DNA of 64,000 nucleotides from Candidatus Minthosoma equi. GTDB taxonomy: Bacteria; Bacteroidota; Bacteroidia; Bacteroidales; Bacteroidaceae. Shown piece by piece: positions 1-64,000 of the stretch (within the stretch, counting starts at the first letter, position 1; each line of letters begins with the position of its first letter). The stretch covers positions 1 through 64,000 of the forward strand of contig JAGHUI010000026.1 in NCBI GenBank assembly GCA_018064885.1, in the 5' to 3' direction. Both the position numbers and the translations under genes were made by a program. Below the pieces are notes generated by a model. It worked only from the letters and a program-made list of their open reading frames with translations. It ran no database searches and was not told the DNA's origin.

Positions 1-84
1 GACAAAAGCTTTGGCTCATGCGACAAGGCTTTTGTCTCGTTGGACAAAGCTTTTGATTCATGGGACAAAAGCTTTGACTGGTTT
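1..84. repeat. 21-bp degenerate tandem repeat, four units
   Basis: Four consecutive units of exactly 21 bp start at 1, 22, 43 and 64. Each begins with GACAA followed by a variant of AAGCTTTTG. The array may continue left of the window. The core is near-palindromic (CAAAAGCTTTTG-like). An open frame runs through it (11-214) but has no coding character, and I treat it as chance. Similar four-unit arrays occur at 21075-21158 and 63650-63741. Confidence 0.75.
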
Positions 85-238
85 GTATGGTTTTATTCCT
101 ATTTCTATGAAATGCTATGCAAAGATACAAAAAATCATTGAATTTGTCAAGTTTTTTGGAATGTTCTACAAATGTTTTGGTAATATCAATGAAAATGTTT
201 TACTTTGCAAATAATTCAATTAAAAGAAAAAATATAAT

Positions 239-895
239 ATGAGAAAAGCATTAGGAATATCTGCTATTAGCGCTTTACTGCTTATGGCTTGCAATAGCAA
301 CGGTGCAAAACAAGCGTCGGACGTTGATTCTACAAATGTGGCTGTAGAAGATGCAAAGCCGATGGTTGAACTTACGGATAATAGATTTCAAGAATTGATA
401 GCAGCCATTGACCGTAGTACAGAGGATTATGAGAAATGGCTCACAAATGAGTATTGCAAAGCATGGAATGATGCATTAGAAATACCAAGCGGAGGATTGG
501 GTGAGATTGGAAACGATGAGTTTCTTTATTATCTCGTATGCAATGTTGATCCATGTTCTTCACACACCGGCAAGATGCTATCTACAGACATCAAAGGTGA
601 CACCGCTTATGTGAAATTCAACATCATACATACAGATCATCCTGAAGAGAACAATAAGATTCACAATTTCAAACTGGTATTGAAGGATGAAGAATGGGTG
701 ATTGCCGATTATGACAACACCATACAAACGATGCTTGATTACAGGAAAGAGGAATACAATTACCTGAAATCACCAGAATACAGAAATGCTGCCGAAGAAA
801 TTCTTAACGATCCAGAGGCGGAAGAATTTTGGAAAGATGCTGTGCGTGAGGAACTTGAGGAAGTGGATGAGTTCCTTAAAAAGAATCCAAGATAA
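239..895 (+). CDS. small secreted lipoprotein, unknown function
   Basis: A 218-residue protein with a short lipoprotein signal peptide ending in the lipobox LMAC (Cys at about residue 18), so it is probably anchored to a membrane facing the periplasm or the outside. The mature part is acidic and mixed alpha/beta. A helical start is followed by a strand-rich stretch (MLSTDIKGDTAYVKF, then FKLVLKDEEWVIADYD) that resembles NTF2-like lipoproteins of the DUF3828 kind. That resemblance is an inference and no catalytic motif is visible. It ends in a Glu/Lys-rich helix. The gene stands alone, starts at the ATG after an A-rich leader, and is followed by a strong hairpin at 928-969. Confidence 0.8.
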   Translation: MRKALGISAISALLLMACNSNGAKQASDVDSTNVAVEDAKPMVELTDNRFQELIAAIDRSTEDYEKWLTNEYCKAWNDALEIPSGGLGEIGNDEFLYYLVCNVDPCSSHTGKMLSTDIKGDTAYVKFNIIHTDHPEENNKIHNFKLVLKDEEWVIADYDNTIQTMLDYRKEEYNYLKSPEYRNAAEEILNDPEAEEFWKDAVREELEEVDEFLKKNPR

Positions 896-927
896 TCATC
901 TGCTTTCATAGCAGTCTTTCTATCAGT

Positions 928-969
928 AAATAATTAAGGGCACACCTAATGGTGCACCCTTAATTATTT
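928..969. terminator. bidirectional hairpin terminator
   Basis: A long inverted repeat follows the lipoprotein gene. The outer stem pairs AAATAATTAAGGG with CCCTTAATTATTT, and the apex is CACC-TAAT-GGTG, with a two-base internal mismatch. The core GGGCACACCTAATGGTGC recurs at 8372-8393 as another terminator. On the other strand it also covers the end of the gene remnant at 964-1143. Confidence 0.8.
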
Positions 970-1143
970 TATGTGTCCTGTCGTCATTATTTCACAAGCA
1001 CCATCCCAGCTTGTGCGCGACATGTACTGAGAAGCTGTCTGTACTTTATTCACCAACACATAGCTGTTGCCATTTATTGGCACCTCAGGCATAACTTTTG
1101 GTGTCACCTGAGCCGATGTGCAAATTCTTCCACTATGGCAATG
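964..1143 (-). pseudogene. 3' remnant of an unidentified gene
   Basis: On the minus strand an open stretch of about 59 codons ends at a TAA (964-966). Its later part reads like a real protein C-terminus: VMPEVPINGNSYVLVNK, then ASQYMSRTSWDGACEIM, then a short tail. An in-frame stop at 1144-1146 lies just upstream, and there is no start codon with a ribosome-binding site. I read it as the surviving 3' end of a deleted secreted-enzyme-type gene. The family is not recognised. The plus-strand open frame over the same bases looks like noise. Confidence 0.45.
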
Positions 1144-1214
1144 TCAATTTGTATTTATTTTTGACAAAATGTACATTATTCTGTAAATCATGAGGTATAA
1201 TGAAACTTTATTTG

Positions 1215-1222
1215 TACTTTTG
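1215..1222 (+). promoter_or_regulatory. -7 promoter element of the GH31 gene
   Basis: TACTTTTG followed by C matches the Bacteroidetes sigma-ABfr -7 consensus TAnnTTTG. It lies 53 bp before the GH31 ATG. No clear -33 TTTG is seen at the usual spacing. Confidence 0.55.
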
Positions 1223-1236
1223 CAGTGAAAAATTGC

Positions 1237-1257
1237 AACGAAAACTAAAACGAAAAC
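1237..1257 (+). repeat. A-rich 6-bp-phased leader motif, copy 1
   Basis: The leader of the GH31 gene carries AACGAA-AACTAA-AACGAA-AAC, a 6-bp periodic A-tract motif. The same 21 bp occurs, in sense with the downstream gene, at 10276-10300. A related copy is at 12933-12957. Confidence 0.6.
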
Positions 1258-1275
1258 CATAAAAACAAAACCTAT

Positions 1276-3693
1276 ATGAAAACTAAAAACTTTCTATTAT
1301 TATTAATGTGTATCTTCTGCCTGACGGCAAAGGGTACGCCAACAGATTTTCAAACAGGAAAGACAAGAGTTAGCGTGGAATTTTATACACCTTCTATCGT
1401 GAGGGTGGTAAAGGTTCCTATTGGACATGAGTACACGAAGAATGGACTTGTGGTTACAGCAGCACCTTCAGAAGTGGATGTTGTGAAGAAGGGAAACAGT
1501 GTTTCTTCTTCAGAACTTACACTGTCCATTGACCCAAAGACAGGTTCCATCACTTTTGCCACAAAGGCTGGCAAGGTGCTGCTGAGAGAGAAGAGCTGCT
1601 CGTTCGAGGAGCGCAAGGATGGTCCTGATGCTGGCGCATACCGTGTCACTCAGTCGTTCACGCTGGATAGGGACGAGGCTATCTATGGTCTTGGCACAAT
1701 ACAGAATGGCAAGATGAACCGCCGCGGCGAGCACAAGCTGATGGAGCAGTCGAATTTGGAGGATTTCCAGAATGTGCTGCAGAGCGTGAAGGGATGGGGC
1801 ATATTTTGGGATAACTATTCGCGCACTCAGTTTGACGACGATGCGGTGAAGGGCATGTCGTTTTCATCTGAGGTGGGTGACTGCGAGGACTACTACTTCA
1901 TGTGGGGCGGTTCGGCAGACGGCGTGATTGCACAGATGCGTCACTTGTCGGGCGACGTGCCTATGTTCCCACTGTGGACTTACGGTTTCTGGCAGTGCAA
2001 GGAGCGATACAAGAGTGCCAAGGAGGTGCTCGGCGTGGTAGATACTTACCGCAAACTCAATGTGCCTCTCGATGGCATTATCCAGGACTGGCAGTACTGG
2101 GGCAGTAACTATCTGTGGAACGCCATGGATTTCCTCACTGAGGAGTATGCCGATGGCGAGAAGATGATTAGCGATGTGCACAAGAAGAATGCTCACTTCA
2201 TGATAAGCATCTGGGCAAGCTTCGGCCCTAAGACAAAGGCGTACCGTCAGTTGGACGAAAAGGGACTGATGTATGACTTCCAGACATGGCCACAGAGCGG
2301 TCTCACGTTCTGGCCTCCTCGCATGGACTATCCTTCGGGAGTGCGTGTGTATAACGCTTTCTCGCCTGTGGCTCGCGACATCTATTGGCAGAACCTGAAG
2401 AACCTCTTTGACAAGGGTACTGATGCATGGTGGATGGACTCTACCGACCCTGACTTCTTCAACCCTACAGATGCAGACTACGATCAGAAGGCTGGTGGCG
2501 ATAAGACTTGGCGTGAGATGCGCAATGCGTTCCCATTGGCAACGGTGAGAGGTGTGTATGAGGCTCAGCGCAAGGAGTCGGAGAAGAAGCGTGTGTTCAT
2601 CATGACTCGCTCTGCTTTTGCTGGTCAGCAGCACTACGGCTCTAACATGTGGAGCGGTGACGTGAATTCGTCATGGGACATGCTTCGCAAGCAGATTCCT
2701 GCAGGATTGAGCTACACATTGACAGGCAACCCTAACTTCAATACCGACATAGGCGGTTTCTTCTGCGGTTCGTACAATACCAAGGGCTCAGGTTCTGCAC
2801 CAAAGAACATACAGTTCCAGGAACTCTATGTGCGCTGGATGCAGTACGGACTCTTCTGCCCTGTGTTCCGTAGTCATGGTGCTGATGCTCCTCGTGAGAT
2901 TTGGCAGTTTGGCAAGAAGGGTGAAGTGGTGTATGATGCCATAGAGAAGCAGATACGTCTTCGCTACCGACTCATTCCTTACCTCTACAGCATGGCTTGG
3001 CAGGTGACAAGCAACAACGGCAGCTACATGCGTCCGCTGTTCAGCGACTTTGCCAGCGACAAGCAGACATGGGATATTGCCGATGAGTTCATGTTTGGTC
3101 AGAGCATTCTTGCAGCGCCTATCACAGAGGCACAATACACCAAGGAGCAGATCATCAAGGATGATGCCATGACAGGATGGAACAAGAAGGAGATAAAGAG
3201 CGATAACGAAAACGATAACGCAAACGAAAGCATCTTCAGTGCTCCAGGCAAGGCAACAAAGTACCTGCCTAAGGGTGCTGATTGGTACGACTTCTGGACA
3301 AACAAAAAGGTGCGTGGTGGTCAGAAGATTACGTTCGAGACACAGTTTGACCGTGTGCCAATGTTCGTGAAGGCAGGTAGCATCATCCCATTGGGCGAAG
3401 AGATGCAGTATGTAGGCGAAAAGGACTGGAGCAATCTCGAACTTCGTGTATATCCTGGCAAGGATGCCGACTTCACTCTCTATGAGGACGAGGGCGACAA
3501 CTACAACTATGAGAAGGGTGTGTATGCCACTATCTCATTCCACTGGAGCGATGCAAGCCGCACGCTGACTATCGCTGACCGCAAGGGCAGTTACCCAGGA
3601 ATGCTCACATCTCGCAAGTTCAATGTCGTTCTGCCTGACGGAACAGCAAAGACTGTGGAATACTCAGGAAAGAAGATATCAGTCAGCATTTAA
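1276..3693 (+). CDS. secreted GH31 family glycosidase
   Basis: An 805-residue alpha-glycosidase of family GH31 with an N-terminal signal peptide (cleavage near residues 18-20, no lipobox). Order: N-terminal beta-sandwich (about 25-230), TIM barrel (about 235-600), C-terminal beta domains including a DUF5110-like part (about 670-805). The catalytic nucleophile is read as D388 in WWMDSTDPD, and the acid/base as D462 in WSGDVNSSW. The usual family motif is WWMD-x-(S/T)EP; here Glu is replaced by Asp, so it is not a standard alpha-xylosidase. A low-complexity insert (DNENDNANE, residues about 643-651) is encoded by an A-rich repeat related to leader motifs elsewhere. It is a single-gene unit with its own promoter and terminator. 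The substrate is unknown; alpha-glucosidase or alpha-xylosidase are the likely options. Confidence 0.92.
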   Translation: MKTKNFLLLLMCIFCLTAKGTPTDFQTGKTRVSVEFYTPSIVRVVKVPIGHEYTKNGLVVTAAPSEVDVVKKGNSVSSSELTLSIDPKTGSITFATKAGKVLLREKSCSFEERKDGPDAGAYRVTQSFTLDRDEAIYGLGTIQNGKMNRRGEHKLMEQSNLEDFQNVLQSVKGWGIFWDNYSRTQFDDDAVKGMSFSSEVGDCEDYYFMWGGSADGVIAQMRHLSGDVPMFPLWTYGFWQCKERYKSAKEVLGVVDTYRKLNVPLDGIIQDWQYWGSNYLWNAMDFLTEEYADGEKMISDVHKKNAHFMISIWASFGPKTKAYRQLDEKGLMYDFQTWPQSGLTFWPPRMDYPSGVRVYNAFSPVARDIYWQNLKNLFDKGTDAWWMDSTDPDFFNPTDADYDQKAGGDKTWREMRNAFPLATVRGVYEAQRKESEKKRVFIMTRSAFAGQQHYGSNMWSGDVNSSWDMLRKQIPAGLSYTLTGNPNFNTDIGGFFCGSYNTKGSGSAPKNIQFQELYVRWMQYGLFCPVFRSHGADAPREIWQFGKKGEVVYDAIEKQIRLRYRLIPYLYSMAWQVTSNNGSYMRPLFSDFASDKQTWDIADEFMFGQSILAAPITEAQYTKEQIIKDDAMTGWNKKEIKSDNENDNANESIFSAPGKATKYLPKGADWYDFWTNKKVRGGQKITFETQFDRVPMFVKAGSIIPLGEEMQYVGEKDWSNLELRVYPGKDADFTLYEDEGDNYNYEKGVYATISFHWSDASRTLTIADRKGSYPGMLTSRKFNVVLPDGTAKTVEYSGKKISVSI

Positions 3694-3734
3694 TTCCTAA
3701 GATATTCCTATATATTATTGATAGTGATAATTAT

Positions 3735-3757
3735 GGCATCCTTCGGGATGCCTTTTT
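3735..3757 (+). terminator. rho-independent terminator of the GH31 gene
   Basis: Perfect 7-bp stem GGCATCC with a UUCG tetraloop and GGATGCC, followed by TTTTT. It ends the plus-strand GH31 unit just before the convergent FNT gene. Confidence 0.92.
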
Positions 3758-3802
3758 CTTTATCATATACCTCCCGCAACTACATAATGCATAATGAATT
3801 TG

Positions 3803-4402
3803 TCATGGCTTCTCTATGAATGCCCTATACAAATTGCAGCCTATGAAGTTCCCAACAACAAGACATAAGTAAAGTCCGATGATGGCAAATGCATTGTCAG
3901 CAAGGAATGGGAATGGGCAAGCAAGATAATAAAATGCGTCTGCTATGCAATGGGGAAAACCACAAAGGATGAAGAGTGGCACAGCAAATAGAAGAGGGAC
4001 CCAATGACCGAAATCACGGCTTTTACGTGCAAAGGTGACAGCTGTCGTCATAAGAATTCCACAACCAATGGATAGCGCTCCTGCCGACCATGGTCCCAAT
4101 GCCAAACGTCCCTCAAGAAGGTACTGTGCTGTGTCCTGAATAGGCATAGATGAACAGCGTGCAAGCAGCGCCATGAGGAAGCATCCCACCCAATTGCCTA
4201 CGAGGATGATGCCAAGGTCTGCCATGTCGCGCCATGACTGCACGAAACCTGCTGTGCCGGTGAATAGTTTGAGTTTGTAGTTCACTACGGTTGCAAGACC
4301 AAAGATAAACAGGAACATGCCGAGCGTCTTGTCGGCAAGGAACCCAAAGCCAGCAATGCCTATACAGATGCCAGCAAATATAGCGGAACGAAAAACGGTC
4401 AT
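3803..4402 (-). CDS. FNT-family (formate/nitrite-type) inner-membrane channel
   Basis: A 199-residue, very hydrophobic protein with about six membrane segments, which fits the formate/nitrite transporter family though it is shorter than FocA or NirC (about 270-285). Family marks seen: KLFTGTAGF (residues 45-53), which matches the ELFTGN loop of the first half; GNWVGC (69-74) and GNFIGC (near 184), the paired half-helix motifs; and GFPHCIADAF (148-157), with H151 at the place of the pore histidine. It probably moves small monovalent anions such as formate or nitrite across the inner membrane. Its ATG follows the HTCS stop codon by 3 bp, so the two genes are co-transcribed and probably translationally coupled, an unusual pairing for a polysaccharide-type regulator. 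Confidence 0.85.
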   Translation of the reverse strand: MTVFRSAIFAGICIGIAGFGFLADKTLGMFLFIFGLATVVNYKLKLFTGTAGFVQSWRDMADLGIILVGNWVGCFLMALLARCSSMPIQDTAQYLLEGRLALGPWSAGALSIGCGILMTTAVTFARKSRDFGHWVPLLFAVPLFILCGFPHCIADAFYYLACPFPFLADNAFAIIGLYLCLVVGNFIGCNLYRAFIEKP

Positions 4403-4405
4403 TTT

Positions 4406-7400
4406 TTAACTCTCTTTTGTTCTAAACTTTTTCGCGTATTCGGATGGCGTGATGCCAAACTCTGTGCGGAAGTTTTCGGTGAATCGTTTAGGTGAGCTGT
4501 AGCCGATGGCGTATGCAATTTCGGTGATCTGCATCTGGCTCTGCTCAAGATACTGTTTGCCTCGCTTAAGACGTATGATGCGGATAAATTCGCCAGGTCC
4601 TTTACCTGTGATATTCATGAGTTTCTTATACAGATATGTACGACTCATGGCAAGTTCCTGACCGAGTGATTCTACTGAGAAGTCTGGATCGTGGATGTTA
4701 TCTTCGCATATTTGGATGGCTTTCCTGATGAACTTCTCATCAACTGATGTAATGGTGATTTCGCTTGGAGCAACATCTATCTGCTCTTTGAACTGGCGCT
4801 GACGTATTTCTTTCTTTTCTATGAACTTGCGAACTCGGAGACGAAGCATCTCAGCGTTAAATGGCTTGGTGATGTAGTCGTCTGCACCAAGCTTGAGTCC
4901 CTGCACTTCAAACTCTTCATCGGTGCGTCCTGTGAGAAGGATAACTGGAATGTGTGACCAGCGCAGGTCGCTCTTGATGAATTTGCACAGTTCCATACCG
5001 TCCATCTTTGGCATTGTGACATCACTGACAACGAGGTCGATGCCGTCATTCTCTTTCAGACATTCTACTGCCCTTTCTCCATCGCCTGCTGTGATAACAT
5101 TATATTCTCCACGGAAGTAGTCGCGGACAAATCGGCACATATCAGGGCTGTCGTCCACCATGAGCATGGTGAATCGGTGGTTCTTCTCCTGTGCTTCTTC
5201 ATCATCAATAGGATTATCTCCTGAAGCCTGAGCGGCGGCCTCAGCGGCATTGCTGTCGTCAATTGTAGGATCATCTGCAACAGAGCGTGTGAATTCAGCA
5301 AGTTCAAGTGCATTCTTAAATGCTTCTTCGCGTGGGTCGAGCGTTCCTGCTGCCTCAGCAGGCTGTTCTGACTCTGGGGTTGGCACTTCTTCTTGATTTC
5401 GCTGCTGGGTTAATCCAAGAGGAACATACATAACTTGTTCTGTCGGAGTTTCCTGCTGCACAGGTTCTGTTGCAGAGAACAACTTGCCTGCTGAGGCATT
5501 CTCCGTGTGACGAAGATCAAGAAGCATGTTCACCTGATGGAGCAAGAGCTGAGCATTCTTCAAGACTTCTTGCAAGCGTTGTTTTATATCTTCAGGAATA
5601 GGCTGATTGACAAGTATCTGGAGTGGCGAGATGATAAGCGTGAGAGGTGTGCGGAGTTCATTACTCATATTGATGAAGAACTGCTGTTTCATCTTTGACA
5701 TACGGTCAAACTGTTCGTTCTCTATACTTGATTTCTGTGCCGCAAGTTTACTGAATTGTCGCTCACGCAAAAAGCGATATGTGAGAAAACCAAGTACAAG
5801 GATGAGCAATATGTATATGATTTTTGCCCAGATTGATGCATAGAATGGAGGAGCAACATTGATGTCGAGTGAAGTCACCTCGCTCCATGTTCCGTCTTCG
5901 CCGCATGCTTTTATTTCAAGGATGTAGGAGCCTGAAGGAATGGAGAAGAACGAGATAGAGCCATCATTTGTGTAAGACCATTCATCGCTCATTCCTACAA
6001 GACGATAAGCATAGCGCACTCTTGTAGCATTGAGAAGATTGCCCGTGAAGAAATTAATGGTAATCTGGCGGTCAACATATTCAAGATCAATACTTGAGAC
6101 CGTCTCTCCATACTCTTCGGAAAGGAAAGCTGGATCGGCAACAATGACGGAATCACCAACGCTGACTTGTGAGATTATCGGCTTTGAAGAAGTAAGAGCA
6201 AGTGCCTGAGCATCATTTGTACGGATGAGGGTGTAGCCCTGTGGACCTCCCATGGCAAGATCTCCCGATTTCAAGACACAAGCTGCACCGCCATTGAAGT
6301 AACAGTCTGTGAGACCGTCCTTGTGGGAATAGTTACGGACTATGGCACGGAAACCACCATCATAGGTTGGCTGTATGCAAGAAATGCCTGCTCCGGTGCT
6401 TACCCATATCTTTCCCTTATCATCCTTGAGGATGCTCTTCACATAGTTATCAGCAAGACCAGATACACGATCAATGTAGTGAATAGAATCTGACTTTATA
6501 TCCCAAACCGTCATGCCAGACAAGTGTCCAATCCACAATGTCTGATCCTTATTGTCTTTATAAATAGATGTGATAGTGGTGTTCAGGAAATCCTGCTTAC
6601 CCGATTTATTTCCTAAATACAACTGTCCCTTGCCTGTTTCTGTATTCAGGGCATATACGCCATAGAATGTGCCGACATAGAGAGTTTTCTTACCATCAAA
6701 ATGCATGGCAAGACCGACAATGTCTGATCCGTCATCTCTTTTGTATGGCTTAATGACGCCAGTCCTTGTGTCAATGCTAGTGAGAGTTCCAAATGCTGAA
6801 CACATCCAAATTTTTCCTTTCTTGTCACGAGTCACTCTCCACGCTGAGTTTGTTGGCAATGAGCCATCAACAGTGCTCATGTGGCTTATTGCCCCACCCT
6901 GACCGAGGCGATAGATACCTTCACTATATGTACCAACATATATATCGCCATCACATTCGGTAATTGACGAAATTGTGATATTTGGCACTGGTGCTTTCCA
7001 TATGTTCCCATCAGGCAATTGCGCGTAGAGACCATTGCCGTCAGTTCCCATCCACAGGTTGCCTTTGCTGTCTGTGAAAAGAGTACTAATGTCGCCGCAT
7101 TGCTGAGCGTGGCTCTGGAAAATCTGATAATAGTCATTAGTATAGGAAATACCATTCTTCAGGTGACCTAACCAGATTGTTCCCATGCGATCCTTAAAAA
7201 GACAAGTCACATTATTTGAAGCAAGAGCTCCATTTTTGTCAATCAAACTAGCAACAGATGTAGTTATGTTCTGTATTTCTCCATTACGCTTATTGAACAC
7301 ATATACGCCCTCATGGTCAGTAGCAATCCAAATGTGTCCAAGGTCATCATCAAGAACGGAACGAATAGAATTGCTCTGAGAATCAAACTCAGAATCAAGT

Positions 7401-8167
7401 GTCAGTGGAATATGAACAGAGCCATCAATGTTCATACGACAGATAGCCTCAGACATAGTAGAATATACCCAGATGGCATTATCTCTGTCAACATAACAGC
7501 GGTAGCGAGCCTCTGAACCGTTCATGCTTTCAGGAAGAGTGAGAGGATGCAGATTACCGCTGCGAATATCGAATCTCCAAATCTCATTCTCATGGGCAAT
7601 AACAATACCGTTCTGAATGTCGTCAATAGTCCAGCCATCACGGTTCTGCATGGATAATCTGACAGGATAATCCTCTGTCTTGCCGTCCTTGAAATTATGG
7701 TAGAAGATATGACCAGGAGAGATTATGTAAAGATTCTTTGAAATATCAACATGGACTTTATAGTTCATGCCGTCAACATTGATACCGAGTGACTTTATAT
7801 ACTCGGCAACATTAGTTGAAAAGCCTTCTTTGCCACCTTTGTAAATAACGTATGGCTGCATGCCTTCAATCCATATCTTACCTTCAGCGTCTTCCTGTAT
7901 AGACAATACATTATTTGCCAAATCCTGAGAATTTGGACCATATGAATAGTATGTTTTGAAAGAATATCCATCAAAGCGGTTCAAACCGTTTTCTGTTCCC
8001 ACCCACAGATAGCCTCGGCTATCCACGAACACAGCTACAACGGAACTGCAAGACAGTCCCTCATTGGTGTTCATGTGGTTGAACATGTATTGTCCCTGTG
8101 CATAAGTATTGAGATTGAAGGCAAAAGCCATCAAAAAAGATAAGAAGTATAGATGTAGCCGTTTCAT
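4406..8167 (-). CDS. hybrid two-component regulator (HTCS) with degenerate kinase
   Basis: A 1253-residue HTCS-type regulator. Signal peptide (1-24). Two seven-bladed Reg_prop propellers (about 25-690; repeated GKIWVST / GNLWMGT motifs). Y_Y_Y domain (about 700-770). One membrane segment (about 777-798). Dimerisation helices with a remnant H-box. Receiver (about 1000-1115; acidic DD pair near 1004, phospho-acceptor D1049 in VSDVTMP, Lys in TKPF). AraC-type helix-turn-helix (about 1145-1250). The H-box reads MSNELRTPL: the phospho-accepting His is Asn836 (codon AAT at 5660-5662, one base from CAT). After the second helix there is no HATPase_c domain. A Glu/Ala/Pro-rich linker (about 880-995) replaces it. 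It should still sense a periplasmic ligand and bind DNA but cannot autophosphorylate. The start is the ATG at 8167; the TTG one codon earlier is not needed. Which nearby operon it controls is not evident. Confidence 0.93.
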   Translation of the reverse strand: MKRLHLYFLSFLMAFAFNLNTYAQGQYMFNHMNTNEGLSCSSVVAVFVDSRGYLWVGTENGLNRFDGYSFKTYYSYGPNSQDLANNVLSIQEDAEGKIWIEGMQPYVIYKGGKEGFSTNVAEYIKSLGINVDGMNYKVHVDISKNLYIISPGHIFYHNFKDGKTEDYPVRLSMQNRDGWTIDDIQNGIVIAHENEIWRFDIRSGNLHPLTLPESMNGSEARYRCYVDRDNAIWVYSTMSEAICRMNIDGSVHIPLTLDSEFDSQSNSIRSVLDDDLGHIWIATDHEGVYVFNKRNGEIQNITTSVASLIDKNGALASNNVTCLFKDRMGTIWLGHLKNGISYTNDYYQIFQSHAQQCGDISTLFTDSKGNLWMGTDGNGLYAQLPDGNIWKAPVPNITISSITECDGDIYVGTYSEGIYRLGQGGAISHMSTVDGSLPTNSAWRVTRDKKGKIWMCSAFGTLTSIDTRTGVIKPYKRDDGSDIVGLAMHFDGKKTLYVGTFYGVYALNTETGKGQLYLGNKSGKQDFLNTTITSIYKDNKDQTLWIGHLSGMTVWDIKSDSIHYIDRVSGLADNYVKSILKDDKGKIWVSTGAGISCIQPTYDGGFRAIVRNYSHKDGLTDCYFNGGAACVLKSGDLAMGGPQGYTLIRTNDAQALALTSSKPIISQVSVGDSVIVADPAFLSEEYGETVSSIDLEYVDRQITINFFTGNLLNATRVRYAYRLVGMSDEWSYTNDGSISFFSIPSGSYILEIKACGEDGTWSEVTSLDINVAPPFYASIWAKIIYILLILVLGFLTYRFLRERQFSKLAAQKSSIENEQFDRMSKMKQQFFINMSNELRTPLTLIISPLQILVNQPIPEDIKQRLQEVLKNAQLLLHQVNMLLDLRHTENASAGKLFSATEPVQQETPTEQVMYVPLGLTQQRNQEEVPTPESEQPAEAAGTLDPREEAFKNALELAEFTRSVADDPTIDDSNAAEAAAQASGDNPIDDEEAQEKNHRFTMLMVDDSPDMCRFVRDYFRGEYNVITAGDGERAVECLKENDGIDLVVSDVTMPKMDGMELCKFIKSDLRWSHIPVILLTGRTDEEFEVQGLKLGADDYITKPFNAEMLRLRVRKFIEKKEIRQRQFKEQIDVAPSEITITSVDEKFIRKAIQICEDNIHDPDFSVESLGQELAMSRTYLYKKLMNITGKGPGEFIRIIRLKRGKQYLEQSQMQITEIAYAIGYSSPKRFTENFRTEFGITPSEYAKKFRTKES

Positions 8168-8190
8168 CAATTACATTAGTATAGTTTTTG

Positions 8191-8198
8191 CAAAATTA
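8191..8198 (-). promoter_or_regulatory. -7 promoter element of the HTCS-FNT operon
   Basis: On the minus strand TAATTTTG followed by C lies 23 bp before the HTCS ATG and matches TAnnTTTG. The -33 element is not obvious. Confidence 0.55.
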
Positions 8199-8371
8199 TA
8201 CTTTTTTGACATAAATACGAAAAAAAGTTGCAAAAAACTTGAAATTCATAATACAAAAAAACTCAAATAGCCTGTTTTGTTCACAATGTGAGTTATAAAA
8301 ATCACTGTTCAACTTTCTAATCGGATTAGCTTAGCATATGAACGCATTCGTTTACCATATTGCATAAAAAA

Positions 8372-8393
8372 GGGCACACCTAATGGTGCGCCC
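8372..8393 (-). terminator. rho-independent terminator of the RagAB-type operon
   Basis: On the minus strand GGGCGCACC-ATTA-GGTGTGCCC forms a 9-bp stem (one G-U pair) followed by TTTTTT. It is 30 bp after the stop codon of the secreted repeat protein and shares its 22-bp core with the hairpin at 938-959. Confidence 0.9.
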
Positions 8394-8423
8394 ATAATAT
8401 ATTAATGTATGTATCAAGTCAGA

Positions 8424-10226
8424 TTACTTAACGAGCTGACCTGCCATGTTGAACTTCTGACCATTCTTGTAGATAACAACCTTGCCGTTCTCCATGAACT
8501 TACCTGCCTTTGCAGAGTTCACATTAACATTGCTGATGCCTGTTGCACCACCTGTTGTGAATGTGAGAGTTGGAAGGTCCTTAGAGAGTTCGCAAAGCAT
8601 TTCCATTGTCATGAAGTCCTGAATCTCGATCTTATTAGCTACAATTGTGTATGTCTTGCCTGCTTCAAGATTAGAGATGTAGAAGTTCTTTGAAGCAGCA
8701 TCGCAATTGAAGTCTGCAACATTTCCTGCAACCTTCTCGCCATTGGCATCATATACTGTTAAATCAACTGTTGCGAATGGGTAGTTGACAGCAGAAGCAT
8801 CGTTTACTGTTGCTGTGTAGTTGAATGTTATCTTGAAGTCGCCTTCATCATCGATTTCCTCGCCCTCAACAACAGTGAAGCTCATCTCGCTCATAGAGAT
8901 TGCCTGTGGAGCATCTGGATCCTTAACCTTGAATGTGAGCTTTGGAAGACCGTCTGTGAGATTGAGGACTTCACCGGCATTGCCCATCACTACAAGACCT
9001 GTTACCATGAAGATGTATGTCTGACCAGCTTTAAGATCAGAAACATATACGTTGCGTGAAGACTCTTCGAGGTTGAAGTCACGGTCGCCGCTTGTGATGA
9101 AGTTGAAGTTCTCATCATAAACCTGATACTTGATCTGAGCGAAGAGGTCTTCTGCATTGATGTTCTCGTCGTTGATCTTGCCTGTGTATTTGAATGTAAC
9201 AGTGTAGTCGCCTTCCTCGTCAATGAGGGAGTTCTTGTCGCAAGTTACAGACATGTTCTTGATTTCAACTGGCTGAACTTCTGGAGCTACAGGAGTGAAC
9301 TTAACAGTTGGGAGACCTTCTGTAATCTTGAGGATTTCCTCACCTTCGAATACTGTCTCATAGTCAATCTTTGAGTTGTCCTTGATAGTAATCTCGTCAA
9401 TCTTGAGTGTGTATTCCTTACCGCCTTCGAGGTCAGAAACATAGATATTCTTGCTTCCTGCAGAGAAAGAGAATGTCCAAGGCTCACCCTCAACAATTGC
9501 TGCACCTGTTGCATCGAGAACAGTGATCTTTAATGAACCTGCTGCCATTACGCTCTCATCGAGAACTGTGCCTTTGTAGTTGAATGTTACCTTGAAGTCG
9601 CCATCCTCATCAATCTGCTCGCCCTCAGCAACAGAAAGACTCATGTCTGTGAGAGAAGCCTTTGCAGCAGGTGCTTCGCCAGCAGAAGTGATGATGAGCT
9701 TAGATACGAATACTGATGTGCCGCCAGACTTTCTGAAAAGACGAATCTTGCTGCAACCAGCTGCCTCAGCAGGAACTGTGAGCTTACCTTCTGTTGTTGG
9801 AATACCATTTGCAGTCAAAAGGTCAACAACATCGTACTGCAACGCATTTTCGCCGTCGAAGTCAATGCCGAAAATAGCAGACTTGCCTTCTGATGTGATG
9901 AATGTGTTGAAAGCGATTTCCTCACCACCCTTGAGTGCATTGTCAAGTGTAATCTCAACATAGTGGGTTTTAATTGAATTGCCATCAGCATCCTTCACCT
10001 CATAAGTCTTGCCGAGCTTGAAGCACCAGTTGTTCTTCTGCTTTGCACCTGCAACAACATTAGCGTCGCCACCCATTGCTGTTGCTGTACCACCAACGGC
10101 TGCAAACTCGTCGCCATTAGTTACACCATTACCTTCCCACGAGTAAACTGTGGTACCCTGAGCATTGGCAACCATTGAGATAAGTGCCAATGCAAGAGTC
10201 AAACTTGCTTTGTAAAGTTTTTTCAT
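8424..10226 (-). CDS. secreted multi-repeat protein with conserved C-terminal tail
   Basis: A 600-residue protein with a signal peptide (MKKLYK..., cleavage after VANAQ, about residue 23). The N-terminal domain (about 25-185) is beta-rich and reads like a carbohydrate-binding or lectin-type fold. Three repeats of about 115-125 residues follow (from about 190, 320 and 445). Each starts with a variant of MSLSVAEGEQIDEDGDFKVTF and carries SKNIYVSDLEGGKEYTL, an Ig/FnIII-like pattern. The last 30 residues (ending GQKFNMAGQLVK) are nearly the same as those of the protein at 21251-22600 and resemble a type IX secretion C-terminal sorting signal (inference). It is the last gene of the RagAB-type operon, 75 bp after the TlpA-like gene. 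The function is unknown; surface binding is likely. Confidence 0.85.
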   Translation of the reverse strand: MKKLYKASLTLALALISMVANAQGTTVYSWEGNGVTNGDEFAAVGGTATAMGGDANVVAGAKQKNNWCFKLGKTYEVKDADGNSIKTHYVEITLDNALKGGEEIAFNTFITSEGKSAIFGIDFDGENALQYDVVDLLTANGIPTTEGKLTVPAEAAGCSKIRLFRKSGGTSVFVSKLIITSAGEAPAAKASLTDMSLSVAEGEQIDEDGDFKVTFNYKGTVLDESVMAAGSLKITVLDATGAAIVEGEPWTFSFSAGSKNIYVSDLEGGKEYTLKIDEITIKDNSKIDYETVFEGEEILKITEGLPTVKFTPVAPEVQPVEIKNMSVTCDKNSLIDEEGDYTVTFKYTGKINDENINAEDLFAQIKYQVYDENFNFITSGDRDFNLEESSRNVYVSDLKAGQTYIFMVTGLVVMGNAGEVLNLTDGLPKLTFKVKDPDAPQAISMSEMSFTVVEGEEIDDEGDFKITFNYTATVNDASAVNYPFATVDLTVYDANGEKVAGNVADFNCDAASKNFYISNLEAGKTYTIVANKIEIQDFMTMEMLCELSKDLPTLTFTTGGATGISNVNVNSAKAGKFMENGKVVIYKNGQKFNMAGQLVK

Positions 10227-10275
10227 TTGATTTTGATTTTTAATGATTTGTGAATTGTTAGAAATTTTAGTTATA

Positions 10276-10300
10276 GTTTTCGTTTTAGTTTTCGTTATCG
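10276..10300 (-). repeat. A-rich 6-bp-phased leader motif, copy 2
   Basis: Minus-strand CGATAACGAAAACTAAAACG and the next few bases sit directly after the TlpA-like stop codon and about 50 bp before the next ATG. Twenty-one bases are the same as the GH31 leader motif at 1237-1257. Confidence 0.6.
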
Positions 10301-10301
10301 T

Positions 10302-11666
10302 TTATTCCTCCATTGGCATTGCAACCATGCCGATTGCTTCTATTGTCTTAGGATCAGATGGACGTGTCATGTCTGGATTGATGATACGACCGTCAGGACC
10401 GATGAAGATGAAACGTGGAATGCTTGAAACACGATATTTGCGAAGGAACGCATTGTCTTCATCGCCCCAAAGCTGAATGCCAGTGAGTTGCTGTTCCTTT
10501 ACCATTGACTCCCATTTTGCCTTGTCGCGGTCGCAAGAGATGCTGACGAAAGCAATGTTCATGCCATGGAATGTCTCTTCAAGTTTCTTGAGATGTGGAA
10601 TCTCGCCCTTGCAAGGCACACACCATGTTGCCCAGCAGTCAATATAAACATACTTGCCACGGAGGTCGGCGAGAGAGACTGTATTTCCGTTGATATCAGG
10701 GAAAGAGAAGTCTGGTGAAGGACGACCTGCTCTGAGCACATCTCCATTTGCCCAAGCAACCTCAAAAGCATGCTTGATCTCTGCATCTGTGATGTTTGCC
10801 TCAAAGATTTCCTTCACACGGTCAGCACCTTCATAACCGTTGTTTGCAACAAGAGCAACAGCGTTAGTACCAATGATGTACTCCTTGAGGTCTTTGTTGC
10901 TGATATTGTTTGCAGCATACTCACAAACCATAGTAACAGCCTTTGCCTGGAACTCTGGTGTGTTCTCTACATCTACACCACGCAAAGCGAGAGCAGTGAT
11001 TGCGCTATACTGGAAGTTTGTGTATTCAGGCATCTGCACAAGCCATGCATCCTCACAAGAAGAAAGATCTTTGAGAACATCATAAATCTCGTCGCCGCAT
11101 GCTTTCTGCTGAGCATACTGTGCAAGGAAACCATAGATCCAATAACGGATGCGAAGCTTTTCCTTACCAACGAAAGTCTTATCAAGTTTCTTGGAATCAA
11201 CAATTTTGTAGCAGTTTGTCTGATATTCATCAAGAATGTCAAGAATCTCTTCTGGGTTCTTGCCGAAGTCACCCATTACAGGGCCTTTAAGCTCGCCGCA
11301 AGAGAGGTAAGGGTTAATCTGTGATTTCTTTGATGTGACATTCACAGTGAGAGCAGCAGGAGTGAGATCCCATTCCATTTCAAAATCCTTTCCAGGTTCG
11401 AGATAGACGGTTGACTTCTTCCAACGGTATGTGATCACGCCGTATGTTGGCTCTTTCACATTGATAGAAACATTGCCCTTTGTTGTCTTTGTGGCAACAG
11501 CAGTATCTCCAACAGCTTCCATATTGATAATAGTATCAGTTTGTGCGAACTGAATTTCCACCTCATTGACACTTGTGTCGTGAGCTGTAAAGGTGATGTT
11601 TACTGGTTTCTGAGCATTTGCAGCAATGGCAAAAACGCTCATCATTGTAATAAATAGTTTTCTCAT
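10302..11666 (-). CDS. TlpA-like thioredoxin-domain protein, WCVPC
   Basis: A 454-residue periplasmic or surface protein with a signal peptide ending AIAANAQ (about residue 19). Residues 20-130 form a beta-rich domain of the DUF4369-like type often fused to thioredoxins. The middle is helical. The C-terminal thioredoxin/AhpC-TSA domain (about 315-450) contains GRPSPDFSFPDINGN and the redox motif WCVPC (C349, C352), with the cis-Pro loop SSIPRF. It probably reduces or resolves disulfides in exported proteins or imported substrate. It is 5 bp downstream of a second TlpA-like gene in the same operon. Confidence 0.9.
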   Translation of the reverse strand: MRKLFITMMSVFAIAANAQKPVNITFTAHDTSVNEVEIQFAQTDTIINMEAVGDTAVATKTTKGNVSINVKEPTYGVITYRWKKSTVYLEPGKDFEMEWDLTPAALTVNVTSKKSQINPYLSCGELKGPVMGDFGKNPEEILDILDEYQTNCYKIVDSKKLDKTFVGKEKLRIRYWIYGFLAQYAQQKACGDEIYDVLKDLSSCEDAWLVQMPEYTNFQYSAITALALRGVDVENTPEFQAKAVTMVCEYAANNISNKDLKEYIIGTNAVALVANNGYEGADRVKEIFEANITDAEIKHAFEVAWANGDVLRAGRPSPDFSFPDINGNTVSLADLRGKYVYIDCWATWCVPCKGEIPHLKKLEETFHGMNIAFVSISCDRDKAKWESMVKEQQLTGIQLWGDEDNAFLRKYRVSSIPRFIFIGPDGRIINPDMTRPSDPKTIEAIGMVAMPMEE

Positions 11667-11671
11667 GGATG

Positions 11672-12922
11672 TTAATTGTTTAAGTAATTTTCTATGAGTT
11701 TTATCTTTGTTTCCTTATCTCCATTAACGGCATTGTGACGAACAATGCCATCTTTGTCAATGACAACCACATGTGGAATGGCAAGAGCGCCATAGTCAGA
11801 GTTCATCACGTCCTCTTCGCTGATGCCGATTGTCCATGTTATGCCTTTCGCCTTCATGTATTCTGGGAAGAAAGACATTTCTTTTTCCTTATCATTAAGA
11901 CACTGTATGGTGCGCTTGTTTGCATCAACAAAGTAGCCCTGAAGCGATGTTACGCCAAGAATAACGACATCTTTTCCGTCGAAATATGTCTGTATCTCAG
12001 CAAGTTCAGGGAATGCCTGAAGACATGGAACGCACTTGGTCCCCCAGAAATCGAGCATCACTACCTTGCCCTTGAATGCATCGAGCGAAGCAGCAGGAAG
12101 AATCTCAACCTCACCATTGTTCTGCTTGAACACACGAATGAGATGAAGCTCTGGAGCTTTGCTGCCCACAAGAGTGCCGCAAGCGAATGGACCTTCAAGA
12201 TATTTCACCTGTTCCTTGCATGCCTTAATTTTTCTCTGAGATTCAAGAGTGCCAGCAAGCGCAGAATACTTGTCACGACAGATTGTGCGGAACTGATCAC
12301 GAAGACCTGCATCAATAGTGTCAACTCGAGCAATGGAATTGAACACCTTGACACACTCCATGACAGCCTTATCGGAGATGTTGCAATTCATAAGATGAAG
12401 CATGCCTTCTGCAAAACCTTCAGTATGCCAGTTAGCATCTTTCATTGTTGGCATTGCATCGAAAACGTCTATTGTAACCTCGCTATGTTCATTTATCACC
12501 TTCTGCAAATCCTTGGCAGCAAGGAAGTCAACAAAAGCAGCCGTCTCCTTCTCTCCATGCATGAAGCCATCATTCTCTGGCATATATTTCCAAAGATAGA
12601 AAGCAAAAATAGTCTCTGTCTTTGCACGCAGCTGGAATGTCGGTTCAAGCCACACACGAAGCAAGCGGTCAAGCGTCATGCCGCCATTCTCAAAGAGAAG
12701 ATTCACCTGTTGAGAAGTAATCTTTGTAATGTCAGCAGTGGCAGCAAACTGAGTAGCAACCTTATTGAACGCCTCTTGCTGCGCTTCTAATGTCTCACAC
12801 CCCATCATAGCAGCGCCAGCGTCACGGCAGAACGCCTTAAGCTGTTCGTCTGTTGGAGGCTTTGCTGCCCACATAAAAGTGGAGGCAAGCAGGAAGATTG
12901 ATGATAAAAGGTATTTGAACAT
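11672..12922 (-). CDS. TlpA-like thioredoxin-domain protein, KCVPC
   Basis: A 416-residue protein with a signal peptide (MFKYLLSSIFLLASTFMWA). The open frame extends 20 codons further upstream, but that part is Lys-rich, encoded by an A-rich repeat, and unlike a signal sequence, so I take the ATG at 12922. The N-terminal 250 residues are mostly helical and unrecognised. The thioredoxin-like domain (about 270-410) has WGTKCVPC (C297, C300) and IPHVVVID with the cis-Pro. Trp of the usual WCxxC is replaced by Lys, which should shift its redox potential. It lies between the metallohydrolase-like lipoprotein and the other TlpA-like gene. Confidence 0.9.
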   Translation of the reverse strand: MFKYLLSSIFLLASTFMWAAKPPTDEQLKAFCRDAGAAMMGCETLEAQQEAFNKVATQFAATADITKITSQQVNLLFENGGMTLDRLLRVWLEPTFQLRAKTETIFAFYLWKYMPENDGFMHGEKETAAFVDFLAAKDLQKVINEHSEVTIDVFDAMPTMKDANWHTEGFAEGMLHLMNCNISDKAVMECVKVFNSIARVDTIDAGLRDQFRTICRDKYSALAGTLESQRKIKACKEQVKYLEGPFACGTLVGSKAPELHLIRVFKQNNGEVEILPAASLDAFKGKVVMLDFWGTKCVPCLQAFPELAEIQTYFDGKDVVILGVTSLQGYFVDANKRTIQCLNDKEKEMSFFPEYMKAKGITWTIGISEEDVMNSDYGALAIPHVVVIDKDGIVRHNAVNGDKETKIKLIENYLNN

Positions 12923-12932
12923 TTTGACTTTT

Positions 12933-12957
12933 AGTTTTAGTTTTCGTTTTAGTTTTA
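12933..12957 (-). repeat. A-rich 6-bp-phased leader motif, copy 3
   Basis: The minus strand reads AACTAAAACGAAAACTAAAA across the lipoprotein stop codon and the 32-bp gap before the TlpA-like start. It is a variant of the copies at 1237 and 10276. Confidence 0.55.
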
Positions 12958-14964
12958 TTTCAATATAAATCTGTAATACCAAGTCTTTTTGTCTCTCTTG
13001 ACTGTTGCTCCGAGATATGGGTTCTTTGCATCAGAACGATCAATTTTCCATCCGCCATTCCAGATGCAATTGCCATCAGCATCATTAATCGCATTGAAGA
13101 GACAAGGGTTGTAGAGGAAGTGCAATGAGATATCGGCAACATTGCCAGGCAATACGGCAGGAAGACCTGCAATGTAGTAAGGATTCTCCTCCTCATTTCC
13201 TGTATAAACAAATGTTGCCCCAGAGAGATTAGCATCTTGAAGGTCTATGCGCGTCTTGTTGTCAAGTTCAGAATACTTAGGCTTATATGCCACCATCCTT
13301 CCGTCAATCAGTACATTATAGCTTACAATCTCTTCATTTACAGTTTCCACGTCACTCACAATAGTCTGTTTATCACCACCAGCATCTTTTTCCACTTTCT
13401 CAAGATTGCCCTCTTCGTCATATATATAGAGATATGTGTGACGATAGACGTCGCTTGCCGTAAAGGTGTCATAGTCGATCACATTCTCGTATTCCTCAAT
13501 CCAATCTACCTTGCCATTGCTGAAATGCATGCGCCAGTAGCGTTTCTCATGACCGTACTCCATGAAGGTAGCACCATCGAACTTTGCCTTATGATAGAAT
13601 GTAACAGTAATGATATCCTTCATTGGAGTTATTCCCTCGATGACACGATCGTTGTACGCCACCTCAAGATTATAGTTCTCACGAGCGTATGAGTTGGAAT
13701 TATCATCCTGAATATTCAGCAACAGAACATTATTGTTTGCATAGTAAGTTATTGTAGAACTTACCTTTGCTGTTGGACGAGTCTTGCCCTCCTCATATAC
13801 CCAAACTGTAAAGATATTTGACTTTGGCTTAAGCCCTTTGAGGGTTGCGCTCAAACTTATTGCAGGAGCATCGCTCTGTGCAGACAAATCAAAAGACTGC
13901 ATTAGCTCTCCATGCATGTAAACCTCAGCCTTCTGCAAATTGTTCTCACCACGAAGCACTGTAAATTCAACCGTTTCCTCTGGAGAGAAAGCAGCAGGAA
14001 TGCTTGTGAAACGCACACCAGGATTGATGCCCGAAATGTTCACATCAAGAAAATCTGCCGCATAAGGATTCAGCTCTGCAACCTCCACGCCAATGCTTTT
14101 AAGACCATGAGCCACGTATGCCATCTTGACAAGCATATCTGTATTCTCATTATTCATTATTCTGTCATGGAGTTCCTGTGTCATGCCTACAAGAGAATCA
14201 ATGTACTGAACAAGGTCGAGACGCGCACTTGGGAAATATGTAGCATCATCATCCACAGGATTCAGGAAACCATAATCATGGAAGAACTCAGGATCCTCTT
14301 CTATAAGAGCATGCGCCTGCCTGCGATTCTCGTCCATCAGCGTAGAGTAATAAGTGTTTGAAACCTCATAGAACTCATTGTCAACAGGAGCCTCGCCACG
14401 AGCATTCACAAGATAATCAGAAAGAATGACACGGTCAATGTCCTGAGAATTAGTGTAATTGCCAACAGTAATGCTATTTATATTAGCAACTGCAGAGTGA
14501 AGTCCATCCTTAGGTACAGAACGTCCAAGCTCTGAGATGCTTTCAATTTTCTGAACTATGAGGAACTTTCTTGGCAGATATTTAGCCTTGAAAGAATTGT
14601 TATAATGAGAGAACACATTGCTCTTAAGCCATGCCATAGCTGACTCAGCACCGTCATGGTCAAGCTTTGTGAGTTTGGCATTCTCCCATGCAGTAGCCTG
14701 CTCAAACTGATAGGCAAAGTCAAGTCTTTGGTCAAAGTCATACAACACGTATGTGCCGTACTTATCACAAAACTCAGCAATATCAGGAATGCTGCGATCG
14801 AGCAGTGTTTCCAAACGATCCTTGTCGGCATAGCTTGGGGAGGTGTCTTCGCTTTCACTGCATGATGTAAAGACTCCAGCTGCGGCAAGCAACACCAATG
14901 CCATTATTATCTTATTTATATTTTTCAACTGCATAGAATATACTATTTGGAAGAGATTACTCAT
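12955..14964 (-). CDS. RagAB-associated lipoprotein, metallohydrolase-like without HExxH
   Basis: A 669-residue lipoprotein with lipobox FTSC (Cys at about residue 35 from this start). The N-terminal 300 residues, after the Cys, have the layout of the zinc metallohydrolase lipoproteins that accompany RagA/RagB pairs (KYGTYVLYDFDQ early, then helical). No HExxH zinc motif is present anywhere, so it would be inactive or a distant relative; the family call is tentative. The C-terminal half is beta-rich with Ig-like strands. The start ATG overlaps the SusD stop by 8 bp behind AGAGGA. A second ATG at 14934 (MQLKNINK) gives a more usual signal peptide. It probably sits on the surface and handles or binds substrate for the neighbouring transporter. 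Confidence 0.75.
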   Translation of the reverse strand: MSNLFQIVYSMQLKNINKIIMALVLLAAAGVFTSCSESEDTSPSYADKDRLETLLDRSIPDIAEFCDKYGTYVLYDFDQRLDFAYQFEQATAWENAKLTKLDHDGAESAMAWLKSNVFSHYNNSFKAKYLPRKFLIVQKIESISELGRSVPKDGLHSAVANINSITVGNYTNSQDIDRVILSDYLVNARGEAPVDNEFYEVSNTYYSTLMDENRRQAHALIEEDPEFFHDYGFLNPVDDDATYFPSARLDLVQYIDSLVGMTQELHDRIMNNENTDMLVKMAYVAHGLKSIGVEVAELNPYAADFLDVNISGINPGVRFTSIPAAFSPEETVEFTVLRGENNLQKAEVYMHGELMQSFDLSAQSDAPAISLSATLKGLKPKSNIFTVWVYEEGKTRPTAKVSSTITYYANNNVLLLNIQDDNSNSYARENYNLEVAYNDRVIEGITPMKDIITVTFYHKAKFDGATFMEYGHEKRYWRMHFSNGKVDWIEEYENVIDYDTFTASDVYRHTYLYIYDEEGNLEKVEKDAGGDKQTIVSDVETVNEEIVSYNVLIDGRMVAYKPKYSELDNKTRIDLQDANLSGATFVYTGNEEENPYYIAGLPAVLPGNVADISLHFLYNPCLFNAINDADGNCIWNGGWKIDRSDAKNPYLGATVKRDKKTWYYRFILK

Positions 14965-16486
14965 TTATCGTTTCCTCTCTTTTACCATAAGGAACAATAG
15001 TTGTATTTATCTGTGTTTCAGCCTCGGGCAATTCAAACACATAATTCGGAGACGAAGGCAGAAGCGTGTATCTCTCTGTTCCCTGCACCGTGACATTAGT
15101 AGAACCAGATGCAGAAGATGCGAGAGTGAATGTATGAGTCAAAGTATGTGGATACCATGAGTTGATGCGTCGCAAATCAAACCATCTCATATTCTCAAAG
15201 CAGAACTCCAAGCGACGCTGATCAACAACAAACTTACGCCATTCAAGCTCACTTGCTGAAGCGGAAGGCATGTAGGTGGCACGCTGAGATGAGAAGTTCG
15301 CAATTCTTGAAGAAAGATACTTAATCATCAAAGTCTGTGCATCTCCCAATTTATCAAGGGCTGCAAGAGCCTCTGCACGATTGAGATATGCTTCTGCCAA
15401 ACGATAAGAGTAAGCACCGATCTGTGTGAACTGACCATGCCATTTTGCAGGAACAGTCATGCTCGTACCGCCCTGAGGATTGATAACCCATGTGTATTTG
15501 CGGCAATCGTTCGATGCAAGAGCAAACTTAGAAAGCAAATCCTCTGATGCGCCGTATGTGCAAGTTGTAAGCTCTGTTTGATAGATTGATGGAATCTCCA
15601 TGATGCCAAGACTCTCATCTGTGCCAGGATAGAGCAACGCTGGCGAACCATAACTGTGCAGGACTTCCGTATTCGTCTCAACTATCATAGGAGAATTAGG
15701 ACGACGAGTCAAGTCATAAAGCTGTCGGCTTGCAAGCTGCTCTGTAGCATCAAGCACATTTTGCCATTCTCCTTTATATAAATATGTACGCGAGAGAAGC
15801 AATTGTGCAGCATCTGCGTTTGGATGCCATAAAGACTTCTTTGCAGCAGTTTTCCCAAACAAGTTTATTGCCTCTTTCAAGTCCTTTTCTATCTGAGCAT
15901 AAACACTTGCTACTGACGCACGAGAATAATTGTTTGAGACTCCTGTGTCCAATCGCAAAGGCACACCTGCAGTACTGGAAGCCGTAGCAGCATCATAAAC
16001 AGGAGCATAGATATTGACAAGCTCAAGATATGCCCTAGCTCTAACGAAATATGCTTCAGCCACAAGATAGTTGCGCTCATCGTCTGTACCTGTAGCCTTC
16101 GGGCCATTCTCAATGACATAGTTTGCCACAAGAATGTCACTATACAACTTTTGCCACATGCTGTTTGTAGCTGTGATAACCTCTCCTTCTCCATCGCGCT
16201 CAACATCACGTTTCCAAGTGTAAAGACTCTTGTAAGTATTCTTCGCCGACGTAGTTGCAGAAGGGTTCTCAGTTATGTCATCTGTCATCAGATCAGACAT
16301 ATAGAACCATGACACATCAAGGAATGTCTCTTTATGCAACATTGCCTCATACTGTGTTACCGATTCTGGAATCACAAGATCCTTATCTTCTTCATTGAGG
16401 AAATCGCTGCATGATGTTAGAGATGCACACAAAAGCAGCAATACCAATGTGGATTTCAGATATTTATATATATTGATGCTATTCAT
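14957..16486 (-). CDS. RagB/SusD-family surface lipoprotein
   Basis: A 509-residue SusD/RagB homologue with lipobox LTSC (Cys at about residue 26) followed by SDFLNEEDKD, typical of the family. Helical TPR-like repeats are seen around LVAEAYFVRARAYLELVNIY and RLAEAYLNRAEALAAL, and the late RRLEFCFENMRWFDLRR motif is a SusD signature. It would form the lid of the SusC-type transporter, which begins upstream in the operon. The gap to SusC is 14 bp. Its length is usual for the RagB branch. Confidence 0.95.
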   Translation of the reverse strand: MNSINIYKYLKSTLVLLLLCASLTSCSDFLNEEDKDLVIPESVTQYEAMLHKETFLDVSWFYMSDLMTDDITENPSATTSAKNTYKSLYTWKRDVERDGEGEVITATNSMWQKLYSDILVANYVIENGPKATGTDDERNYLVAEAYFVRARAYLELVNIYAPVYDAATASSTAGVPLRLDTGVSNNYSRASVASVYAQIEKDLKEAINLFGKTAAKKSLWHPNADAAQLLLSRTYLYKGEWQNVLDATEQLASRQLYDLTRRPNSPMIVETNTEVLHSYGSPALLYPGTDESLGIMEIPSIYQTELTTCTYGASEDLLSKFALASNDCRKYTWVINPQGGTSMTVPAKWHGQFTQIGAYSYRLAEAYLNRAEALAALDKLGDAQTLMIKYLSSRIANFSSQRATYMPSASASELEWRKFVVDQRRLEFCFENMRWFDLRRINSWYPHTLTHTFTLASSASGSTNVTVQGTERYTLLPSSPNYVFELPEAETQINTTIVPYGKREETINE

Positions 16487-16500
16487 TATTCTTCTATATT

Positions 16501-19500
16501 TTAGAAACCAATCTGTATTCCGAAGTTGAATGTTGGAAGCACAGGCATACCGATTGATGCTACCTGATCAGGATCCTGTCCTTTAAGCTTTTTGTCGAAA
16601 GCCCATACACCAAGGTTCTGAGCCTGGAAATCTATACGGCAGTTGGAAATCTTTGCTGTCTTCAGCCATTCCTTTGGCAGATCATAACCCAGAGTGAGCG
16701 AACGGAAACGTATGTGGCTTGCATTTACCACACGCTCATCAGAGTTGTTATACATGTACCATCCTGTGTATGAAGAAGGACCGCAATATGTTGCATAAGC
16801 CTGATCAACATCAAGATATGAATCGTTGTAGCTGTTCAGAGTTGATGGTGAACGATAGTTAAGTGATGCATTAGTCAGCACAGGAATTGTGGTATGAGCT
16901 TCATCACCAGGCTTTCTCCAGCGATCAACAAAGTCAGCATTCATATTATCCTCTGGCTGAGGGAGAGCAGCCGTACCGTTCTCATACAGAGCAAGAAGAC
17001 GCTGCTTGTAGCCGAGCTTGTAGGTGAACTGAGCACGAAGCGTGAAGCCCTTCCAAGCAAACTCTGTGGAGAAGCTTCCATAGCTGCGAGGAGTGCGTGT
17101 TCCACTGTATGAAAGGATTGACTGCAAGAACTGGTCGCGTGTGAGCTCTGCCTTATTGCCTGTGAGATTCTTGAATGTTGGCAAACCGTTCGCATCAAGA
17201 CCGTTGAACTTATAAGAATAGAAACCGTCCACGCTGTTTCCATCAAGCACCACAGAACCATTCACATAATCAGCGTATGTGTTCGTAGAAATAATGCCTC
17301 GCTTGATGTTGTTCTTGTTGTATGAATACATGAAGGATGTGCGCCAGCGGAAATCCTTTGTTTTGACGTTGAGGGTATTGATTGTGAACTCTATACCTGT
17401 GTTTGTTGCTTCGCCATCATTGAAGAAAAGTGAAGTTGTACCATTGACGAGAGACACGGAACGGTTGCTAATCAAATCGGTAGAGATGCTGTGATAGAAA
17501 TCAATGCCGAGATTGATGCGATCTCTCAACATTGAACCATCAATACCGAAGTTCCATGTTGATGTCTTCTCCCACTCAAGATTAGCGTTTGGATAGTCGT
17601 GGATGGAAGCTGAAAGCTCGCCGCTCACGCTGTTCTTTCTTGGAGTGGTGATTATGAGGTATGGAGTGGCACTTGGCACGCTTCCTCTATAACCATACGA
17701 ACCGCGAACGGAGAGAGAGTTAAGCCATTCCACATCTTTCAGAAAATCAAGTTCGTGAAGGTTAACACGACCAGATGTTGACCAAACAGGATTGAACTTT
17801 GCCTTCTCGTATTGACCGAACTGATTGCTGCCGTCATTTCGGGCATTGAAGTTGAAAGAGAAGTAGTTTTTGTATGTGTAAGTTGCTGTGAGATAGAATG
17901 ACAGCTTATTATTTTTCTTTGCTGTGATAGTAGGGAAAGCAGAAGGATTTGTTTCCGCACCCATGAACCATTGGCGCAGATACCAATAGTACTGCTGGGC
18001 ATCAACAGCTGAGCCTGCCCACACAGGAATGAACGATTCGCCCTGTTCTGGAGAATAACCAGGAATCTGACCAGTATTGTGTCCGCGATACTGAGTAGAA
18101 GTGACTTCGTGTCCTAGATCGAAATTGAACTGATGCGTATTATTTATTTCAAAATTGTAATTCAGCTGATTACGCCAAAGGTATGACTTCTGGTCAATAG
18201 CAGAACCAGACCACAAGCCACCATCCTGCAACACAGCTTGCATGAAAGCGTCTGCACGAGGCATCTCATCAGCATATCCGCGAAGCTGAGCACAATAGAA
18301 CGTGTTTTCACCAATCCAGTTTTCTGTATTGTTGCTGGTAGAAGTGTATCCTACAGTTGTTGTATAGCGCAAGCCTTTCATCATTTCCCAGTTGAGGGAT
18401 CCTGTGAGGTTGAGCGACTTATTCTTAATTGTCTGTCCGCTGTTAGCAAACTCATGCAAGATGTTATAGTTTCCGTAAACATTCTGACCTGTTGTCTGAT
18501 CTTGCTTTATCAGCTTCTTAATATAGGAATAAGATCCGTCGCTGTTGTAGCATGGGAAAATACGGTTGGTGTAATATGCCTCGTCGAATGCACTGTATGA
18601 TGGGGAATTGTAGTGTCCATCCTGCTGTGATCCGCTCAGACGAAGGTCAATAGTCACATTGTCAGCAAGGTGGGTAGTGAGATTCATTCGTGCTGTGAAT
18701 CGCTGCAAATCAGTGCCGCGCTCTGCACCTCTGTCATCGTCATATCCAACAGAGGCATAATAGCGTGTTCCTGATGCACCTCCGCTCAAGCTAACGCTAT
18801 GTGTCTGCGAGAATGAATTGCGATAGAGTGCGCCAAACCAGTCGGTATTGTTTGCCTCCATCTGTGACACCTGCTGCTGGAACTCGTTGAATGTGATGTT
18901 TTTATCCCAGTAGTTCATCATTGCACCTTCGTAACCATAGCGTTCTGGCATTGTCTCGAAGAAGAGACCCTTATCCATGATCTCACGGCTCACGTCAATA
19001 CGCTGTTTTGATGTCATGAGATTGAAATCGCTGTAGTGAGGACGGCGCTGAGCTTGTGCGTTGAAAGAGTAGTTCACTTTTGTTTTTCCTATCTCACCAG
19101 ATTTCGTCGTAACCACAATCACACCATTGGCGGCACGAGTACCGTAAATGGCTGTTGCAGAGGCATCTTTCAGAACATCAATACGTTCAATATCCTGAGG
19201 GTTGAGACCAGATATTGCATTGCCTATGATATTGATATTGTCGAGAGAATTGATTTCATCGGCACTTACAGGAACTGGATTTTCATAAATCACACCATCA
19301 ATAACCCACAGCGGCTCTCTTGTGCCTGTGAATGTGGTGGTACCACGCAGACGCATGCGTGGTGCTGCACCTGGAGTGGCGCTTGTAGTAAGTGTAAGCA
19401 AACCAGCAACTTTACCCTCAAGCATTTGGTCAACGCTGAGTGCGCCCTTGAAGTCAAGGTCGTCTTTTGTTATTGAAGAAATACTGCTTGTGAGCTTGCG

Positions 19501-19908
19501 CTTGTCAATGGTATTATAACCGGTAACAACCACCTCGCCAAGCAATTTATCATCAGGCACCATGCGGAATGTATAGTTCGACTTACCTTTTGCAACTGTC
19601 TGCTTACTTTCAGCATAACCCACAAACGACACAACGATTTTGTCCTCCCTGCCTGTGGCTGCAATGGAAAAATCACCATCGTTATCTGTTATAGACATAG
19701 TTGATTCACCATCTTTCATTAAGACAGTTACTTTTGCGCTTGGCAAACCTTCTCCGTTTTCGTCAAGCACCTTACCTTTTATGTATTGCATTACCTGGTC
19801 TGACTTCCGCCCCTCATGGTGTTCTTGAGCATCAGCATTCAAGGTAACAAATGAAAAACACATCAACAATAATATGATGTGAGAAGCACATAATTTATCT
19901 TTTATCAT
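16501..19908 (-). CDS. RagA/SusC-family TonB-dependent outer-membrane transporter
   Basis: A 1135-residue TonB-dependent receptor with a signal peptide (cleavage after ADAQ, about residue 28). A carboxypeptidase-regulatory-like domain (about 42-125, IKGKVLDENGEGLPSA) is followed by a TonB-box region (GEVVVTGYN), the plug (about 135-260) with DVLKDASATAIYGTRAANGV, and a 22-strand barrel ending FGIQIGF. It imports its substrate across the outer membrane using energy from TonB-ExbBD. It is the first gene of a six-gene unit that includes two thioredoxin-like proteins and a peptidase-like lipoprotein but no glycoside hydrolase, so peptide-type cargo is more likely than a glycan (inference). Confidence 0.95.
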   Translation of the reverse strand: MIKDKLCASHIILLLMCFSFVTLNADAQEHHEGRKSDQVMQYIKGKVLDENGEGLPSAKVTVLMKDGESTMSITDNDGDFSIAATGREDKIVVSFVGYAESKQTVAKGKSNYTFRMVPDDKLLGEVVVTGYNTIDKRKLTSSISSITKDDLDFKGALSVDQMLEGKVAGLLTLTTSATPGAAPRMRLRGTTTFTGTREPLWVIDGVIYENPVPVSADEINSLDNINIIGNAISGLNPQDIERIDVLKDASATAIYGTRAANGVIVVTTKSGEIGKTKVNYSFNAQAQRRPHYSDFNLMTSKQRIDVSREIMDKGLFFETMPERYGYEGAMMNYWDKNITFNEFQQQVSQMEANNTDWFGALYRNSFSQTHSVSLSGGASGTRYYASVGYDDDRGAERGTDLQRFTARMNLTTHLADNVTIDLRLSGSQQDGHYNSPSYSAFDEAYYTNRIFPCYNSDGSYSYIKKLIKQDQTTGQNVYGNYNILHEFANSGQTIKNKSLNLTGSLNWEMMKGLRYTTTVGYTSTSNNTENWIGENTFYCAQLRGYADEMPRADAFMQAVLQDGGLWSGSAIDQKSYLWRNQLNYNFEINNTHQFNFDLGHEVTSTQYRGHNTGQIPGYSPEQGESFIPVWAGSAVDAQQYYWYLRQWFMGAETNPSAFPTITAKKNNKLSFYLTATYTYKNYFSFNFNARNDGSNQFGQYEKAKFNPVWSTSGRVNLHELDFLKDVEWLNSLSVRGSYGYRGSVPSATPYLIITTPRKNSVSGELSASIHDYPNANLEWEKTSTWNFGIDGSMLRDRINLGIDFYHSISTDLISNRSVSLVNGTTSLFFNDGEATNTGIEFTINTLNVKTKDFRWRTSFMYSYNKNNIKRGIISTNTYADYVNGSVVLDGNSVDGFYSYKFNGLDANGLPTFKNLTGNKAELTRDQFLQSILSYSGTRTPRSYGSFSTEFAWKGFTLRAQFTYKLGYKQRLLALYENGTAALPQPEDNMNADFVDRWRKPGDEAHTTIPVLTNASLNYRSPSTLNSYNDSYLDVDQAYATYCGPSSYTGWYMYNNSDERVVNASHIRFRSLTLGYDLPKEWLKTAKISNCRIDFQAQNLGVWAFDKKLKGQDPDQVASIGMPVLPTFNFGIQIGF

Positions 19909-19931
19909 TTATAGGTTACATTTTCATCTTG

Positions 19932-19939
19932 CAAATATA
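19932..19939 (-). promoter_or_regulatory. -7 promoter element of the RagAB-type operon
   Basis: Minus-strand TATATTTG followed by C matches TAnnTTTG and lies 23 bp before the SusC-type ATG. This gives a short leader in the divergent region shared with the serine protease gene. Confidence 0.6.
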
Positions 19940-20025
19940 ATAAATTTATTTTGTATTTATGGTTCTTTTTCACAATAAACTATTTTTTTCACATTTATTT
20001 TATGGTAACATGATATTTTAATTAT

Positions 20026-20033
20026 TAATTTTG
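20026..20033 (+). promoter_or_regulatory. -7 promoter element of the serine protease gene
   Basis: TAATTTTG followed by C lies 28 bp before the protease ATG. It is back to back with the SusC promoter at 19932-19939. Confidence 0.6.
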
Positions 20034-20061
20034 CACATCAAATCATAAATATAATCTAAAC

Positions 20062-20937
20062 ATGAAAAAAATCTTTGCGATTGCTGCATCCTTGATATTT
20101 GCGGCAAATCTTTGTTCTTTTGCACAGACAATTCCTGTGTATAAAATAATGAGCTCCATAGAGTCAAATGCTCTTGCCGAACTTCCAGGAAATGAAGATT
20201 GGGGCATGAAAAAACTCGTTCACAACGTACATCGCACCATGCCTTCTGACTTCAAGCTGAACCTCCCTACCCCTTCCACAACTCCGCTCACGCCAGAACA
20301 ACTATACACAAAGCGACTGAACGGAGCATTGATTTTCGGAAAGATGTATAACTGCGGTGAGTGTCCGAAGATGCACCTCACGCTGATTGCCACAGCATCT
20401 GCCATCACAGAGGATGGTGTTTGTTTGGCAAATTATCACATGGTTCACCCTATCGTTTCTCGTGAAGGAGTGCTGAAAGGTGATAGCGTATATTTCCTTG
20501 CTGACCGCGACGGACAGATATTCCCTATCGTGGAGGTAATGGCTTATTCTCGCGACGAAGATGCTGCTGTGATCCGTGTGGACACTCGCGGCAAGAAGCT
20601 TGAGGCAATTCCTCTCGGACAAGATGCTGTCACAGGCTCACACGTCAATCTTATTTCACATCCTAAGCAGATGCTTTACACATACACACAAGGATACGTT
20701 TCTCGCAACACTATGTATAATTATCCAGAGCGTCCAATCCTTGATCTTATGGAAGTTACGGCAGATTTTGCCGAGGGTTCAAGCGGAGGACCTTTCATGG
20801 ATGACAAGGGCAATCTTGTTGGCATGGTAAAGGGCACTACTTCTATCTTCTACGATGAAGAAAGACGCAATCCGCAGATGGTGCTTAAAGTCGCCATTCC
20901 AGTAAAGGTTCTGAAACGATTGCTTGGAACAAAATAG
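20062..20937 (+). CDS. secreted trypsin-like serine protease
   Basis: A 291-residue exported protein with a signal peptide ending SFAQ (residue 21). The fold is the chymotrypsin/Deg type without a PDZ domain. The catalytic triad is read as H126 in ANYHMVHP, D167 in RDEDAAVIRVD and S241 in EGSSGGPF. Two Cys (98 and 101, in NCGEC) lie just before the protease core. The usual TNHHV around the active His is ANYHM, a common variant in Bacteroidetes proteases. The gene is divergent from the RagAB-type operon and may provide peptides for it. It has its own promoter and terminator. Confidence 0.9.
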   Translation: MKKIFAIAASLIFAANLCSFAQTIPVYKIMSSIESNALAELPGNEDWGMKKLVHNVHRTMPSDFKLNLPTPSTTPLTPEQLYTKRLNGALIFGKMYNCGECPKMHLTLIATASAITEDGVCLANYHMVHPIVSREGVLKGDSVYFLADRDGQIFPIVEVMAYSRDEDAAVIRVDTRGKKLEAIPLGQDAVTGSHVNLISHPKQMLYTYTQGYVSRNTMYNYPERPILDLMEVTADFAEGSSGGPFMDDKGNLVGMVKGTTSIFYDEERRNPQMVLKVAIPVKVLKRLLGTK

Positions 20938-21008
20938 CAGAAAGAAGTTTCCATATACCTATCATACAAGTACATAGCAGGCTCATCATCCCACATCTAT
21001 CTATGTCA

Positions 21009-21046
21009 ATACGAGGCAAATGCGTAGTCGTTTGCCTCGTATTTTC
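21009..21046 (+). terminator. rho-independent terminator of the protease gene
   Basis: Perfect 12-bp stem ATACGAGGCAAA / TTTGCCTCGTAT with a 10-base loop, followed by TTTT. Confidence 0.9.
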
Positions 21047-21074
21047 TTTATCCTTATGCTCGTAATCATCTACA

Positions 21075-21158
21075 TTTCATTGTTTGAAATGTACGTTTCG
21101 TTCTTTGGAATGTATATTTCATTGTTTGAAATGTACGTTTCAAACAATGAAATATAGC
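21075..21158. repeat. 21-bp tandem repeat, three direct units and one inverted
   Basis: Units of exactly 21 bp start at 21075, 21096, 21117 and 21138. The first three read TTTCATTGTTTGAAATGTAC-like. The fourth starts with TTTCAAACAATGAAA, the reverse complement of the first 15 bases of unit 3, so units 3 and 4 form a 15-bp stem with a 6-base loop. The array lies between two convergent terminators. An open frame through it (21084-21266) is judged non-coding. Confidence 0.8.
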
Positions 21159-21185
21159 ACACATAAGGCAAATACACAAAAAAAA

Positions 21186-21213
21186 GAGGGCAGCACTGTG
21201 AAGTGCCGCCCTC
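21186..21213 (-). terminator. rho-independent terminator of the xyloglucan operon
   Basis: On the minus strand GAGGGC and GCACT pair with AGTGC and GCCCTC around a GTGA-type loop (one unpaired base per arm), followed by a run of eight T. It lies 38 bp after the stop codon of the last gene. Confidence 0.92.
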
Positions 21214-21250
21214 AAAAGAAGCTTATATGTTCTATGTATATAAGGTTAGA

Positions 21251-22600
21251 TTACTTAACAAGCTGACCTGCTACGTTGAACTTCTGACCGCTCTTGTAGA
21301 TAACAACCTTACCGTTCTCCATGAACTTACCTGTCTTAGCAGCTGAAGTCTGAAGAGCCGAGATTGAAGAACCGCCTTCTGTGATAGTAACTGTCATTGC
21401 TGCGAGGTCAACTGTTACTGTGTATGTGCCAGCAGCAAGTTTGAAGCTTGCATCTGCACCCTTAACAAGTGTACCTGCTTCGCCAATTGTACCCCAGTCA
21501 GCAACTACAGAATAACGATCAGCGTTGAATGCGTCCCAGTCCTCTGCTGTCTCTGAGAGAGTTGCACCGATAGCGAACCAACCATCGCCTTCCCAGTTGT
21601 CATTAACTACGATTGTACCTGAGTAAACACCATCAGCGTATGCGAGCTCAGCGCAAGCCTGATTTGGAGTCCAGTCACCACCGTTTACATTACCGATAAC
21701 GTAGAGAGGATCTGCCTTCTTTGATACAAGACCCTTAGCAACATACTTCTCAGATGTAGAACCTACCTGCTCGTAGATTGTAACGCTCTTGATTGTGCAT
21801 GTGCAGCCTTCGAAGCCCCACATGTTCCAATAGAGACCGTAAGCATTTACATCTGTCCAGTCTGCTGGAACGCTGAGTGCATCAATCATTTCTGAAAGGA
21901 ATACAGTTACCTTGTTCTCACCCAAACCCTGTACTGGGCAGTCGAAGAGCTTAGTGCTGCTGTCGAGTGAAGAGACTGAGCCTGCGCCCCAGTTCTGATA
22001 CTTAGATGCGTCGCCATCTACTGTGTAAACGAACTCAACCTTTGCATCCATTGAGTAACCGTCAAATTCTGTGTCGATGATGTTGCCGCCGTCCATAGTG
22101 ACAGCCTTACCCTCGTCGTACTTGATAGTGTACTTCTCGACTGCAGCGTCAAGTTCTGCCTTTGTGCCGAAATACATTGCCTTGATTACGCAGTTACCTG
22201 CATCGTTGTGGTTCTGCATTGCAATCTGACCAACCTTGTCCTTGTGATCCTTGTTGAGCTCAAGACCGAAAGCGAATGGCTTAGATGACTTGGCAACTGT
22301 TGCATTTGACTCATAGTAGATTGGTCCCCACTGACCTTCTTCACCAGTTGGATCGTGCTGGATGAGGAAAGAGAATTCGCAAGATGCGGACTCGCACTCA
22401 AGGATGAGGTAGTCGTAAGCAGAAGCATCGAAATATTCTGCCTCGCCCTTGAAACCTGTGTTACCAACCCAACTCCAACTGCCACCAAATGTTACTGTGT
22501 TTGGTGCGTCAGCACTTGTCATTGAAGAATAGTCAACCTGCTGAGCGCTCATTGAGAGTGCTGCAAAAATTGCTACAAGAGAAAGTAAAATTTTCTTCAT
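21251..22600 (-). CDS. secreted SusE/F-like protein with conserved C-terminal tail
   Basis: A 449-residue protein with a signal peptide ending SMSAQ (about residue 20). Residues 25-290 are beta-rich with many aromatic residues (GGSWSWVGNTGF, YGLYWNMWGFEGC), like a carbohydrate-binding module; the family is not recognised. Residues about 305-415 carry a SusE/SusF-type repeat (LYVIGNVNGGDWTPNQA, then GTIVVNDNWEGDGWFAIG, then AAGTYTVTVDLAAMTVTI). The last 30 residues match the tail of the protein at 8424-10226 in 26 positions, and resemble a type IX sorting signal (inference). It is last in the xyloglucan operon after a 20-bp intercistronic hairpin, and is probably a secreted glycan-binding protein. 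Confidence 0.85.
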   Translation of the reverse strand: MKKILLSLVAIFAALSMSAQQVDYSSMTSADAPNTVTFGGSWSWVGNTGFKGEAEYFDASAYDYLILECESASCEFSFLIQHDPTGEEGQWGPIYYESNATVAKSSKPFAFGLELNKDHKDKVGQIAMQNHNDAGNCVIKAMYFGTKAELDAAVEKYTIKYDEGKAVTMDGGNIIDTEFDGYSMDAKVEFVYTVDGDASKYQNWGAGSVSSLDSSTKLFDCPVQGLGENKVTVFLSEMIDALSVPADWTDVNAYGLYWNMWGFEGCTCTIKSVTIYEQVGSTSEKYVAKGLVSKKADPLYVIGNVNGGDWTPNQACAELAYADGVYSGTIVVNDNWEGDGWFAIGATLSETAEDWDAFNADRYSVVADWGTIGEAGTLVKGADASFKLAAGTYTVTVDLAAMTVTITEGGSSISALQTSAAKTGKFMENGKVVIYKSGQKFNVAGQLVK

Positions 22601-22657
22601 GTCTTAAAAATTATTAGTTAAAAATTAATGAATAAGTTATTTTTGTATTTCTTCTTT

Positions 22658-22705
22658 CTCCTTTAGGAGAGGACTGTCTGAAAGGACAATCCTCCCCTAA
22701 GGGAG
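22658..22705. other. intercistronic hairpin after GH5
   Basis: Two 20-base arms (22658-22677 CTCCTTTAGGAGAGGACTGT and 22686-22705) pair with one mismatch and two G-U pairs in the minus transcript, with an 8-base loop. It begins 12 bp after the GH5 stop and ends 57 bp before the next start. There is no U-tract, so it is more likely an RNA-processing or partial-attenuation site than a full terminator. Confidence 0.7.
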
Positions 22706-22716
22706 TTAAAAGATGT

Positions 22717-24183
22717 CTATTTACAGTTATTAGAGAGAGCATCAACAATCTCATCCTCGTACCACTTGAGAGTCTTGCGATCGAGAAGTCCCATCCACCA
22801 GAGACCTGTTGTCTCGTATGACTTGAACTTGCTCATTGCATACTTAGCATACTTGATGCGCTCGCCCATGTCCTTACCCTCGTCAATGGCACCAAACTCA
22901 CCATAGATGTATGGAACGCCAAGGTCGTTAAAACGCTTGTTGACACGTTCAGCAATGGCATTGATTTCCTGCTCGCAGTCTGAACTCCAAACGAATACGT
23001 TATATTCACCGTTATCGCAGCAGAAATTGTATGGGTCGTAAGAGTGGACAGATGCAAGAATATGGTTGCTGTGCTTATCCTGAGGAACCTGGAAGTTGTC
23101 GAGCTTCTCTTGTGTGCTTCCTGAACCGTAGGTGTTCACAAGAAGGTTGCGGAACTCGTTATTGCCGCCTGTAGCACGAACTGCATCAACGAAGTCCTGC
23201 TCAAGGAGAGTGATAGCCCTGTATGCATCCTTATCCTTTGGATCGCCCCAAGTGTCTTCCTTGTCAAGAATCTCGTTGAAAGCTTCGAAGATAAGCTTTT
23301 CGTCATAGTCCTTGAAGCGAGTTGCAATCTGAGTCCAGAGTGACTTGAACTTCTCTGCAGAACCGTTCTCATACTCCTCCATATCAGCACGGAGCCAACC
23401 AGCACCATCGGTACGAGTGCCTCGAGCACCAGTATCATGCTGAACATTGAGAATACAATAGCAACCTGCATTGAGCACATAATCAACCACTTCCTGTACG
23501 CGATTCATCCAAACTTCGTTGCACTCCCAAGTCTTACCCATGTGAGGAAACCAAGTTACAGGAATACGAATCACGTTGAAGCCCTTTGCTGCGATAGAGT
23601 CAATGATTTCCTGAGTTGTGACTGGCTGTCCCCAAGCTGTCTCGTAATCGAGGTGTGACTTTGGACGGAAATATGAACCAATCTGTGGGTCAGAGTCGAG
23701 TGTGTTTCCGAGGTTGTAACCCATGTGGATGTTCTCAACGAACTCGTATGCAGTTTCAAATGTATCACCTGGATCAGCTGCAGCACCCTTCTGATTTACA
23801 ACGAGTACTGCTGTAGAGTTGCCAGAAGTGAAAGTGATTCTTGCTGTACGAGGATCACCCATATTCTTGCTCACATTGAGCTTTAGATATGACTGGCGCT
23901 TTGTAGAATCATTAGGATCAACATATCCATAACCTGCGTGGTTGGAGATTGTACACCAGTCGGCATCACATTCTGCGTCCCAGTCAGCATCGCAATGCAC
24001 ACCAAGCAGCATAAATGCAGAGCCAAGGTTGAAGTCGAGCTCTGTCACTTTTGCATCAATATCAGCACGATAGATCTCAAGATAAGTTGCTGATGCCACG
24101 ACATCGTCGCTCTTGCAACCCTGGAAAGCCAGAGTTGCAAAGAGTGCGATGATGAGAGACATTATATTAATTGTTTTCTTCAT
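22717..24183 (-). CDS. BACON-GH5 endo-xyloglucanase lipoprotein
   Basis: A 488-residue surface lipoprotein (lipobox FQGC, Cys23). A BACON domain (about 30-135, ending AVLVVNQKG) precedes a GH5 catalytic barrel (about 145-485) of the GH5_4 type. Active-site residues: acid/base E304 in FEAFNEI and nucleophile E429 in YIYGEFGA; also the family start motif MGYNLGNTLDS. This BACON-GH5 layout is that of the Bacteroides ovatus enzyme BoGH5A, which cuts the xyloglucan backbone outside the cell. It sits 26 bp after the surface glycan-binding gene in the SusC operon, which supports endo-xyloglucanase. Confidence 0.93.
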   Translation of the reverse strand: MKKTINIMSLIIALFATLAFQGCKSDDVVASATYLEIYRADIDAKVTELDFNLGSAFMLLGVHCDADWDAECDADWCTISNHAGYGYVDPNDSTKRQSYLKLNVSKNMGDPRTARITFTSGNSTAVLVVNQKGAAADPGDTFETAYEFVENIHMGYNLGNTLDSDPQIGSYFRPKSHLDYETAWGQPVTTQEIIDSIAAKGFNVIRIPVTWFPHMGKTWECNEVWMNRVQEVVDYVLNAGCYCILNVQHDTGARGTRTDGAGWLRADMEEYENGSAEKFKSLWTQIATRFKDYDEKLIFEAFNEILDKEDTWGDPKDKDAYRAITLLEQDFVDAVRATGGNNEFRNLLVNTYGSGSTQEKLDNFQVPQDKHSNHILASVHSYDPYNFCCDNGEYNVFVWSSDCEQEINAIAERVNKRFNDLGVPYIYGEFGAIDEGKDMGERIKYAKYAMSKFKSYETTGLWWMGLLDRKTLKWYEDEIVDALSNNCK

Positions 24184-24209
24184 AAGTTTGAGTTCTTAAG
24201 TTTCTATGT

Positions 24210-25853
24210 TTACTTCTTTGGAAGATAGATGAGACGGATGTTGTCCACGCATACATCAACACGACCTGGCTTGCTGCCCTGATTGATAGACTGGATACGG
24301 AACTGACTGAGACCTACTGACTTGATGTCTGCGTAAGTAAGACCTGCATAGCATCCGAAATTCTCAAGGCTGAGCACGTGACGATACCACTTACCCTTAG
24401 GGTTGTTGCCATCAATGTCACCAAGGATTGTATGAGCCCAAGATGGGATACCTGCGTCATAGTCTTCCCAGTCTGTCATGTTGTCAAATGTCCACATTGA
24501 CAAATCTGAAGCACCAGTGTCGGCACCAATTGGGAACATGCAGTAGCGGAGATAGCCTGTGAATACGCCACCGTTATATTCAGAGTTGTTATCAAATACT
24601 TCCATTGCAAGATAGATGTCCTTAGCCTTTGCATTGTCTGGGATAACATCATTGCCTGGGAATGGGAATATGTTATCTTCCCAGTTGTAGCGGTAGAAGA
24701 TCATTGTACCCCACCACATTGGACCAACCTCATCAACTGCAATATGAGCGTATGTGCCAGAAGACATGTATGGTGCAGCCTCTGAATTAGCTGTCTCATA
24801 GAGTGCATCTGGGCTCCAACCATTGTTTGTAGCGGCATAATCGTCGAAGTTTACGAGGAGAGTGCTGTAGTCATAGAAGTGCTCTACCTTAGCTTCGCCA
24901 CCCACAGTCTTGAGTACAAGAGTTGAACCGCTGCCTGCTGATGGAATTTTTGTGATAGTAACAGTGATTGTATCTTCAGATTCTGCAACGACAAACTCTT
25001 TTGCGCCATAAGTCACGTCACCAAATGTAATTGATTCAACCTGAACAAACTCGTTACCAGTAATAACAAGGTCTTCACCGATAACTGGCATATCTGAAGA
25101 AATAGTCTTGATGACAGGAATGCCAGCAAGCTTAGTGTATGGGAAGAGGACTCTTCCTGCAGTACATTCAATTACGAGTGTTCCAGCATCGAATGGAAGG
25201 CTTGGAGTTACAATTGAAATGGTGCTGTTGACCTTGTATGTTGAGTTGTCAAGGAAACGCTTACCCTCAACAGTGTAGTCCTTAACCTGAACACGGTTGC
25301 CTGGAACATCCTCATATACAAGCGTATCAAGCTCAGACTTAACGACATCTGTGAAATAGATATCCTCAATAGCATAAAGGTTAAGACCATAAACTTTAAG
25401 GGTATCACCTGCCATACGTGGATAGTCACCTTGAATACGAGTAATGCTTGGATATTGACCAAGGATAGTGAAGTTGTATGTTGCGATACCGCCTGGTGTC
25501 TCAACCACGATAGTCTTGTCTGTAACAGTTCTAATGTCAAAGCCCTCATCCTCAGAAGGAATAGTACAGATAATGCTATGATCTGTATTCATTGTAGGAG
25601 AGAAATAAACGTTCTGTCCATTGATAGTAAGTTTCTTAGCATTGCCAAGGTTTTTACCGATGATGGCAATAACTTGTCCCTGTGAGGACTTATCGAAGAG
25701 GCTGTCAGCTTTCTCTGGATCGCAGACGCGAACACCAGTAATCTCTGGCTGACCTGCACTGTCATTGTCGCTACATGATGCTGCTCCGAAAGAGAGGATA
25801 GCAAGCAATGCCACGAGCATAAAGCCCCATTTCATATCATTAATCTTTTTCAT
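24210..25853 (-). CDS. IPT/TIG surface glycan-binding lipoprotein (SGBP-B type)
   Basis: A 547-residue lipoprotein (lipobox AASC, Cys27). At least three IPT/TIG Ig-like domains follow: about 37-130 (GQVIAIIGKNLGNAKKLTIN), about 133-245 and about 247-330 (GEDLVITGNEFVQVESITFG). A C-terminal domain (about 335-547) is rich in Trp and Tyr (MWWGTMIFYRYNWED) and is the likely glycan-binding platform. This matches the SGBP-B proteins of xyloglucan loci. It lies between SusD and GH5, its canonical position, with a 23-bp gap to SusD. Confidence 0.92.
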   Translation of the reverse strand: MKKINDMKWGFMLVALLAILSFGAASCSDNDSAGQPEITGVRVCDPEKADSLFDKSSQGQVIAIIGKNLGNAKKLTINGQNVYFSPTMNTDHSIICTIPSEDEGFDIRTVTDKTIVVETPGGIATYNFTILGQYPSITRIQGDYPRMAGDTLKVYGLNLYAIEDIYFTDVVKSELDTLVYEDVPGNRVQVKDYTVEGKRFLDNSTYKVNSTISIVTPSLPFDAGTLVIECTAGRVLFPYTKLAGIPVIKTISSDMPVIGEDLVITGNEFVQVESITFGDVTYGAKEFVVAESEDTITVTITKIPSAGSGSTLVLKTVGGEAKVEHFYDYSTLLVNFDDYAATNNGWSPDALYETANSEAAPYMSSGTYAHIAVDEVGPMWWGTMIFYRYNWEDNIFPFPGNDVIPDNAKAKDIYLAMEVFDNNSEYNGGVFTGYLRYCMFPIGADTGASDLSMWTFDNMTDWEDYDAGIPSWAHTILGDIDGNNPKGKWYRHVLSLENFGCYAGLTYADIKSVGLSQFRIQSINQGSKPGRVDVCVDNIRLIYLPKK

Positions 25854-25876
25854 TATTATATTATAGTATTATGGGG

Positions 25877-27838
25877 TTATTTTTTTGTGTCTTTAACCTT
25901 TGGGTTGTGCCAATCTTCTTCGCCGAAGTCGTATGGCTGAGGTGCCTTCTTGAAGTATTCGTTGCGAAGGATATCAGACTCTGGATAAGGCATGAAGATG
26001 TTTACTTCATTAAGAACCACTGGGTCGTAACCGTCGAGAGCACGGCAGAGCTTATCAATATCATACTCGTAGCCCTGTTCCTTAGTGAGGAGAATGTCTT
26101 CACCTTCCTCGCCACGGAGGCAGTCATTCCACAAACATACGAATTTATATTCCTTATCGCCAACAACAAGTTTGTCATCTACAACCTTTGCATCAGGAAT
26201 CTTTTCTGCCCATTTTGTAATCTCATAATCATTGAGATACCAAGGAGAAGACTGACGATTGGAGAATGTGCGGTAAGAGATTGTACGATCCTCATTGTAA
26301 AGAACGCTTCCCTCGTTGATCATGAATGCACGGTGCTGCTTGTTATTGAAATAGTTAAGCATATACTGTGGCTTCCAACGATACCATGTAACCATATCAA
26401 ACCAGTTCTGATATTCCATACAGAACTCCTTGCGGCGTTCCTTGATGAGATCTTCAAAAGTATAAGATCCAGGTATTGAGTCTGCTATGCCTGCACGATG
26501 ACGAACTTCATAGAGTGCTTTACGACCTTCTATATTTTTTGTGCTTTCATCGTTGCCAAGACATGCCTCTGCCTTGATAAGATATACGTCTGCGTAACGC
26601 ATAATGTATGTGTTGAGCGGAGAAGCCATCTGAGCAAGGTGACCACCACAGTCTGCCTTTGTTCCTGCAACACCTTTCTTCAGCTGAACATGCTTCTTGT
26701 TGTAAACAAAGCCACTTTGAGCACCTTTTGGATAACCATTTTCAACAGTCTTCTTGTCGGCAGACACAAGGTCGTTAGCTGTATCCCAATAGCTGTAGTA
26801 GATGCCTGGAGAACAGAATGTTGCCTGAAAGCGGATGGAGTCCTTGACATTCTCGTTGTAGAGGTCAATCATATCTACTGATGCATAGTTGCCACCCCAT
26901 ACATTAACGTCAGAAGAACCTGACCACGCAAGGTCTGAATAGAGAGCATTCATTGCACCCCACTCACCAGAAAGAGGGTCTGCCCAACGCATACAAAGAA
27001 TGTTCTCTGAGTTATTAGTTGAGAAACTGTTGTAATCATACTTGAAGAGGTCTGCATAATTTGGCATGAGAACATACTTATGTGATTCAATCACATCATC
27101 ACAAAGCTCAATGACTTCCTGAAGCATATCAGCATCGCGAGTGCCGCCCTTGTTCCAACCACTGAGAGCAAGAAGAGCCTTTGCACACATTGCCTCTGCT
27201 GTGTATTTTGTGGCATGCATATTCTTGCTTGACTCTGGAAGATACTGCATTGCACGCTTGTAGTCACGAATGACGAACTTGAGCACGTCCTCTTCCTTTG
27301 TGAGAGGAATTGCAGGCACCTTTGTCACACTTTCATTGTTCTCATATACAACAACATCACCCCATGAGCGAACGAGATAGAAATATGCTGTAGCACGCAT
27401 AAGATAAGCTTCGCCAAGAGCAAGATTCTTAACATCTTCGCTTACATTGTCAGTACAATATTTATTAATGTCATCAATAAGCTGGTTTGACATTGAAACA
27501 ACCATGTAGAGTGAAGACCAAGCCTGACAAAGGTTCTCATCAAGACCTGTCACTTGGAATGTAGCAAATTCTGATAGCATGTATGGATTCCATCCATCGT
27601 TAGCACGGATAGAACCCATCGCTGGCATTGCACGACGGTTGTAGTTGAACCATGCATAGTTATAGAGTGGCTCGATAGCCTTCATGACTGCCTGGTCACT
27701 TGAGTAATAAGTCTCTGCAGTATAGTTATTGCTTGGTGTCCTATTGAGAAAATCATCACTACAGCTGGTCACCACAGAGCCTATGCCCATGAGGGATGCT
27801 GCTGAGAGCAGCAATATATTTAGCTTTTTCATTATCAT
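25877..27838 (-). CDS. SusD-family xyloglucan-binding lipoprotein (SGBP-A type)
   Basis: A 653-residue SusD homologue with lipobox VTSC (Cys26) and the usual SDDFLNRTPSNNY start. Helical repeats are seen in LGEAYLMRATAYFYLVRSWGD and RYADVYLIKAEACLG, and the late signature is RRKEFCMEYQNWFDMVTWYRW. It would form the lid of the SusC barrel and bind xyloglucan oligosaccharides. It starts 2 bp after the SusC stop. A second ATG two codons in (27832) is equally possible. Confidence 0.95.
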   Translation of the reverse strand: MIMKKLNILLLSAASLMGIGSVVTSCSDDFLNRTPSNNYTAETYYSSDQAVMKAIEPLYNYAWFNYNRRAMPAMGSIRANDGWNPYMLSEFATFQVTGLDENLCQAWSSLYMVVSMSNQLIDDINKYCTDNVSEDVKNLALGEAYLMRATAYFYLVRSWGDVVVYENNESVTKVPAIPLTKEEDVLKFVIRDYKRAMQYLPESSKNMHATKYTAEAMCAKALLALSGWNKGGTRDADMLQEVIELCDDVIESHKYVLMPNYADLFKYDYNSFSTNNSENILCMRWADPLSGEWGAMNALYSDLAWSGSSDVNVWGGNYASVDMIDLYNENVKDSIRFQATFCSPGIYYSYWDTANDLVSADKKTVENGYPKGAQSGFVYNKKHVQLKKGVAGTKADCGGHLAQMASPLNTYIMRYADVYLIKAEACLGNDESTKNIEGRKALYEVRHRAGIADSIPGSYTFEDLIKERRKEFCMEYQNWFDMVTWYRWKPQYMLNYFNNKQHRAFMINEGSVLYNEDRTISYRTFSNRQSSPWYLNDYEITKWAEKIPDAKVVDDKLVVGDKEYKFVCLWNDCLRGEEGEDILLTKEQGYEYDIDKLCRALDGYDPVVLNEVNIFMPYPESDILRNEYFKKAPQPYDFGEEDWHNPKVKDTKK

Positions 27839-27840
27839 CT

Positions 27841-30800
27841 TTAGAAGTTAAGTTTAACACCAACGTTGAAAATTCTCTGTGAAGGGTAACGTCCGTTATC
27901 AAGACCAAAGAGAGTCATTGACTGACCATGAGCACCGATTTCAGGATCGTAACCGCTGTAATTGCTGATTGTGAAGAGATTCTGTGCATTTGCATAGACC
28001 TGACACCATTCGATGCCAGCCTTCTCTGTCCAGCGCTTTGGCAAGTTCCATGCAACTGAGAGAGACTTGAGGCGGAGGTAAGAACCATCCTCTACAAACT
28101 TGCTGGAAATACGACCGTTTTTATTCTGGCCGTTGCCAGAAGGCTCAATACGCCAGCACTCAGCACTTGCAGCATTCATGATGTAAACATTTTTGATATC
28201 AGCATGAGAACCATCTGGATCGATATAACCAATCTGTGCAGCATTTGCTACTGTAGCAAGCTTGTTACCCCAACCTGCTGGGTCTGTCTTTGTCTGACGA
28301 AGCACATTGTAAACATCGTTGCCTACGCTACCGCTGAGGAAGAATGAAACTTCAACATTCTTATAAGAAATTGTATTATTAAGACCGAATGTGAAATCTG
28401 GGTGTGGGTTGCCAATGAACTTACGGTCAGCCTCTGTGATCTTGCCATCGTCATTAAGATCTTCATAGATGTAGTCACCTACCCAAATACCACGCTCCTT
28501 GATGTCATAGAGATTGCCTTTGCCATCACATGGACGAGCCGTTGGAATACGGTTGCCATTTGCATCGAGGAGGAACTCACCGAGCTTATTCTTCTGGTAG
28601 AAGTCATCTTCGCAAGTGAACATGCCGATAACGTTATAACCATAGAACATACCAACACGGTTGCCTACAGTTGTCATTGTGTATGTGTTACCGCCTATAT
28701 CACCCTGGATTGTTGCATCCTTAGCATTGAGGCTGAGCACACGGTTGCGGTTAAAAGAGAGAGTTGCACCTGTACGCCACTTCCAGTCGCCGCGGTCAAT
28801 GTTTACTGTATTGAGAGTGAACTCAATACCCTTGTTGCGGATAGAACCTGCATTCACGTATGGAGCTGTGATACCGCGATAACCTTCAGCATCAATAACG
28901 TATGAAGGAAGAGATGCAGCCATGAGAAGGTTGTCTGTCTTCTTGTAGTACCAGTCAACAATGAACTCAATGCGGTTGTTGAGGAATGCAAGATCAAGAC
29001 CAAGGTTCCATGCCTTTGTGCTTTCCCACTTAAGATCCTGGTTAGCGTAGTTGCTTGAGTAGTAACCTGTACCCCATGCAGTTGCAGTAGTGCCTGTAGT
29101 CACACCGTAACGGTAGTCGCCAATGCTCTGGTTACCTACGAGACCCCATCCTACACGAAGCTTAGCATTTGAGAGCCAATCCTTTGTGTTCTGCATGAAT
29201 GCCTCATTGTTGATACGCCAAGCAGCGGCTGCAGATGGGAACCAACCCCAGCGATTGTTCTTACCGAAAGATGAAGAACCATCAGTACGAAGTGTTGCTG
29301 TGAGAAGGTAACGATCATAGAAGTTGTAATTGAGACGGCCGAATACTGACTCAATAGCCCATGCGCTACCCTGCTCATCGTTTGTTGCAGTTGAAGAATC
29401 ACCGACATGAAGCGAATGAACAGCATCACTGATGTAGCCCTTACGACCAGCAGAAAGGTTTGCCCAGTCACCCCACTGTGCCTCATGACCAACCATCAAC
29501 TGGAGGTGTTGATTCTTTACAGGATCAATATCGTAAGTTGCATACTGCTTGAATGACTTGTACTTGCTTGTAGAAGAAACGCGAGTGTCCTGAGATTCAA
29601 TCTTCTGCTGATTATCTGTACCATAAGAGTACTCTGGGCAGAAATAGTAAGAATCGCCCCAAGAGAAGCTACCACCATACTCAAGACGAAGGTTAAGTCC
29701 CTTAACTGGAGTAATGTTTGCATAGAGATTATAGTCGAGCTGAGACTTCTTTGTGTGATTGTCTTTCATGTTCACCTCAAAGATAGGGTTTGCAGAGTAA
29801 TTAAACTCATTCTCAGCACCTGAAGCATAAGAACCGTCAGGATTGCGAACTGCCACATCAGGAGTCTGTGTGAGAGCTGTTGAGATTGCACCAGCATCAT
29901 CGAAAGTGATTGTCTGCTTTGTACGAGCAAAGTAGCCGTTAGCACCAATCTTGATGTACTTGTTTACAGCAGTTTCGAAATTTGCACGGAAGCTAGCACG
30001 ATCGAAACCAGAACCAATACCGATACCTTCCTGATCAAGGTAACCACCGGCAAGATTATAGTTCATATCCTTAGTACCACCGCTCACGCCAAGCTGATGC
30101 TGCTGCATGAATGCTGTCTGGAAGAGTTCGTCCTGCCAGTCTGTACCGTTTGTGAGAAGGTTTGGATCCATATAAGCATCCTGTGATCCCCATCCCCAGA
30201 GCTCTGCACGGTAATTGTAGTACTTAGCATACTGCTTGAGGTTCATCATTTTAAGATGCTTTGGAAGTGACTGCCAACCTGCCATTCCTTCGTATGTAAC
30301 CTTTGGCTTGCCCTCTGTACCACGCTTTGTTGTGATGAGAACCACACCATTGCTGGCACGAGAACCGTAGATAGCTGTTGCTGACGCATCCTTCAACACT
30401 TCAAGAGATGTGATATCTGAAGGGTTAAGAGTGCTGAGAACAGATGTGTTGCTGCCTGTGTTTCCAGACATTGCCACACCATCAATAACATAAAGTGGTT
30501 CATTACCATTCAAAGTATTGATACCACGAATCTGTACAGAGATACCACCACCAGGAGCACCAGAGTTCTGAGTAACCTGCACACCGGCAATACGTCCCTG
30601 CATTGCCTGCTCAATGCTAGTGTTAACACCTTGCTTGATAGCCTTTTCGTCAATGGAAGCCACAGCACCTGTGAGGTCTGAACGCTTCATCACACCATAA
30701 CCGACAACCACAACGTCGTTCAATGACTGGCTATCTTCAGTGAGGACAATCTTCATCTGTCCTGCGGTTGCCTTCACCGTCTGGGTGATGTAACCAATGT

Positions 30801-31077
30801 AACTGATCTGGAGTACTGCGCCCGGATTAGCATCAACGGTGAACTTACCGTTCATGTCAGTAGCCGCACCTGTGCCTGTTGACTTCACGAGAACAGAAGC
30901 ACCGATGATAGGCTCACCCATCTGGTCAACGACAATACCCTGAATCTTCTTTGTCTGCTGCTGAGCGCCAGAAGGTGCTTCTATGCCTGAGGCATAAGCT
31001 GCAGAAGGTGCACCCGCTGCCAGCATACCAAAGGCAAAACTGACGAGCAATGCTGCTTTCTTAGAATTTAGATTCAT
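27841..31077 (-). CDS. SusC-family TonB-dependent transporter of the xyloglucan locus
   Basis: A 1078-residue TonB-dependent outer-membrane transporter. Signal peptide (about 1-29). Carboxypeptidase-regulatory-like domain (about 43-115, IQGIVVDQMGEPIIGASV). TonB-box region with NDVVVVGYG. Plug with VLKDASATAIYGSRASNGVV (about 130-260). Barrel ending RIFNVGVKLNF. Its partner is the SusD protein 2 bp downstream. It is the first gene of the second transcription unit of the locus, with its own promoter at 31135-31142 and a terminator separating it from the GH31-GH2-GH3 unit. Confidence 0.95.
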   Translation of the reverse strand: MNLNSKKAALLVSFAFGMLAAGAPSAAYASGIEAPSGAQQQTKKIQGIVVDQMGEPIIGASVLVKSTGTGAATDMNGKFTVDANPGAVLQISYIGYITQTVKATAGQMKIVLTEDSQSLNDVVVVGYGVMKRSDLTGAVASIDEKAIKQGVNTSIEQAMQGRIAGVQVTQNSGAPGGGISVQIRGINTLNGNEPLYVIDGVAMSGNTGSNTSVLSTLNPSDITSLEVLKDASATAIYGSRASNGVVLITTKRGTEGKPKVTYEGMAGWQSLPKHLKMMNLKQYAKYYNYRAELWGWGSQDAYMDPNLLTNGTDWQDELFQTAFMQQHQLGVSGGTKDMNYNLAGGYLDQEGIGIGSGFDRASFRANFETAVNKYIKIGANGYFARTKQTITFDDAGAISTALTQTPDVAVRNPDGSYASGAENEFNYSANPIFEVNMKDNHTKKSQLDYNLYANITPVKGLNLRLEYGGSFSWGDSYYFCPEYSYGTDNQQKIESQDTRVSSTSKYKSFKQYATYDIDPVKNQHLQLMVGHEAQWGDWANLSAGRKGYISDAVHSLHVGDSSTATNDEQGSAWAIESVFGRLNYNFYDRYLLTATLRTDGSSSFGKNNRWGWFPSAAAAWRINNEAFMQNTKDWLSNAKLRVGWGLVGNQSIGDYRYGVTTGTTATAWGTGYYSSNYANQDLKWESTKAWNLGLDLAFLNNRIEFIVDWYYKKTDNLLMAASLPSYVIDAEGYRGITAPYVNAGSIRNKGIEFTLNTVNIDRGDWKWRTGATLSFNRNRVLSLNAKDATIQGDIGGNTYTMTTVGNRVGMFYGYNVIGMFTCEDDFYQKNKLGEFLLDANGNRIPTARPCDGKGNLYDIKERGIWVGDYIYEDLNDDGKITEADRKFIGNPHPDFTFGLNNTISYKNVEVSFFLSGSVGNDVYNVLRQTKTDPAGWGNKLATVANAAQIGYIDPDGSHADIKNVYIMNAASAECWRIEPSGNGQNKNGRISSKFVEDGSYLRLKSLSVAWNLPKRWTEKAGIEWCQVYANAQNLFTISNYSGYDPEIGAHGQSMTLFGLDNGRYPSQRIFNVGVKLNF

Positions 31078-31134
31078 AGAATTGAATGTTATTTAGTTTG
31101 TTATATATTAGTAGTAATAATATAGTTAGCGTTA

Positions 31135-31142
31135 CAAAGTTA
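31135..31142 (-). promoter_or_regulatory. -7 promoter element of the xyloglucan SusC operon
   Basis: Minus-strand TAACTTTG matches TAnnTTTG and lies 57 bp before the SusC ATG. The A/T-rich stretch upstream (31143-31200) is where a regulator would bind, but no repeat was recognised. Confidence 0.65.
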
Positions 31143-31264
31143 ACACATTTTTAAATATATAAAGAAACTTTAATTGTTAAATCATTCCCGACAACATAAA
31201 TAATACAACAAACGGATAAAATAGTACCACTCTTATTGTCTATTTTGCATACATAACAAAAAAA

Positions 31265-31288
31265 GGGCAAGCGACGAATCGCTTGCCC
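31265..31288. terminator. bidirectional rho-independent terminator after GH3
   Basis: Perfect 10-bp stem GGGCAAGCGA / TCGCTTGCCC with a 4-base loop, flanked by A-runs and T-runs. It ends the GH31-GH2-GH3 unit 58 bp after the GH3 stop. Confidence 0.92.
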
Positions 31289-31346
31289 TTTTTTGTATTT
31301 TGCTACAAAGCTTCTAGACATTACAGCCAGCACGCAGCAGGTTCAA

Positions 31347-33728
31347 TTATAATGTGAAAGGCAGTACTGCTTTGATGTCAGCAACGCTTGCACCTACGTA
31401 TGCCTTGAATGTACCAGACTCAGCTACCCATTCGTGCTTGTCCTCATCAAAGAATTTAAGGTCGTCTGTGGTAATAGTGAATGTGACAGTCTTGGTTTCT
31501 CCTGGATTGAGGGCAACTTTCTGGAAATGCTTCAATTCCTTTGCAGGACGAACAACACTTGCTTTGTCGTCGCCAATGTAGAGTTGAACGACTTCCTTAC
31601 CTGCAACAGAACCTGTATTCTTAACATCTATAGAAACAGTAAGAGTGGAACCCTCGGCAATCTGCTTTCCTGAAATCTTTGCATTGCTGTAAGCGAAAGT
31701 TGTATAGCTGAGACCATATCCGAATGGGAATACAACCGGCTGCTTCTTTGTGTCGAAATAGCGGTAGCCAACAAAGATGTCTTCTGCATAAACCTGCTGC
31801 TCATTGCCCTTTCCGCCATGAGTTCGTGCATCAAAACTTGTGTTTAGATGAGCATTTGAAAGAGGTTCTGGAATAGCTTTCTGATTAGCAGCAAATTTAG
31901 CAAGAAGGTCTGCTGACTTTGGATTCTCGCCATCTGCACATTTCAATGCCTCAGGAACATCCTTTGGCTCAACGCCAGGATAGCCTACGAGACCATATTT
32001 GTGTGATGGATAATCCTCAAGCTTTGCTGCGTATGAGAATACTGTCTTGCCTGATGGATTGACATCACCACTAAGCACAGCTGCCAGTGCATGACCAGCC
32101 TCGCTACCGCCGTACCAGTTCTGTATGAGAGCAGGAATCTGCTTCAGCCAAGGCATTGCAACGCTGTTTCCAGAAGTGATGACGGTGATCATATTTGACT
32201 GAATTGCTGCAAGATCGCTGATAAGTTTATCTTGATTGTATGACATGTTGTAAAAACGGCGGTCACCTCCTTCACAATCCTCAAAATGATTTTTGTTGAG
32301 ACCACCAATATAGATAATCAAGTCTGCCTTCTTTGCTTTCTCAACTGCATCATCGTGAAGAGAATCCTGAAGTGACTGAGGGATCTCGTCTGCTCCATCA
32401 TAGCGTGAACGACCACTCTCATAACCCTGGGCTGTAAGGATAGTCCAGTCATTGCCAAAACGTTCTTTGATGCCACGAAGTGGGCTTACTTCATCCTTTG
32501 GTTTCAACTCTGAGGAGCCACCGCCTGGGCAAAGTGGTTTTGTTGCATTGTCACCAACAACGAGGACTGTCTTGTATTTTGCAGGAACGATAGGAAGAAG
32601 CTTGCTGCCATTCTTAGCCTTGTCGTTTTTAAGAAGCACAATACCCTCTTCTGCAATCTTCTTGCAAGCTGCAACATGCTCTGGTGAATTGATGCTTCCG
32701 TAAGGACGCTTGCTGTTCATTTCTGTGAGGAATATGAGTCGGAGGATGCGAGCAGCCTTATCGTTGACTATGTCCATGCTGACCTCGCCATTCTGGGCCA
32801 TCTTAAGGTAGTTTTTGCCAAGATAATAATCGTCGTAGCCGAAGCCTGTTGCTTCTGTAGTAAGACCATTTGTATATGAACCCATCTCAATATCAAGTCC
32901 ATAGAAAACAGACTGCTTTGTGTCGTGAGCTGCTCCCCAGTCGGTAATCACAGCACCCTTGAAACCAAGCTCCTTCTTCAAAATATCGTTGATAAGGTAT
33001 GGGTTGTGAGTGTTATGTATGCCACGGTAACAGTTGTAGCTTCCCATTATGCTCCATGCATCGCCTTGCTGAACAGCAGCCTTGAAAGGGGCAAGGTAAA
33101 TTTCATAAAGAGCACGGTCGGAAATCTTCACATCTACATGACCGCGGAACTCTTCCTGGTCATTGAGAATGTAATGTTTCAAACAGCAAGCCACGCCATT
33201 TGACTGAAGCCCCTTGATGTAAGGAACTGCCATCTGGCCTGCAAGATACGGATCCTCGCCCATGTATTCGAAGTTACGTCCATTGAGCGGAGTACGATAG
33301 ATGTTCACGCCTGGGCCAAGAAGGATGCTCTTCTTTCTGTATCTGGCTTCCTCGCCAACACTCTTGCCATAGAGCATTGCGAGTTCTGTGTCCCATGTTG
33401 CTGCGAGACAAGTGAGGGCTGGGAATGCTGTACAATAATCGTTTGTCCAATTTGAATGTCCCCAGTCGTTCCAATTTATTTCCATACGCACTCCATGAGG
33501 ACCGTCGCTCATATAGAGTTCTGGAATGCCAAGGCGTGGCACACCCGGACTTGTGAACTTACTCTGGGCATAGCAGAGGCGGCACTTCTCTTCAAGCGTC
33601 ATGCGAGAAAGAGCGTCTTGCACTCGTGCCTCTACAGGTTTTGTATCATCCTGATAAACAGGAACTGACTGTGCATTTGCCATTATAGCGTTGAAGACTA
33701 TGATAGCAGATAGTATTATCTTTTTCAT
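31347..33728 (-). CDS. GH3 beta-glucosidase
   Basis: A 793-residue secreted GH3 enzyme with signal peptide (cleavage after ANAQ, about residue 20). Barrel domain (about 30-350) with LKHYILND and the nucleophile D263 in VITDWGAAHD; alpha/beta sandwich (about 370-610); C-terminal FnIII domain (about 690-793). It would remove glucose from the non-reducing end of xyloglucan fragments after alpha-xylosidase has exposed it. It has no lipobox and so is probably periplasmic. It ends the three-gene hydrolase unit, 79 bp after GH2. Confidence 0.94.
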   Translation of the reverse strand: MKKIILSAIIVFNAIMANAQSVPVYQDDTKPVEARVQDALSRMTLEEKCRLCYAQSKFTSPGVPRLGIPELYMSDGPHGVRMEINWNDWGHSNWTNDYCTAFPALTCLAATWDTELAMLYGKSVGEEARYRKKSILLGPGVNIYRTPLNGRNFEYMGEDPYLAGQMAVPYIKGLQSNGVACCLKHYILNDQEEFRGHVDVKISDRALYEIYLAPFKAAVQQGDAWSIMGSYNCYRGIHNTHNPYLINDILKKELGFKGAVITDWGAAHDTKQSVFYGLDIEMGSYTNGLTTEATGFGYDDYYLGKNYLKMAQNGEVSMDIVNDKAARILRLIFLTEMNSKRPYGSINSPEHVAACKKIAEEGIVLLKNDKAKNGSKLLPIVPAKYKTVLVVGDNATKPLCPGGGSSELKPKDEVSPLRGIKERFGNDWTILTAQGYESGRSRYDGADEIPQSLQDSLHDDAVEKAKKADLIIYIGGLNKNHFEDCEGGDRRFYNMSYNQDKLISDLAAIQSNMITVITSGNSVAMPWLKQIPALIQNWYGGSEAGHALAAVLSGDVNPSGKTVFSYAAKLEDYPSHKYGLVGYPGVEPKDVPEALKCADGENPKSADLLAKFAANQKAIPEPLSNAHLNTSFDARTHGGKGNEQQVYAEDIFVGYRYFDTKKQPVVFPFGYGLSYTTFAYSNAKISGKQIAEGSTLTVSIDVKNTGSVAGKEVVQLYIGDDKASVVRPAKELKHFQKVALNPGETKTVTFTITTDDLKFFDEDKHEWVAESGTFKAYVGASVADIKAVLPFTL

Positions 33729-33807
33729 AATATGTTTTAAAAAAATTCTTGAGTCTTTTTACATTTTCAAGTTCTTGATATTTCAAGGATTCGATGTTTT
33801 GAGAAAC

Positions 33808-36351
33808 TTACTTGCTTACAATATCCAACTGAGCGCTTTCAAGACCGTCAGCAGTTGCTGTGAGACGTGCATTTCCTGAGTTGCCATTGTTCTGAACTAC
33901 AACAAGACACTTGCCATAGAAAGCTTTGCGCTTATTGTCCTTGAAACGCTCAAGGCTAATAGGAGAACCATTGTCAACTCCCACAATAGTGCCTGCACCA
34001 ACAACATCGAAGCTGACAAGATTGCTGGCATTCGGACAAAGATTTCCATCCTTGTCGAGTATCTCAACATTGACAAACATAAGGTCTTTGCCATCAGCGC
34101 TGATAGCCTCTGATTCTGGTACAAGACGAATCTTTGCCGGCTTGCCTGCTGTCTTTGTAACCTGCTCAGCTACGACCTTGCCGTCTTTATAGCTAACTGC
34201 CTTTATCTCTCCCGGAACATATTTCACTCTCCACCATGCATGAAGCTTATCAGCGGTCTTGCTTTTCTTTCCTTGAGAAACACCATTGACAAAGAGTTCG
34301 ACTTCATCGGCATTATTATAGTATGCCCAAAGATCCACCATGCCGTTTTCGCCTAACTTACTTGGCTCAATACCCTCACCAGCGTATGTTTCAGCGCCCC
34401 AGTTCCAATGTGGGAAAATATGGAGAGTTGTTTCGTTAGTAAGCTCTGCCTTATACAGATAGGCAACGTCCTTAGGGAAACCAGCAAGGTCAAAGATTCC
34501 GAAATAGCTGCTTCGTGCTGGCCATCCGTATGGCGTTGGTTCGCCGATATAATCAAATCCTGTCCATACATACTGTCCTGAAACCCAAGGGTATTTTTTC
34601 ATAAGAATAAGTGTCTCTTCATGAGTGTTTCCCCAAGGAGCATGACAGTTCTCATAACTTGAACAAGAGAAAGATGGATCATGGAATGGCTTATCCCAGC
34701 GCTCTGGCCACTTATACACATGGTCAGAAGGCATGCGGTAATAGCCGCGAGTCATCAGGGATGAGTTGCTCTCTGTAATGATGAATGGCTTGCCTGGGAA
34801 GTTCTTCTGAACATCAGGAATGTTCTGATTGTGATAGTTGTATCCAATAATATCAATGCCACCAGACTTGAAGAGGTGATTGTTTACAGCAGGTTCGTTA
34901 CATCCAGCTGTGATTGGACGAGTATGATCAAGATTCTTTACAAAGTCCGAGAGCTTCTTGCAAAGAAGGGAATTGACAGACATTTCTCCATCCTCATTGG
35001 CAAGTTGATCTGAAGAGTGCCCGAAATTGAGAATGAGATTTGCTTCCTCAAGAGAAAGCGTGTCGGCATCTGCCTGACTCCACTGTTCAAGCACCTCATT
35101 GCCAATACTCCACATAACAATGCTCGGATGATTGCGGTCACGAAGTATAAAGTCGTGAAGGTCACGCTCATGCCATTCATTGAAATACTTTGCATAGTCA
35201 TTGGCTGTCTTCTTCTTTCTCCACATATCAAAACTCTCGTCCATAACGATGAATCCCATCTCATCACATAGATCCAAGAGCTCTGGAGCAGGTGGGTTGT
35301 GAGAACAGCGAATGCCATTTATGCCTATCTCTTTGAGTTTTGTAAGCTGGCGACGAAGTGCGCTCTTGTTCAATGCTGCACCAAGGCATCCAAGGTCATG
35401 ATGATTGCAAACACCTTGAATCTGAATATGTTTTCCATTCAGCTTGAAACCATTCTGAGAGAAATCAATAGAACGAAGACCTATACGTGTCTTATAAGCA
35501 TCGCAAACAAGACCATCGCTTACATTGTAGATTTTTGTAGTGACTGTATAAAGTGCTGGATTGTCAAGACTCCAATACTGAGGACTCAGCACAGTCATTC
35601 CTTGCTTGTCAACAATCTTCTGACCAGCCTTGATCTTCACCTCGCGCTTATCTGTCGAACCGATAACCTGTCCCTGCGGATCCATCAGTTCGTACGCAAT
35701 CTTGAACTTGCCATCCTTGCCATCATTCTGAATTTCAGCATCTATATAGATGGAAGCGCGAACATCGTTAATGCACTTGCTTGTTATGAACGTGCCATCT
35801 TGGGCTACATGTATAGGAGAGGTTTTCGTTAGCCACACATTTCTATAAATACCGCAACCAGAATACCAGCGTGAGTTTGGCTGATCGCTATTATCAACCT
35901 TCACGGCAATTGTATTTTCCTGCCCAATATATATATATTGTGTAATGTCGTATGTGAACGACTCATAACCGTAAGGACGAGTGCCAAGTTTATGACCATT
36001 CACCCATACTGTAGCATTCATGTATGCGCCATCAAAAGTGATGCGGAACTGCTTTCCCTTATCTTTCTTGTTGATAGTAAAAGTCTTTCTGTACCATCCC
36101 ACTCCACCAGGAAGAGCGCCACCACCTGTACCACTTGGATTATGAACATCAAAATCGCCCTCAATTGCCCAATCGTGAGGCAGAGTGAGGTATCGCCATT
36201 TTGTGTCATCAAGCTTTTCTGCGCTATAATCAGCCGTTTTATCAGCAAGCACAAAACGCCAGTCATTCGTAAACAACTGGCGTCCTGTATCTTGACCACT
36301 GGCAACGAGTGTCATCGCTGCCAGTGCTATTATAGAGAATATTTTTTTCAT
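33808..36351 (-). CDS. GH2 beta-galactosidase
   Basis: An 847-residue secreted GH2 enzyme (signal peptide to ASGQ, residue 20). Domains: sugar-binding jelly roll (about 25-175), Ig-like (about 180-295), catalytic barrel (about 300-580), then a DUF4982-type domain and a final Ig-like domain. Acid/base E419 in SIGNEV, nucleophile E527 in IITESNS. In xyloglucan loci this enzyme removes galactose from the side chain. The open frame could start 14 codons earlier, inside the GH31 gene, but the ATG at 36351 gives a clean signal peptide and lies one base after the GH31 stop, so translation is coupled. Confidence 0.93.
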   Translation of the reverse strand: MKKIFSIIALAAMTLVASGQDTGRQLFTNDWRFVLADKTADYSAEKLDDTKWRYLTLPHDWAIEGDFDVHNPSGTGGGALPGGVGWYRKTFTINKKDKGKQFRITFDGAYMNATVWVNGHKLGTRPYGYESFTYDITQYIYIGQENTIAVKVDNSDQPNSRWYSGCGIYRNVWLTKTSPIHVAQDGTFITSKCINDVRASIYIDAEIQNDGKDGKFKIAYELMDPQGQVIGSTDKREVKIKAGQKIVDKQGMTVLSPQYWSLDNPALYTVTTKIYNVSDGLVCDAYKTRIGLRSIDFSQNGFKLNGKHIQIQGVCNHHDLGCLGAALNKSALRRQLTKLKEIGINGIRCSHNPPAPELLDLCDEMGFIVMDESFDMWRKKKTANDYAKYFNEWHERDLHDFILRDRNHPSIVMWSIGNEVLEQWSQADADTLSLEEANLILNFGHSSDQLANEDGEMSVNSLLCKKLSDFVKNLDHTRPITAGCNEPAVNNHLFKSGGIDIIGYNYHNQNIPDVQKNFPGKPFIITESNSSLMTRGYYRMPSDHVYKWPERWDKPFHDPSFSCSSYENCHAPWGNTHEETLILMKKYPWVSGQYVWTGFDYIGEPTPYGWPARSSYFGIFDLAGFPKDVAYLYKAELTNETTLHIFPHWNWGAETYAGEGIEPSKLGENGMVDLWAYYNNADEVELFVNGVSQGKKSKTADKLHAWWRVKYVPGEIKAVSYKDGKVVAEQVTKTAGKPAKIRLVPESEAISADGKDLMFVNVEILDKDGNLCPNASNLVSFDVVGAGTIVGVDNGSPISLERFKDNKRKAFYGKCLVVVQNNGNSGNARLTATADGLESAQLDIVSK

Positions 36352-36352
36352 C

Positions 36353-39300
36353 TTAAAGCTGTACTGTTGCTTTCTTGCCGTTATACTTAACAACCTGACC
36401 TTCAGCCTCAGGATCGTAACCCTGTGCCTTGTCTTTGCTTACAACAACAACTGTGAACATGCGATCTTTGAGCATGCCAGGGAACTCTCCCTGACGGTCA
36501 GCAATAGTGAGCTGCTTCTTTGCTTCGTTGTAAGTGAACTTGATCGTAGCATATCGTCCAGCCTCATATCCGTAGTTCACACCTTCATCCTCATAGAGAG
36601 TAAATTCGCCATCAGCACCTTCGTAAACGTAGAGTCGGATGTTGTCAGCCTTCTTCTGCTGAGTGTATTCGATTGCAGGGCCGAAAGGAATGATGCTGCC
36701 GGCACGAATACAAAGAGGGATGCGATCGTATGGAGCAGGAAGCTTCTTAGTTTCGCCACCCTGGCTGAGAACCTGACCTGTATAGAAGTCATACCAGATA
36801 TTGTTCTTTGGGAAATAAACATCCTTAGTGCGCGCACCATACTGATATACAGGGTTAACCATGATAGCAGGACCGAACATGAACTGGTAACCAATGTTGA
36901 GAACATTCTTATCTTTGCCGAAGTCCATAACGAGCGGACGCATGATTGTGTAATCGTTGAAGTGAACGTCAGCTGCAAGAGAGTATATGTAAGGCATCAA
37001 ACGGTAACGAAGTTCCAGACATGCCTTGATTGATTCGTATGCAGGATGACCTTCTGGAGCGATGTTCCAAGGCTCACGGAATGGGAACTGACCATGTGAA
37101 CGGTACATTGGAGCGAACATACCAACCTGATGCCAACGAGCGTTGAGCTCACGCCAATCCTTGAGGTCATTGTTCTCAATACCCTTCTCGTCGTATATTG
37201 ACTGTGCTGCAGCGTAGCGCTTTTCCACAGAGAAACCGCCAATATCCTGACTCCAGAATGGAACACCAGAGATTGAGAAGTTAAGACCTGCAGTAACCTG
37301 AGCCTTCAAGTCCTCCCAGCGAGTGCCGATATCGCCTGACCATGTTGCTGTTGAATAACGCTGCTCGGAAGCAAAACCGTTACGAGTGAGAAGAAACACA
37401 CGCTTATTGTTTGGAGAGAATGTATTGCCATAGCCCATCTGGTTCCACTGAGCTACTGACTGAAGAGTCTTGCTGTCCTTAGGATCAACACCATTCTTCT
37501 CAATTGCAGTCTCATAACCACGCTGACCATCATAGATAGCCTCGGCATTCACAATAGAATATGCGTTGAAGAACTCGTCTGAAGAGCCATACTTTGTTGG
37601 ACCGCAAAGGAGCTTGCGATACTCAAGGTCTGTACAGTCACGAACGTTTGGCTCAGAAGCATCCATCCACCAAGCATCCATGCCGATTGTAGCAAGCTTC
37701 TCGTAGAGCTGACGCCAGAAGATGAGACGTGCATCCTCGTCGTATGCATCATAGAAAGCATACTTGTAGCCAAGCCAGTCGTAGAGACTATCCTTTACTG
37801 ACTGTTGATAGATATAACCCTTATCATTGAGTTCCTTGAAGTTATCAACAGTGAGATAATACTTAGGCCAGCATGAAATCATGATCTTAGCATTCTTTGC
37901 ATGGATGCTGTCAATCATAACCTTAGGATCGGAGAAACGCTCTGGGTCGAATGTGAAGGCACCCCAAGAGTCTGGAGTCCAGTAATTCCAGTCCATAACG
38001 ATATTGTCAATAGGAAGACTGCGTTCACGGAAACCTGCAAGAGCATCAACAATCTCATCCTGAGTCTTGTAGCGCTCACGGCTCTGCCAGTAACCGAGCA
38101 ACCAATCTGGCATGATCTGTGCCTTACCTGTGAGAGTACGGTAGCCAGAGATAACCTCATCAGCATTGTCGCCATCAATAAAGTAGTAATCAAGCTGCTT
38201 AGTCATCTCACTCCAGAAAGAAAGCTTCTTCTGCTCTTCCTCATCAACTGGGGCGTATGCACGAAGACCGCAGTATGCCTCACCACCATCAGGAATCCAC
38301 TCAAGACGGAAATCGTATTTCTTGCCAGCTTCAAGGTTGGCAGAGAACTTACGAGCGTTAGGGTTCCATGCTGTGCGCCAGATAGTCTGCTCATTGCTGC
38401 CTGTTCCTGCTACATCTTCTGTATATACATCCTTGCCGTCAATATATACTTTCTGATAACCAGAATAGTAGTGAGAGAACTTGTATTCACCTGAAACCAT
38501 TGGCTCGATAGTACCTTCATACACAACCTTTGCATTGTTGAGGTTGAACTTAGGAAGGTTCTTTGCTGACTTAAGGTTTTCGAAATAGATGCTATCCTCG
38601 CGTCGAACAAGGTCCTGTTCTTCGTCTGGTGAAGAATAAGTACCAGTCAAAGCACCTTCCTTGCCATCTTTGTCAACAAGCTTGAACACTTTCTGCAACT
38701 GGCTGTAATCGTTTGGATTACCGAAGCGGCAAAGTGAATAGCTGTCAAGAAGGATACCATAGTTGTTGCTTGACACGATGAAAGGAATACTCACCTTAGT
38801 ATTATATTGGAAAAGTTCCTCGTTCTTTCCCTTGTAGTTCCACTCATCTGCCTGATGCTGACCAAGACCGTAGAATGCTTCTTCGTCATCAAGGTTTTCA
38901 AACACCTGACGAATGCTCCATCCCTTGTAAATCTCTTCTGCACCATCCACATGAATCTGCTTGCACTCGTAAGGCTTGAACTCCTTGCCGCCACCATTCT
39001 GCTCATGAACAATAATGTTACCAGCCATGTCGGTGAACCAAACCTCGCCTGTGTTTGCAAGAACATTTGCCTTGATGCTGCTTGTGCTTACAGTAACTGT
39101 ATCACCCTGCTGAGACACCTCGTATGGTGCCTGCTCACTCTGTGGGATAATAATAAGACTCTTTGGATCCGCAAACTCAGTTTCCGCTGTTGCTGATACT
39201 CGCACAATCTTATCACCCATCACTTGAAGACGAACAAGCTTTGGTGCTGTGGCAATACTGTCTGCCTGTTGTACATGGACGATGACACCACCGTCAGTTT

Positions 39301-39385
39301 CCTCATAGATGCCATTTATCAGCTGTTTTCCGCAACTGCAAAGCATCATGCCGCCAAGGGCAAGAAACATGAAAATTTTCTTCAT
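36353..39385 (-). CDS. PA14-containing GH31 alpha-xylosidase lipoprotein
   Basis: A 1010-residue GH31 enzyme with lipobox LCSC (Cys at about 19). A PA14 domain (about 230-380, VYEGTIEPMVSGEYKF) is inserted between the N-terminal sandwich and the barrel, the layout of the xyloglucan alpha-xylosidases CjXyl31A and BoGH31A. Nucleophile D575 in WWMDASEPN and acid/base D685 in WSGDIGTRW. It removes the alpha-1,6-xylose of the non-reducing end of xyloglucan oligosaccharides. The start is taken at 39385 (MKKIFMF); an ATG 15 bp earlier also fits. It is the first gene of the GH31-GH2-GH3 unit. Confidence 0.95.
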   Translation of the reverse strand: MKKIFMFLALGGMMLCSCGKQLINGIYEETDGGVIVHVQQADSIATAPKLVRLQVMGDKIVRVSATAETEFADPKSLIIIPQSEQAPYEVSQQGDTVTVSTSSIKANVLANTGEVWFTDMAGNIIVHEQNGGGKEFKPYECKQIHVDGAEEIYKGWSIRQVFENLDDEEAFYGLGQHQADEWNYKGKNEELFQYNTKVSIPFIVSSNNYGILLDSYSLCRFGNPNDYSQLQKVFKLVDKDGKEGALTGTYSSPDEEQDLVRREDSIYFENLKSAKNLPKFNLNNAKVVYEGTIEPMVSGEYKFSHYYSGYQKVYIDGKDVYTEDVAGTGSNEQTIWRTAWNPNARKFSANLEAGKKYDFRLEWIPDGGEAYCGLRAYAPVDEEEQKKLSFWSEMTKQLDYYFIDGDNADEVISGYRTLTGKAQIMPDWLLGYWQSRERYKTQDEIVDALAGFRERSLPIDNIVMDWNYWTPDSWGAFTFDPERFSDPKVMIDSIHAKNAKIMISCWPKYYLTVDNFKELNDKGYIYQQSVKDSLYDWLGYKYAFYDAYDEDARLIFWRQLYEKLATIGMDAWWMDASEPNVRDCTDLEYRKLLCGPTKYGSSDEFFNAYSIVNAEAIYDGQRGYETAIEKNGVDPKDSKTLQSVAQWNQMGYGNTFSPNNKRVFLLTRNGFASEQRYSTATWSGDIGTRWEDLKAQVTAGLNFSISGVPFWSQDIGGFSVEKRYAAAQSIYDEKGIENNDLKDWRELNARWHQVGMFAPMYRSHGQFPFREPWNIAPEGHPAYESIKACLELRYRLMPYIYSLAADVHFNDYTIMRPLVMDFGKDKNVLNIGYQFMFGPAIMVNPVYQYGARTKDVYFPKNNIWYDFYTGQVLSQGGETKKLPAPYDRIPLCIRAGSIIPFGPAIEYTQQKKADNIRLYVYEGADGEFTLYEDEGVNYGYEAGRYATIKFTYNEAKKQLTIADRQGEFPGMLKDRMFTVVVVSKDKAQGYDPEAEGQVVKYNGKKATVQL

Positions 39386-39421
39386 AAAGGTATTTTGCAT
39401 TTTAATTAGTTATTTCGAGTA

Positions 39422-39429
39422 CAAAATTA
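39422..39429 (-). promoter_or_regulatory. -7 promoter element of the GH31-GH2-GH3 unit
   Basis: Minus-strand TAATTTTG matches TAnnTTTG, 36 bp before the chosen ATG. It is in the 260-bp divergent region shared with the AlbA_2 gene. Confidence 0.6.
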
Positions 39430-39566
39430 CACATTATAAATTACTAATGCAAGAAATAAAGTTGACAATTATATATATATATGGTTATTGATGTACGGAA
39501 ATGTTGCCAAAAACACCCAAATTTGTTCTTTAGAGCAATCTGAAACAAAAAAAACGCCATCTTTTG

Positions 39567-39597
39567 TTTGTCATTTTCTTCAAAACACCTACTTTTG
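39567..39597 (+). promoter_or_regulatory. promoter of the AlbA_2 gene (-33 and -7)
   Basis: TTTG (39567-39570), a 19-bp spacer, and TACTTTTG (39590-39597) make a full Bacteroidetes promoter. The ATG follows at 39648. Confidence 0.75.
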
Positions 39598-39647
39598 TAT
39601 GCTCATTCTTTTTACATTGTTCAACCAAACAAATTTAACAGATTTCA

Positions 39648-42600
39648 ATGCGGACAGGAGATGAATTTTTAAAGCATTTTTTAGAGAACGAAACATGGGA
39701 TACAATAGGATTCCAAACTTTGTTGCACAGCACAAATGAAGAATCTTTCGATTTAGAATGTCAGGAATGGATATCGCGATTTGCAAGCGTTTCTACTGAA
39801 TTCGGTCAGATAAAGGCTGTATGCGTCAGCTTGCTGGAAGAATCCGATTTTCTCAATTTTTATGATGATGACATACAGCTTCGCAACTCTTACCAAGAAA
39901 GGATCTCACTCATAGCAGAATATCTCAGTTACTACGAAGATGCAAAAACTTTAACTCTTAACGAACAAGAAGGCAACGAGAATGGTGCCACAAAATACAT
40001 CAACAATCTTTTTGCAAAGTTGAAGAAATCGGGATTCGTGTATCATCCTCGCAAGCACATCAATACCATGATGTGCCTCTTCATGCTCAATCAGGAACTC
40101 ATGGAGTTCAGCATTGAGGAACTTTTCTCAATCATCTTCACTCGTCAGATAGAAATCTGGAAGCAAGATCCATTCCGTACAGTCATGATTCGTGCTCTCG
40201 ACCGATATATCCAGAGTACAGACGACAAACTAAACTCTCTTGCCGGCAACACCAGTGCCATCGACAATGCCATCCGCGCTCTTGTTGTGCAACTTACTCT
40301 GGGCGGAGAAAGCGATGAAAAGATTTTCGACCGCAATCTTAATACTGCTAGACTTTATCGCTATGCCACATACAAGGCTGTGGGTAAGTCTCGTGATATG
40401 TTCAGCCGTGCATATGAATTTCTTCTTGGGCAGACCAAGTTCGGTGTTCAGTGGTACAGTCTTTATAAGAGTAAGTCCGTTGACCTGATTGCCAGCTTCC
40501 TCAACAACGAGATGAAGAACCGAGAGCCAGAAATAGTCAATGCACGCTGGAAATACGAGAACAACGACACTTGTCTCCTCATTGAGGACGGGAAGATAAC
40601 CATCTTGCCTTCTGAAACTAATTCCGAAACACGCAGCGTGCTTCCTTCTGGATTATTTGATTGGCAAAATATTGAAGTCAAGGTGAACGACAAAGTTGAG
40701 ATTACCCCAAATAATACAGACATACTTCCATATAAAATAATGTGGGAGGAAATAGAAGGCCTTCTCTTCACAAAACATGTTTCTGACGAGACGACAAAAT
40801 ACATACGCAGGCATCTTGATGAGGGCGATGAGACAATGATAACCATTGATAAATCAGTCGATTCTGAAAATAATTTCTTCATTTGCTCAATCCTTGACAA
40901 GAATATACTCGGCGAAGCATACATTGATCTTGCCGACATAGTCAACTACATAGGACATGCCCTTCCACGCAATTTCTGTGACACCTACGGACATAAACTC
41001 AAATTCATGGCAAAGGTAGATAGCATAGATGAAGACGGCAACTATCACATGAGCTTGAAAGATGGTATTGACACATACATCAAGGAAAGCATCTACGACG
41101 GTTTGGAATTCAGTTGTTCTGTAGGCGACAGCTATCTGCCGGACTTTGGCATCCAGCGTGGTGTAAGCTACGAAGGATTCCCTCTCACCGTTGCCGTTGA
41201 TGAAAAGCTTGAGCGCAACACACGCCTCACAGGATCCTACATTGGCTTTGACAAAGATTATCATGCCATGCAGGTGTCTTTCATAAATCTTGAGCCAGCA
41301 CAGAAATTCTTTACTCCAAGCGAAGCGTTCCAGCGCTTAATGGCAAGTTACTCTTCATATTGCACAGCAAAGGAATACGAGAGGAATCGCATTGAAGCAC
41401 AGAAGCAGGAGGTGAAAATTCCAATTATGTCACGATCACATGTCATAGAACTCATGCTGATTATAGACCGTATCGCTATCCTGCAACAGGACTATCTCAC
41501 ATCCTATAACTACCTTGCCCTGGCTCGCATCCTTGCCCGCATGCTTGGCATTGACGATCGACGCAACTACTACAATGGAAGAATGGATATGATTGAACTG
41601 CTCAACTACTTCGCAATCAACAACACTGTTGACGAAAAGAAGCTGGCAGAATTGGAGAATGCCAATGGCGACATGTTCAGATCCAACATTTTTCTTCACA
41701 AGCGCTTCAACCAAGTGCAGCTTGTCAGTTGGCTCGGCAAGCCAGAGCACAATGTGGAACTACGCGAGACATGGGAGAATGCTGGCGAAGATGAAATCAT
41801 CAGCGACATTGCAGGTCTTGCTCTCTCATACAACATTCTTATTCAAGCAGGACTCAACGCACAGGCATCCGATGTTCATAACCAGATAAAGAACCTTCTC
41901 AATCTCAAAGGTCACGAAAGCAACCTTAAGAGCTACGGAGTCATGGAAGATGTCACTTGCGAGTTCAAGACAAGTATTGTTTACGTTGCAGGAACAACCA
42001 ACAAGTTTGATCCAGAAACGCAGATGGATAACATCCTTAAAGTTGTGGATGAGATGCTCAACACACGAGGCGGTATCATCTATCTTGGTGTCAATCGCTA
42101 TGGGCAGGGCGTCGGTCTTAAGAACGATCTTGACAACATTCTTTTCCGCGGAGATAAAGAAGAATACATCCGATTCATATATAAAAATATTAGCAACAAA
42201 ATTTCCCCTCACGCTGCTAACGTCCTAGTACACATTGATTTCGATAAAGAGAACGAAACCCACGATATCTGTATAATCAAGATTGACCAGTCACCAATGG
42301 GTATGCCATTCAAAGGTGAATACTGCGTGCGTCGAGGCGACTCCGTATATCGTTATGACAAGGAAGGCTACGAAGAATACCGCAAGATTCGCGACTCCAT
42401 CTACGCCAGCGATCAGGAAGTCAAGCAAACAATGCTCGACGAGGGCCTTCAAGCTGTCAGCATCAAGGACGAGACCCACGTTGCCAGTATCGACACACGT
42501 GTCGGCGAATGGGACAAGGTGCAAGCAAGTACGTTCATCGAACAAATTGCCACAAGCGTCATCAACAAGGAAGACAAATTGGATCTCACCCCATTGGTAT

Positions 42601-43085
42601 ATCTCAACCTCATGGGCAATGGCAGATACCAATGCACAGACACTCCAATGGGCAACATTCCGCTGTCGCTTCCTATCTATGTTACAGACGAATACGTCAT
42701 CATTGTTTATACTGACGGAACTGCCGCTTGCGTACCAATTGGCAACATTGCTGACAAAGAACTCAACATCGAATATCATGGTGTATCCCCTCAACGTGTT
42801 GCATTTGCATGCACAGCATCCAAGAACGATTCTCTCTTACTCATTGTCAACACAAAGAATGGCGGAGTGATGCGAGTTCAAGATATCGACCGTTTGCAAC
42901 GCACTGACATGCTGGGCATTGGAAAGCGAGTTGTCAATGACGAGGCATCCAACGTGGAATGTTGCGAACTCGTGAGCGATCCAATACGCGGACAATTCAA
43001 GAAATGCCGCAACATAGATTGCGGAATTGAATCTAAGCACGGCAAGAAGAATCTTGAAAAACTTGTTGATTTAGGAGTGTTGTAA
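39648..43085 (+). CDS. large AlbA_2 (Schlafen-type) domain protein, unknown function
   Basis: A 1145-residue soluble protein with no signal peptide or membrane segment. Residues about 765-905 look like an AlbA_2/Schlafen putative nucleic-acid-binding domain: EFKTS (772-776), then GGIIYLGVNRYGQGVGL, then DICIIKIDQSP and CVRRGDSVYR. Before it lie about 760 residues, mostly helical at first and then beta-rich (about 330-590), with stretches that could be OB/S1-like; I do not recognise them. The C-terminal part (about 990-1120, VYVTDEYVIIVYTDGTAACV, then LLLIVNTKNGGVMRV) resembles blades of the gyrase C-terminal propeller (inference). It is a single-gene unit with a full promoter and a strong inverted repeat after it. 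AlbA_2 proteins include regulators and defence factors; no role can be assigned here. Confidence 0.8.
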   Translation: MRTGDEFLKHFLENETWDTIGFQTLLHSTNEESFDLECQEWISRFASVSTEFGQIKAVCVSLLEESDFLNFYDDDIQLRNSYQERISLIAEYLSYYEDAKTLTLNEQEGNENGATKYINNLFAKLKKSGFVYHPRKHINTMMCLFMLNQELMEFSIEELFSIIFTRQIEIWKQDPFRTVMIRALDRYIQSTDDKLNSLAGNTSAIDNAIRALVVQLTLGGESDEKIFDRNLNTARLYRYATYKAVGKSRDMFSRAYEFLLGQTKFGVQWYSLYKSKSVDLIASFLNNEMKNREPEIVNARWKYENNDTCLLIEDGKITILPSETNSETRSVLPSGLFDWQNIEVKVNDKVEITPNNTDILPYKIMWEEIEGLLFTKHVSDETTKYIRRHLDEGDETMITIDKSVDSENNFFICSILDKNILGEAYIDLADIVNYIGHALPRNFCDTYGHKLKFMAKVDSIDEDGNYHMSLKDGIDTYIKESIYDGLEFSCSVGDSYLPDFGIQRGVSYEGFPLTVAVDEKLERNTRLTGSYIGFDKDYHAMQVSFINLEPAQKFFTPSEAFQRLMASYSSYCTAKEYERNRIEAQKQEVKIPIMSRSHVIELMLIIDRIAILQQDYLTSYNYLALARILARMLGIDDRRNYYNGRMDMIELLNYFAINNTVDEKKLAELENANGDMFRSNIFLHKRFNQVQLVSWLGKPEHNVELRETWENAGEDEIISDIAGLALSYNILIQAGLNAQASDVHNQIKNLLNLKGHESNLKSYGVMEDVTCEFKTSIVYVAGTTNKFDPETQMDNILKVVDEMLNTRGGIIYLGVNRYGQGVGLKNDLDNILFRGDKEEYIRFIYKNISNKISPHAANVLVHIDFDKENETHDICIIKIDQSPMGMPFKGEYCVRRGDSVYRYDKEGYEEYRKIRDSIYASDQEVKQTMLDEGLQAVSIKDETHVASIDTRVGEWDKVQASTFIEQIATSVINKEDKLDLTPLVYLNLMGNGRYQCTDTPMGNIPLSLPIYVTDEYVIIVYTDGTAACVPIGNIADKELNIEYHGVSPQRVAFACTASKNDSLLLIVNTKNGGVMRVQDIDRLQRTDMLGIGKRVVNDEASNVECCELVSDPIRGQFKKCRNIDCGIESKHGKKNLEKLVDLGVL

Positions 43086-43087
43086 AT

Positions 43088-43175
43088 GAATTAGGAATTA
43101 GAAATGTGGAATTAGGAATGAATCATCAAGATGGTTGCATTTAACTGCTAATTCCACATTTCTAATTCCTAATTC
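43088..43175. terminator. perfect 28-bp inverted repeat between convergent genes
   Basis: Arms 43088-43115 and 43148-43175 are exact reverse complements over 28 bases (starting GAATTAGGAATTAGAAATGT), with a 32-base spacer. The right arm overlaps the last codons and stop of the histidine kinase gene (43169 onward). It should act as a terminator in both directions. Internally it repeats GGAATTAG. Confidence 0.85.
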
Positions 43176-45136
43176 TTATCATCAATAACAAAGACGAAGC
43201 GGGCACCGTTTGTGTATGTCTTATCCAGATATACGTCTCCACCAAGCTTATCGGCAATAAGAAGACAAATGTTCAATCCGAGACCGGAACCTTGGATATG
43301 CTGATTGAGTTTAGTGAAACGATTGAAGATAAGATCTGCCTTAGATGGCGGAACACCTGAACCGGTGTCAGTAACAGAGAATGTGAGTTTGCCAGGATGT
43401 TCTGTCTTTGAACAATGCAGATGAATCTCGCCCTTCTGAGTGTTCTTGCAGGCATTAGTAAGATAATTGATAAGCACTTGCTGTATGCGGCGAGCATCGG
43501 AACGTACAGTATAATTATCTTCTAAGTCTGTGGTAAAGTACATATTGACCTCTTCCACTTTGCGGTATTCCACAGACATGAGAGCATTTCGACACACAGA
43601 ATTAACATCAACATCGGATATCTCTATGCGATAGTTACCATGTTCAGAGTCAGCAATATCAATGATATCGCCAATAAGCATGTCGAGCATGTTGTAACTA
43701 TTAAATATGTATTGATTATACTGATTCTTCTCTTCGTATGTCCACATGCCGTCTGGAAGTCCGAGCAGCTGAGCGAAACCGAACATTGCGTTGAGCGGAG
43801 TGCGAATCTCGTGACTCATGTTCTGGAGGAACTTTGTCTTCGCTTTGTTAGCAGCGATGTTCTCTTCGAGCATTTTCTGCTTGCGAATCTCTGCCTGCTT
43901 CTCATCATTAATTTTGCGAACAGCCCAAAGTACACTTTTCAAAGACCCGTCATCATTGTGCTCAGCAGCGGTGAAGGAGGATTCGTACCATTCATCATTA
44001 ACATCTAAGAACTCGCAAACGATGACCTTGTTATGCTTCATGCGCTCATTCATAGTTGACAAGTCAGAGAAAGCCACGACCGCATCTCTATACTCTTCAG
44101 ACACACGTTGATTACATCCAATTTCTATGGATTTTCTGGCATCTCCTGCAAGAAGCAAATCAATAACATGCTCATCTTCAATATCATTCTCGCTATATGT
44201 GAAGTATGTAAAGTCACTTAAATTGATGTAGTTGATAAACTGATATGAGCGAGCAAAAGTCTTGACAATCTGATTTGATCGGTTTTCCTTTATCATCTTT
44301 TCTGTGACATCATAATGGTAGCCATTGAAACGCATACCATTAGCGTATGGCACCCTTACGCCACCACATCGGAAATACACCTCACCATGTATAGGATGAT
44401 TCCATCTGTATGTACACTCCGCATTTTTTCCCATTCTAAGCTGAGCGTCATAATTATCAAATATGAAACGATCGTTGACATTTATATTATTGATAAGCAT
44501 GTCAAACATGTCCTCATCTGTCATCGGCGAATCAACAGGAACACCCATAAGCTCCTTCATCTTCGCATCACCAGTCAAGCGAGGATGTCCATCATCTGGA
44601 ACAGTGAGGTACCAAGTGCCCATCTCCGTTGATGCAAGAATACTTCTGAGACGCTCAAGTTCTGCCATCTTCTTATGACCTTTCGCATCAAGATCATCAA
44701 CATTTCTGAAAGCTGCTACAACCTTAAGTTTTTCATCTGGAGCAGAAACCTTTACATACTTGAAATTATAATAATGTATTTCTTCGTTTTCCCAAACCCT
44801 ATATTTACCTTGAAGAAACTTTTGATATGTAAGAACCTTTATTACATTCTCTACGGAACAAACCTCAAGAAATGCATCTACATCTTCATGGAAAACGCGC
44901 TCTTTTGCGTATGTATTAAGTTTTTCACTATAGCATATACCTGTTGAGTCAGGAGACAATCCGTCAATAACGTACCCATTGAGTTTGACGACATCAGCAA
45001 TGTCATCTTCTGGCAGAAGGTTATAGACATTCAAATAATCATCTGCCAATGCAGCAATAAGATCTCTATCGCTATTTTCACCAATTCGAGCATTCATAAT
45101 CTTGTATTGTTTTCGTCCATAAGACAAGCTGATCAT
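43169..45136 (-). CDS. cytoplasmic PAS sensor histidine kinase
   Basis: A 655-residue kinase with no membrane segment. The N-terminus (about 20-150) and the middle (about 165-290) are PAS-like, with a third possible PAS near 290-415. HisKA has the H-box SHEIRTPLNA (H442), followed by HATPase_c with N-box LTNACKNT, G1 DTGSGVP and G2 GSGLGLNI, all intact. It has no receiver or output domain, so it must phosphorylate a partner in trans. Its start overlaps the HPt stop by 4 bp (ATGA), so HPt and kinase are made together. A redox or small-molecule cue is possible for the PAS domains; the ligand is unknown. Confidence 0.92.
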   Translation of the reverse strand: MISLSYGRKQYKIMNARIGENSDRDLIAALADDYLNVYNLLPEDDIADVVKLNGYVIDGLSPDSTGICYSEKLNTYAKERVFHEDVDAFLEVCSVENVIKVLTYQKFLQGKYRVWENEEIHYYNFKYVKVSAPDEKLKVVAAFRNVDDLDAKGHKKMAELERLRSILASTEMGTWYLTVPDDGHPRLTGDAKMKELMGVPVDSPMTDEDMFDMLINNINVNDRFIFDNYDAQLRMGKNAECTYRWNHPIHGEVYFRCGGVRVPYANGMRFNGYHYDVTEKMIKENRSNQIVKTFARSYQFINYINLSDFTYFTYSENDIEDEHVIDLLLAGDARKSIEIGCNQRVSEEYRDAVVAFSDLSTMNERMKHNKVIVCEFLDVNDEWYESSFTAAEHNDDGSLKSVLWAVRKINDEKQAEIRKQKMLEENIAANKAKTKFLQNMSHEIRTPLNAMFGFAQLLGLPDGMWTYEEKNQYNQYIFNSYNMLDMLIGDIIDIADSEHGNYRIEISDVDVNSVCRNALMSVEYRKVEEVNMYFTTDLEDNYTVRSDARRIQQVLINYLTNACKNTQKGEIHLHCSKTEHPGKLTFSVTDTGSGVPPSKADLIFNRFTKLNQHIQGSGLGLNICLLIADKLGGDVYLDKTYTNGARFVFVIDDKN

Positions 45137-45492
45137 TCTTGGCTTTCAGCATACTCCTTCAACGTATCAATAACCAATTTATAGCTTTCTTCAACTTTTG
45201 CATAAAGAACAGGATCTGCTTCACTTATTAGATTTCTCATCTGTTCTGTCAGATTGCTTGCATTTTTGAACAGTTCTGTGAAAGCAAGATTTGCTGCAAC
45301 ACCTTTCAGCGTATGGACAGCCCGAAAAGCAGATGCATTTTCCTTTGCAGCAACCATTTCTCTCAATGCATCCATTGATGGGTCAGAAGGGAATCTAAGG
45401 ATAAAGCGATTGATGAGTTTATCGCTCATCAATCTTCCCTGAGCCTCCTGATAATCACCATGGAGCTTATTGTAACACTCTTCTAATGTCAT
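45133..45492 (-). CDS. HPt phosphotransfer protein
   Basis: A 119-residue all-helical protein with the HPt motif AVHTLKGVAANL; the phospho-acceptor is H60. It is a free-standing histidine phosphotransfer domain, which passes phosphate between receiver domains. It is the first gene of a two-gene unit with the PAS kinase (4-bp overlap). No free response regulator is nearby; the only receiver domain in the window is in the HTCS at 4406-8167. Confidence 0.92.
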   Translation of the reverse strand: MTLEECYNKLHGDYQEAQGRLMSDKLINRFILRFPSDPSMDALREMVAAKENASAFRAVHTLKGVAANLAFTELFKNASNLTEQMRNLISEADPVLYAKVEESYKLVIDTLKEYAESQE

Positions 45493-45525
45493 ATACTTTA
45501 AATGTTGTTATTCTTTTTCAAATAG

Positions 45526-45533
45526 CAAAGGTA
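45526..45533 (-). promoter_or_regulatory. -7 promoter element of the HPt-kinase operon
   Basis: Minus-strand TACCTTTG followed by C lies 33 bp before the HPt ATG and matches TAnnTTTG. Confidence 0.6.
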
Positions 45534-45592
45534 ATGAAACTATTCAATAATACAAAATATTTTACGAGAAATGTGCAATAAGGACAAAATTT

Positions 45593-47533
45593 CTACCAGA
45601 TACTTACTCGTTCTTCTGGCGATATGTAAAGTTTTTCGTCTTCTTTCACATTGAACGCATCATACCATTCATTGATATGCTGCACACCAGCATTGGTGCG
45701 GACAGACGGAATGGAATGAGGGTCGTTGAGAGTGCGCTGACGGAGGCTTTCTTCTGGAGAATAGCCTGCCCAGTTCTGTGCGTATGAAATGAAGAAACGC
45801 TGCTGAGGAGTCATGCCGTCAATAGTTTCCAACGACTGCTCTTCCATGACGTGCTGAAGAGCATTGAAAGCAATCGTTATGCCTCCATGATCGGCAATAT
45901 CCTCGCCAAGAGTCAGCTTGCCATTGCAGTTCAATCCAGGAAGAGCTTCTATCTTATCGTGAAAGGCTGACATGCGGTCGCACACTTTGCCAAACGCTTT
46001 AGCATCCTCCTCTGTCCACCATTCATTCAAGTTGCCATTCTCATCATATTTTCTACCGCTGTCATCAAAGCCATGAGTCATTTCATGACTGATAACCACA
46101 CCGATAGCACCAAGATTGACAGCGTCGTCTGCCTCCATGTCGAAGAAAGGAGCCTGAAGGATTGCAGCAGGAAATGTGATGTCATTGTCGATAGGCGAGA
46201 AGCAAGCATTCACCTGAATTGGCGCCATGTGCCACTCCGTCTTGTCAACAGGCTTGTTGAAATACTTCTCTTTGCTCATCTGCCAGAAGAACTCGCCAAT
46301 GCGCTCACTATTCTCAAAGAGAGAAAGCGAAGGATCCACTACAAGTCCTGACATATCATCCCACTTGTCCGGATAGCCAATCTTCACCTTCATGCAGCTG
46401 AGTTTATGCAACGCTTTCTGCTTTGTCTCCTCGCTCATCCAAGCCTGTTCCTTGATGCGTTCAGCAAAAGAATCTCTCAGATTCTCAACAATGCTCAGCA
46501 CTTTTTCCTTATTCTCTTTTGGGAAATATTTCTCTACATACACCTGAGAGATGACCTCATTGAGTGTGCCGATAACAGCATCAATGGCTCTCTTCTCTCT
46601 TGGCTTCTGCTTGTAGTCGCCATACAGCTTCTTGCAGCAGTCGTAGTCTTCATTGAAGAAATCGTCGCTCAGCAGACGGCTGGAACCTGTGATTATTCTG
46701 ATTTTCAGCCACATCTTCAGGGTATCCAAAGGCAATTCCATATACATCTTGCACGCCTTCTGAGTTGCCTTGATGCTCTGCACATCCACCTCTTTTGCCT
46801 CGCCAAGACTATACATTTCGAGGTGGCGCTTCCAGTCAAATTCTGGTGTCAAAGCCTGCAGCTCGTCAATCGACATGATGTGAGTGCTTTTCTCTGGATC
46901 TCGCTGTTCTACGAGGGTGAGACTTTCCCTTGCCAATTCTGTAAGCAGACTCCAATACAGCTCCACATCCTGTTTCGCCTCGTCCTCAGTCTTTCCAATC
47001 ATCTTGAGCAGATTGACTCTATACTGCTTGCGTATCTCACGAGTTTCCAGAACTTTCGGATTATCACTGAGATAGTCGTCAGGATTATGTATGCCTTGAA
47101 CTACATACAGAATCGTGTGACTGCTATCCATGACATTAGGACCGAAACCTAAGAAGAACATCATCCCCGAATGTCTCTGTGCAAGGAAATCAACAAATTC
47201 CTGATTAGTCTTTATGCTGTCAATCTTCTCATAGAGAGGCAAGATAGGCGAGAATCCCTCACGATTCAGCCTGTCAGCATCGCAATAGAGAGTATATAAA
47301 TCTCGTGCCTTCTGACTCGCACTTCCAGACGTACATTCCTCAGCCATCAAGCCTCTGATAAGCTGTTCAAGCTGGTCACGCACCTTGTCCTGCACAACGC
47401 TGAAATTATTCCACGAAGGATACTCTTCATTGCGAGGATTATTGTCAAGCCAATGACCTGTTGCATACTGATGAAAGTCTGTTCCTGGATTCACAGTCAA
47501 ATCCATGTTAGCCTTGTTGATTCCGTGTTGCAT
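45593..47533 (-). CDS. M13-family zinc endopeptidase (PepO/neprilysin type)
   Basis: A 646-residue metallopeptidase. Zinc-binding motif HEMTH (H483, E484, H487) and third ligand E544 in GEDIADHGG, with D548, both typical of M13. Also GFDDSGRKYDENGNL after the zinc motif. It lacks the signal peptide or lipobox seen in many Bacteroidetes M13 peptidases and starts directly with MQHGINKANMDL, so it is probably cytoplasmic like PepO and degrades oligopeptides. It is a single-gene unit with a clear promoter. A substrate link to the peptide-type import locus is possible but not shown. Confidence 0.93.
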   Translation of the reverse strand: MQHGINKANMDLTVNPGTDFHQYATGHWLDNNPRNEEYPSWNNFSVVQDKVRDQLEQLIRGLMAEECTSGSASQKARDLYTLYCDADRLNREGFSPILPLYEKIDSIKTNQEFVDFLAQRHSGMMFFLGFGPNVMDSSHTILYVVQGIHNPDDYLSDNPKVLETREIRKQYRVNLLKMIGKTEDEAKQDVELYWSLLTELARESLTLVEQRDPEKSTHIMSIDELQALTPEFDWKRHLEMYSLGEAKEVDVQSIKATQKACKMYMELPLDTLKMWLKIRIITGSSRLLSDDFFNEDYDCCKKLYGDYKQKPREKRAIDAVIGTLNEVISQVYVEKYFPKENKEKVLSIVENLRDSFAERIKEQAWMSEETKQKALHKLSCMKVKIGYPDKWDDMSGLVVDPSLSLFENSERIGEFFWQMSKEKYFNKPVDKTEWHMAPIQVNACFSPIDNDITFPAAILQAPFFDMEADDAVNLGAIGVVISHEMTHGFDDSGRKYDENGNLNEWWTEEDAKAFGKVCDRMSAFHDKIEALPGLNCNGKLTLGEDIADHGGITIAFNALQHVMEEQSLETIDGMTPQQRFFISYAQNWAGYSPEESLRQRTLNDPHSIPSVRTNAGVQHINEWYDAFNVKEDEKLYISPEERVSIW

Positions 47534-47559
47534 TTGTATATAAAATATTAAATTGTATG

Positions 47560-47567
47560 CAAAGGTA
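47560..47567 (-). promoter_or_regulatory. -7 promoter element of the M13 peptidase gene
   Basis: Minus-strand TACCTTTG followed by C, 26 bp before the ATG, with a TTG near the -33 position. Confidence 0.6.
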
Positions 47568-47635
47568 AGGAATCAAAATGACAATTCAAGCGTTTCATCG
47601 ACATTTTTGTACTATGACAAATAGGCACATGCAAG

Positions 47636-50095
47636 TTATCCTTTGACTTCGATTCTTTCAATAACAACCCCTGGATCGAGAGGACGAATGGTTAGAGTAT
47701 GCTTTCCGTCAATGGCATTGCCTACAGGAAGTGAGATGCGCTGGCGATTTACTCGTGTGGTCTCCCACTGGTAGTTTTGGTCGTGGAAGCCATCGCGGAT
47801 GTACTTTGATGCTTCGTTGATGTTGATAACCTGTGGCTCTTTGCCGTCTATGCTGATTTCTACTTTCTGTCCGCGACCGCTATTGAATGGGAATGTTGGA
47901 GCAAAAAGAATGTCGAGATCTGCCTTCGTTGCATCGGATGCAAGAGGAATGGCGTATGAGATGCTGCTTCCTTCTGTACCTTCTGTATAAGGCATCAAAG
48001 CAATGCCGCAACGATAAACGCCCATGTCTGGAATCACTGTCCACTGTGCCTTTGGAGCATTTGTCTTTGCAATAAATTCATCTGCCTCAATTGCTGTTGG
48101 CATTCCTGTTGAAACTGGGAAACTTGCATTAGGAACGGACGATGCGTCAATGCGAGTGACTGCTGGCATGATGTTCTTTGGAGGATTGTTCCATGAACGA
48201 TAACCAATGTGAATCTCGTCCATCATGTGGTTCCACTTGCCTTTTGCAATGTTATGGTTGTAATCGTAACAGAGCTCTTGATCGCGCTGGAAGCAATGCT
48301 CTACCTTGTCTGCCCATTCGTTTGCCTGAGGGTCATTGTTCTTTGCAAGCGCCTGATTCATGGCAACGGCATAATACATATTATATAGATTAGCCATCAC
48401 ACGGATAGGGAAGTAGATGAGCTGCTTGTATGTGTCACGATACTCTGCAGGCATGTGTTCGAAGAGCACATTGGCATCATATTCCAACTGGTTGTACTCG
48501 GCTACTTTTTCTGCCCATTCTCCGTTCATTAGATTGAAGGTGCGTGCATCAAGCAATTCTGGGGTGCGGCGATGAGCAAACTTGCATTGGAGATTGAGCA
48601 AACGGGCTGCTTCTTTACTGAGCTCATTGCCAAATAGTTCACGACAGAAGTCTTCTGTGTATGCCATGAGATTGTCAGCACGGAACTGGTTAGGATTCCA
48701 TGCCATCTTGAACCAGAAGTCAATAGGGAACTCCATTGGCTTAAGGTCGCCTACGTTGAGAATCCAGAGCTTGTCAACACCATAGTTGTAGGTGAGGTAT
48801 AGCTGTTCCCAGAAGCGCTGAATCTGTGTGACATTCTGGAACTTGGTGTTACGTGGACCACCTACATAATCAACATGATAATACATTCCGTAACCGCCAG
48901 GATGAATCTTTGAGAAAGCACCCTCAGCAGCAGGGTCTGCACACTTGCCATCTTTCTGCAATTCTGGAAGAATACGTACATTGCCCCAGTTGTCATCGCA
49001 AAGAAGAAGGATTACATCGTCAGGAACATTCATGCCTTTCTCATAGTATTCCTGAACTTCCTTATAGAGAGCCCAAACTTGAGGTGTTTCCTTTGCAGGC
49101 TTGCCTGTTGCCTCCTCAATAAGTTTGCGCTGGGCATTGACAATCTTTTCTAGAAGAGCGACATCTGCATGCTCGCCCATTGGCTCATCGCCATTGCCAC
49201 GCATACCTATAGTGACGACATCTTCTGTGTTCTTCATGCGCTCTACACCGCTCTTCCAGAACTCGCTGAGCTGCTTGCGGTTAGTGTCGAAGTTCCATGC
49301 GCCGTGAGACTTGTCGCGCAACCATTCCTGATGAGCGCGCGCCATTGGCTCATGATGGCTTGTTCCCATCATAACACCCATATCATCAGCTGTCTGCATG
49401 TTGATTTCGTCATCTGCATAGAATGCCTCGCCCCACATGGCTGGCCACATGTAGTTACCCTTCAAGCGAAGTATGAGCTCGAAGACGCGAGCATAGAATT
49501 CATGATTGAAGTATTTACCATAGTTCTCATGCACCCAGCCTGTGAGACATGGAGCTTCGTCATTAAGGAAGATTCCACGATACTTCACGGCAGGTTCGCC
49601 ATCTGTATAGATGCCTTTCTTTACATATATTGAAGGATGCTTTGCTACAGGAACGTCTGCCCAGTCGTACCAAGGACTAACGCCAATCTGTCGGCTCAGC
49701 TCATAGATGCCATAGATTGTGCCTCGCTTGTCAGAACCCGCGATGACGAGCTTGTCATCAACGACGGTGATGATGAATTTCTCGTTCTTATCCTTCAACA
49801 AGGATGCATCGATAAGCTTCTTTTCAGCAAGTGCGTCGATAGGCGCGCTTTTGCCTAGAGTTCCAACTACGATTGGATAGCTTGAGCTGCCTGTAACTTT
49901 CTCAAGGTCTTTTTTCAGGTTGCCAACGGCGATCTCAACACCTTTCCAGTCATTTTTGTCATACACAATTTCGCCTTGCTTGCCAGTAAGGCACAGAGCA
50001 TCTCCATTCCTGTCGAAGGAGACGAATGGTTCTGCTGCAGAAACGTATGCGCTAATGCCCAGAACAAATGTTAGGATAAGAATAATTTTTTTCAC
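47636..50095 (-). CDS. GH115 alpha-glucuronidase
   Basis: An 819-residue secreted enzyme of family GH115, which removes 4-O-methyl-glucuronic acid (alpha-1,2) from glucuronoxylan. Signal peptide MKKIILILTFVLGISAYVSA. An N-terminal domain (about 25-165) precedes the catalytic barrel with KYRGIFLNDEAPCLTGWV, LKGNYMWPAMWGEAFYADD and GTSHHEPMARA, all strong family motifs. I chose the GTG at 50095. An ATG 21 bp upstream (50116) is only 4 bp from the -7 element, which would leave no leader, while the GTG gives a classic MKK signal peptide. It is a single gene, and no xylanase is in the window. Confidence 0.92.
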   Translation of the reverse strand: MKKIILILTFVLGISAYVSAAEPFVSFDRNGDALCLTGKQGEIVYDKNDWKGVEIAVGNLKKDLEKVTGSSSYPIVVGTLGKSAPIDALAEKKLIDASLLKDKNEKFIITVVDDKLVIAGSDKRGTIYGIYELSRQIGVSPWYDWADVPVAKHPSIYVKKGIYTDGEPAVKYRGIFLNDEAPCLTGWVHENYGKYFNHEFYARVFELILRLKGNYMWPAMWGEAFYADDEINMQTADDMGVMMGTSHHEPMARAHQEWLRDKSHGAWNFDTNRKQLSEFWKSGVERMKNTEDVVTIGMRGNGDEPMGEHADVALLEKIVNAQRKLIEEATGKPAKETPQVWALYKEVQEYYEKGMNVPDDVILLLCDDNWGNVRILPELQKDGKCADPAAEGAFSKIHPGGYGMYYHVDYVGGPRNTKFQNVTQIQRFWEQLYLTYNYGVDKLWILNVGDLKPMEFPIDFWFKMAWNPNQFRADNLMAYTEDFCRELFGNELSKEAARLLNLQCKFAHRRTPELLDARTFNLMNGEWAEKVAEYNQLEYDANVLFEHMPAEYRDTYKQLIYFPIRVMANLYNMYYAVAMNQALAKNNDPQANEWADKVEHCFQRDQELCYDYNHNIAKGKWNHMMDEIHIGYRSWNNPPKNIMPAVTRIDASSVPNASFPVSTGMPTAIEADEFIAKTNAPKAQWTVIPDMGVYRCGIALMPYTEGTEGSSISYAIPLASDATKADLDILFAPTFPFNSGRGQKVEISIDGKEPQVININEASKYIRDGFHDQNYQWETTRVNRQRISLPVGNAIDGKHTLTIRPLDPGVVIERIEVKG

Positions 50096-50120
50096 AATGT
50101 ATAATAATGTTTTCACAATG

Positions 50121-50128
50121 CAAATTTA
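50121..50128 (-). promoter_or_regulatory. -7 promoter element of the GH115 gene
   Basis: Minus-strand TAAATTTG followed by C. Transcription should start near 50114, which favours the GTG start at 50095. Confidence 0.55.
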
Positions 50129-50247
50129 CGGAAAAACTTATACATATATATTATATATACAATCCTATATTTTATCATGAGTAGCACATCGAGGGAATTT
50201 TGTATCATTATTTTACCAGAATGTAACATCATGATGTAAAAAATCAT

Positions 50248-50255
50248 TATATTTG
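50248..50255 (+). promoter_or_regulatory. -7 promoter element of clpS-clpA-aat
   Basis: TATATTTG followed by C, 24 bp before the clpS ATG. A TTG reading of the same bases would extend clpS into the promoter and is rejected. Confidence 0.6.
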
Positions 50256-50279
50256 CATTTGAAACCTAAAAAAGACAAT

Positions 50280-50582
50280 ATGGCAGACGGTCAATCATGC
50301 CTGAAGGAAAGGACATTTGTTCGTATTCAGGAACCAAAAAAATACAATGTGGTTTTCCACAACGACGATTTCACATCGATGGAGTTTGTTGTTATGGTGC
50401 TGATGTCTGTGTTCAGACACACAGAGGCTTCAGCTCAGACACTTATGATGAATGTTCACAAGGAGGGCAAGGCTATTGTTGGAACATACAGTTACGACAT
50501 TGCCATGAGCAAAACTCTCAAGGCAAAGCAGATGGCTCGTGAGCAAGGATTTCCATTAAACATAACTGTAGAAGAAGCGTAA
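50280..50582 (+). CDS. clpS: ClpS N-degron adaptor
   Basis: A 100-residue adaptor that binds proteins with destabilising N-terminal residues (Phe, Leu, Trp, Tyr) and hands them to ClpA. Family motif YNVVFHNDDFTSMEFVVMVL (about residues 22-41) contains the acidic NDD-type pocket; HKEGKAIVG follows (about 59-67). The C-terminal end is the usual short beta region. It is 4 bp upstream of clpA. The start is the ATG at 50280. Confidence 0.94.
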   Translation: MADGQSCLKERTFVRIQEPKKYNVVFHNDDFTSMEFVVMVLMSVFRHTEASAQTLMMNVHKEGKAIVGTYSYDIAMSKTLKAKQMAREQGFPLNITVEEA

Positions 50583-50586
50583 GAAT

Positions 50587-52857
50587 ATGGAGTTGAAATT
50601 TACAGATTTAGCAAAAGAGGCTATTGATGCTGCTGTCAACGATGCGAAATTACAGCGTGTGGAGTTTGTCACGCCAGAGCATCTATTATATTTTATATGT
50701 GCCCAAGAGGGGTTTGAGAATGCTATGTTCTGTGCATCAGGATATGTGATGCAGTTGGAAATGGAACTTGATAGATACTTTGAAACGCTGGAGACGTTTG
50801 ATGAAGGCGTGGAGTATGAGATTTCTTTCTCCTATCAGTTGTCCGAACTTCTCTCACAAGCAGGCGAGAAAGCTGCGAGTGCAGACCGTGACACTGTTAA
50901 TGTGCTGCATTTGATCGATGCCATGCTGTCATTGGAAGACTCCTACGCCAGCAATATGTTGCTGAAACATTTCAATACCGATAGAGCTGGCATTATAGAA
51001 TATCTCACCAGCGGATATTATTATGCAGAACAGACAAAAGCTGAAAATGCTGAGAATGAATACGAATTCGACGATTTGTTTTCACAAGAAAAGGAATTGA
51101 CATGGAAGAGTTTTGTCACTTGCTTAAACGATGAATTTGCCAATCACAACCCTCTCATCGGCAGAGAAGAGGAACTGGAGCGAACAATCCAGATTCTTTG
51201 CCGGAAGGACAAGAATAATCCTTTGCACATTGGTGAGCCAGGTGTGGGAAAGACGGCACTTGCATACGGTCTAGCAGCAAAGATTGTGGCAGGGGATGTC
51301 CCAGAAAAGCTTCAGGGTTGTCACATATATTCTATGGATATGGGCACGATTCTTGCAGGCACTCAGTTTCGCGGTGATTTTGAGAAGCGCATAAAACAGA
51401 TAATGGAGGGCGCTAGGCTTGAAGGCAATGCCATTATCTATATTGATGAAATTCATAACATGGTTGGTGCTGGTCAGACAAGTGAAGGCTCGCTTGATGC
51501 ATCAAATATGCTCAAGCCCTATCTGGAAGGCGGTTCTATTCGCTTCATAGGTTCAACAACTTATCAGGAATACAATCGCTATTTCAGCAAGAGCAAAGGC
51601 ATTGTCCGCCGTTTTCAGCAGATTGATATTCAAGAGCCAACAGAAGAAGAAACTATAAAGATTATAGAAGGTTTGATTGAAGGCTATCAGCGTTTCCATG
51701 GGGTGTCATACGCAGATGGCTTGATAAGATATGTTGTGGAAAAGAGTTCAAAACTCATTGCTGATCGTTTCCTTCCAGATAAAGCTATCGACATAATTGA
51801 CGAGGCTGGCGCTTATAGGCAGCTGCATCCTATGGTACAAGAAGACGAAACTCCATGCTCAGAGCAGATTGTGGACGAGAAGCTTGTTCGCGATATTCTC
51901 GCCAAAGTCTGCAAGATTGACGCTAAGGCGCTCAGTGACGAGGACAACTGTCAGCTTGAGAATCTCTCGGATCGAATCAGCAGCAAGATATTTGGTCAGG
52001 ACGAAGCCGTGAAGCGAGTTGTCGAGGCTGTTCAGATGTCTAAGGCTGGTCTTCTTGAGGCAGACAAACCGCTTGCAAGCCTTCTCTTTGTCGGTCCTAC
52101 AGGCGTGGGAAAGACTGAGGTGTGCAAGGTGCTGGCAAAAGAACTCGGCATTGAGCTTGTCCGCTTTGACATGAGCGAATATACAGAGAAGCATGCAGTT
52201 GCAAAACTCATTGGCTCACCGGCGGGCTATGTTGGATATGAGGATGGAGGCATGCTCACGGATGCTATCCGAAAGACGCCAAACTGCGTACTGCTTCTTG
52301 ACGAATTAGAGAAAGCACATCCTGACATATACAATATACTTTTGCAGGTTATGGACTATGCACGACTAACCGACAATAAGGGCAACAAGGCTGATTTCCG
52401 CAATGTCATACTCGTGATGACCAGCAATGCCGGTGCTCAGTTTGCACATCAGGCATCAGTTGGATTTTCTGGCTCGGTATCAAAGGGTGAGGCTATGATG
52501 CAGACGGTCCGTAAGACTTTCAAACCTGAATTCCTCAATCGTTTGAGCGGCACAGTCATTTTCAACGACATGAATCGTGAGATGGCAGCACTCATTCTTC
52601 GCAAGAAACTCAATCAGCTTCAAGAACGTCTCAATGCTAAGAATGTCACCCTCCAACTTGCAGACGATGCTTTCCAGTTGCTTCTTGACAAGGGTTATAG
52701 CGCCAGATATGGTGCTCGTGAGATGGATCGCGTTATTCAGAACATGCTCAACCCATTGCTTATGCACGAGATACTATTTGGCATGCTCCGTAGTGGGGGA
52801 ATGGCGGAGATAATAACAGATAAACAAAGCAATAATGGTCTTCGAATTAGATCCTGA
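50587..52857 (+). CDS. clpA: ClpA-type AAA+ unfoldase
   Basis: A 756-residue Hsp100 unfoldase that feeds substrates to ClpP. Clp_N repeats (about 1-145), AAA-1 with Walker A GEPGVGKT (216-223) and Walker B IIYIDE (283-288), AAA-2 with Walker A GPTGVGKT (about 503-510), and D2-small domain. The ClpP-docking loop has the hydrophobic triad VGF (625-627), where E. coli ClpA has IGL. No long middle coiled-coil is present, which excludes ClpB. It follows clpS by 4 bp and overlaps aat by 23 bp. Confidence 0.95.
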   Translation: MELKFTDLAKEAIDAAVNDAKLQRVEFVTPEHLLYFICAQEGFENAMFCASGYVMQLEMELDRYFETLETFDEGVEYEISFSYQLSELLSQAGEKAASADRDTVNVLHLIDAMLSLEDSYASNMLLKHFNTDRAGIIEYLTSGYYYAEQTKAENAENEYEFDDLFSQEKELTWKSFVTCLNDEFANHNPLIGREEELERTIQILCRKDKNNPLHIGEPGVGKTALAYGLAAKIVAGDVPEKLQGCHIYSMDMGTILAGTQFRGDFEKRIKQIMEGARLEGNAIIYIDEIHNMVGAGQTSEGSLDASNMLKPYLEGGSIRFIGSTTYQEYNRYFSKSKGIVRRFQQIDIQEPTEEETIKIIEGLIEGYQRFHGVSYADGLIRYVVEKSSKLIADRFLPDKAIDIIDEAGAYRQLHPMVQEDETPCSEQIVDEKLVRDILAKVCKIDAKALSDEDNCQLENLSDRISSKIFGQDEAVKRVVEAVQMSKAGLLEADKPLASLLFVGPTGVGKTEVCKVLAKELGIELVRFDMSEYTEKHAVAKLIGSPAGYVGYEDGGMLTDAIRKTPNCVLLLDELEKAHPDIYNILLQVMDYARLTDNKGNKADFRNVILVMTSNAGAQFAHQASVGFSGSVSKGEAMMQTVRKTFKPEFLNRLSGTVIFNDMNREMAALILRKKLNQLQERLNAKNVTLQLADDAFQLLLDKGYSARYGAREMDRVIQNMLNPLLMHEILFGMLRSGGMAEIITDKQSNNGLRIRS

Positions 52858-53482
52858 AGAAATATGTTTCCCTGATCCACATCTTGGAGAGGAAGACGGA
52901 CTGCTTGCTGTTGGCGGTGACCTGTCTGTGGATAGATTGCTGACAGCATACAGCTATGGCATCTTTCCTTGGTACAGTTTTCGGGATGCGCCAATGATAG
53001 AATGGTGGTGTCCTATGGAACGATTTGTCATCTTCCCTAAAGAGATACACATTAGCCATTCCATGCGGCAATTGATAAAGAAAGGCGCATACACCACAAC
53101 ATTCGACAAGGCATTTGAAGATGTTATCTGCAATTGCAGCAAGCTTCGTATAGATATGCAAGGTGCATGGCTTGGCGAAGATATGATAAAAGCCTACACC
53201 GAACTTCATCGCCAAGGTTTTGCAAAAAGCGTTGAGGTATGGGACGGCGATAAACTTGTTGGTGGTCTTTATGGTGTGGCTATAGGTCGCTGCTTCTTTG
53301 GCGAAAGCATGTTCTCTCTCGTACCGAGTGCATCGAAGTTAGCATTGATCTATCTTGCCCAGCTCATGGAGGCGAGAGACTGCATAATGATTGACTGCCA
53401 GTTTCATACTCCTCATCTTGAATCAATGGGAGGACGACACATCTCATACGATGAATATATGGAGCTAGTGAGTGAAAGTTAG
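52835..53482 (+). CDS. aat: leucyl/phenylalanyl-tRNA-protein transferase
   Basis: A 215-residue L/F-transferase that adds Leu or Phe from tRNA to proteins with N-terminal Lys or Arg, creating ClpS-recognised N-degrons. Full-length motifs: LLAVGGDLSVDRLL, YGIFPWYS, WWCPMERFV, GAWLGEDMIKAY, SVEVWDGDKLVGGLYGV, GRCFFGESMF and the DCQ...HLESMGG end. The ATG lies 23 bp inside clpA, so translation is probably coupled. Confidence 0.96.
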   Translation: MVFELDPEEICFPDPHLGEEDGLLAVGGDLSVDRLLTAYSYGIFPWYSFRDAPMIEWWCPMERFVIFPKEIHISHSMRQLIKKGAYTTTFDKAFEDVICNCSKLRIDMQGAWLGEDMIKAYTELHRQGFAKSVEVWDGDKLVGGLYGVAIGRCFFGESMFSLVPSASKLALIYLAQLMEARDCIMIDCQFHTPHLESMGGRHISYDEYMELVSES

Positions 53483-53567
53483 TAGTTAGAAGTGTATTAT
53501 TTTGATAATATTCTTCTTTTTTTACACAAAATTGTTCAATTGTTGTGAATAATTCAAAGGAAGTTCG

Positions 53568-53575
53568 TATCTTTG
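53568..53575 (+). promoter_or_regulatory. -7 promoter element of the FadL-like gene
   Basis: TATCTTTG followed by C, 29 bp before the ATG, with TTG near -33 (53543-53545). Confidence 0.6.
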
Positions 53576-53604
53576 CGGCGTTTTTCATGCAGTATTGAAC
53601 AATT

Positions 53605-55224
53605 ATGACTACAAAAAGATTAGTTTTCGGATGTAAAATGACAGCATCATTCATGGCATTGATGCTTGCAATGGTTATACCTGCAACAGCTTTTGCAGGT
53701 GGTTTTCTCACTAACACAAATCAAAGCGCATCTTTTGTGCGTATGCCTTCTCATAATGCAAGAATAGGCGTTGAAGGTGTGTATTACAATCCAGCAGGTG
53801 TGGCTTTTCTCAGCGATGGCTTCCATCTTGGGTTCAGTATTCAGAATGTGAGCCAACAGCGCATGGTGACAAGCACTTTCGGCAATTTTGCTGACGGCAT
53901 GAGAAATGATGGCAACTCAACAAAGGAGTTTGTCGGTAAATCATACGTTCCTGTGCTTCCAAGTTTCCAGTTGGCATACAACACAGATAAATGGAGCGTG
54001 ATGGGTGCTTTCGCATTGATAGGCGGTGGCGGCAAATGCGAATTCGAAAGCGGTTTAGGATCTTTCGAAGCTGCAGCATCTCTTATACCAATGCTTGGTA
54101 GTGCTCTCGGCATACAGTCGTACGATATGGAAAGTTATATGCGAGGTCGTCAGTACTACTATGGATTCCAGGTAGGCGGTGCATATAAAGTCACAGACAA
54201 CTTATCTGTCTCTGTAGGAGGTCGCTTCACTTATGCCACATGCAACTACTACGGTTATATACGCAATATTAAGATTGGACTGGCTGATGGCACTCAAGCG
54301 TTTGCAACTGACTGTTTTGCAGGAATGCATGATCAAGCAATCGCAGCAGCAGCTCAGTATCAGGCAGGTGCTGATCAGTATGCGGCAATGGGAATGGCTG
54401 ATCAAGCAGCAATATACCAGGCTTATGCTAATGAATATACCGCAACCGCGCATCGAATGACCTCCCTTGCTGGTGCCACTGAAGATGTGACTCTCAATTG
54501 TGATCAGAACGGTTTTGGATTTACTCCTATCATTGGTGTTGACTGGAAAATCAATAATCATTGGAATGTGGCTGCAAAGTATGAGTTTAAGACAAAGATG
54601 TATCTGGAAAACAAATCTTCAAGCAGTCATTCATGTGATAATCTTGAAGCGCTTGAGCAGTTCCGCGACGGACGCAAAGTGCCTGAGGACATTCCTGCGA
54701 TTCTTACTCTCGGTGTTCAGTATAGTCCAACAGAATGGTTGAGAATCAATGGCGGATGGAACTATTATTTTGACAAGCAGGCGACAAAATACAACAATGC
54801 TGATGAATTGCTTGATTATGGAACGTCAGAATATATGCTCGGCGTAGAAGGCGATATAAACAAATATCTGACTCTTAGTGCAGGTGTTCAACTCACAGAT
54901 TACGGACTCACAGATCAATACATGAAAGATATCAGTTTCACTACAAGCAGTACAAGCCTTGGCTGTGGCGCACGCATACATCTTTCAGAGAAAATGGCTG
55001 TTGATTTCGGATATTTTTACACAGGTTACAGACATTACAATCGCGCAACTAACGACTATAATAATGTGAGCAACGTGGCACGTGTAGTGCTCGGTGATGA
55101 GAGAGTCAATGAGTTGCTGTCTGCCCAAGCTCCTGATGGCAGCAGCATGTCACCATTCGCAGGTTCGGACAGATTCCATCGCAAGAATCATGAATTTGCA
55201 GTTGGAATTGCTGTAAGTTTCTGA
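53605..55224 (+). CDS. OmpP1/FadL-family outer-membrane transporter
   Basis: A 539-residue outer-membrane beta-barrel with a signal peptide ending AFA (about residue 31). Family signature right after cleavage: GGFLTNTNQSASFVRMPS and GVYYNPAGVAFL, the FadL hatch region with the NPA motif. The middle (about 235-285) is a helical Gln/Ala-rich loop, unusually long. The barrel ends in FAVGIAVSF, with the terminal Phe. It probably carries long-chain fatty acids or other hydrophobic compounds across the outer membrane. A downstream ATG (residue 12) is an alternative start. Confidence 0.9.
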   Translation: MTTKRLVFGCKMTASFMALMLAMVIPATAFAGGFLTNTNQSASFVRMPSHNARIGVEGVYYNPAGVAFLSDGFHLGFSIQNVSQQRMVTSTFGNFADGMRNDGNSTKEFVGKSYVPVLPSFQLAYNTDKWSVMGAFALIGGGGKCEFESGLGSFEAAASLIPMLGSALGIQSYDMESYMRGRQYYYGFQVGGAYKVTDNLSVSVGGRFTYATCNYYGYIRNIKIGLADGTQAFATDCFAGMHDQAIAAAAQYQAGADQYAAMGMADQAAIYQAYANEYTATAHRMTSLAGATEDVTLNCDQNGFGFTPIIGVDWKINNHWNVAAKYEFKTKMYLENKSSSSHSCDNLEALEQFRDGRKVPEDIPAILTLGVQYSPTEWLRINGGWNYYFDKQATKYNNADELLDYGTSEYMLGVEGDINKYLTLSAGVQLTDYGLTDQYMKDISFTTSSTSLGCGARIHLSEKMAVDFGYFYTGYRHYNRATNDYNNVSNVARVVLGDERVNELLSAQAPDGSSMSPFAGSDRFHRKNHEFAVGIAVSF

Positions 55225-55285
55225 TGCCACGCAAATGCCAAAAGTGGAATTTCTTAATGAAAAAACAAAAAATATCCTGATTTTA

Positions 55286-55317
55286 TTTGAGAAAAAGGGG
55301 AATAAGCAATAACTTTG
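55286..55317 (+). promoter_or_regulatory. promoter of the MATE gene (-33 and -7)
   Basis: TTTG (55286-55289), a 20-bp spacer, and TAACTTTG (55310-55317) followed by C. The ATG is at 55360. Confidence 0.75.
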
Positions 55318-55359
55318 CACCATTAAAATATAACAGGAAAGAACTACGCTTTTTTTAGG

Positions 55360-56727
55360 ATGATAAATGAAAAAGTGAGTCTGAAGCGCAATCTGGCTCA
55401 GTTAGCATTACCTATATTTGTTGAAACGCTGCTCGTCACATTGATGGGCGGCGTTGACACGTTTATGCTAAGCCAGTACAGTGACAACGCTGTGGGGGCA
55501 GTAGGATTGGTGAATCAGCTGGTGGTGTTTGCCTTTCTTGTATTCCAGATAATAAACGTAGGAACATCTGTACTCTGTTCGCAATATATTGGTGCAGGAC
55601 AGAGAGGCAGAATGGTGCAGGTGACTGGCGTGGCGATGGTGCTGAATCTCGTGCTTGGCACAGCAATGAGCGCATTCTTGTACCTTGCCGCTCCTTGGCT
55701 TCTGAGTATTATGGGATTGCGCCCTGAGTTGATGCAATATGGCTTGCCATACATGGAAATTGTTGGTGCTTTCGTATTTTTCCAAGCTCTGCACATGACC
55801 ATTTCTGCATCGCTCAGAGCAGACAACAAAGCATTCTATCCTATGATCGTAGTCCTTATTGCCAATGTGGTGAACATCATTGGCAACTACGGATTGATTT
55901 TCGGTAATTTTGGATTGCCTGCATTAGGGGTGCAGGGTGCAGCTATTGCCACAGCATTTTCAAGAGGAACGATAATGCTGATGATGTTCATTATCCTATT
56001 CACAAGGCATATTCATTTCAAGACGTTTATCCGCTCATTCATTCCTAAGAAGCGTGGAGGCGATGGCGTGAATCTACTGTTGGAGGTGAAGAATCTGCTG
56101 AAAATAGGTTTGCCCTCTGCAGGAGAAAACATGTCGTACAATGCCCAGCAAGTGGTATTGGCATATTTCATCAATCAGATTGGAAACAACGAACTGACCA
56201 CATACACATATATTAATAATATAGTGATGTTCGTCTATATCTTCTGCATCTGTATGGCGCAGGCAGGAGCAATCAGCATTGGTCATATTGTGGGAGAGCA
56301 TAAGCCGAAGGCTGCATACATCTTAGGAAAGTTTGTGATGAAAGTCTCGCTTTATGTCACTTTTGGTCTTTCATTGGCAAGCGCATTAGCTGGCAAACCT
56401 ATCTTTGGTTTGCTGTCTGACAACACAGAAATAATCTCGCTCGGATGCACCATCCTATTTGTCAACATAGGCAGGGAATTCGGACGCACCATAAACATCT
56501 ATGCCACCAACGTGCTTCGTGCAACAGGAGATGTGAATTTCCCATTCTATGTAGGCGTCATTGTACAATGGACAGCTGGCGTGCTATGCGGATGGCTGTT
56601 CAGCCTTGTGTTCAACTGGGGACTTGTGGGCATGTGGCTCGCTTTCATCCTTGACGAAAACATACGAGGCATCATCTTCATCTGGAGATGGAAAAGCATG
56701 AAATGGGCAAAGAAAGCATTTGTATAG
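55360..56727 (+). CDS. MATE-family multidrug efflux transporter
   Basis: A 455-residue inner-membrane protein with about 12 membrane segments in two halves, the size of MATE exporters. Both halves show the family pattern (LALPIFVETLLVTLMGGVDTFMLSQ at the start; LKIGLPSAGENMSYNAQQVV in the second half). It would export organic cations or drugs against Na+ or H+. No substrate-specific residue is called. It ends 57 bp before the HAD gene, with a heptamer repeat between them. Confidence 0.93.
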   Translation: MINEKVSLKRNLAQLALPIFVETLLVTLMGGVDTFMLSQYSDNAVGAVGLVNQLVVFAFLVFQIINVGTSVLCSQYIGAGQRGRMVQVTGVAMVLNLVLGTAMSAFLYLAAPWLLSIMGLRPELMQYGLPYMEIVGAFVFFQALHMTISASLRADNKAFYPMIVVLIANVVNIIGNYGLIFGNFGLPALGVQGAAIATAFSRGTIMLMMFIILFTRHIHFKTFIRSFIPKKRGGDGVNLLLEVKNLLKIGLPSAGENMSYNAQQVVLAYFINQIGNNELTTYTYINNIVMFVYIFCICMAQAGAISIGHIVGEHKPKAAYILGKFVMKVSLYVTFGLSLASALAGKPIFGLLSDNTEIISLGCTILFVNIGREFGRTINIYATNVLRATGDVNFPFYVGVIVQWTAGVLCGWLFSLVFNWGLVGMWLAFILDENIRGIIFIWRWKSMKWAKKAFV

Positions 56728-56730
56728 CAA

Positions 56731-56783
56731 CCCTAAACTCTAACCTCTAACCCATAAACCCTAACCCCTAAACTCTAAACCCC
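56731..56783 (+). repeat. telomere-like heptamer repeat
   Basis: Seven consecutive 7-bp units of the CCCTAAA/CTCTAAC type, then CCCC, fill the gap between the MATE stop and the HAD ATG at 56785. The repeat covers the whole ribosome-binding region of the HAD gene, so unit number could affect its translation (inference). Confidence 0.8.
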
Positions 56784-56784
56784 A

Positions 56785-57420
56785 ATGGCAATAAAAGCAG
56801 CACTATTCGATTTAGACGGAACATTGATGGACACAGAACCTCAGTACACCATATTCTGGGGCAGGATGGCTCGCACCTTCCGGCCTGACGTTCCAGAACT
56901 TGAATATAAGATTAAGGGCTCAACTCTCGACCGCATTTTTTCTCTCTACTTCCCTGAGAAATCGGTTCAAGATGAGATTGTTGTACAATTGGACGAATAC
57001 GAGAAGGGAATGAAGTACGAGTTTATCCCTGGAGCTCTTGATTTCATAAAGGAACTGAAATCCAACGGTGTGAAATGTGCCATTGTCACAAGTTCAAACC
57101 AGAAAAAGATGAACTCTGTGCGCCTGCAAGTGCCTGAGTTCGACTGTCTTTTTGACCATGTATTCACATCCGAGGATTTCACAGCCTCCAAGCCTGCACC
57201 CGACTGCTATCTCATCGGTGCAAAACATTTTGGCGTGGCGATTGACGAATGTGTAGTCTTCGAGGATGCTTTCAACGGACTTGCCGCTGGCATGGCTGCC
57301 AACATGTTCACCGTTGGCGTTGCCACCAACAACCCTCCAGAGGCTATCCGCGACAAATGCAGCTACGTCATCAAGGATTTCACAGAATTGTCGTTCAAGA
57401 CTATCGCAAGCAAGTTATAA
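56785..57420 (+). CDS. HAD-superfamily phosphatase or phosphomutase
   Basis: A 211-residue HAD enzyme of the beta-phosphoglucomutase/phosphatase-like subgroup with a helical cap (about 15-80). Motif I DLDGTL (9-14, nucleophile D9), motif II TSSN, motif III Lys in SKPAPDCY, motif IV FEDAFNG. It acts on a phosphorylated sugar or nucleoside; the substrate is not predictable. No Shine-Dalgarno is visible because the heptamer repeat occupies that place. It is probably co-transcribed with the MATE gene. Confidence 0.92.
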   Translation: MAIKAALFDLDGTLMDTEPQYTIFWGRMARTFRPDVPELEYKIKGSTLDRIFSLYFPEKSVQDEIVVQLDEYEKGMKYEFIPGALDFIKELKSNGVKCAIVTSSNQKKMNSVRLQVPEFDCLFDHVFTSEDFTASKPAPDCYLIGAKHFGVAIDECVVFEDAFNGLAAGMAANMFTVGVATNNPPEAIRDKCSYVIKDFTELSFKTIASKL

Positions 57421-57514
57421 AAAAAACACCCCTTGCATTAAACCTTTGCACATGATGATAAGTCTAATGACTTAACTGATATTTTTATTGTTCATTAGCT
57501 ATATTATCAAATAT

Positions 57515-60418
57515 ATGTACAAATATTCCATAACATTACTCGTAATGCTATTCATAAGTCTCTGCGCCAATGCGCAGGGACGCCATTCTGTCAAGGGAGT
57601 TATTATAGATAAAGAGACAAAGGACGTAGTTGAGGGAGCAACCGTACAGCTGCTTTCTCTTCCTGATAGCACCTTTGTCAAGGGTGCTGTTGCAAGTCAG
57701 ACAGGTTCTTTTAGTTTTTCCGATCTGAAGAAGGCAAAATATACGCTGAAAATATCCTACATTGGCTACACCTCACAATTTGTAGATGTCAACTTTGCAG
57801 AGAAGAAAGATCGTGCAGTCGATCTTGGCGTCATCGGACTTAGCGACAATGCCAATCTTTTGGGTGAGACCGTTGTCAAAGGCACTGCCGCAAAGATGCA
57901 AGTGAGCGGTGACTCTCTCGTGTACAACGCATCTGCTTATCGTGTCCCTGAGGGCTCCACGCTCGAAGCGCTCATCAAACTTCTTCCTGGTGCCAAGGTT
58001 GACGAAAACGGAAAGATTACCATAAACGGCAAGGAAGTGACAAAGATTCTCCTTAACGGCAAAGAGTTCTTCCTCAACGACATGGAAACTGCCATGAAGA
58101 ACATTCCTGTTGATATGGTGGAGAAAATCAAATCGTACGAAAGAAAGAGTGACCTTGCGCGCATCACAGGAATCGACGACGGTGAGGAAGAAACCGTACT
58201 CGACCTTTCCGTGAAGAAAGACATGAACAGCGGATGGTTTGGAAACATCTCTGCAGGTGGCGGCACGGAGGATCGCTACGACTCTCGTTCCATGATAAAT
58301 CGTTTCAACGAAACAACGAAAGTCTCTCTCATTGGCAACCTCCGCAACACTCCAAACCGCTGGGGATGGAACAATGGATTGCGCTCAGACAAGCGCATCG
58401 GCTTGAACCTTACTGACAATCGCGAGAAGCTTGAGACTGAAGGCAGCGTGATGTACCGCTACAATGGCAGCGACGTGATGAACGAATCGTCAAGCGAGAA
58501 CTTTGCGGCTGAACGCGGCGCCTTCGGAGAAAGCAAAAGCCAGAGTTATTCAAGCAATCATAGTGTGAATGCCAATGCTAAATTTGAATGGAAGCCAGAC
58601 ACAATGACAAACATCCTCATCCGTCCAAACTTCTCATTCTCACGCAATCGCGGTGCAGGCAACAGTCGTTCTGGTTCATACGACACCGATCCTAACAACA
58701 TCACAGAAAATGTCCTTGACTACAACGATGCTGTGGCAGAACATAGTATGCCTAACGCTCCAGAAACAACAGACAACATTCTCAAGGACTTGCTTGATAT
58801 TGTTGTTAATACCAACACAAACAACAACCAGTCATATTCCAGCAATACAGGCGGAGGCGTTGAATTTCAGTACAATCGCAAACTGAACAACAAAGGCAGG
58901 AACCTCACCATTCGAGTGAACGGCAACTACAATGAAGGCAAAAGCCAGCAGATTTCAGCAGCCAACATCACTTACAACACTCTTGGAACAGTAAACCGCA
59001 ACAACCGTTATTACAACACACCTTCTGCCAACGGCAATGTCGGTGGTCAAATCACATACAACGAACCTATCGCCGACCGAACCTATCTTCAGTTCAGCTA
59101 TCGATACCAGTATGGCTACAGCAAGAACGACCGCCGAGCATTCGTTTACGATTCCGACGCCTATCGAGACCTCAGCCAGAGCATCACCAACAACCGCTAC
59201 GACATTGAAGCCATTCTGCATTTCATGGAAGAAGCCGGATACATGATGCGCGACACAGTTCGACTCAGCCAGTTCTCAGAATACCGCAATTACAACCAGA
59301 CAATCAGCGCACAATTCCGCCGTGTAAGGGAAAGCTATAATTTCAGCATTGGTATTGACGCATACCCTCAGCACACAGCTCTGAACTACCGCTACATGGG
59401 CAAGGAATATCCAGAGGTCACCCGATCTGTGTTCAACATTGCTCCACGCAGCTTCCTTCGCTGGAACTTCGACAAGCATACAAACCTCCGTCTTCGCTAT
59501 CAGGGACGCACATCACAGCCATCAATGACAAATCTCCTTGACATCACCGACGACTCCAACCCACTCTACATCACAAAAGGAAACACAAAGCTGAAGCCAT
59601 CATTCTCGCATCAGGTTAATTTGAACTTCAACACCTACAACCCAGAAAGCCAGCTTGGTGCATGGGTGTGGGGCAACTTCAATGCAACAAACAACAGCAT
59701 CAGCAACAAGACAACATACGATCCAGAAACTGGTGTGCGTACCACAATGCCTATGAACATCAATGGCAACTGGAGCACAGGTGGTGGCGGTGGAATTAAC
59801 ACAGGCATTGGCGAAAAGAAACTCTTCAATGCAGGTTTCAGCGCAGGTGCCGGATACAGTCACAATGTAGGTTATTATAATAATGTGTCATCTGAATCCG
59901 TCGATGATAAAGACATCAAATCCATCACAGGCAACACATGGGTGAACGGAGGTCTCAGCACATCATTCCGCAACGACTTCGTGAACATCGAGTTGAATGG
60001 CGACATCAACTACGGTCACGTTCGCAACAATGTCAACAGCAACGGTAATCAAGACACATACAACTTCTCATACGGCGGTCATTTCCAGTACAATGCACCT
60101 TGGGGCACGCAGATATCCACAGACATGCGCATGAGCAGTCGCCGAGGCTATTCCCAGGCAAGCATGAACACCAACGAGCTTCTCTGGAATGCATCAATTT
60201 CCCACTCCATGCTGCAGGGCAAGGCACTCACCCTCAAGGCTGAGATCTTCGATATCCTTCATCAGCAGACAAACATCAGCCGTGCTGTCGATGCCTTCTC
60301 ACGCCGCGACTCTCGCAACAACACCATCTACCAGTATGCCATGTTCAGCGCCATCTACCGTTTCAGCATTTATGGCGGAAAAAACACCATGGGAACCGAC
60401 AAAGAAAGACAGGACTGA
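57515..60418 (+). CDS. outer-membrane beta-barrel receptor with regulatory domain
   Basis: A 967-residue outer-membrane protein with a signal peptide (MYKYSITLLVMLFISLCANAQ). A carboxypeptidase-regulatory-like domain (about 25-110, VKGVIIDKETKDVVEGATV) is followed by a TonB-dependent plug (about 120-225, GETVVKGTAAKMQVSGDSL, then INGKEVTKILLNGKEFF) and a C-terminal barrel of the PF14905 type. No SusD partner is present. The substrate is unknown. A TTG 27 bp upstream is not needed as a start. The barrel is rich in Asn and Tyr, as usual. Confidence 0.9.
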   Translation: MYKYSITLLVMLFISLCANAQGRHSVKGVIIDKETKDVVEGATVQLLSLPDSTFVKGAVASQTGSFSFSDLKKAKYTLKISYIGYTSQFVDVNFAEKKDRAVDLGVIGLSDNANLLGETVVKGTAAKMQVSGDSLVYNASAYRVPEGSTLEALIKLLPGAKVDENGKITINGKEVTKILLNGKEFFLNDMETAMKNIPVDMVEKIKSYERKSDLARITGIDDGEEETVLDLSVKKDMNSGWFGNISAGGGTEDRYDSRSMINRFNETTKVSLIGNLRNTPNRWGWNNGLRSDKRIGLNLTDNREKLETEGSVMYRYNGSDVMNESSSENFAAERGAFGESKSQSYSSNHSVNANAKFEWKPDTMTNILIRPNFSFSRNRGAGNSRSGSYDTDPNNITENVLDYNDAVAEHSMPNAPETTDNILKDLLDIVVNTNTNNNQSYSSNTGGGVEFQYNRKLNNKGRNLTIRVNGNYNEGKSQQISAANITYNTLGTVNRNNRYYNTPSANGNVGGQITYNEPIADRTYLQFSYRYQYGYSKNDRRAFVYDSDAYRDLSQSITNNRYDIEAILHFMEEAGYMMRDTVRLSQFSEYRNYNQTISAQFRRVRESYNFSIGIDAYPQHTALNYRYMGKEYPEVTRSVFNIAPRSFLRWNFDKHTNLRLRYQGRTSQPSMTNLLDITDDSNPLYITKGNTKLKPSFSHQVNLNFNTYNPESQLGAWVWGNFNATNNSISNKTTYDPETGVRTTMPMNINGNWSTGGGGGINTGIGEKKLFNAGFSAGAGYSHNVGYYNNVSSESVDDKDIKSITGNTWVNGGLSTSFRNDFVNIELNGDINYGHVRNNVNSNGNQDTYNFSYGGHFQYNAPWGTQISTDMRMSSRRGYSQASMNTNELLWNASISHSMLQGKALTLKAEIFDILHQQTNISRAVDAFSRRDSRNNTIYQYAMFSAIYRFSIYGGKNTMGTDKERQD

Positions 60419-60576
60419 TATCAAGTCCCCTGTAAATTTGAGATCTATATAGTACAATGTTGACGATAAGTGGCGTTTTGTTGCCTTATATTTACTGCAA
60501 TTTTTTATGCAAAAACGACTCATATTGCAATTGAGAATCAAAAAATAACGAGAAACAACGCTTTTCACGCAACAAA

Positions 60577-60777
60577 ATGCTTGTTTCTCTGAAAAAATGC
60601 GTACCAGTGGAATGCAAGGCCACAACAGGCAATGCCAAATCCGTGCGTACCGTCCTGTATAATCATGAAAAGTATCATGTCGATTATGCCATAAAACTGG
60701 GCGATTACAACATCGGCAGAAAGGACAATCTGCTTACGCTACCAATCTACATGGCTTTTCTACTGACAGAAGTGTAA
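60577..60777 (+). pseudogene. 3' remnant of a DUF4143-type AAA+ ATPase
   Basis: A 66-codon open frame whose residues VPVECKATTGNAKS, then KYHVDYAIKLGDYNIG, then LTLPIYMAFLL match the C-terminal end of the Bacteroidetes AAA+ ATPase/DUF4143 family. Intact members are about 400 residues with a Walker A; nothing upstream encodes it. I read it as a decayed fragment rather than a working small gene. Confidence 0.7.
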
Positions 60778-60911
60778 TTTCTAATGCACATACCGAAATC
60801 ATAATACCCCAAGGGCTGCAAGCAGAGAACATTTGCACATAACAATTAGGTGCAAGCTGAGTAGCTGGCAGATATGGAGCCGTTTCCATGTGATCTCTTT
60901 TTCTTTTTATG

Positions 60912-61037
60912 CCCACAGATTTCACAGATTACACAGATTTTTGTTCCTTTGGAACAGCCATCCGGATGGTTCCTCGCAGAGCGAGACCTATCTGTGAAAC
61001 CTTTAGCTCGGCGTAGCCAATCTGTGTGATCTGTGGG
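60912..61037. repeat. inverted-repeat element, copy A (126 bp)
   Basis: Ends CCCACAGAT...ATCTGTGGG with repeated CACAGAT units inside each end. The centre has three small palindromes: TGTTCC-TTT-GGAACA, CCATCCGGATGG and CTCGC-AGA-GCGAG. Copy B at 63500-63604 has the same parts in the opposite orientation. No open frame. It may be a non-autonomous mobile element or a structured-RNA repeat. Confidence 0.75.
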
Positions 61038-61114
61038 ACAAAATTTAAGGTTAGATAAGTGATAAAACAAATCCCGAACTTCTATTTGTGAAAGTCGGAA
61101 AGAGGTATAAACGA

Positions 61115-61196
61115 ATGAGAGGGAACCACGCCGATATCTGGCGCGATTTCCTCTCATGCTATGTTTGTGGGTCAGAGGTACCTGTTCCCGTGACCC
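61115..61196. terminator. two hairpins after the fimbrillin gene
   Basis: Hairpin one (61115-61157) pairs ATGAGAGG with CCTCTCAT and CGCC with GGCG. Hairpin two (61169-61196) pairs GGGTCA with TGACCC. They lie 10-92 bp after the fimbrillin stop on the minus strand. Neither has a clear U-tract, so termination is only likely. Confidence 0.45.
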
Positions 61197-61206
61197 TTGA
61201 TCCTTT

Positions 61207-62676
61207 TTACTTGGTGTACTTGAAGATTACAGCTTTTGGGTTGGTTTTACTAACATCTTGAACTTCACCCAACGCTGTCCAAATTGCTTTCTGCTCATCA
61301 GCGCTGGCACCAGGAGTTGAAGTCCAGAAAATGCTATAGTAGCCTACAGAAATATCAATATCTTCTGTGTATTTCAATATTCCCTCACCACATAACTTTA
61401 AATTATTTCCATCTTTTTTGACGTTTCCATTTATGTTAAAAGCCAAGAATTCATCTGCAGCAGGCAATACCCAGTCTGAACCCCATGTTGTAGGAATATC
61501 AGCAAATTCAACATTGCCAGTGACAGCAGTGCTTGTTGCCATTTTGAATGTTGGAGTAATCAACTTCCATGAATGGCCATTACCGTCATCGCCAGTGGTT
61601 GGAATAGTTTTTGTCCATGTACCGCTTGTGGTGAACTCACCAAGGTTCTTCACGTTGCTGCGAGTAAGATTGAGGGTATTGCTTGTGCTACGAGCATAGT
61701 AAGTTGCCTTGTCGGCAGTAAGGAACTCGATGGTGAAGCCTGATGCGAGTGCCTCAGGACGAACAGCGATGTAGTATGCGTTGCCTGCAGTGATGGTACC
61801 AGCGAGTAATACTTCGTTTGAACCATCAGAAGTAACGGTAGTGGTAGGATTGCCTTCGTTGTAGTTAACTGTTACCTTACCTGCAATCTTCTGGTCGCCA
61901 TTGCTCTTGAGACAGATAGCAACGCAGTCGAACTGAGGAGTAACCTTCACGTATGCACATACGTTCTTGAATTCAAGAGCATCCTTGTCATCGCCCTTAG
62001 CAACCATAACCATTGCGTTAGGGTCAACAGTCTGACCTGCAGCAACTGCCTGCTCAGCTGGGATGACTACATTCTTGATGCTGCTGCCGTCAAGCGTTAC
62101 GCCTGGAACGGTGATATTATCACCCTTGATGTAGGCATAGACGATAGCCTTGTTCTCATCAGAGACACCTGCCTCATTCAGCTCATATGTGACACTGTAC
62201 ATTTCAAAGAATCTATCTCCTAACATTGCTCCCCTTCTTTCATAGTCACTTTTCCAACTATCCAGACTCCAAGCTGCACTACCAGCCACAGCCTCTGCAT
62301 CAGCCTTAGTAGCTTGGCGTGATGTTTCACCCACTGCATAAGGATAGAGAGCATAGTATGTGGCAGCATCAGCAGCTGAGCCAGTGAATGTAGCGGAAGT
62401 AGTGCCTTGGCCAGTTGCAAGAGTAAACATCTGAACGCCACCGTTCTCTGTTGCACCGTCGAAGATGCTGATCTTGTCGCCAGCTGTCCAGTTGATGTTA
62501 AGGCCGTCGATGGCAGTACGTGTGCCACCTTCCTGAACGGCTGTGAAGGTCATTGGCTTGAGCTGAGAAGGAGCCTGTACCACTTCGTTATTATCGAGCA
62601 TGTCGTCACTGCTGCATGCTGTGAACACCATTGCACCTGCCATAAGGGCAAGCATCATTTTCATTGTCTTTTTCAT
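61207..62676 (-). CDS. fimbrillin-family lipoprotein
   Basis: A 489-residue lipoprotein with lipobox FTAC (Cys at about 21) and the fimbrillin pattern of the Mfa_like_1 type: MTFTAVQEGGTRTAIDG, INWTAGDKISIFDG, then YYALYPYA. The middle has a second fimbrillin-like half (DNITVPGVTLDGSSIKNVVI). The C-terminal part (about 355-489) reads like a Fibrobacter-succinogenes-type domain (WKLITPTFKMATS, GSDWVLPAADEFLAF). It could be a fimbrial subunit or a surface protein of unknown ligand. The start is the ATG at 62676; a TTG earlier is not needed. It is co-transcribed with the small peptide gene upstream (36-bp gap). Confidence 0.85.
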   Translation of the reverse strand: MKKTMKMMLALMAGAMVFTACSSDDMLDNNEVVQAPSQLKPMTFTAVQEGGTRTAIDGLNINWTAGDKISIFDGATENGGVQMFTLATGQGTTSATFTGSAADAATYYALYPYAVGETSRQATKADAEAVAGSAAWSLDSWKSDYERRGAMLGDRFFEMYSVTYELNEAGVSDENKAIVYAYIKGDNITVPGVTLDGSSIKNVVIPAEQAVAAGQTVDPNAMVMVAKGDDKDALEFKNVCAYVKVTPQFDCVAICLKSNGDQKIAGKVTVNYNEGNPTTTVTSDGSNEVLLAGTITAGNAYYIAVRPEALASGFTIEFLTADKATYYARSTSNTLNLTRSNVKNLGEFTTSGTWTKTIPTTGDDGNGHSWKLITPTFKMATSTAVTGNVEFADIPTTWGSDWVLPAADEFLAFNINGNVKKDGNNLKLCGEGILKYTEDIDISVGYYSIFWTSTPGASADEQKAIWTALGEVQDVSKTNPKAVIFKYTK

Positions 62677-62712
62677 TGTCTTATTGTTCTTTTTAAAGTT
62701 TTTCAATTAGTT

Positions 62713-62880
62713 TTACCAAATGTAATTGTCTTCTGTTAAAGGTTCAGTAGGTGAGCCAGATGAGCCGCCACCCCAATCGAAATCGTCTTGGGTGAGCCCC
62801 TCCGTACTTGTGCAGATGATGTCCGTCTGCTTCACCTCAATGATTTCGATTTGAGGTTGTTCGTAGGTTTTCTTTTTCAT
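62713..62880 (-). CDS. small 55-residue peptide upstream of fimbrillin
   Basis: A short protein starting MKKKTYEQPQIEIIEVKQTD, then IICTSTEGLTQDDFDWGGG, then an acidic end. The charged Lys-rich start and the IEIIEVKQTDIICTS stretch match a widespread type of Bacteroidetes small protein often found next to fimbrillin or export genes. There is no signal peptide. It could be a precursor of a modified or secreted peptide (speculative). It is preceded by a leader hairpin and a promoter and followed 36 bp later by the fimbrillin gene. Confidence 0.75.
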   Translation of the reverse strand: MKKKTYEQPQIEIIEVKQTDIICTSTEGLTQDDFDWGGGSSGSPTEPLTEDNYIW

Positions 62881-62924
62881 TGTGATTTTGATTTTTTTAA
62901 TTATTGTTAGTAATGTATATACAC

Positions 62925-62969
62925 AAAAAGCCTGCTGCAAACACTCGCATAGAGTGCTCGCAGCAGGCT
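62925..62969 (-). promoter_or_regulatory. leader hairpin with U-tract (attenuator candidate)
   Basis: On the minus strand AGCCTGCTGC pairs with GCAGCAGGCT, and inside it CACTC pairs with GAGTG around a 5-base loop; TTTTT follows (62925-62929). It has the form of a rho-independent terminator but lies upstream of the small peptide gene, 45 bp before its ATG, in a leader of about 300 bases. Readthrough control is likely; the signal is unknown. Confidence 0.65.
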
Positions 62970-63184
62970 GTATGATTTGCTGTAATTGCTTGAAATTAAA
63001 TCACTTGCATTACCCCCCCTATAGCGCAAAACGAGCGTTCAGAAGACCAAATACTGCCCTTGCCCATTGGAGAGAGGCTGAGGGAGAGGCAGGCTTCTGT
63101 GCGAAGTGCGTATGCAGGAGTTGTGTAAGGCATAATTTAGGTTATTAACTTGCTTTGTCTTGCAAGAGATTTCTTTTGCGATTT

Positions 63185-63192
63185 CAAAGTTA
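63185..63192 (-). promoter_or_regulatory. -7 promoter element of the small peptide-fimbrillin operon
   Basis: Minus-strand TAACTTTG matches TAnnTTTG, with TTG at 63214-63216 (21-bp spacing). Transcription would start near 63178, giving a 298-base leader that contains the hairpin at 62925-62969 and a CT-rich stretch near 63070-63100. Confidence 0.65.
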
Positions 63193-63424
63193 CGAAAAAA
63201 ATCAATACAACAGCAATTTAATACATTTTTTTTCACTTTGAGCCTAAAAAAAACTCAAATTCCTCAATAAATGACTGCCATACGACACTAAAACAGCCTT
63301 TGACTCTTCACTCTTCATATTGATATAAATTCTACACCATTTTACTTACATGAGAGAATTTCGTGAAAAAGCTGTCATCCTGTCACTTTTTTTAGATAAT
63401 AGACAGATAATCATAAAGATGATG

Positions 63425-63476
63425 AGTGACAGGTTGAGTGACAGGTTGAAAAAAAGTGACAGCTCAACCTGTCACT
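63425..63476. repeat. 14-bp inverted repeat (TGACAGGTTGAG)
   Basis: Arms AGTGACAGGTTGAG (63425-63438) and its exact reverse complement (63463-63476). TGACAG and CTGTCA recur several times in 63373-63476. The whole stretch is a stem-rich intergenic tract with no gene. The 63240-63890 interval otherwise holds copy B and the 23-bp array. Confidence 0.7.
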
Positions 63477-63499
63477 TTTGTTATCTAAGGTTTTGTTTT

Positions 63500-63604
63500 C
63501 CCACAGATGACACAGATTGGCACAGATAAGTCTCGCTCTGTGAGACATCATCCGGATGGCTGTTCCAAAGGAACAAAATCTGTGCCATCTGTGTCATCTG
63601 TGGG
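63500..63604. repeat. inverted-repeat element, copy B (105 bp)
   Basis: Same element as copy A at 60912-61037 but in reverse orientation: CCCACAGAT end, TCTCGCTCTGTGAGA hairpin, ATCCGGAT palindrome, TGTTCC-AAA-GGAACA, then ATCTGTGGG. It is about 20 bp shorter than copy A on one side. Confidence 0.75.
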
Positions 63605-63649
63605 ACTTATAATGTTGCGTTACGACTGTGTCCATGCAGGGATACTTCG

Positions 63650-63741
63650 GTAAGTACTCGTGTCTTATGCCCAAAAGTACTCGCGTCCTTTGCCCACAAG
63701 TACAGTTGTCCTTTGCCCGTAAGGACGGTCGTCCTTGCGGA
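63650..63741. repeat. 23-bp degenerate tandem repeat, four units
   Basis: Units of 23 bp start at 63650, 63673, 63696 and 63719. Each has a (A/G)AAGTAC or TAAGGAC start and a GTCCTTTGCCC-type end. It is a four-unit array like those at 1-84 and 21075-21158. An open frame through it (63628-63819) is judged non-coding. Confidence 0.7.
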
Positions 63742-63869
63742 GTATTGAGGACGAGGACTACATATATGAGTGATGCGGCAAGACGAGCAAGGTATAAAAT
63801 CTATCACAATAGGGTGTAAAATCTATTAATTCATAGTTTTTATACCCTTTTTTAATTGTTTTTAACCTA

Positions 63870-63897
63870 TTTGCTATGTAATAGTGGTGTAATTTTG
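63870..63897 (+). promoter_or_regulatory. promoter of the 3'-truncated secreted protein
   Basis: TTTG (63870-63873), a 16-bp spacer, shorter than usual, and TAATTTTG (63890-63897) followed by C. The ATG is at 63934. Confidence 0.55.
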
Positions 63898-63933
63898 CAA
63901 AAGAAATATCAAAACCACAAACTGCATTATGTT

Positions 63934-64000
63934 ATGAAGTTAAAAACAATCTTTTCCGCAGCCTTGTTTGCTGTATTTTCTTTTACTGCCGTTTCTTCCT
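63934..64000 (+). CDS. N-terminus of a secreted protein, cut by the window end
   Basis: The last 67 bases encode MKLKTIFSAALFAVFSFTAV and two more residues, a complete-looking Sec signal peptide. The ATG is preceded by a good promoter. The rest lies outside the window, so no function can be given. Confidence 0.7.
   Translation, partial: MKLKTIFSAALFAVFSFTAVSS

Follow-up and report, generated by a model that had tools for sequence, protein, structure and literature searches.

A 1,253-aa HTCS regulator encoded in 64,000 nucleotides of Candidatus Minthosoma equi DNA (contig JAGHUI010000026.1, positions 1 to 64,000; this whole stretch is called the window) appears from its sequence to lack both catalytic elements for autophosphorylation. 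Its family, a selected one, has dispensed with the kinase and kept the phospho-switch, so splitting the two halves of the idea that HTCSs phosphorylate themselves. HTCSs are expected to autophosphorylate. The explanation that we favour, at somewhat better than even, is a membrane-tethered and still phospho-gated regulator that lost its kinase in two steps. The kinase would have failed first and the catalytic domain been removed later, with the genus-specific family going further along the same path. The 1,253-aa protein would act as a response regulator tethered to the membrane; its receiver would go on gating the AraC domain and still require a phosphoryl group, which would arrive from outside the polypeptide, from another kinase or from a small-molecule phosphodonor (acetyl phosphate, for example). 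Although dead, the DHp hairpin would be retained for dimerisation and receiver docking, and possibly as a phosphatase.

In Bacteroides, HTCSs form one of the major classes of regulators that sense glycans (PMC11253607), and most of their hallmarks are present here: the Reg_prop/Y_Y_Y sensor, the transmembrane helix, a receiver with the DD, D, T and K residues (D1005/D1006, D1049, T1079 and K1101), and an AraC output with the S/CHIP-DK motif. Propeller, receiver and output are thus intact, as an earlier note on this DNA had claimed; the receiver-AraC part also matches PDB entry 12aw. The phospho-accepting His of HisKA and the HATPase_c domain are missing.

Table 1. Features of the regulator gene and of one distant neighbour, in window coordinates
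Feature	Residues	Position	Strand	Basis or remark
Kinase-less HTCS regulator, 1,253 aa		4406..8167	(-)	
Hydrophobic, signal-peptide-like N-terminus	1-24	8096..8167	(-)	Read off the sequence by eye
Periplasmic beta-propeller sensor, Reg_prop repeats	25-700	6068..8095	(-)	Pfam; PDB match 4a2l
Y_Y_Y domain	713-771	5855..6031	(-)	Pfam
Predicted transmembrane helix, cytoplasmic side positive	~777-795	5783..5839	(-)	Kyte-Doolittle hydropathy
HisKA/DHp remnant, His replaced by Asn	826-889	5501..5692	(-)	Pfam HisKA, residues 826-886, 36.6 bits (cut-off 26.9); two-helix model; alignment
AAT codon, phospho-acceptor position	Asn836	5660..5662	(-)	Codon read
Disordered acidic linker	890-996	5180..5500	(-)	HATPase_c missing at the linker's upstream end
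Conserved DDSNAA linker motif	970-975	5243..5260	(-)	
Receiver domain, catalytic residues intact	1002-1112	4832..5164	(-)	Pfam Response_reg
SHIP motif; S/CHIP-DK phospho-gating motif with D1143 and K1182	1071-1074	4946..4957	(-)	Motif from PMC11253607
AraC-type DNA-binding domain	1170-1246	4430..4660	(-)	Pfam HTH_18
GH115 alpha-glucuronidase		47636..50116	(-)	Orthologue of the GH115 adjoining many short forms

Both losses noted earlier were borne out. Translation and codons both give Asn (AAT) at residue 836, in FFINMSNELRTPLTLI. No HATPase family was detected in the protein by Pfam at E<=0.1. When the linker was compared with eight intact HATPase domains, profile against profile (hhalign), the probability was 0.1%; in the identical test the HATPase of the full-length family member in genome G022 gave 100%. 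An AlphaFold2 model of residues 779-1253 (32-row alignment; pLDDT 81.4, pTM 0.56) consists of two long helices, about 100 residues mostly below pLDDT 50, the receiver and the AraC domain, in that order, with no HATPase fold among them. A HATPase hidden in the linker, an outcome that the earlier note had named as a refutation, was rejected, with Pfam, hhalign and AlphaFold2 all negative. The proposal that an acidic linker had taken the place of the HATPase did not hold: the G022 protein carries a HATPase and a homologous long linker side by side, implying that the linker is the older element and stayed when the HATPase was cut out.

Among 45 genomes of the genus, the family has 27 members: the 1,253-aa gene, the G022 gene, and short forms in 25 genomes, which are frames of 430-546 aa without propeller or HATPase (the one in G062, which the longest-ORF filter missed, is frame 2932-4221 of L158). 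A transmembrane helix with its positive side cytoplasmic is predicted from hydropathy in all 27. The HATPase is missing from the orthologues in 25 other genomes, as judged by length and alignment, with Pfam applied to 9 of them. The H-box residue is Gln in 10 members, Arg in 10, Asn in 4 and His in 1, and two have no H-box; His thus persists in 1 of the 25 members with an H-box, versus 8/8 intact relatives. The HATPase is absent from these orthologues, and 23 of the 26 other members carry a different residue in place of His (one has His and two lack the H-box), so chance or assembly error is an unlikely source of the two losses.

It is highly improbable that this form reflects ordinary decay or an artefact of metagenome assembly. 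The source assembly is in 114 contigs, and the kinase parts do disappear one after another, as decay would have it; against this, 1,253 codons are open, 26 other genomes have related losses, and the linker motif DDSNAA is family-specific, occurring in 26/27 members and 0/8 intact relatives. Moreover, the remnant is constrained. In 10 of 11 pairs the HisKA remnant has a dN/dS of 0.00-0.12, and sequence comparison indicates that the dead domain is under purifying selection in these; in the eleventh, where most of HisKA is lost, the value is 0.40. The receiver gives 0.00-0.08 (11 pairs) and the linker 0.11-0.59 (8 computable pairs). The remnant has nevertheless drifted, since only 3/9 short forms scanned reach the Pfam HisKA cut-off. 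The earlier description of a selected form rather than a decaying one is upheld by the 27-member family and by these ratios.

The genus also preserves a series of stages. At stage 0, the HTCS of G031 is intact, with His and HATPase (SHDFRTPL, GSGIGL). At stage 1, the full-length G022 protein has Asn for His and a HATPase that is present but broken, both G boxes being disrupted although it still scores 77.8 bits in Pfam. The 1,253-aa gene is stage 2, with the HATPase excised and the propeller retained (its sensor is 59% identical to that of G022). At stage 3, in 25 genomes, the propeller is lost as well, leaving the transmembrane helix, HisKA remnant, linker, receiver and AraC domain, and at stage 4, in 2 of those 25, the HisKA remnant is gone too. 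The G031 HTCS clusters with the family versus the other six intact relatives (support 98/89, in a tree of 34 rows that leaves out one intact relative, G042), and an esterase gene of one kind follows the HTCS in both G031 and G022 (the two are 65% identical). With 41% sensor identity it represents an ancestral stage, not the intact-kinase orthologue in a nearly identical strain that would have spoken against the earlier note. The sequence-based branching order of G022 and the 1,253-aa gene is favoured, not proven: an AU test did not reject the two as a single clade (p 0.206).

In a draw of 301 genomes of the taxonomic family, matches at E<=1e-105 were confined to 1 of 30 genera. A draw of 151 genomes gave 24 places in other genera at E<=1e-75, all within frames of 1,296-1,408 aa, and His was kept in all 12 sequences retrieved from them. 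These counts, H-boxes included, are exclusive of 80 named loci whose best segments are 22-49% identical. A literature search confined to open-licence PMC papers did not turn up a kinase-less HTCS class.

The phospho-switch has fared quite differently from the kinase. The receiver DD, D, T and K and the gating SHIP, D and K are kept in 27/27 members, and the S/CHIP-DK motif predicts phosphorylation-dependent DNA binding of HTCSs (PMC11253607). Pseudo-receivers lose some catalytic residues (PMC12632262); with all five retained throughout, these receivers are not of that kind. Two neighbouring sites have changed. In receivers T+1 governs access and D+2/T+2 adjust kinetics (PMC8510515, PMC12632262). 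T+1 is Gly in 27/27 members versus Ala in 8/8 intact relatives, and D+2 is Thr in 20, Asn in 6 and Ala in 1, versus Met in 8/8; outside the genus D+2 is Met in 12/12 and T+1 is Ala in 11/12, that is, wherever the pattern matched. The 1,253-aa protein, with Thr and Gly, is unlike intact HTCSs at both. By sequence comparison, then, positions that tune phosphate turnover are altered alongside kinase loss, and the prediction is that T+1 Gly with a polar D+2 opens the active site and hastens phosphate loss.

The earlier note had left a choice between direct conformational change and phosphorylation by another protein. Phosphorylation from outside is favoured, because the receiver residues and SHIP-DK are kept in all members and 25 relatives have no propeller; propeller-driven change does not survive as the family's common mechanism. 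For the 1,253-aa protein itself we judge it unlikely that glycan on the propeller shifts the DHp helices and pulls the receiver off the AraC domain with no phosphorylation. Propeller, transmembrane helix and DHp are indeed kept in this gene and in G022, and BT4236, with Gln at the His site, has been suggested to be phosphorylation-independent (PMC11253607). However, 25/27 members lack the propeller, and in contrast to BT4236, whose gating motif deviates (CSIP-EK), the family is invariant in SHIP-DK and in the catalytic residues of the receiver. Nor does a DNA binder indifferent to phosphorylation, such as a constitutive activator or repressor with a receiver retained for folding only, fit well. 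No donor was found, which also counts against the explanation that we favour, and membrane tethering by itself could control access, but a scaffold-only receiver should lose some catalytic residues, as pseudo-receivers do, and should not show such low dN/dS; we regard this reading as very unlikely. On sequence grounds the protein could be classed as an orphan response regulator, with a phosphorylatable receiver, a DNA-binding domain and no kinase of its own, a dedicated kinase elsewhere being possible. The retained propeller counts against that assignment, since an orphan would have no need of it.

The complete loss of the dead DHp in two members runs counter to our preferred explanation. A phosphatase-only remnant is a possibility only. 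Thr or Asn at H+4 has a role in HisKA phosphatase activity (PMC3510030), and Thr840 occupies that site in the 1,253-aa protein, which together with selection would fit. H+4 Thr is found in 19/25 members with an H-box and lost in 6/25, so that the role cannot be universal; and the kinase-specific acidic residue, for which a pure phosphatase has no need, is kept in 23/25. Alternatively, the DHp might form a heterodimer with an intact HTCS relative, and the receiver be charged in trans by that partner's HATPase and His. Here the partner would be C40, in the same genome (1,330 aa, with His, a HATPase of 90 bits and a receiver-AraC part 54% identical), and the DHp remnant is conserved. We consider such pairing quite unlikely: two members have no DHp, and at E<=1e-60, with up to 15 candidates scored per genome, a longer relative was found in at least 4/25 short-form genomes (G007, G023, G034 and G064; His was seen in G007 and G023), so that the arrangement may not be general.

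The HPt at 45133-45492, put forward earlier as a donor, was rejected for the class, with matches in 1/45 genus genomes (E<=1e-6); it could still serve in this strain alone. As a missing input of the short forms we considered c6, a stand-alone propeller sensor with a cytoplasmic tail of about 17 residues (by eye, one sequence). It occurs in 17/45 genomes, each of which has a short form, and in 0/20 without one, a count confounded by shared descent; it was not found in 8/25 short-form genomes. The family is syntenic with GH115/UDPGDH/GH67/GH3; from this synteny, its probable targets are genes for glucuronoxylan side chains (GH115, GH67). The GH115 in the window has the strand and order seen near short forms, but lies 39 kb upstream of the regulator.

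More broadly, and tentatively, at well short of even, the genus may have started from a sensor kinase in one chain and arrived at a receiver transcription factor tethered to the membrane, losing phospho-His, catalytic domain and sensor in that order, with the DHp selected as an in-chain dock and phosphatase, the receiver retuned for outside charging, and every stage alive. If true, stepwise two-component rewiring would be traceable from an intact ancestor type through all stages in living species. These natural intermediates, from the intact protein through a dead kinase to successive deletions of catalytic domain, sensor and DHp, make testable the role of the DHp hairpin beyond carrying His, and a shift in receiver kinetics after loss of a dedicated kinase/phosphatase.

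The pseudo-histidine kinase DivL lacks the phospho-accepting His. Such proteins likewise keep a kinase fold put to new use, the catalytic (CA) domain being retained; in the 1,253-aa protein it is deleted (in G022, retained but broken), and the dead DHp lies in one chain with the receiver that it formerly served. In the same genome, L007 and L010 are also kinase-less propeller-Y_Y_Y-AraC regulators, with no HisKA or receiver match, whereas the 1,253-aa protein retains a HisKA remnant and receiver. With Bacteroidota HTCSs, for example those of B. thetaiotaomicron (PMC11253607), it shares the order of propeller, Y_Y_Y, transmembrane helix, HisKA, receiver and AraC domain and the S/CHIP-DK motif; it differs in lacking phospho-His and HATPase_c, in its long disordered DDSNAA linker, and at D+2 and T+1. 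BT4236 of that species also has its phospho-His replaced (Gln848), but where its motif has diverged that of the 1,253-aa protein is intact, a comparison that covers the H-box and gating motif, HATPase loss being stated for the 1,253-aa protein alone.

The regulator is a protein of 1,253 amino acids in which Pfam recognizes Reg_prop repeats, a Y_Y_Y domain, HisKA (residues 826-886), a receiver (1002-1112) and an HTH_18/AraC domain (1170-1246), with no HATPase at E<=0.1. Asn836 (codon AAT) occupies the phospho-acceptor position, and the receiver keeps D1049, K1101, T1079 and D1005/D1006. Codon reading and Pfam thus bear out an earlier note, which had described a lost phospho-accepting His and an absent HATPase_c beside an intact propeller sensor, receiver and AraC output. 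In the PDB, the sensor resembles 4a2l and the receiver-AraC part resembles 12aw; both entries carry the names of (hybrid) two-component proteins. No HATPase signal was detectable in the linker, where a HATPase-like fold would, by that note, have refuted the idea; in an AlphaFold2 model of residues 779-1253 a disordered linker joins two long helices to the folded receiver and AraC domains.

The same note had proposed a search for orthologues of this kind. With the whole protein as query against 45 genomes of the genus, we found one other full-length orthologue, in G022, and short forms in 25 genomes, each an open frame of 430-546 amino acids matching only the C-terminal part. In the remaining 18 genomes, many of them incomplete, the family is not represented at E<=1e-60; what matches in three of them (G030, G031 and G061) is an HTCS of full length that has His. 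Among 301 drawn genomes of the taxonomic family, matches at E<=1e-105 were confined to one of 30 genera, and in a draw of 151 all 24 places in other genera at E<=1e-75 lay in frames of 1,296-1,408 amino acids, two with an internal stop; these searches cap how many candidates are scored in each genome, so that short forms elsewhere could escape them. The 12 of these places that were fetched all keep SH[DE].RTP, and script patterns matched the G1 box in 9, the G2 box in 11 and SHIP in 10. Across the 27 members the H-box residue is Gln in 10, Arg in 10, Asn in 4 and His in 1, and absent in 2. The member with His, the G025 short form, lacks HATPase; its His may be a reversion, may have been retained all along, or may act as an HPt-like acceptor. 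We conclude that the regulator is a real, selected, kinase-less HTCS derivative, genus-restricted as far as sampled; its anatomy and the existence of the family can be held with high confidence.

The loss series is real. The likely pre-loss orthologue, and the best candidate, is the G031 HTCS (1,365 amino acids), with boxes SHDFRTPL, DSGDGI and GSGIGL. Over the sensor part it shares 41% identity with the regulator, the next same-strand gene shares 65% identity with the one directly after G022's regulator (called esterase-like by reading), and an unrooted tree places it on the family's side of the split from the other six intact relatives (98/89). In the G022 protein Asn replaces the His, and a HATPase domain is retained (Pfam 77.8 bits), in which the G1 box reads DNGPS rather than DxGxG and the G2 box SGGLSLQ rather than GSGIGL; all eight intact relatives keep both boxes. 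The regulator, 59% identical to it over sensor plus HisKA and 70% over linker-receiver-AraC, shares its DHp, the VxYxP-containing stretch that follows the HATPase, and the long linker, with the HATPase itself gone. Short forms additionally lack the propeller. Among nine of the 25 scanned with Pfam, none has a HATPase, and HisKA scores over the cut-off in three, more weakly in four and not at all in two (G032 and G023); by alignment, the H-box region is missing in G032 and G062 only. In a receiver-AraC tree of 34 rows, G022 branches first within the family, then the regulator (86/72), then the 25 short forms as one group (93/85). This exact order of G022 and the regulator is favored rather than shown, because both supports are unstarred and a sister grouping of the two is not rejected by an AU test (p 0.206).

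That this is a selected form and not decay, as originally claimed, is upheld by the 27-member family and by low dN/dS in the HisKA remnant. NG86 values for 11 short-form pairs chosen as close relatives are rough, with some genomes used twice and several dS above 1: 0.00-0.12 for the remnant in 10 pairs, the exception being G032/G062 (0.40), which has lost most of this domain; 0.00-0.08 for the receiver; 0.05-0.49 for TM plus coil where computable; and 0.11-0.59 for the linker in eight computable pairs. Raw dN of the remnant exceeds that of the receiver in several pairs (G064/G025: 0.24 vs 0.04) and stays far below that of the linker. Between regulator and G022, identity is 59% in the sensor, 73% in HisKA, 40% in the linker, 84% in the receiver and 82% in AraC. 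Within the otherwise fast-evolving linker, 26 of the 27 members carry a DD[SNTH]N[AV][AG] motif (regulator residues 970-975).

Under such strong constraint, the dead HisKA is probably in use. It might serve in dimerization, receiver docking or dephosphorylation. Judging by its title, one study in the reference list of PMC3510030 deals with phosphatase activity of EnvZ lacking its catalytic domain. The H+4 residue is Thr in the regulator (Thr840) and in 19 of the 25 members with an H-box, so a phosphatase role is possible for most members, not all. According to PMC3510030, HisKA proteins need the H+4 residue to act as phosphatases; His is dispensable but enhancing in EnvZ, and its loss abolished activity in PleC.

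The receiver differs too. D+2 is Met in all eight intact relatives and all 12 HTCSs from outside the genus, and Thr (20), Asn (6) or Ala (1) in the family; T+1 is Gly in all 27 members, and Ala in the eight intact relatives and in 11 of the 12 outside, namely all where the pattern matched. PMC8510515 and PMC12632262 state that the T+1 residue governs how accessible the phosphorylation site is; D+2/T+2 are said to influence kinetics, with faster dephosphorylation predicted for hydrophilic residues. Both changes are already present in G022 and neither in G031, which maps them to the interval of kinase death and suggests that the receiver was retuned alongside kinase loss.

Neighboring genes offer a hint of targets. 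A UDP-glucose/GDP-mannose dehydrogenase family gene follows the short form on the same strand, at -107 to +106 nt, at 20 of 24 loci placed by script; a GH3 gene follows it in G034, G020 and G007, both families being named from Pfam of one representative each. GH67 and M6-type peptidase genes lie near short forms. In 16 of the 27 members a same-strand GH115 gene is found no more than 10 kb upstream (compared by hand), and a GH115 match at E<=1e-200 occurs in all 27 member genomes (in G013 at only 52% identity) vs 10 of 18 others, a comparison confounded by descent. This setting makes a glucuronoxylan role likely.

Locations of the regulator, nearby window genes and related loci in other contigs
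Feature	Location	Strand	Remark
Regulator gene	window 4406-8167	-	
SusC/SusD pair, then one Pfam-unmatched and two thioredoxin-like proteins	window 10302-19908	-	just upstream of regulator
GH5, SusD, SusC, GH3, GH2, GH31 locus	window 21251-39400	-	presumably resembles a xyloglucan utilization locus
1,145-aa protein, Schlafen/AlbA_2 domain	window 39648-43085	+	between xyloglucan-type locus and HPt/kinase pair
Histidine kinase	window 43169-45136	-	no receiver found
HPt protein	window 45133-45492	-	overlaps histidine kinase
GH115 orthologue	window 47636-50116	-	39 kb upstream of regulator, same strand; xyloglucan-type locus between
G031 HTCS	L163:2946-7040		
G025 short form	L154:7550-8926		His at old phospho-site
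c6, stand-alone propeller/Y_Y_Y/TM sensor	L142:9332-11752	-	cytoplasmic tail about 17 residues, no output domain; overlaps next gene, an M6-type peptidase
Propeller-Y_Y_Y-AraC protein	L007:1339-4317 (C89)		no kinase or receiver
Propeller-Y_Y_Y-AraC protein	L010:1435-4386 (C33)		no kinase or receiver

The sensor gene c6 and its relatives occur in 17 of the 45 genomes, every one of which also carries a sensor-less short regulator. The HPt protein has no match in any other of the 45 genus genomes.

All 27 members keep the receiver DD, D, T and K, the SHIP motif, and the AraC-domain D and K. Phosphorylation from outside is the best reading of the regulator, and one we somewhat incline to. The AraC-domain D and K stand 39 residues apart, matching the D1344/K1383 spacing of BT4124. 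In BT4124 and BT4663, Gao, Wu and Stock (PMC11253607) show, this S/CHIP-DK contact restrains DNA binding by the unphosphorylated regulator. The two propeller-Y_Y_Y-AraC proteins represent a second kinase-less design in the same cell as the regulator. A lost His in an HTCS is already in print: BT4236, named in PMC11253607, has Gln at this site and also deviates from the S/CHIP-DK motif. The family described here, with its kinase lost and the motif kept, shows the opposite combination.
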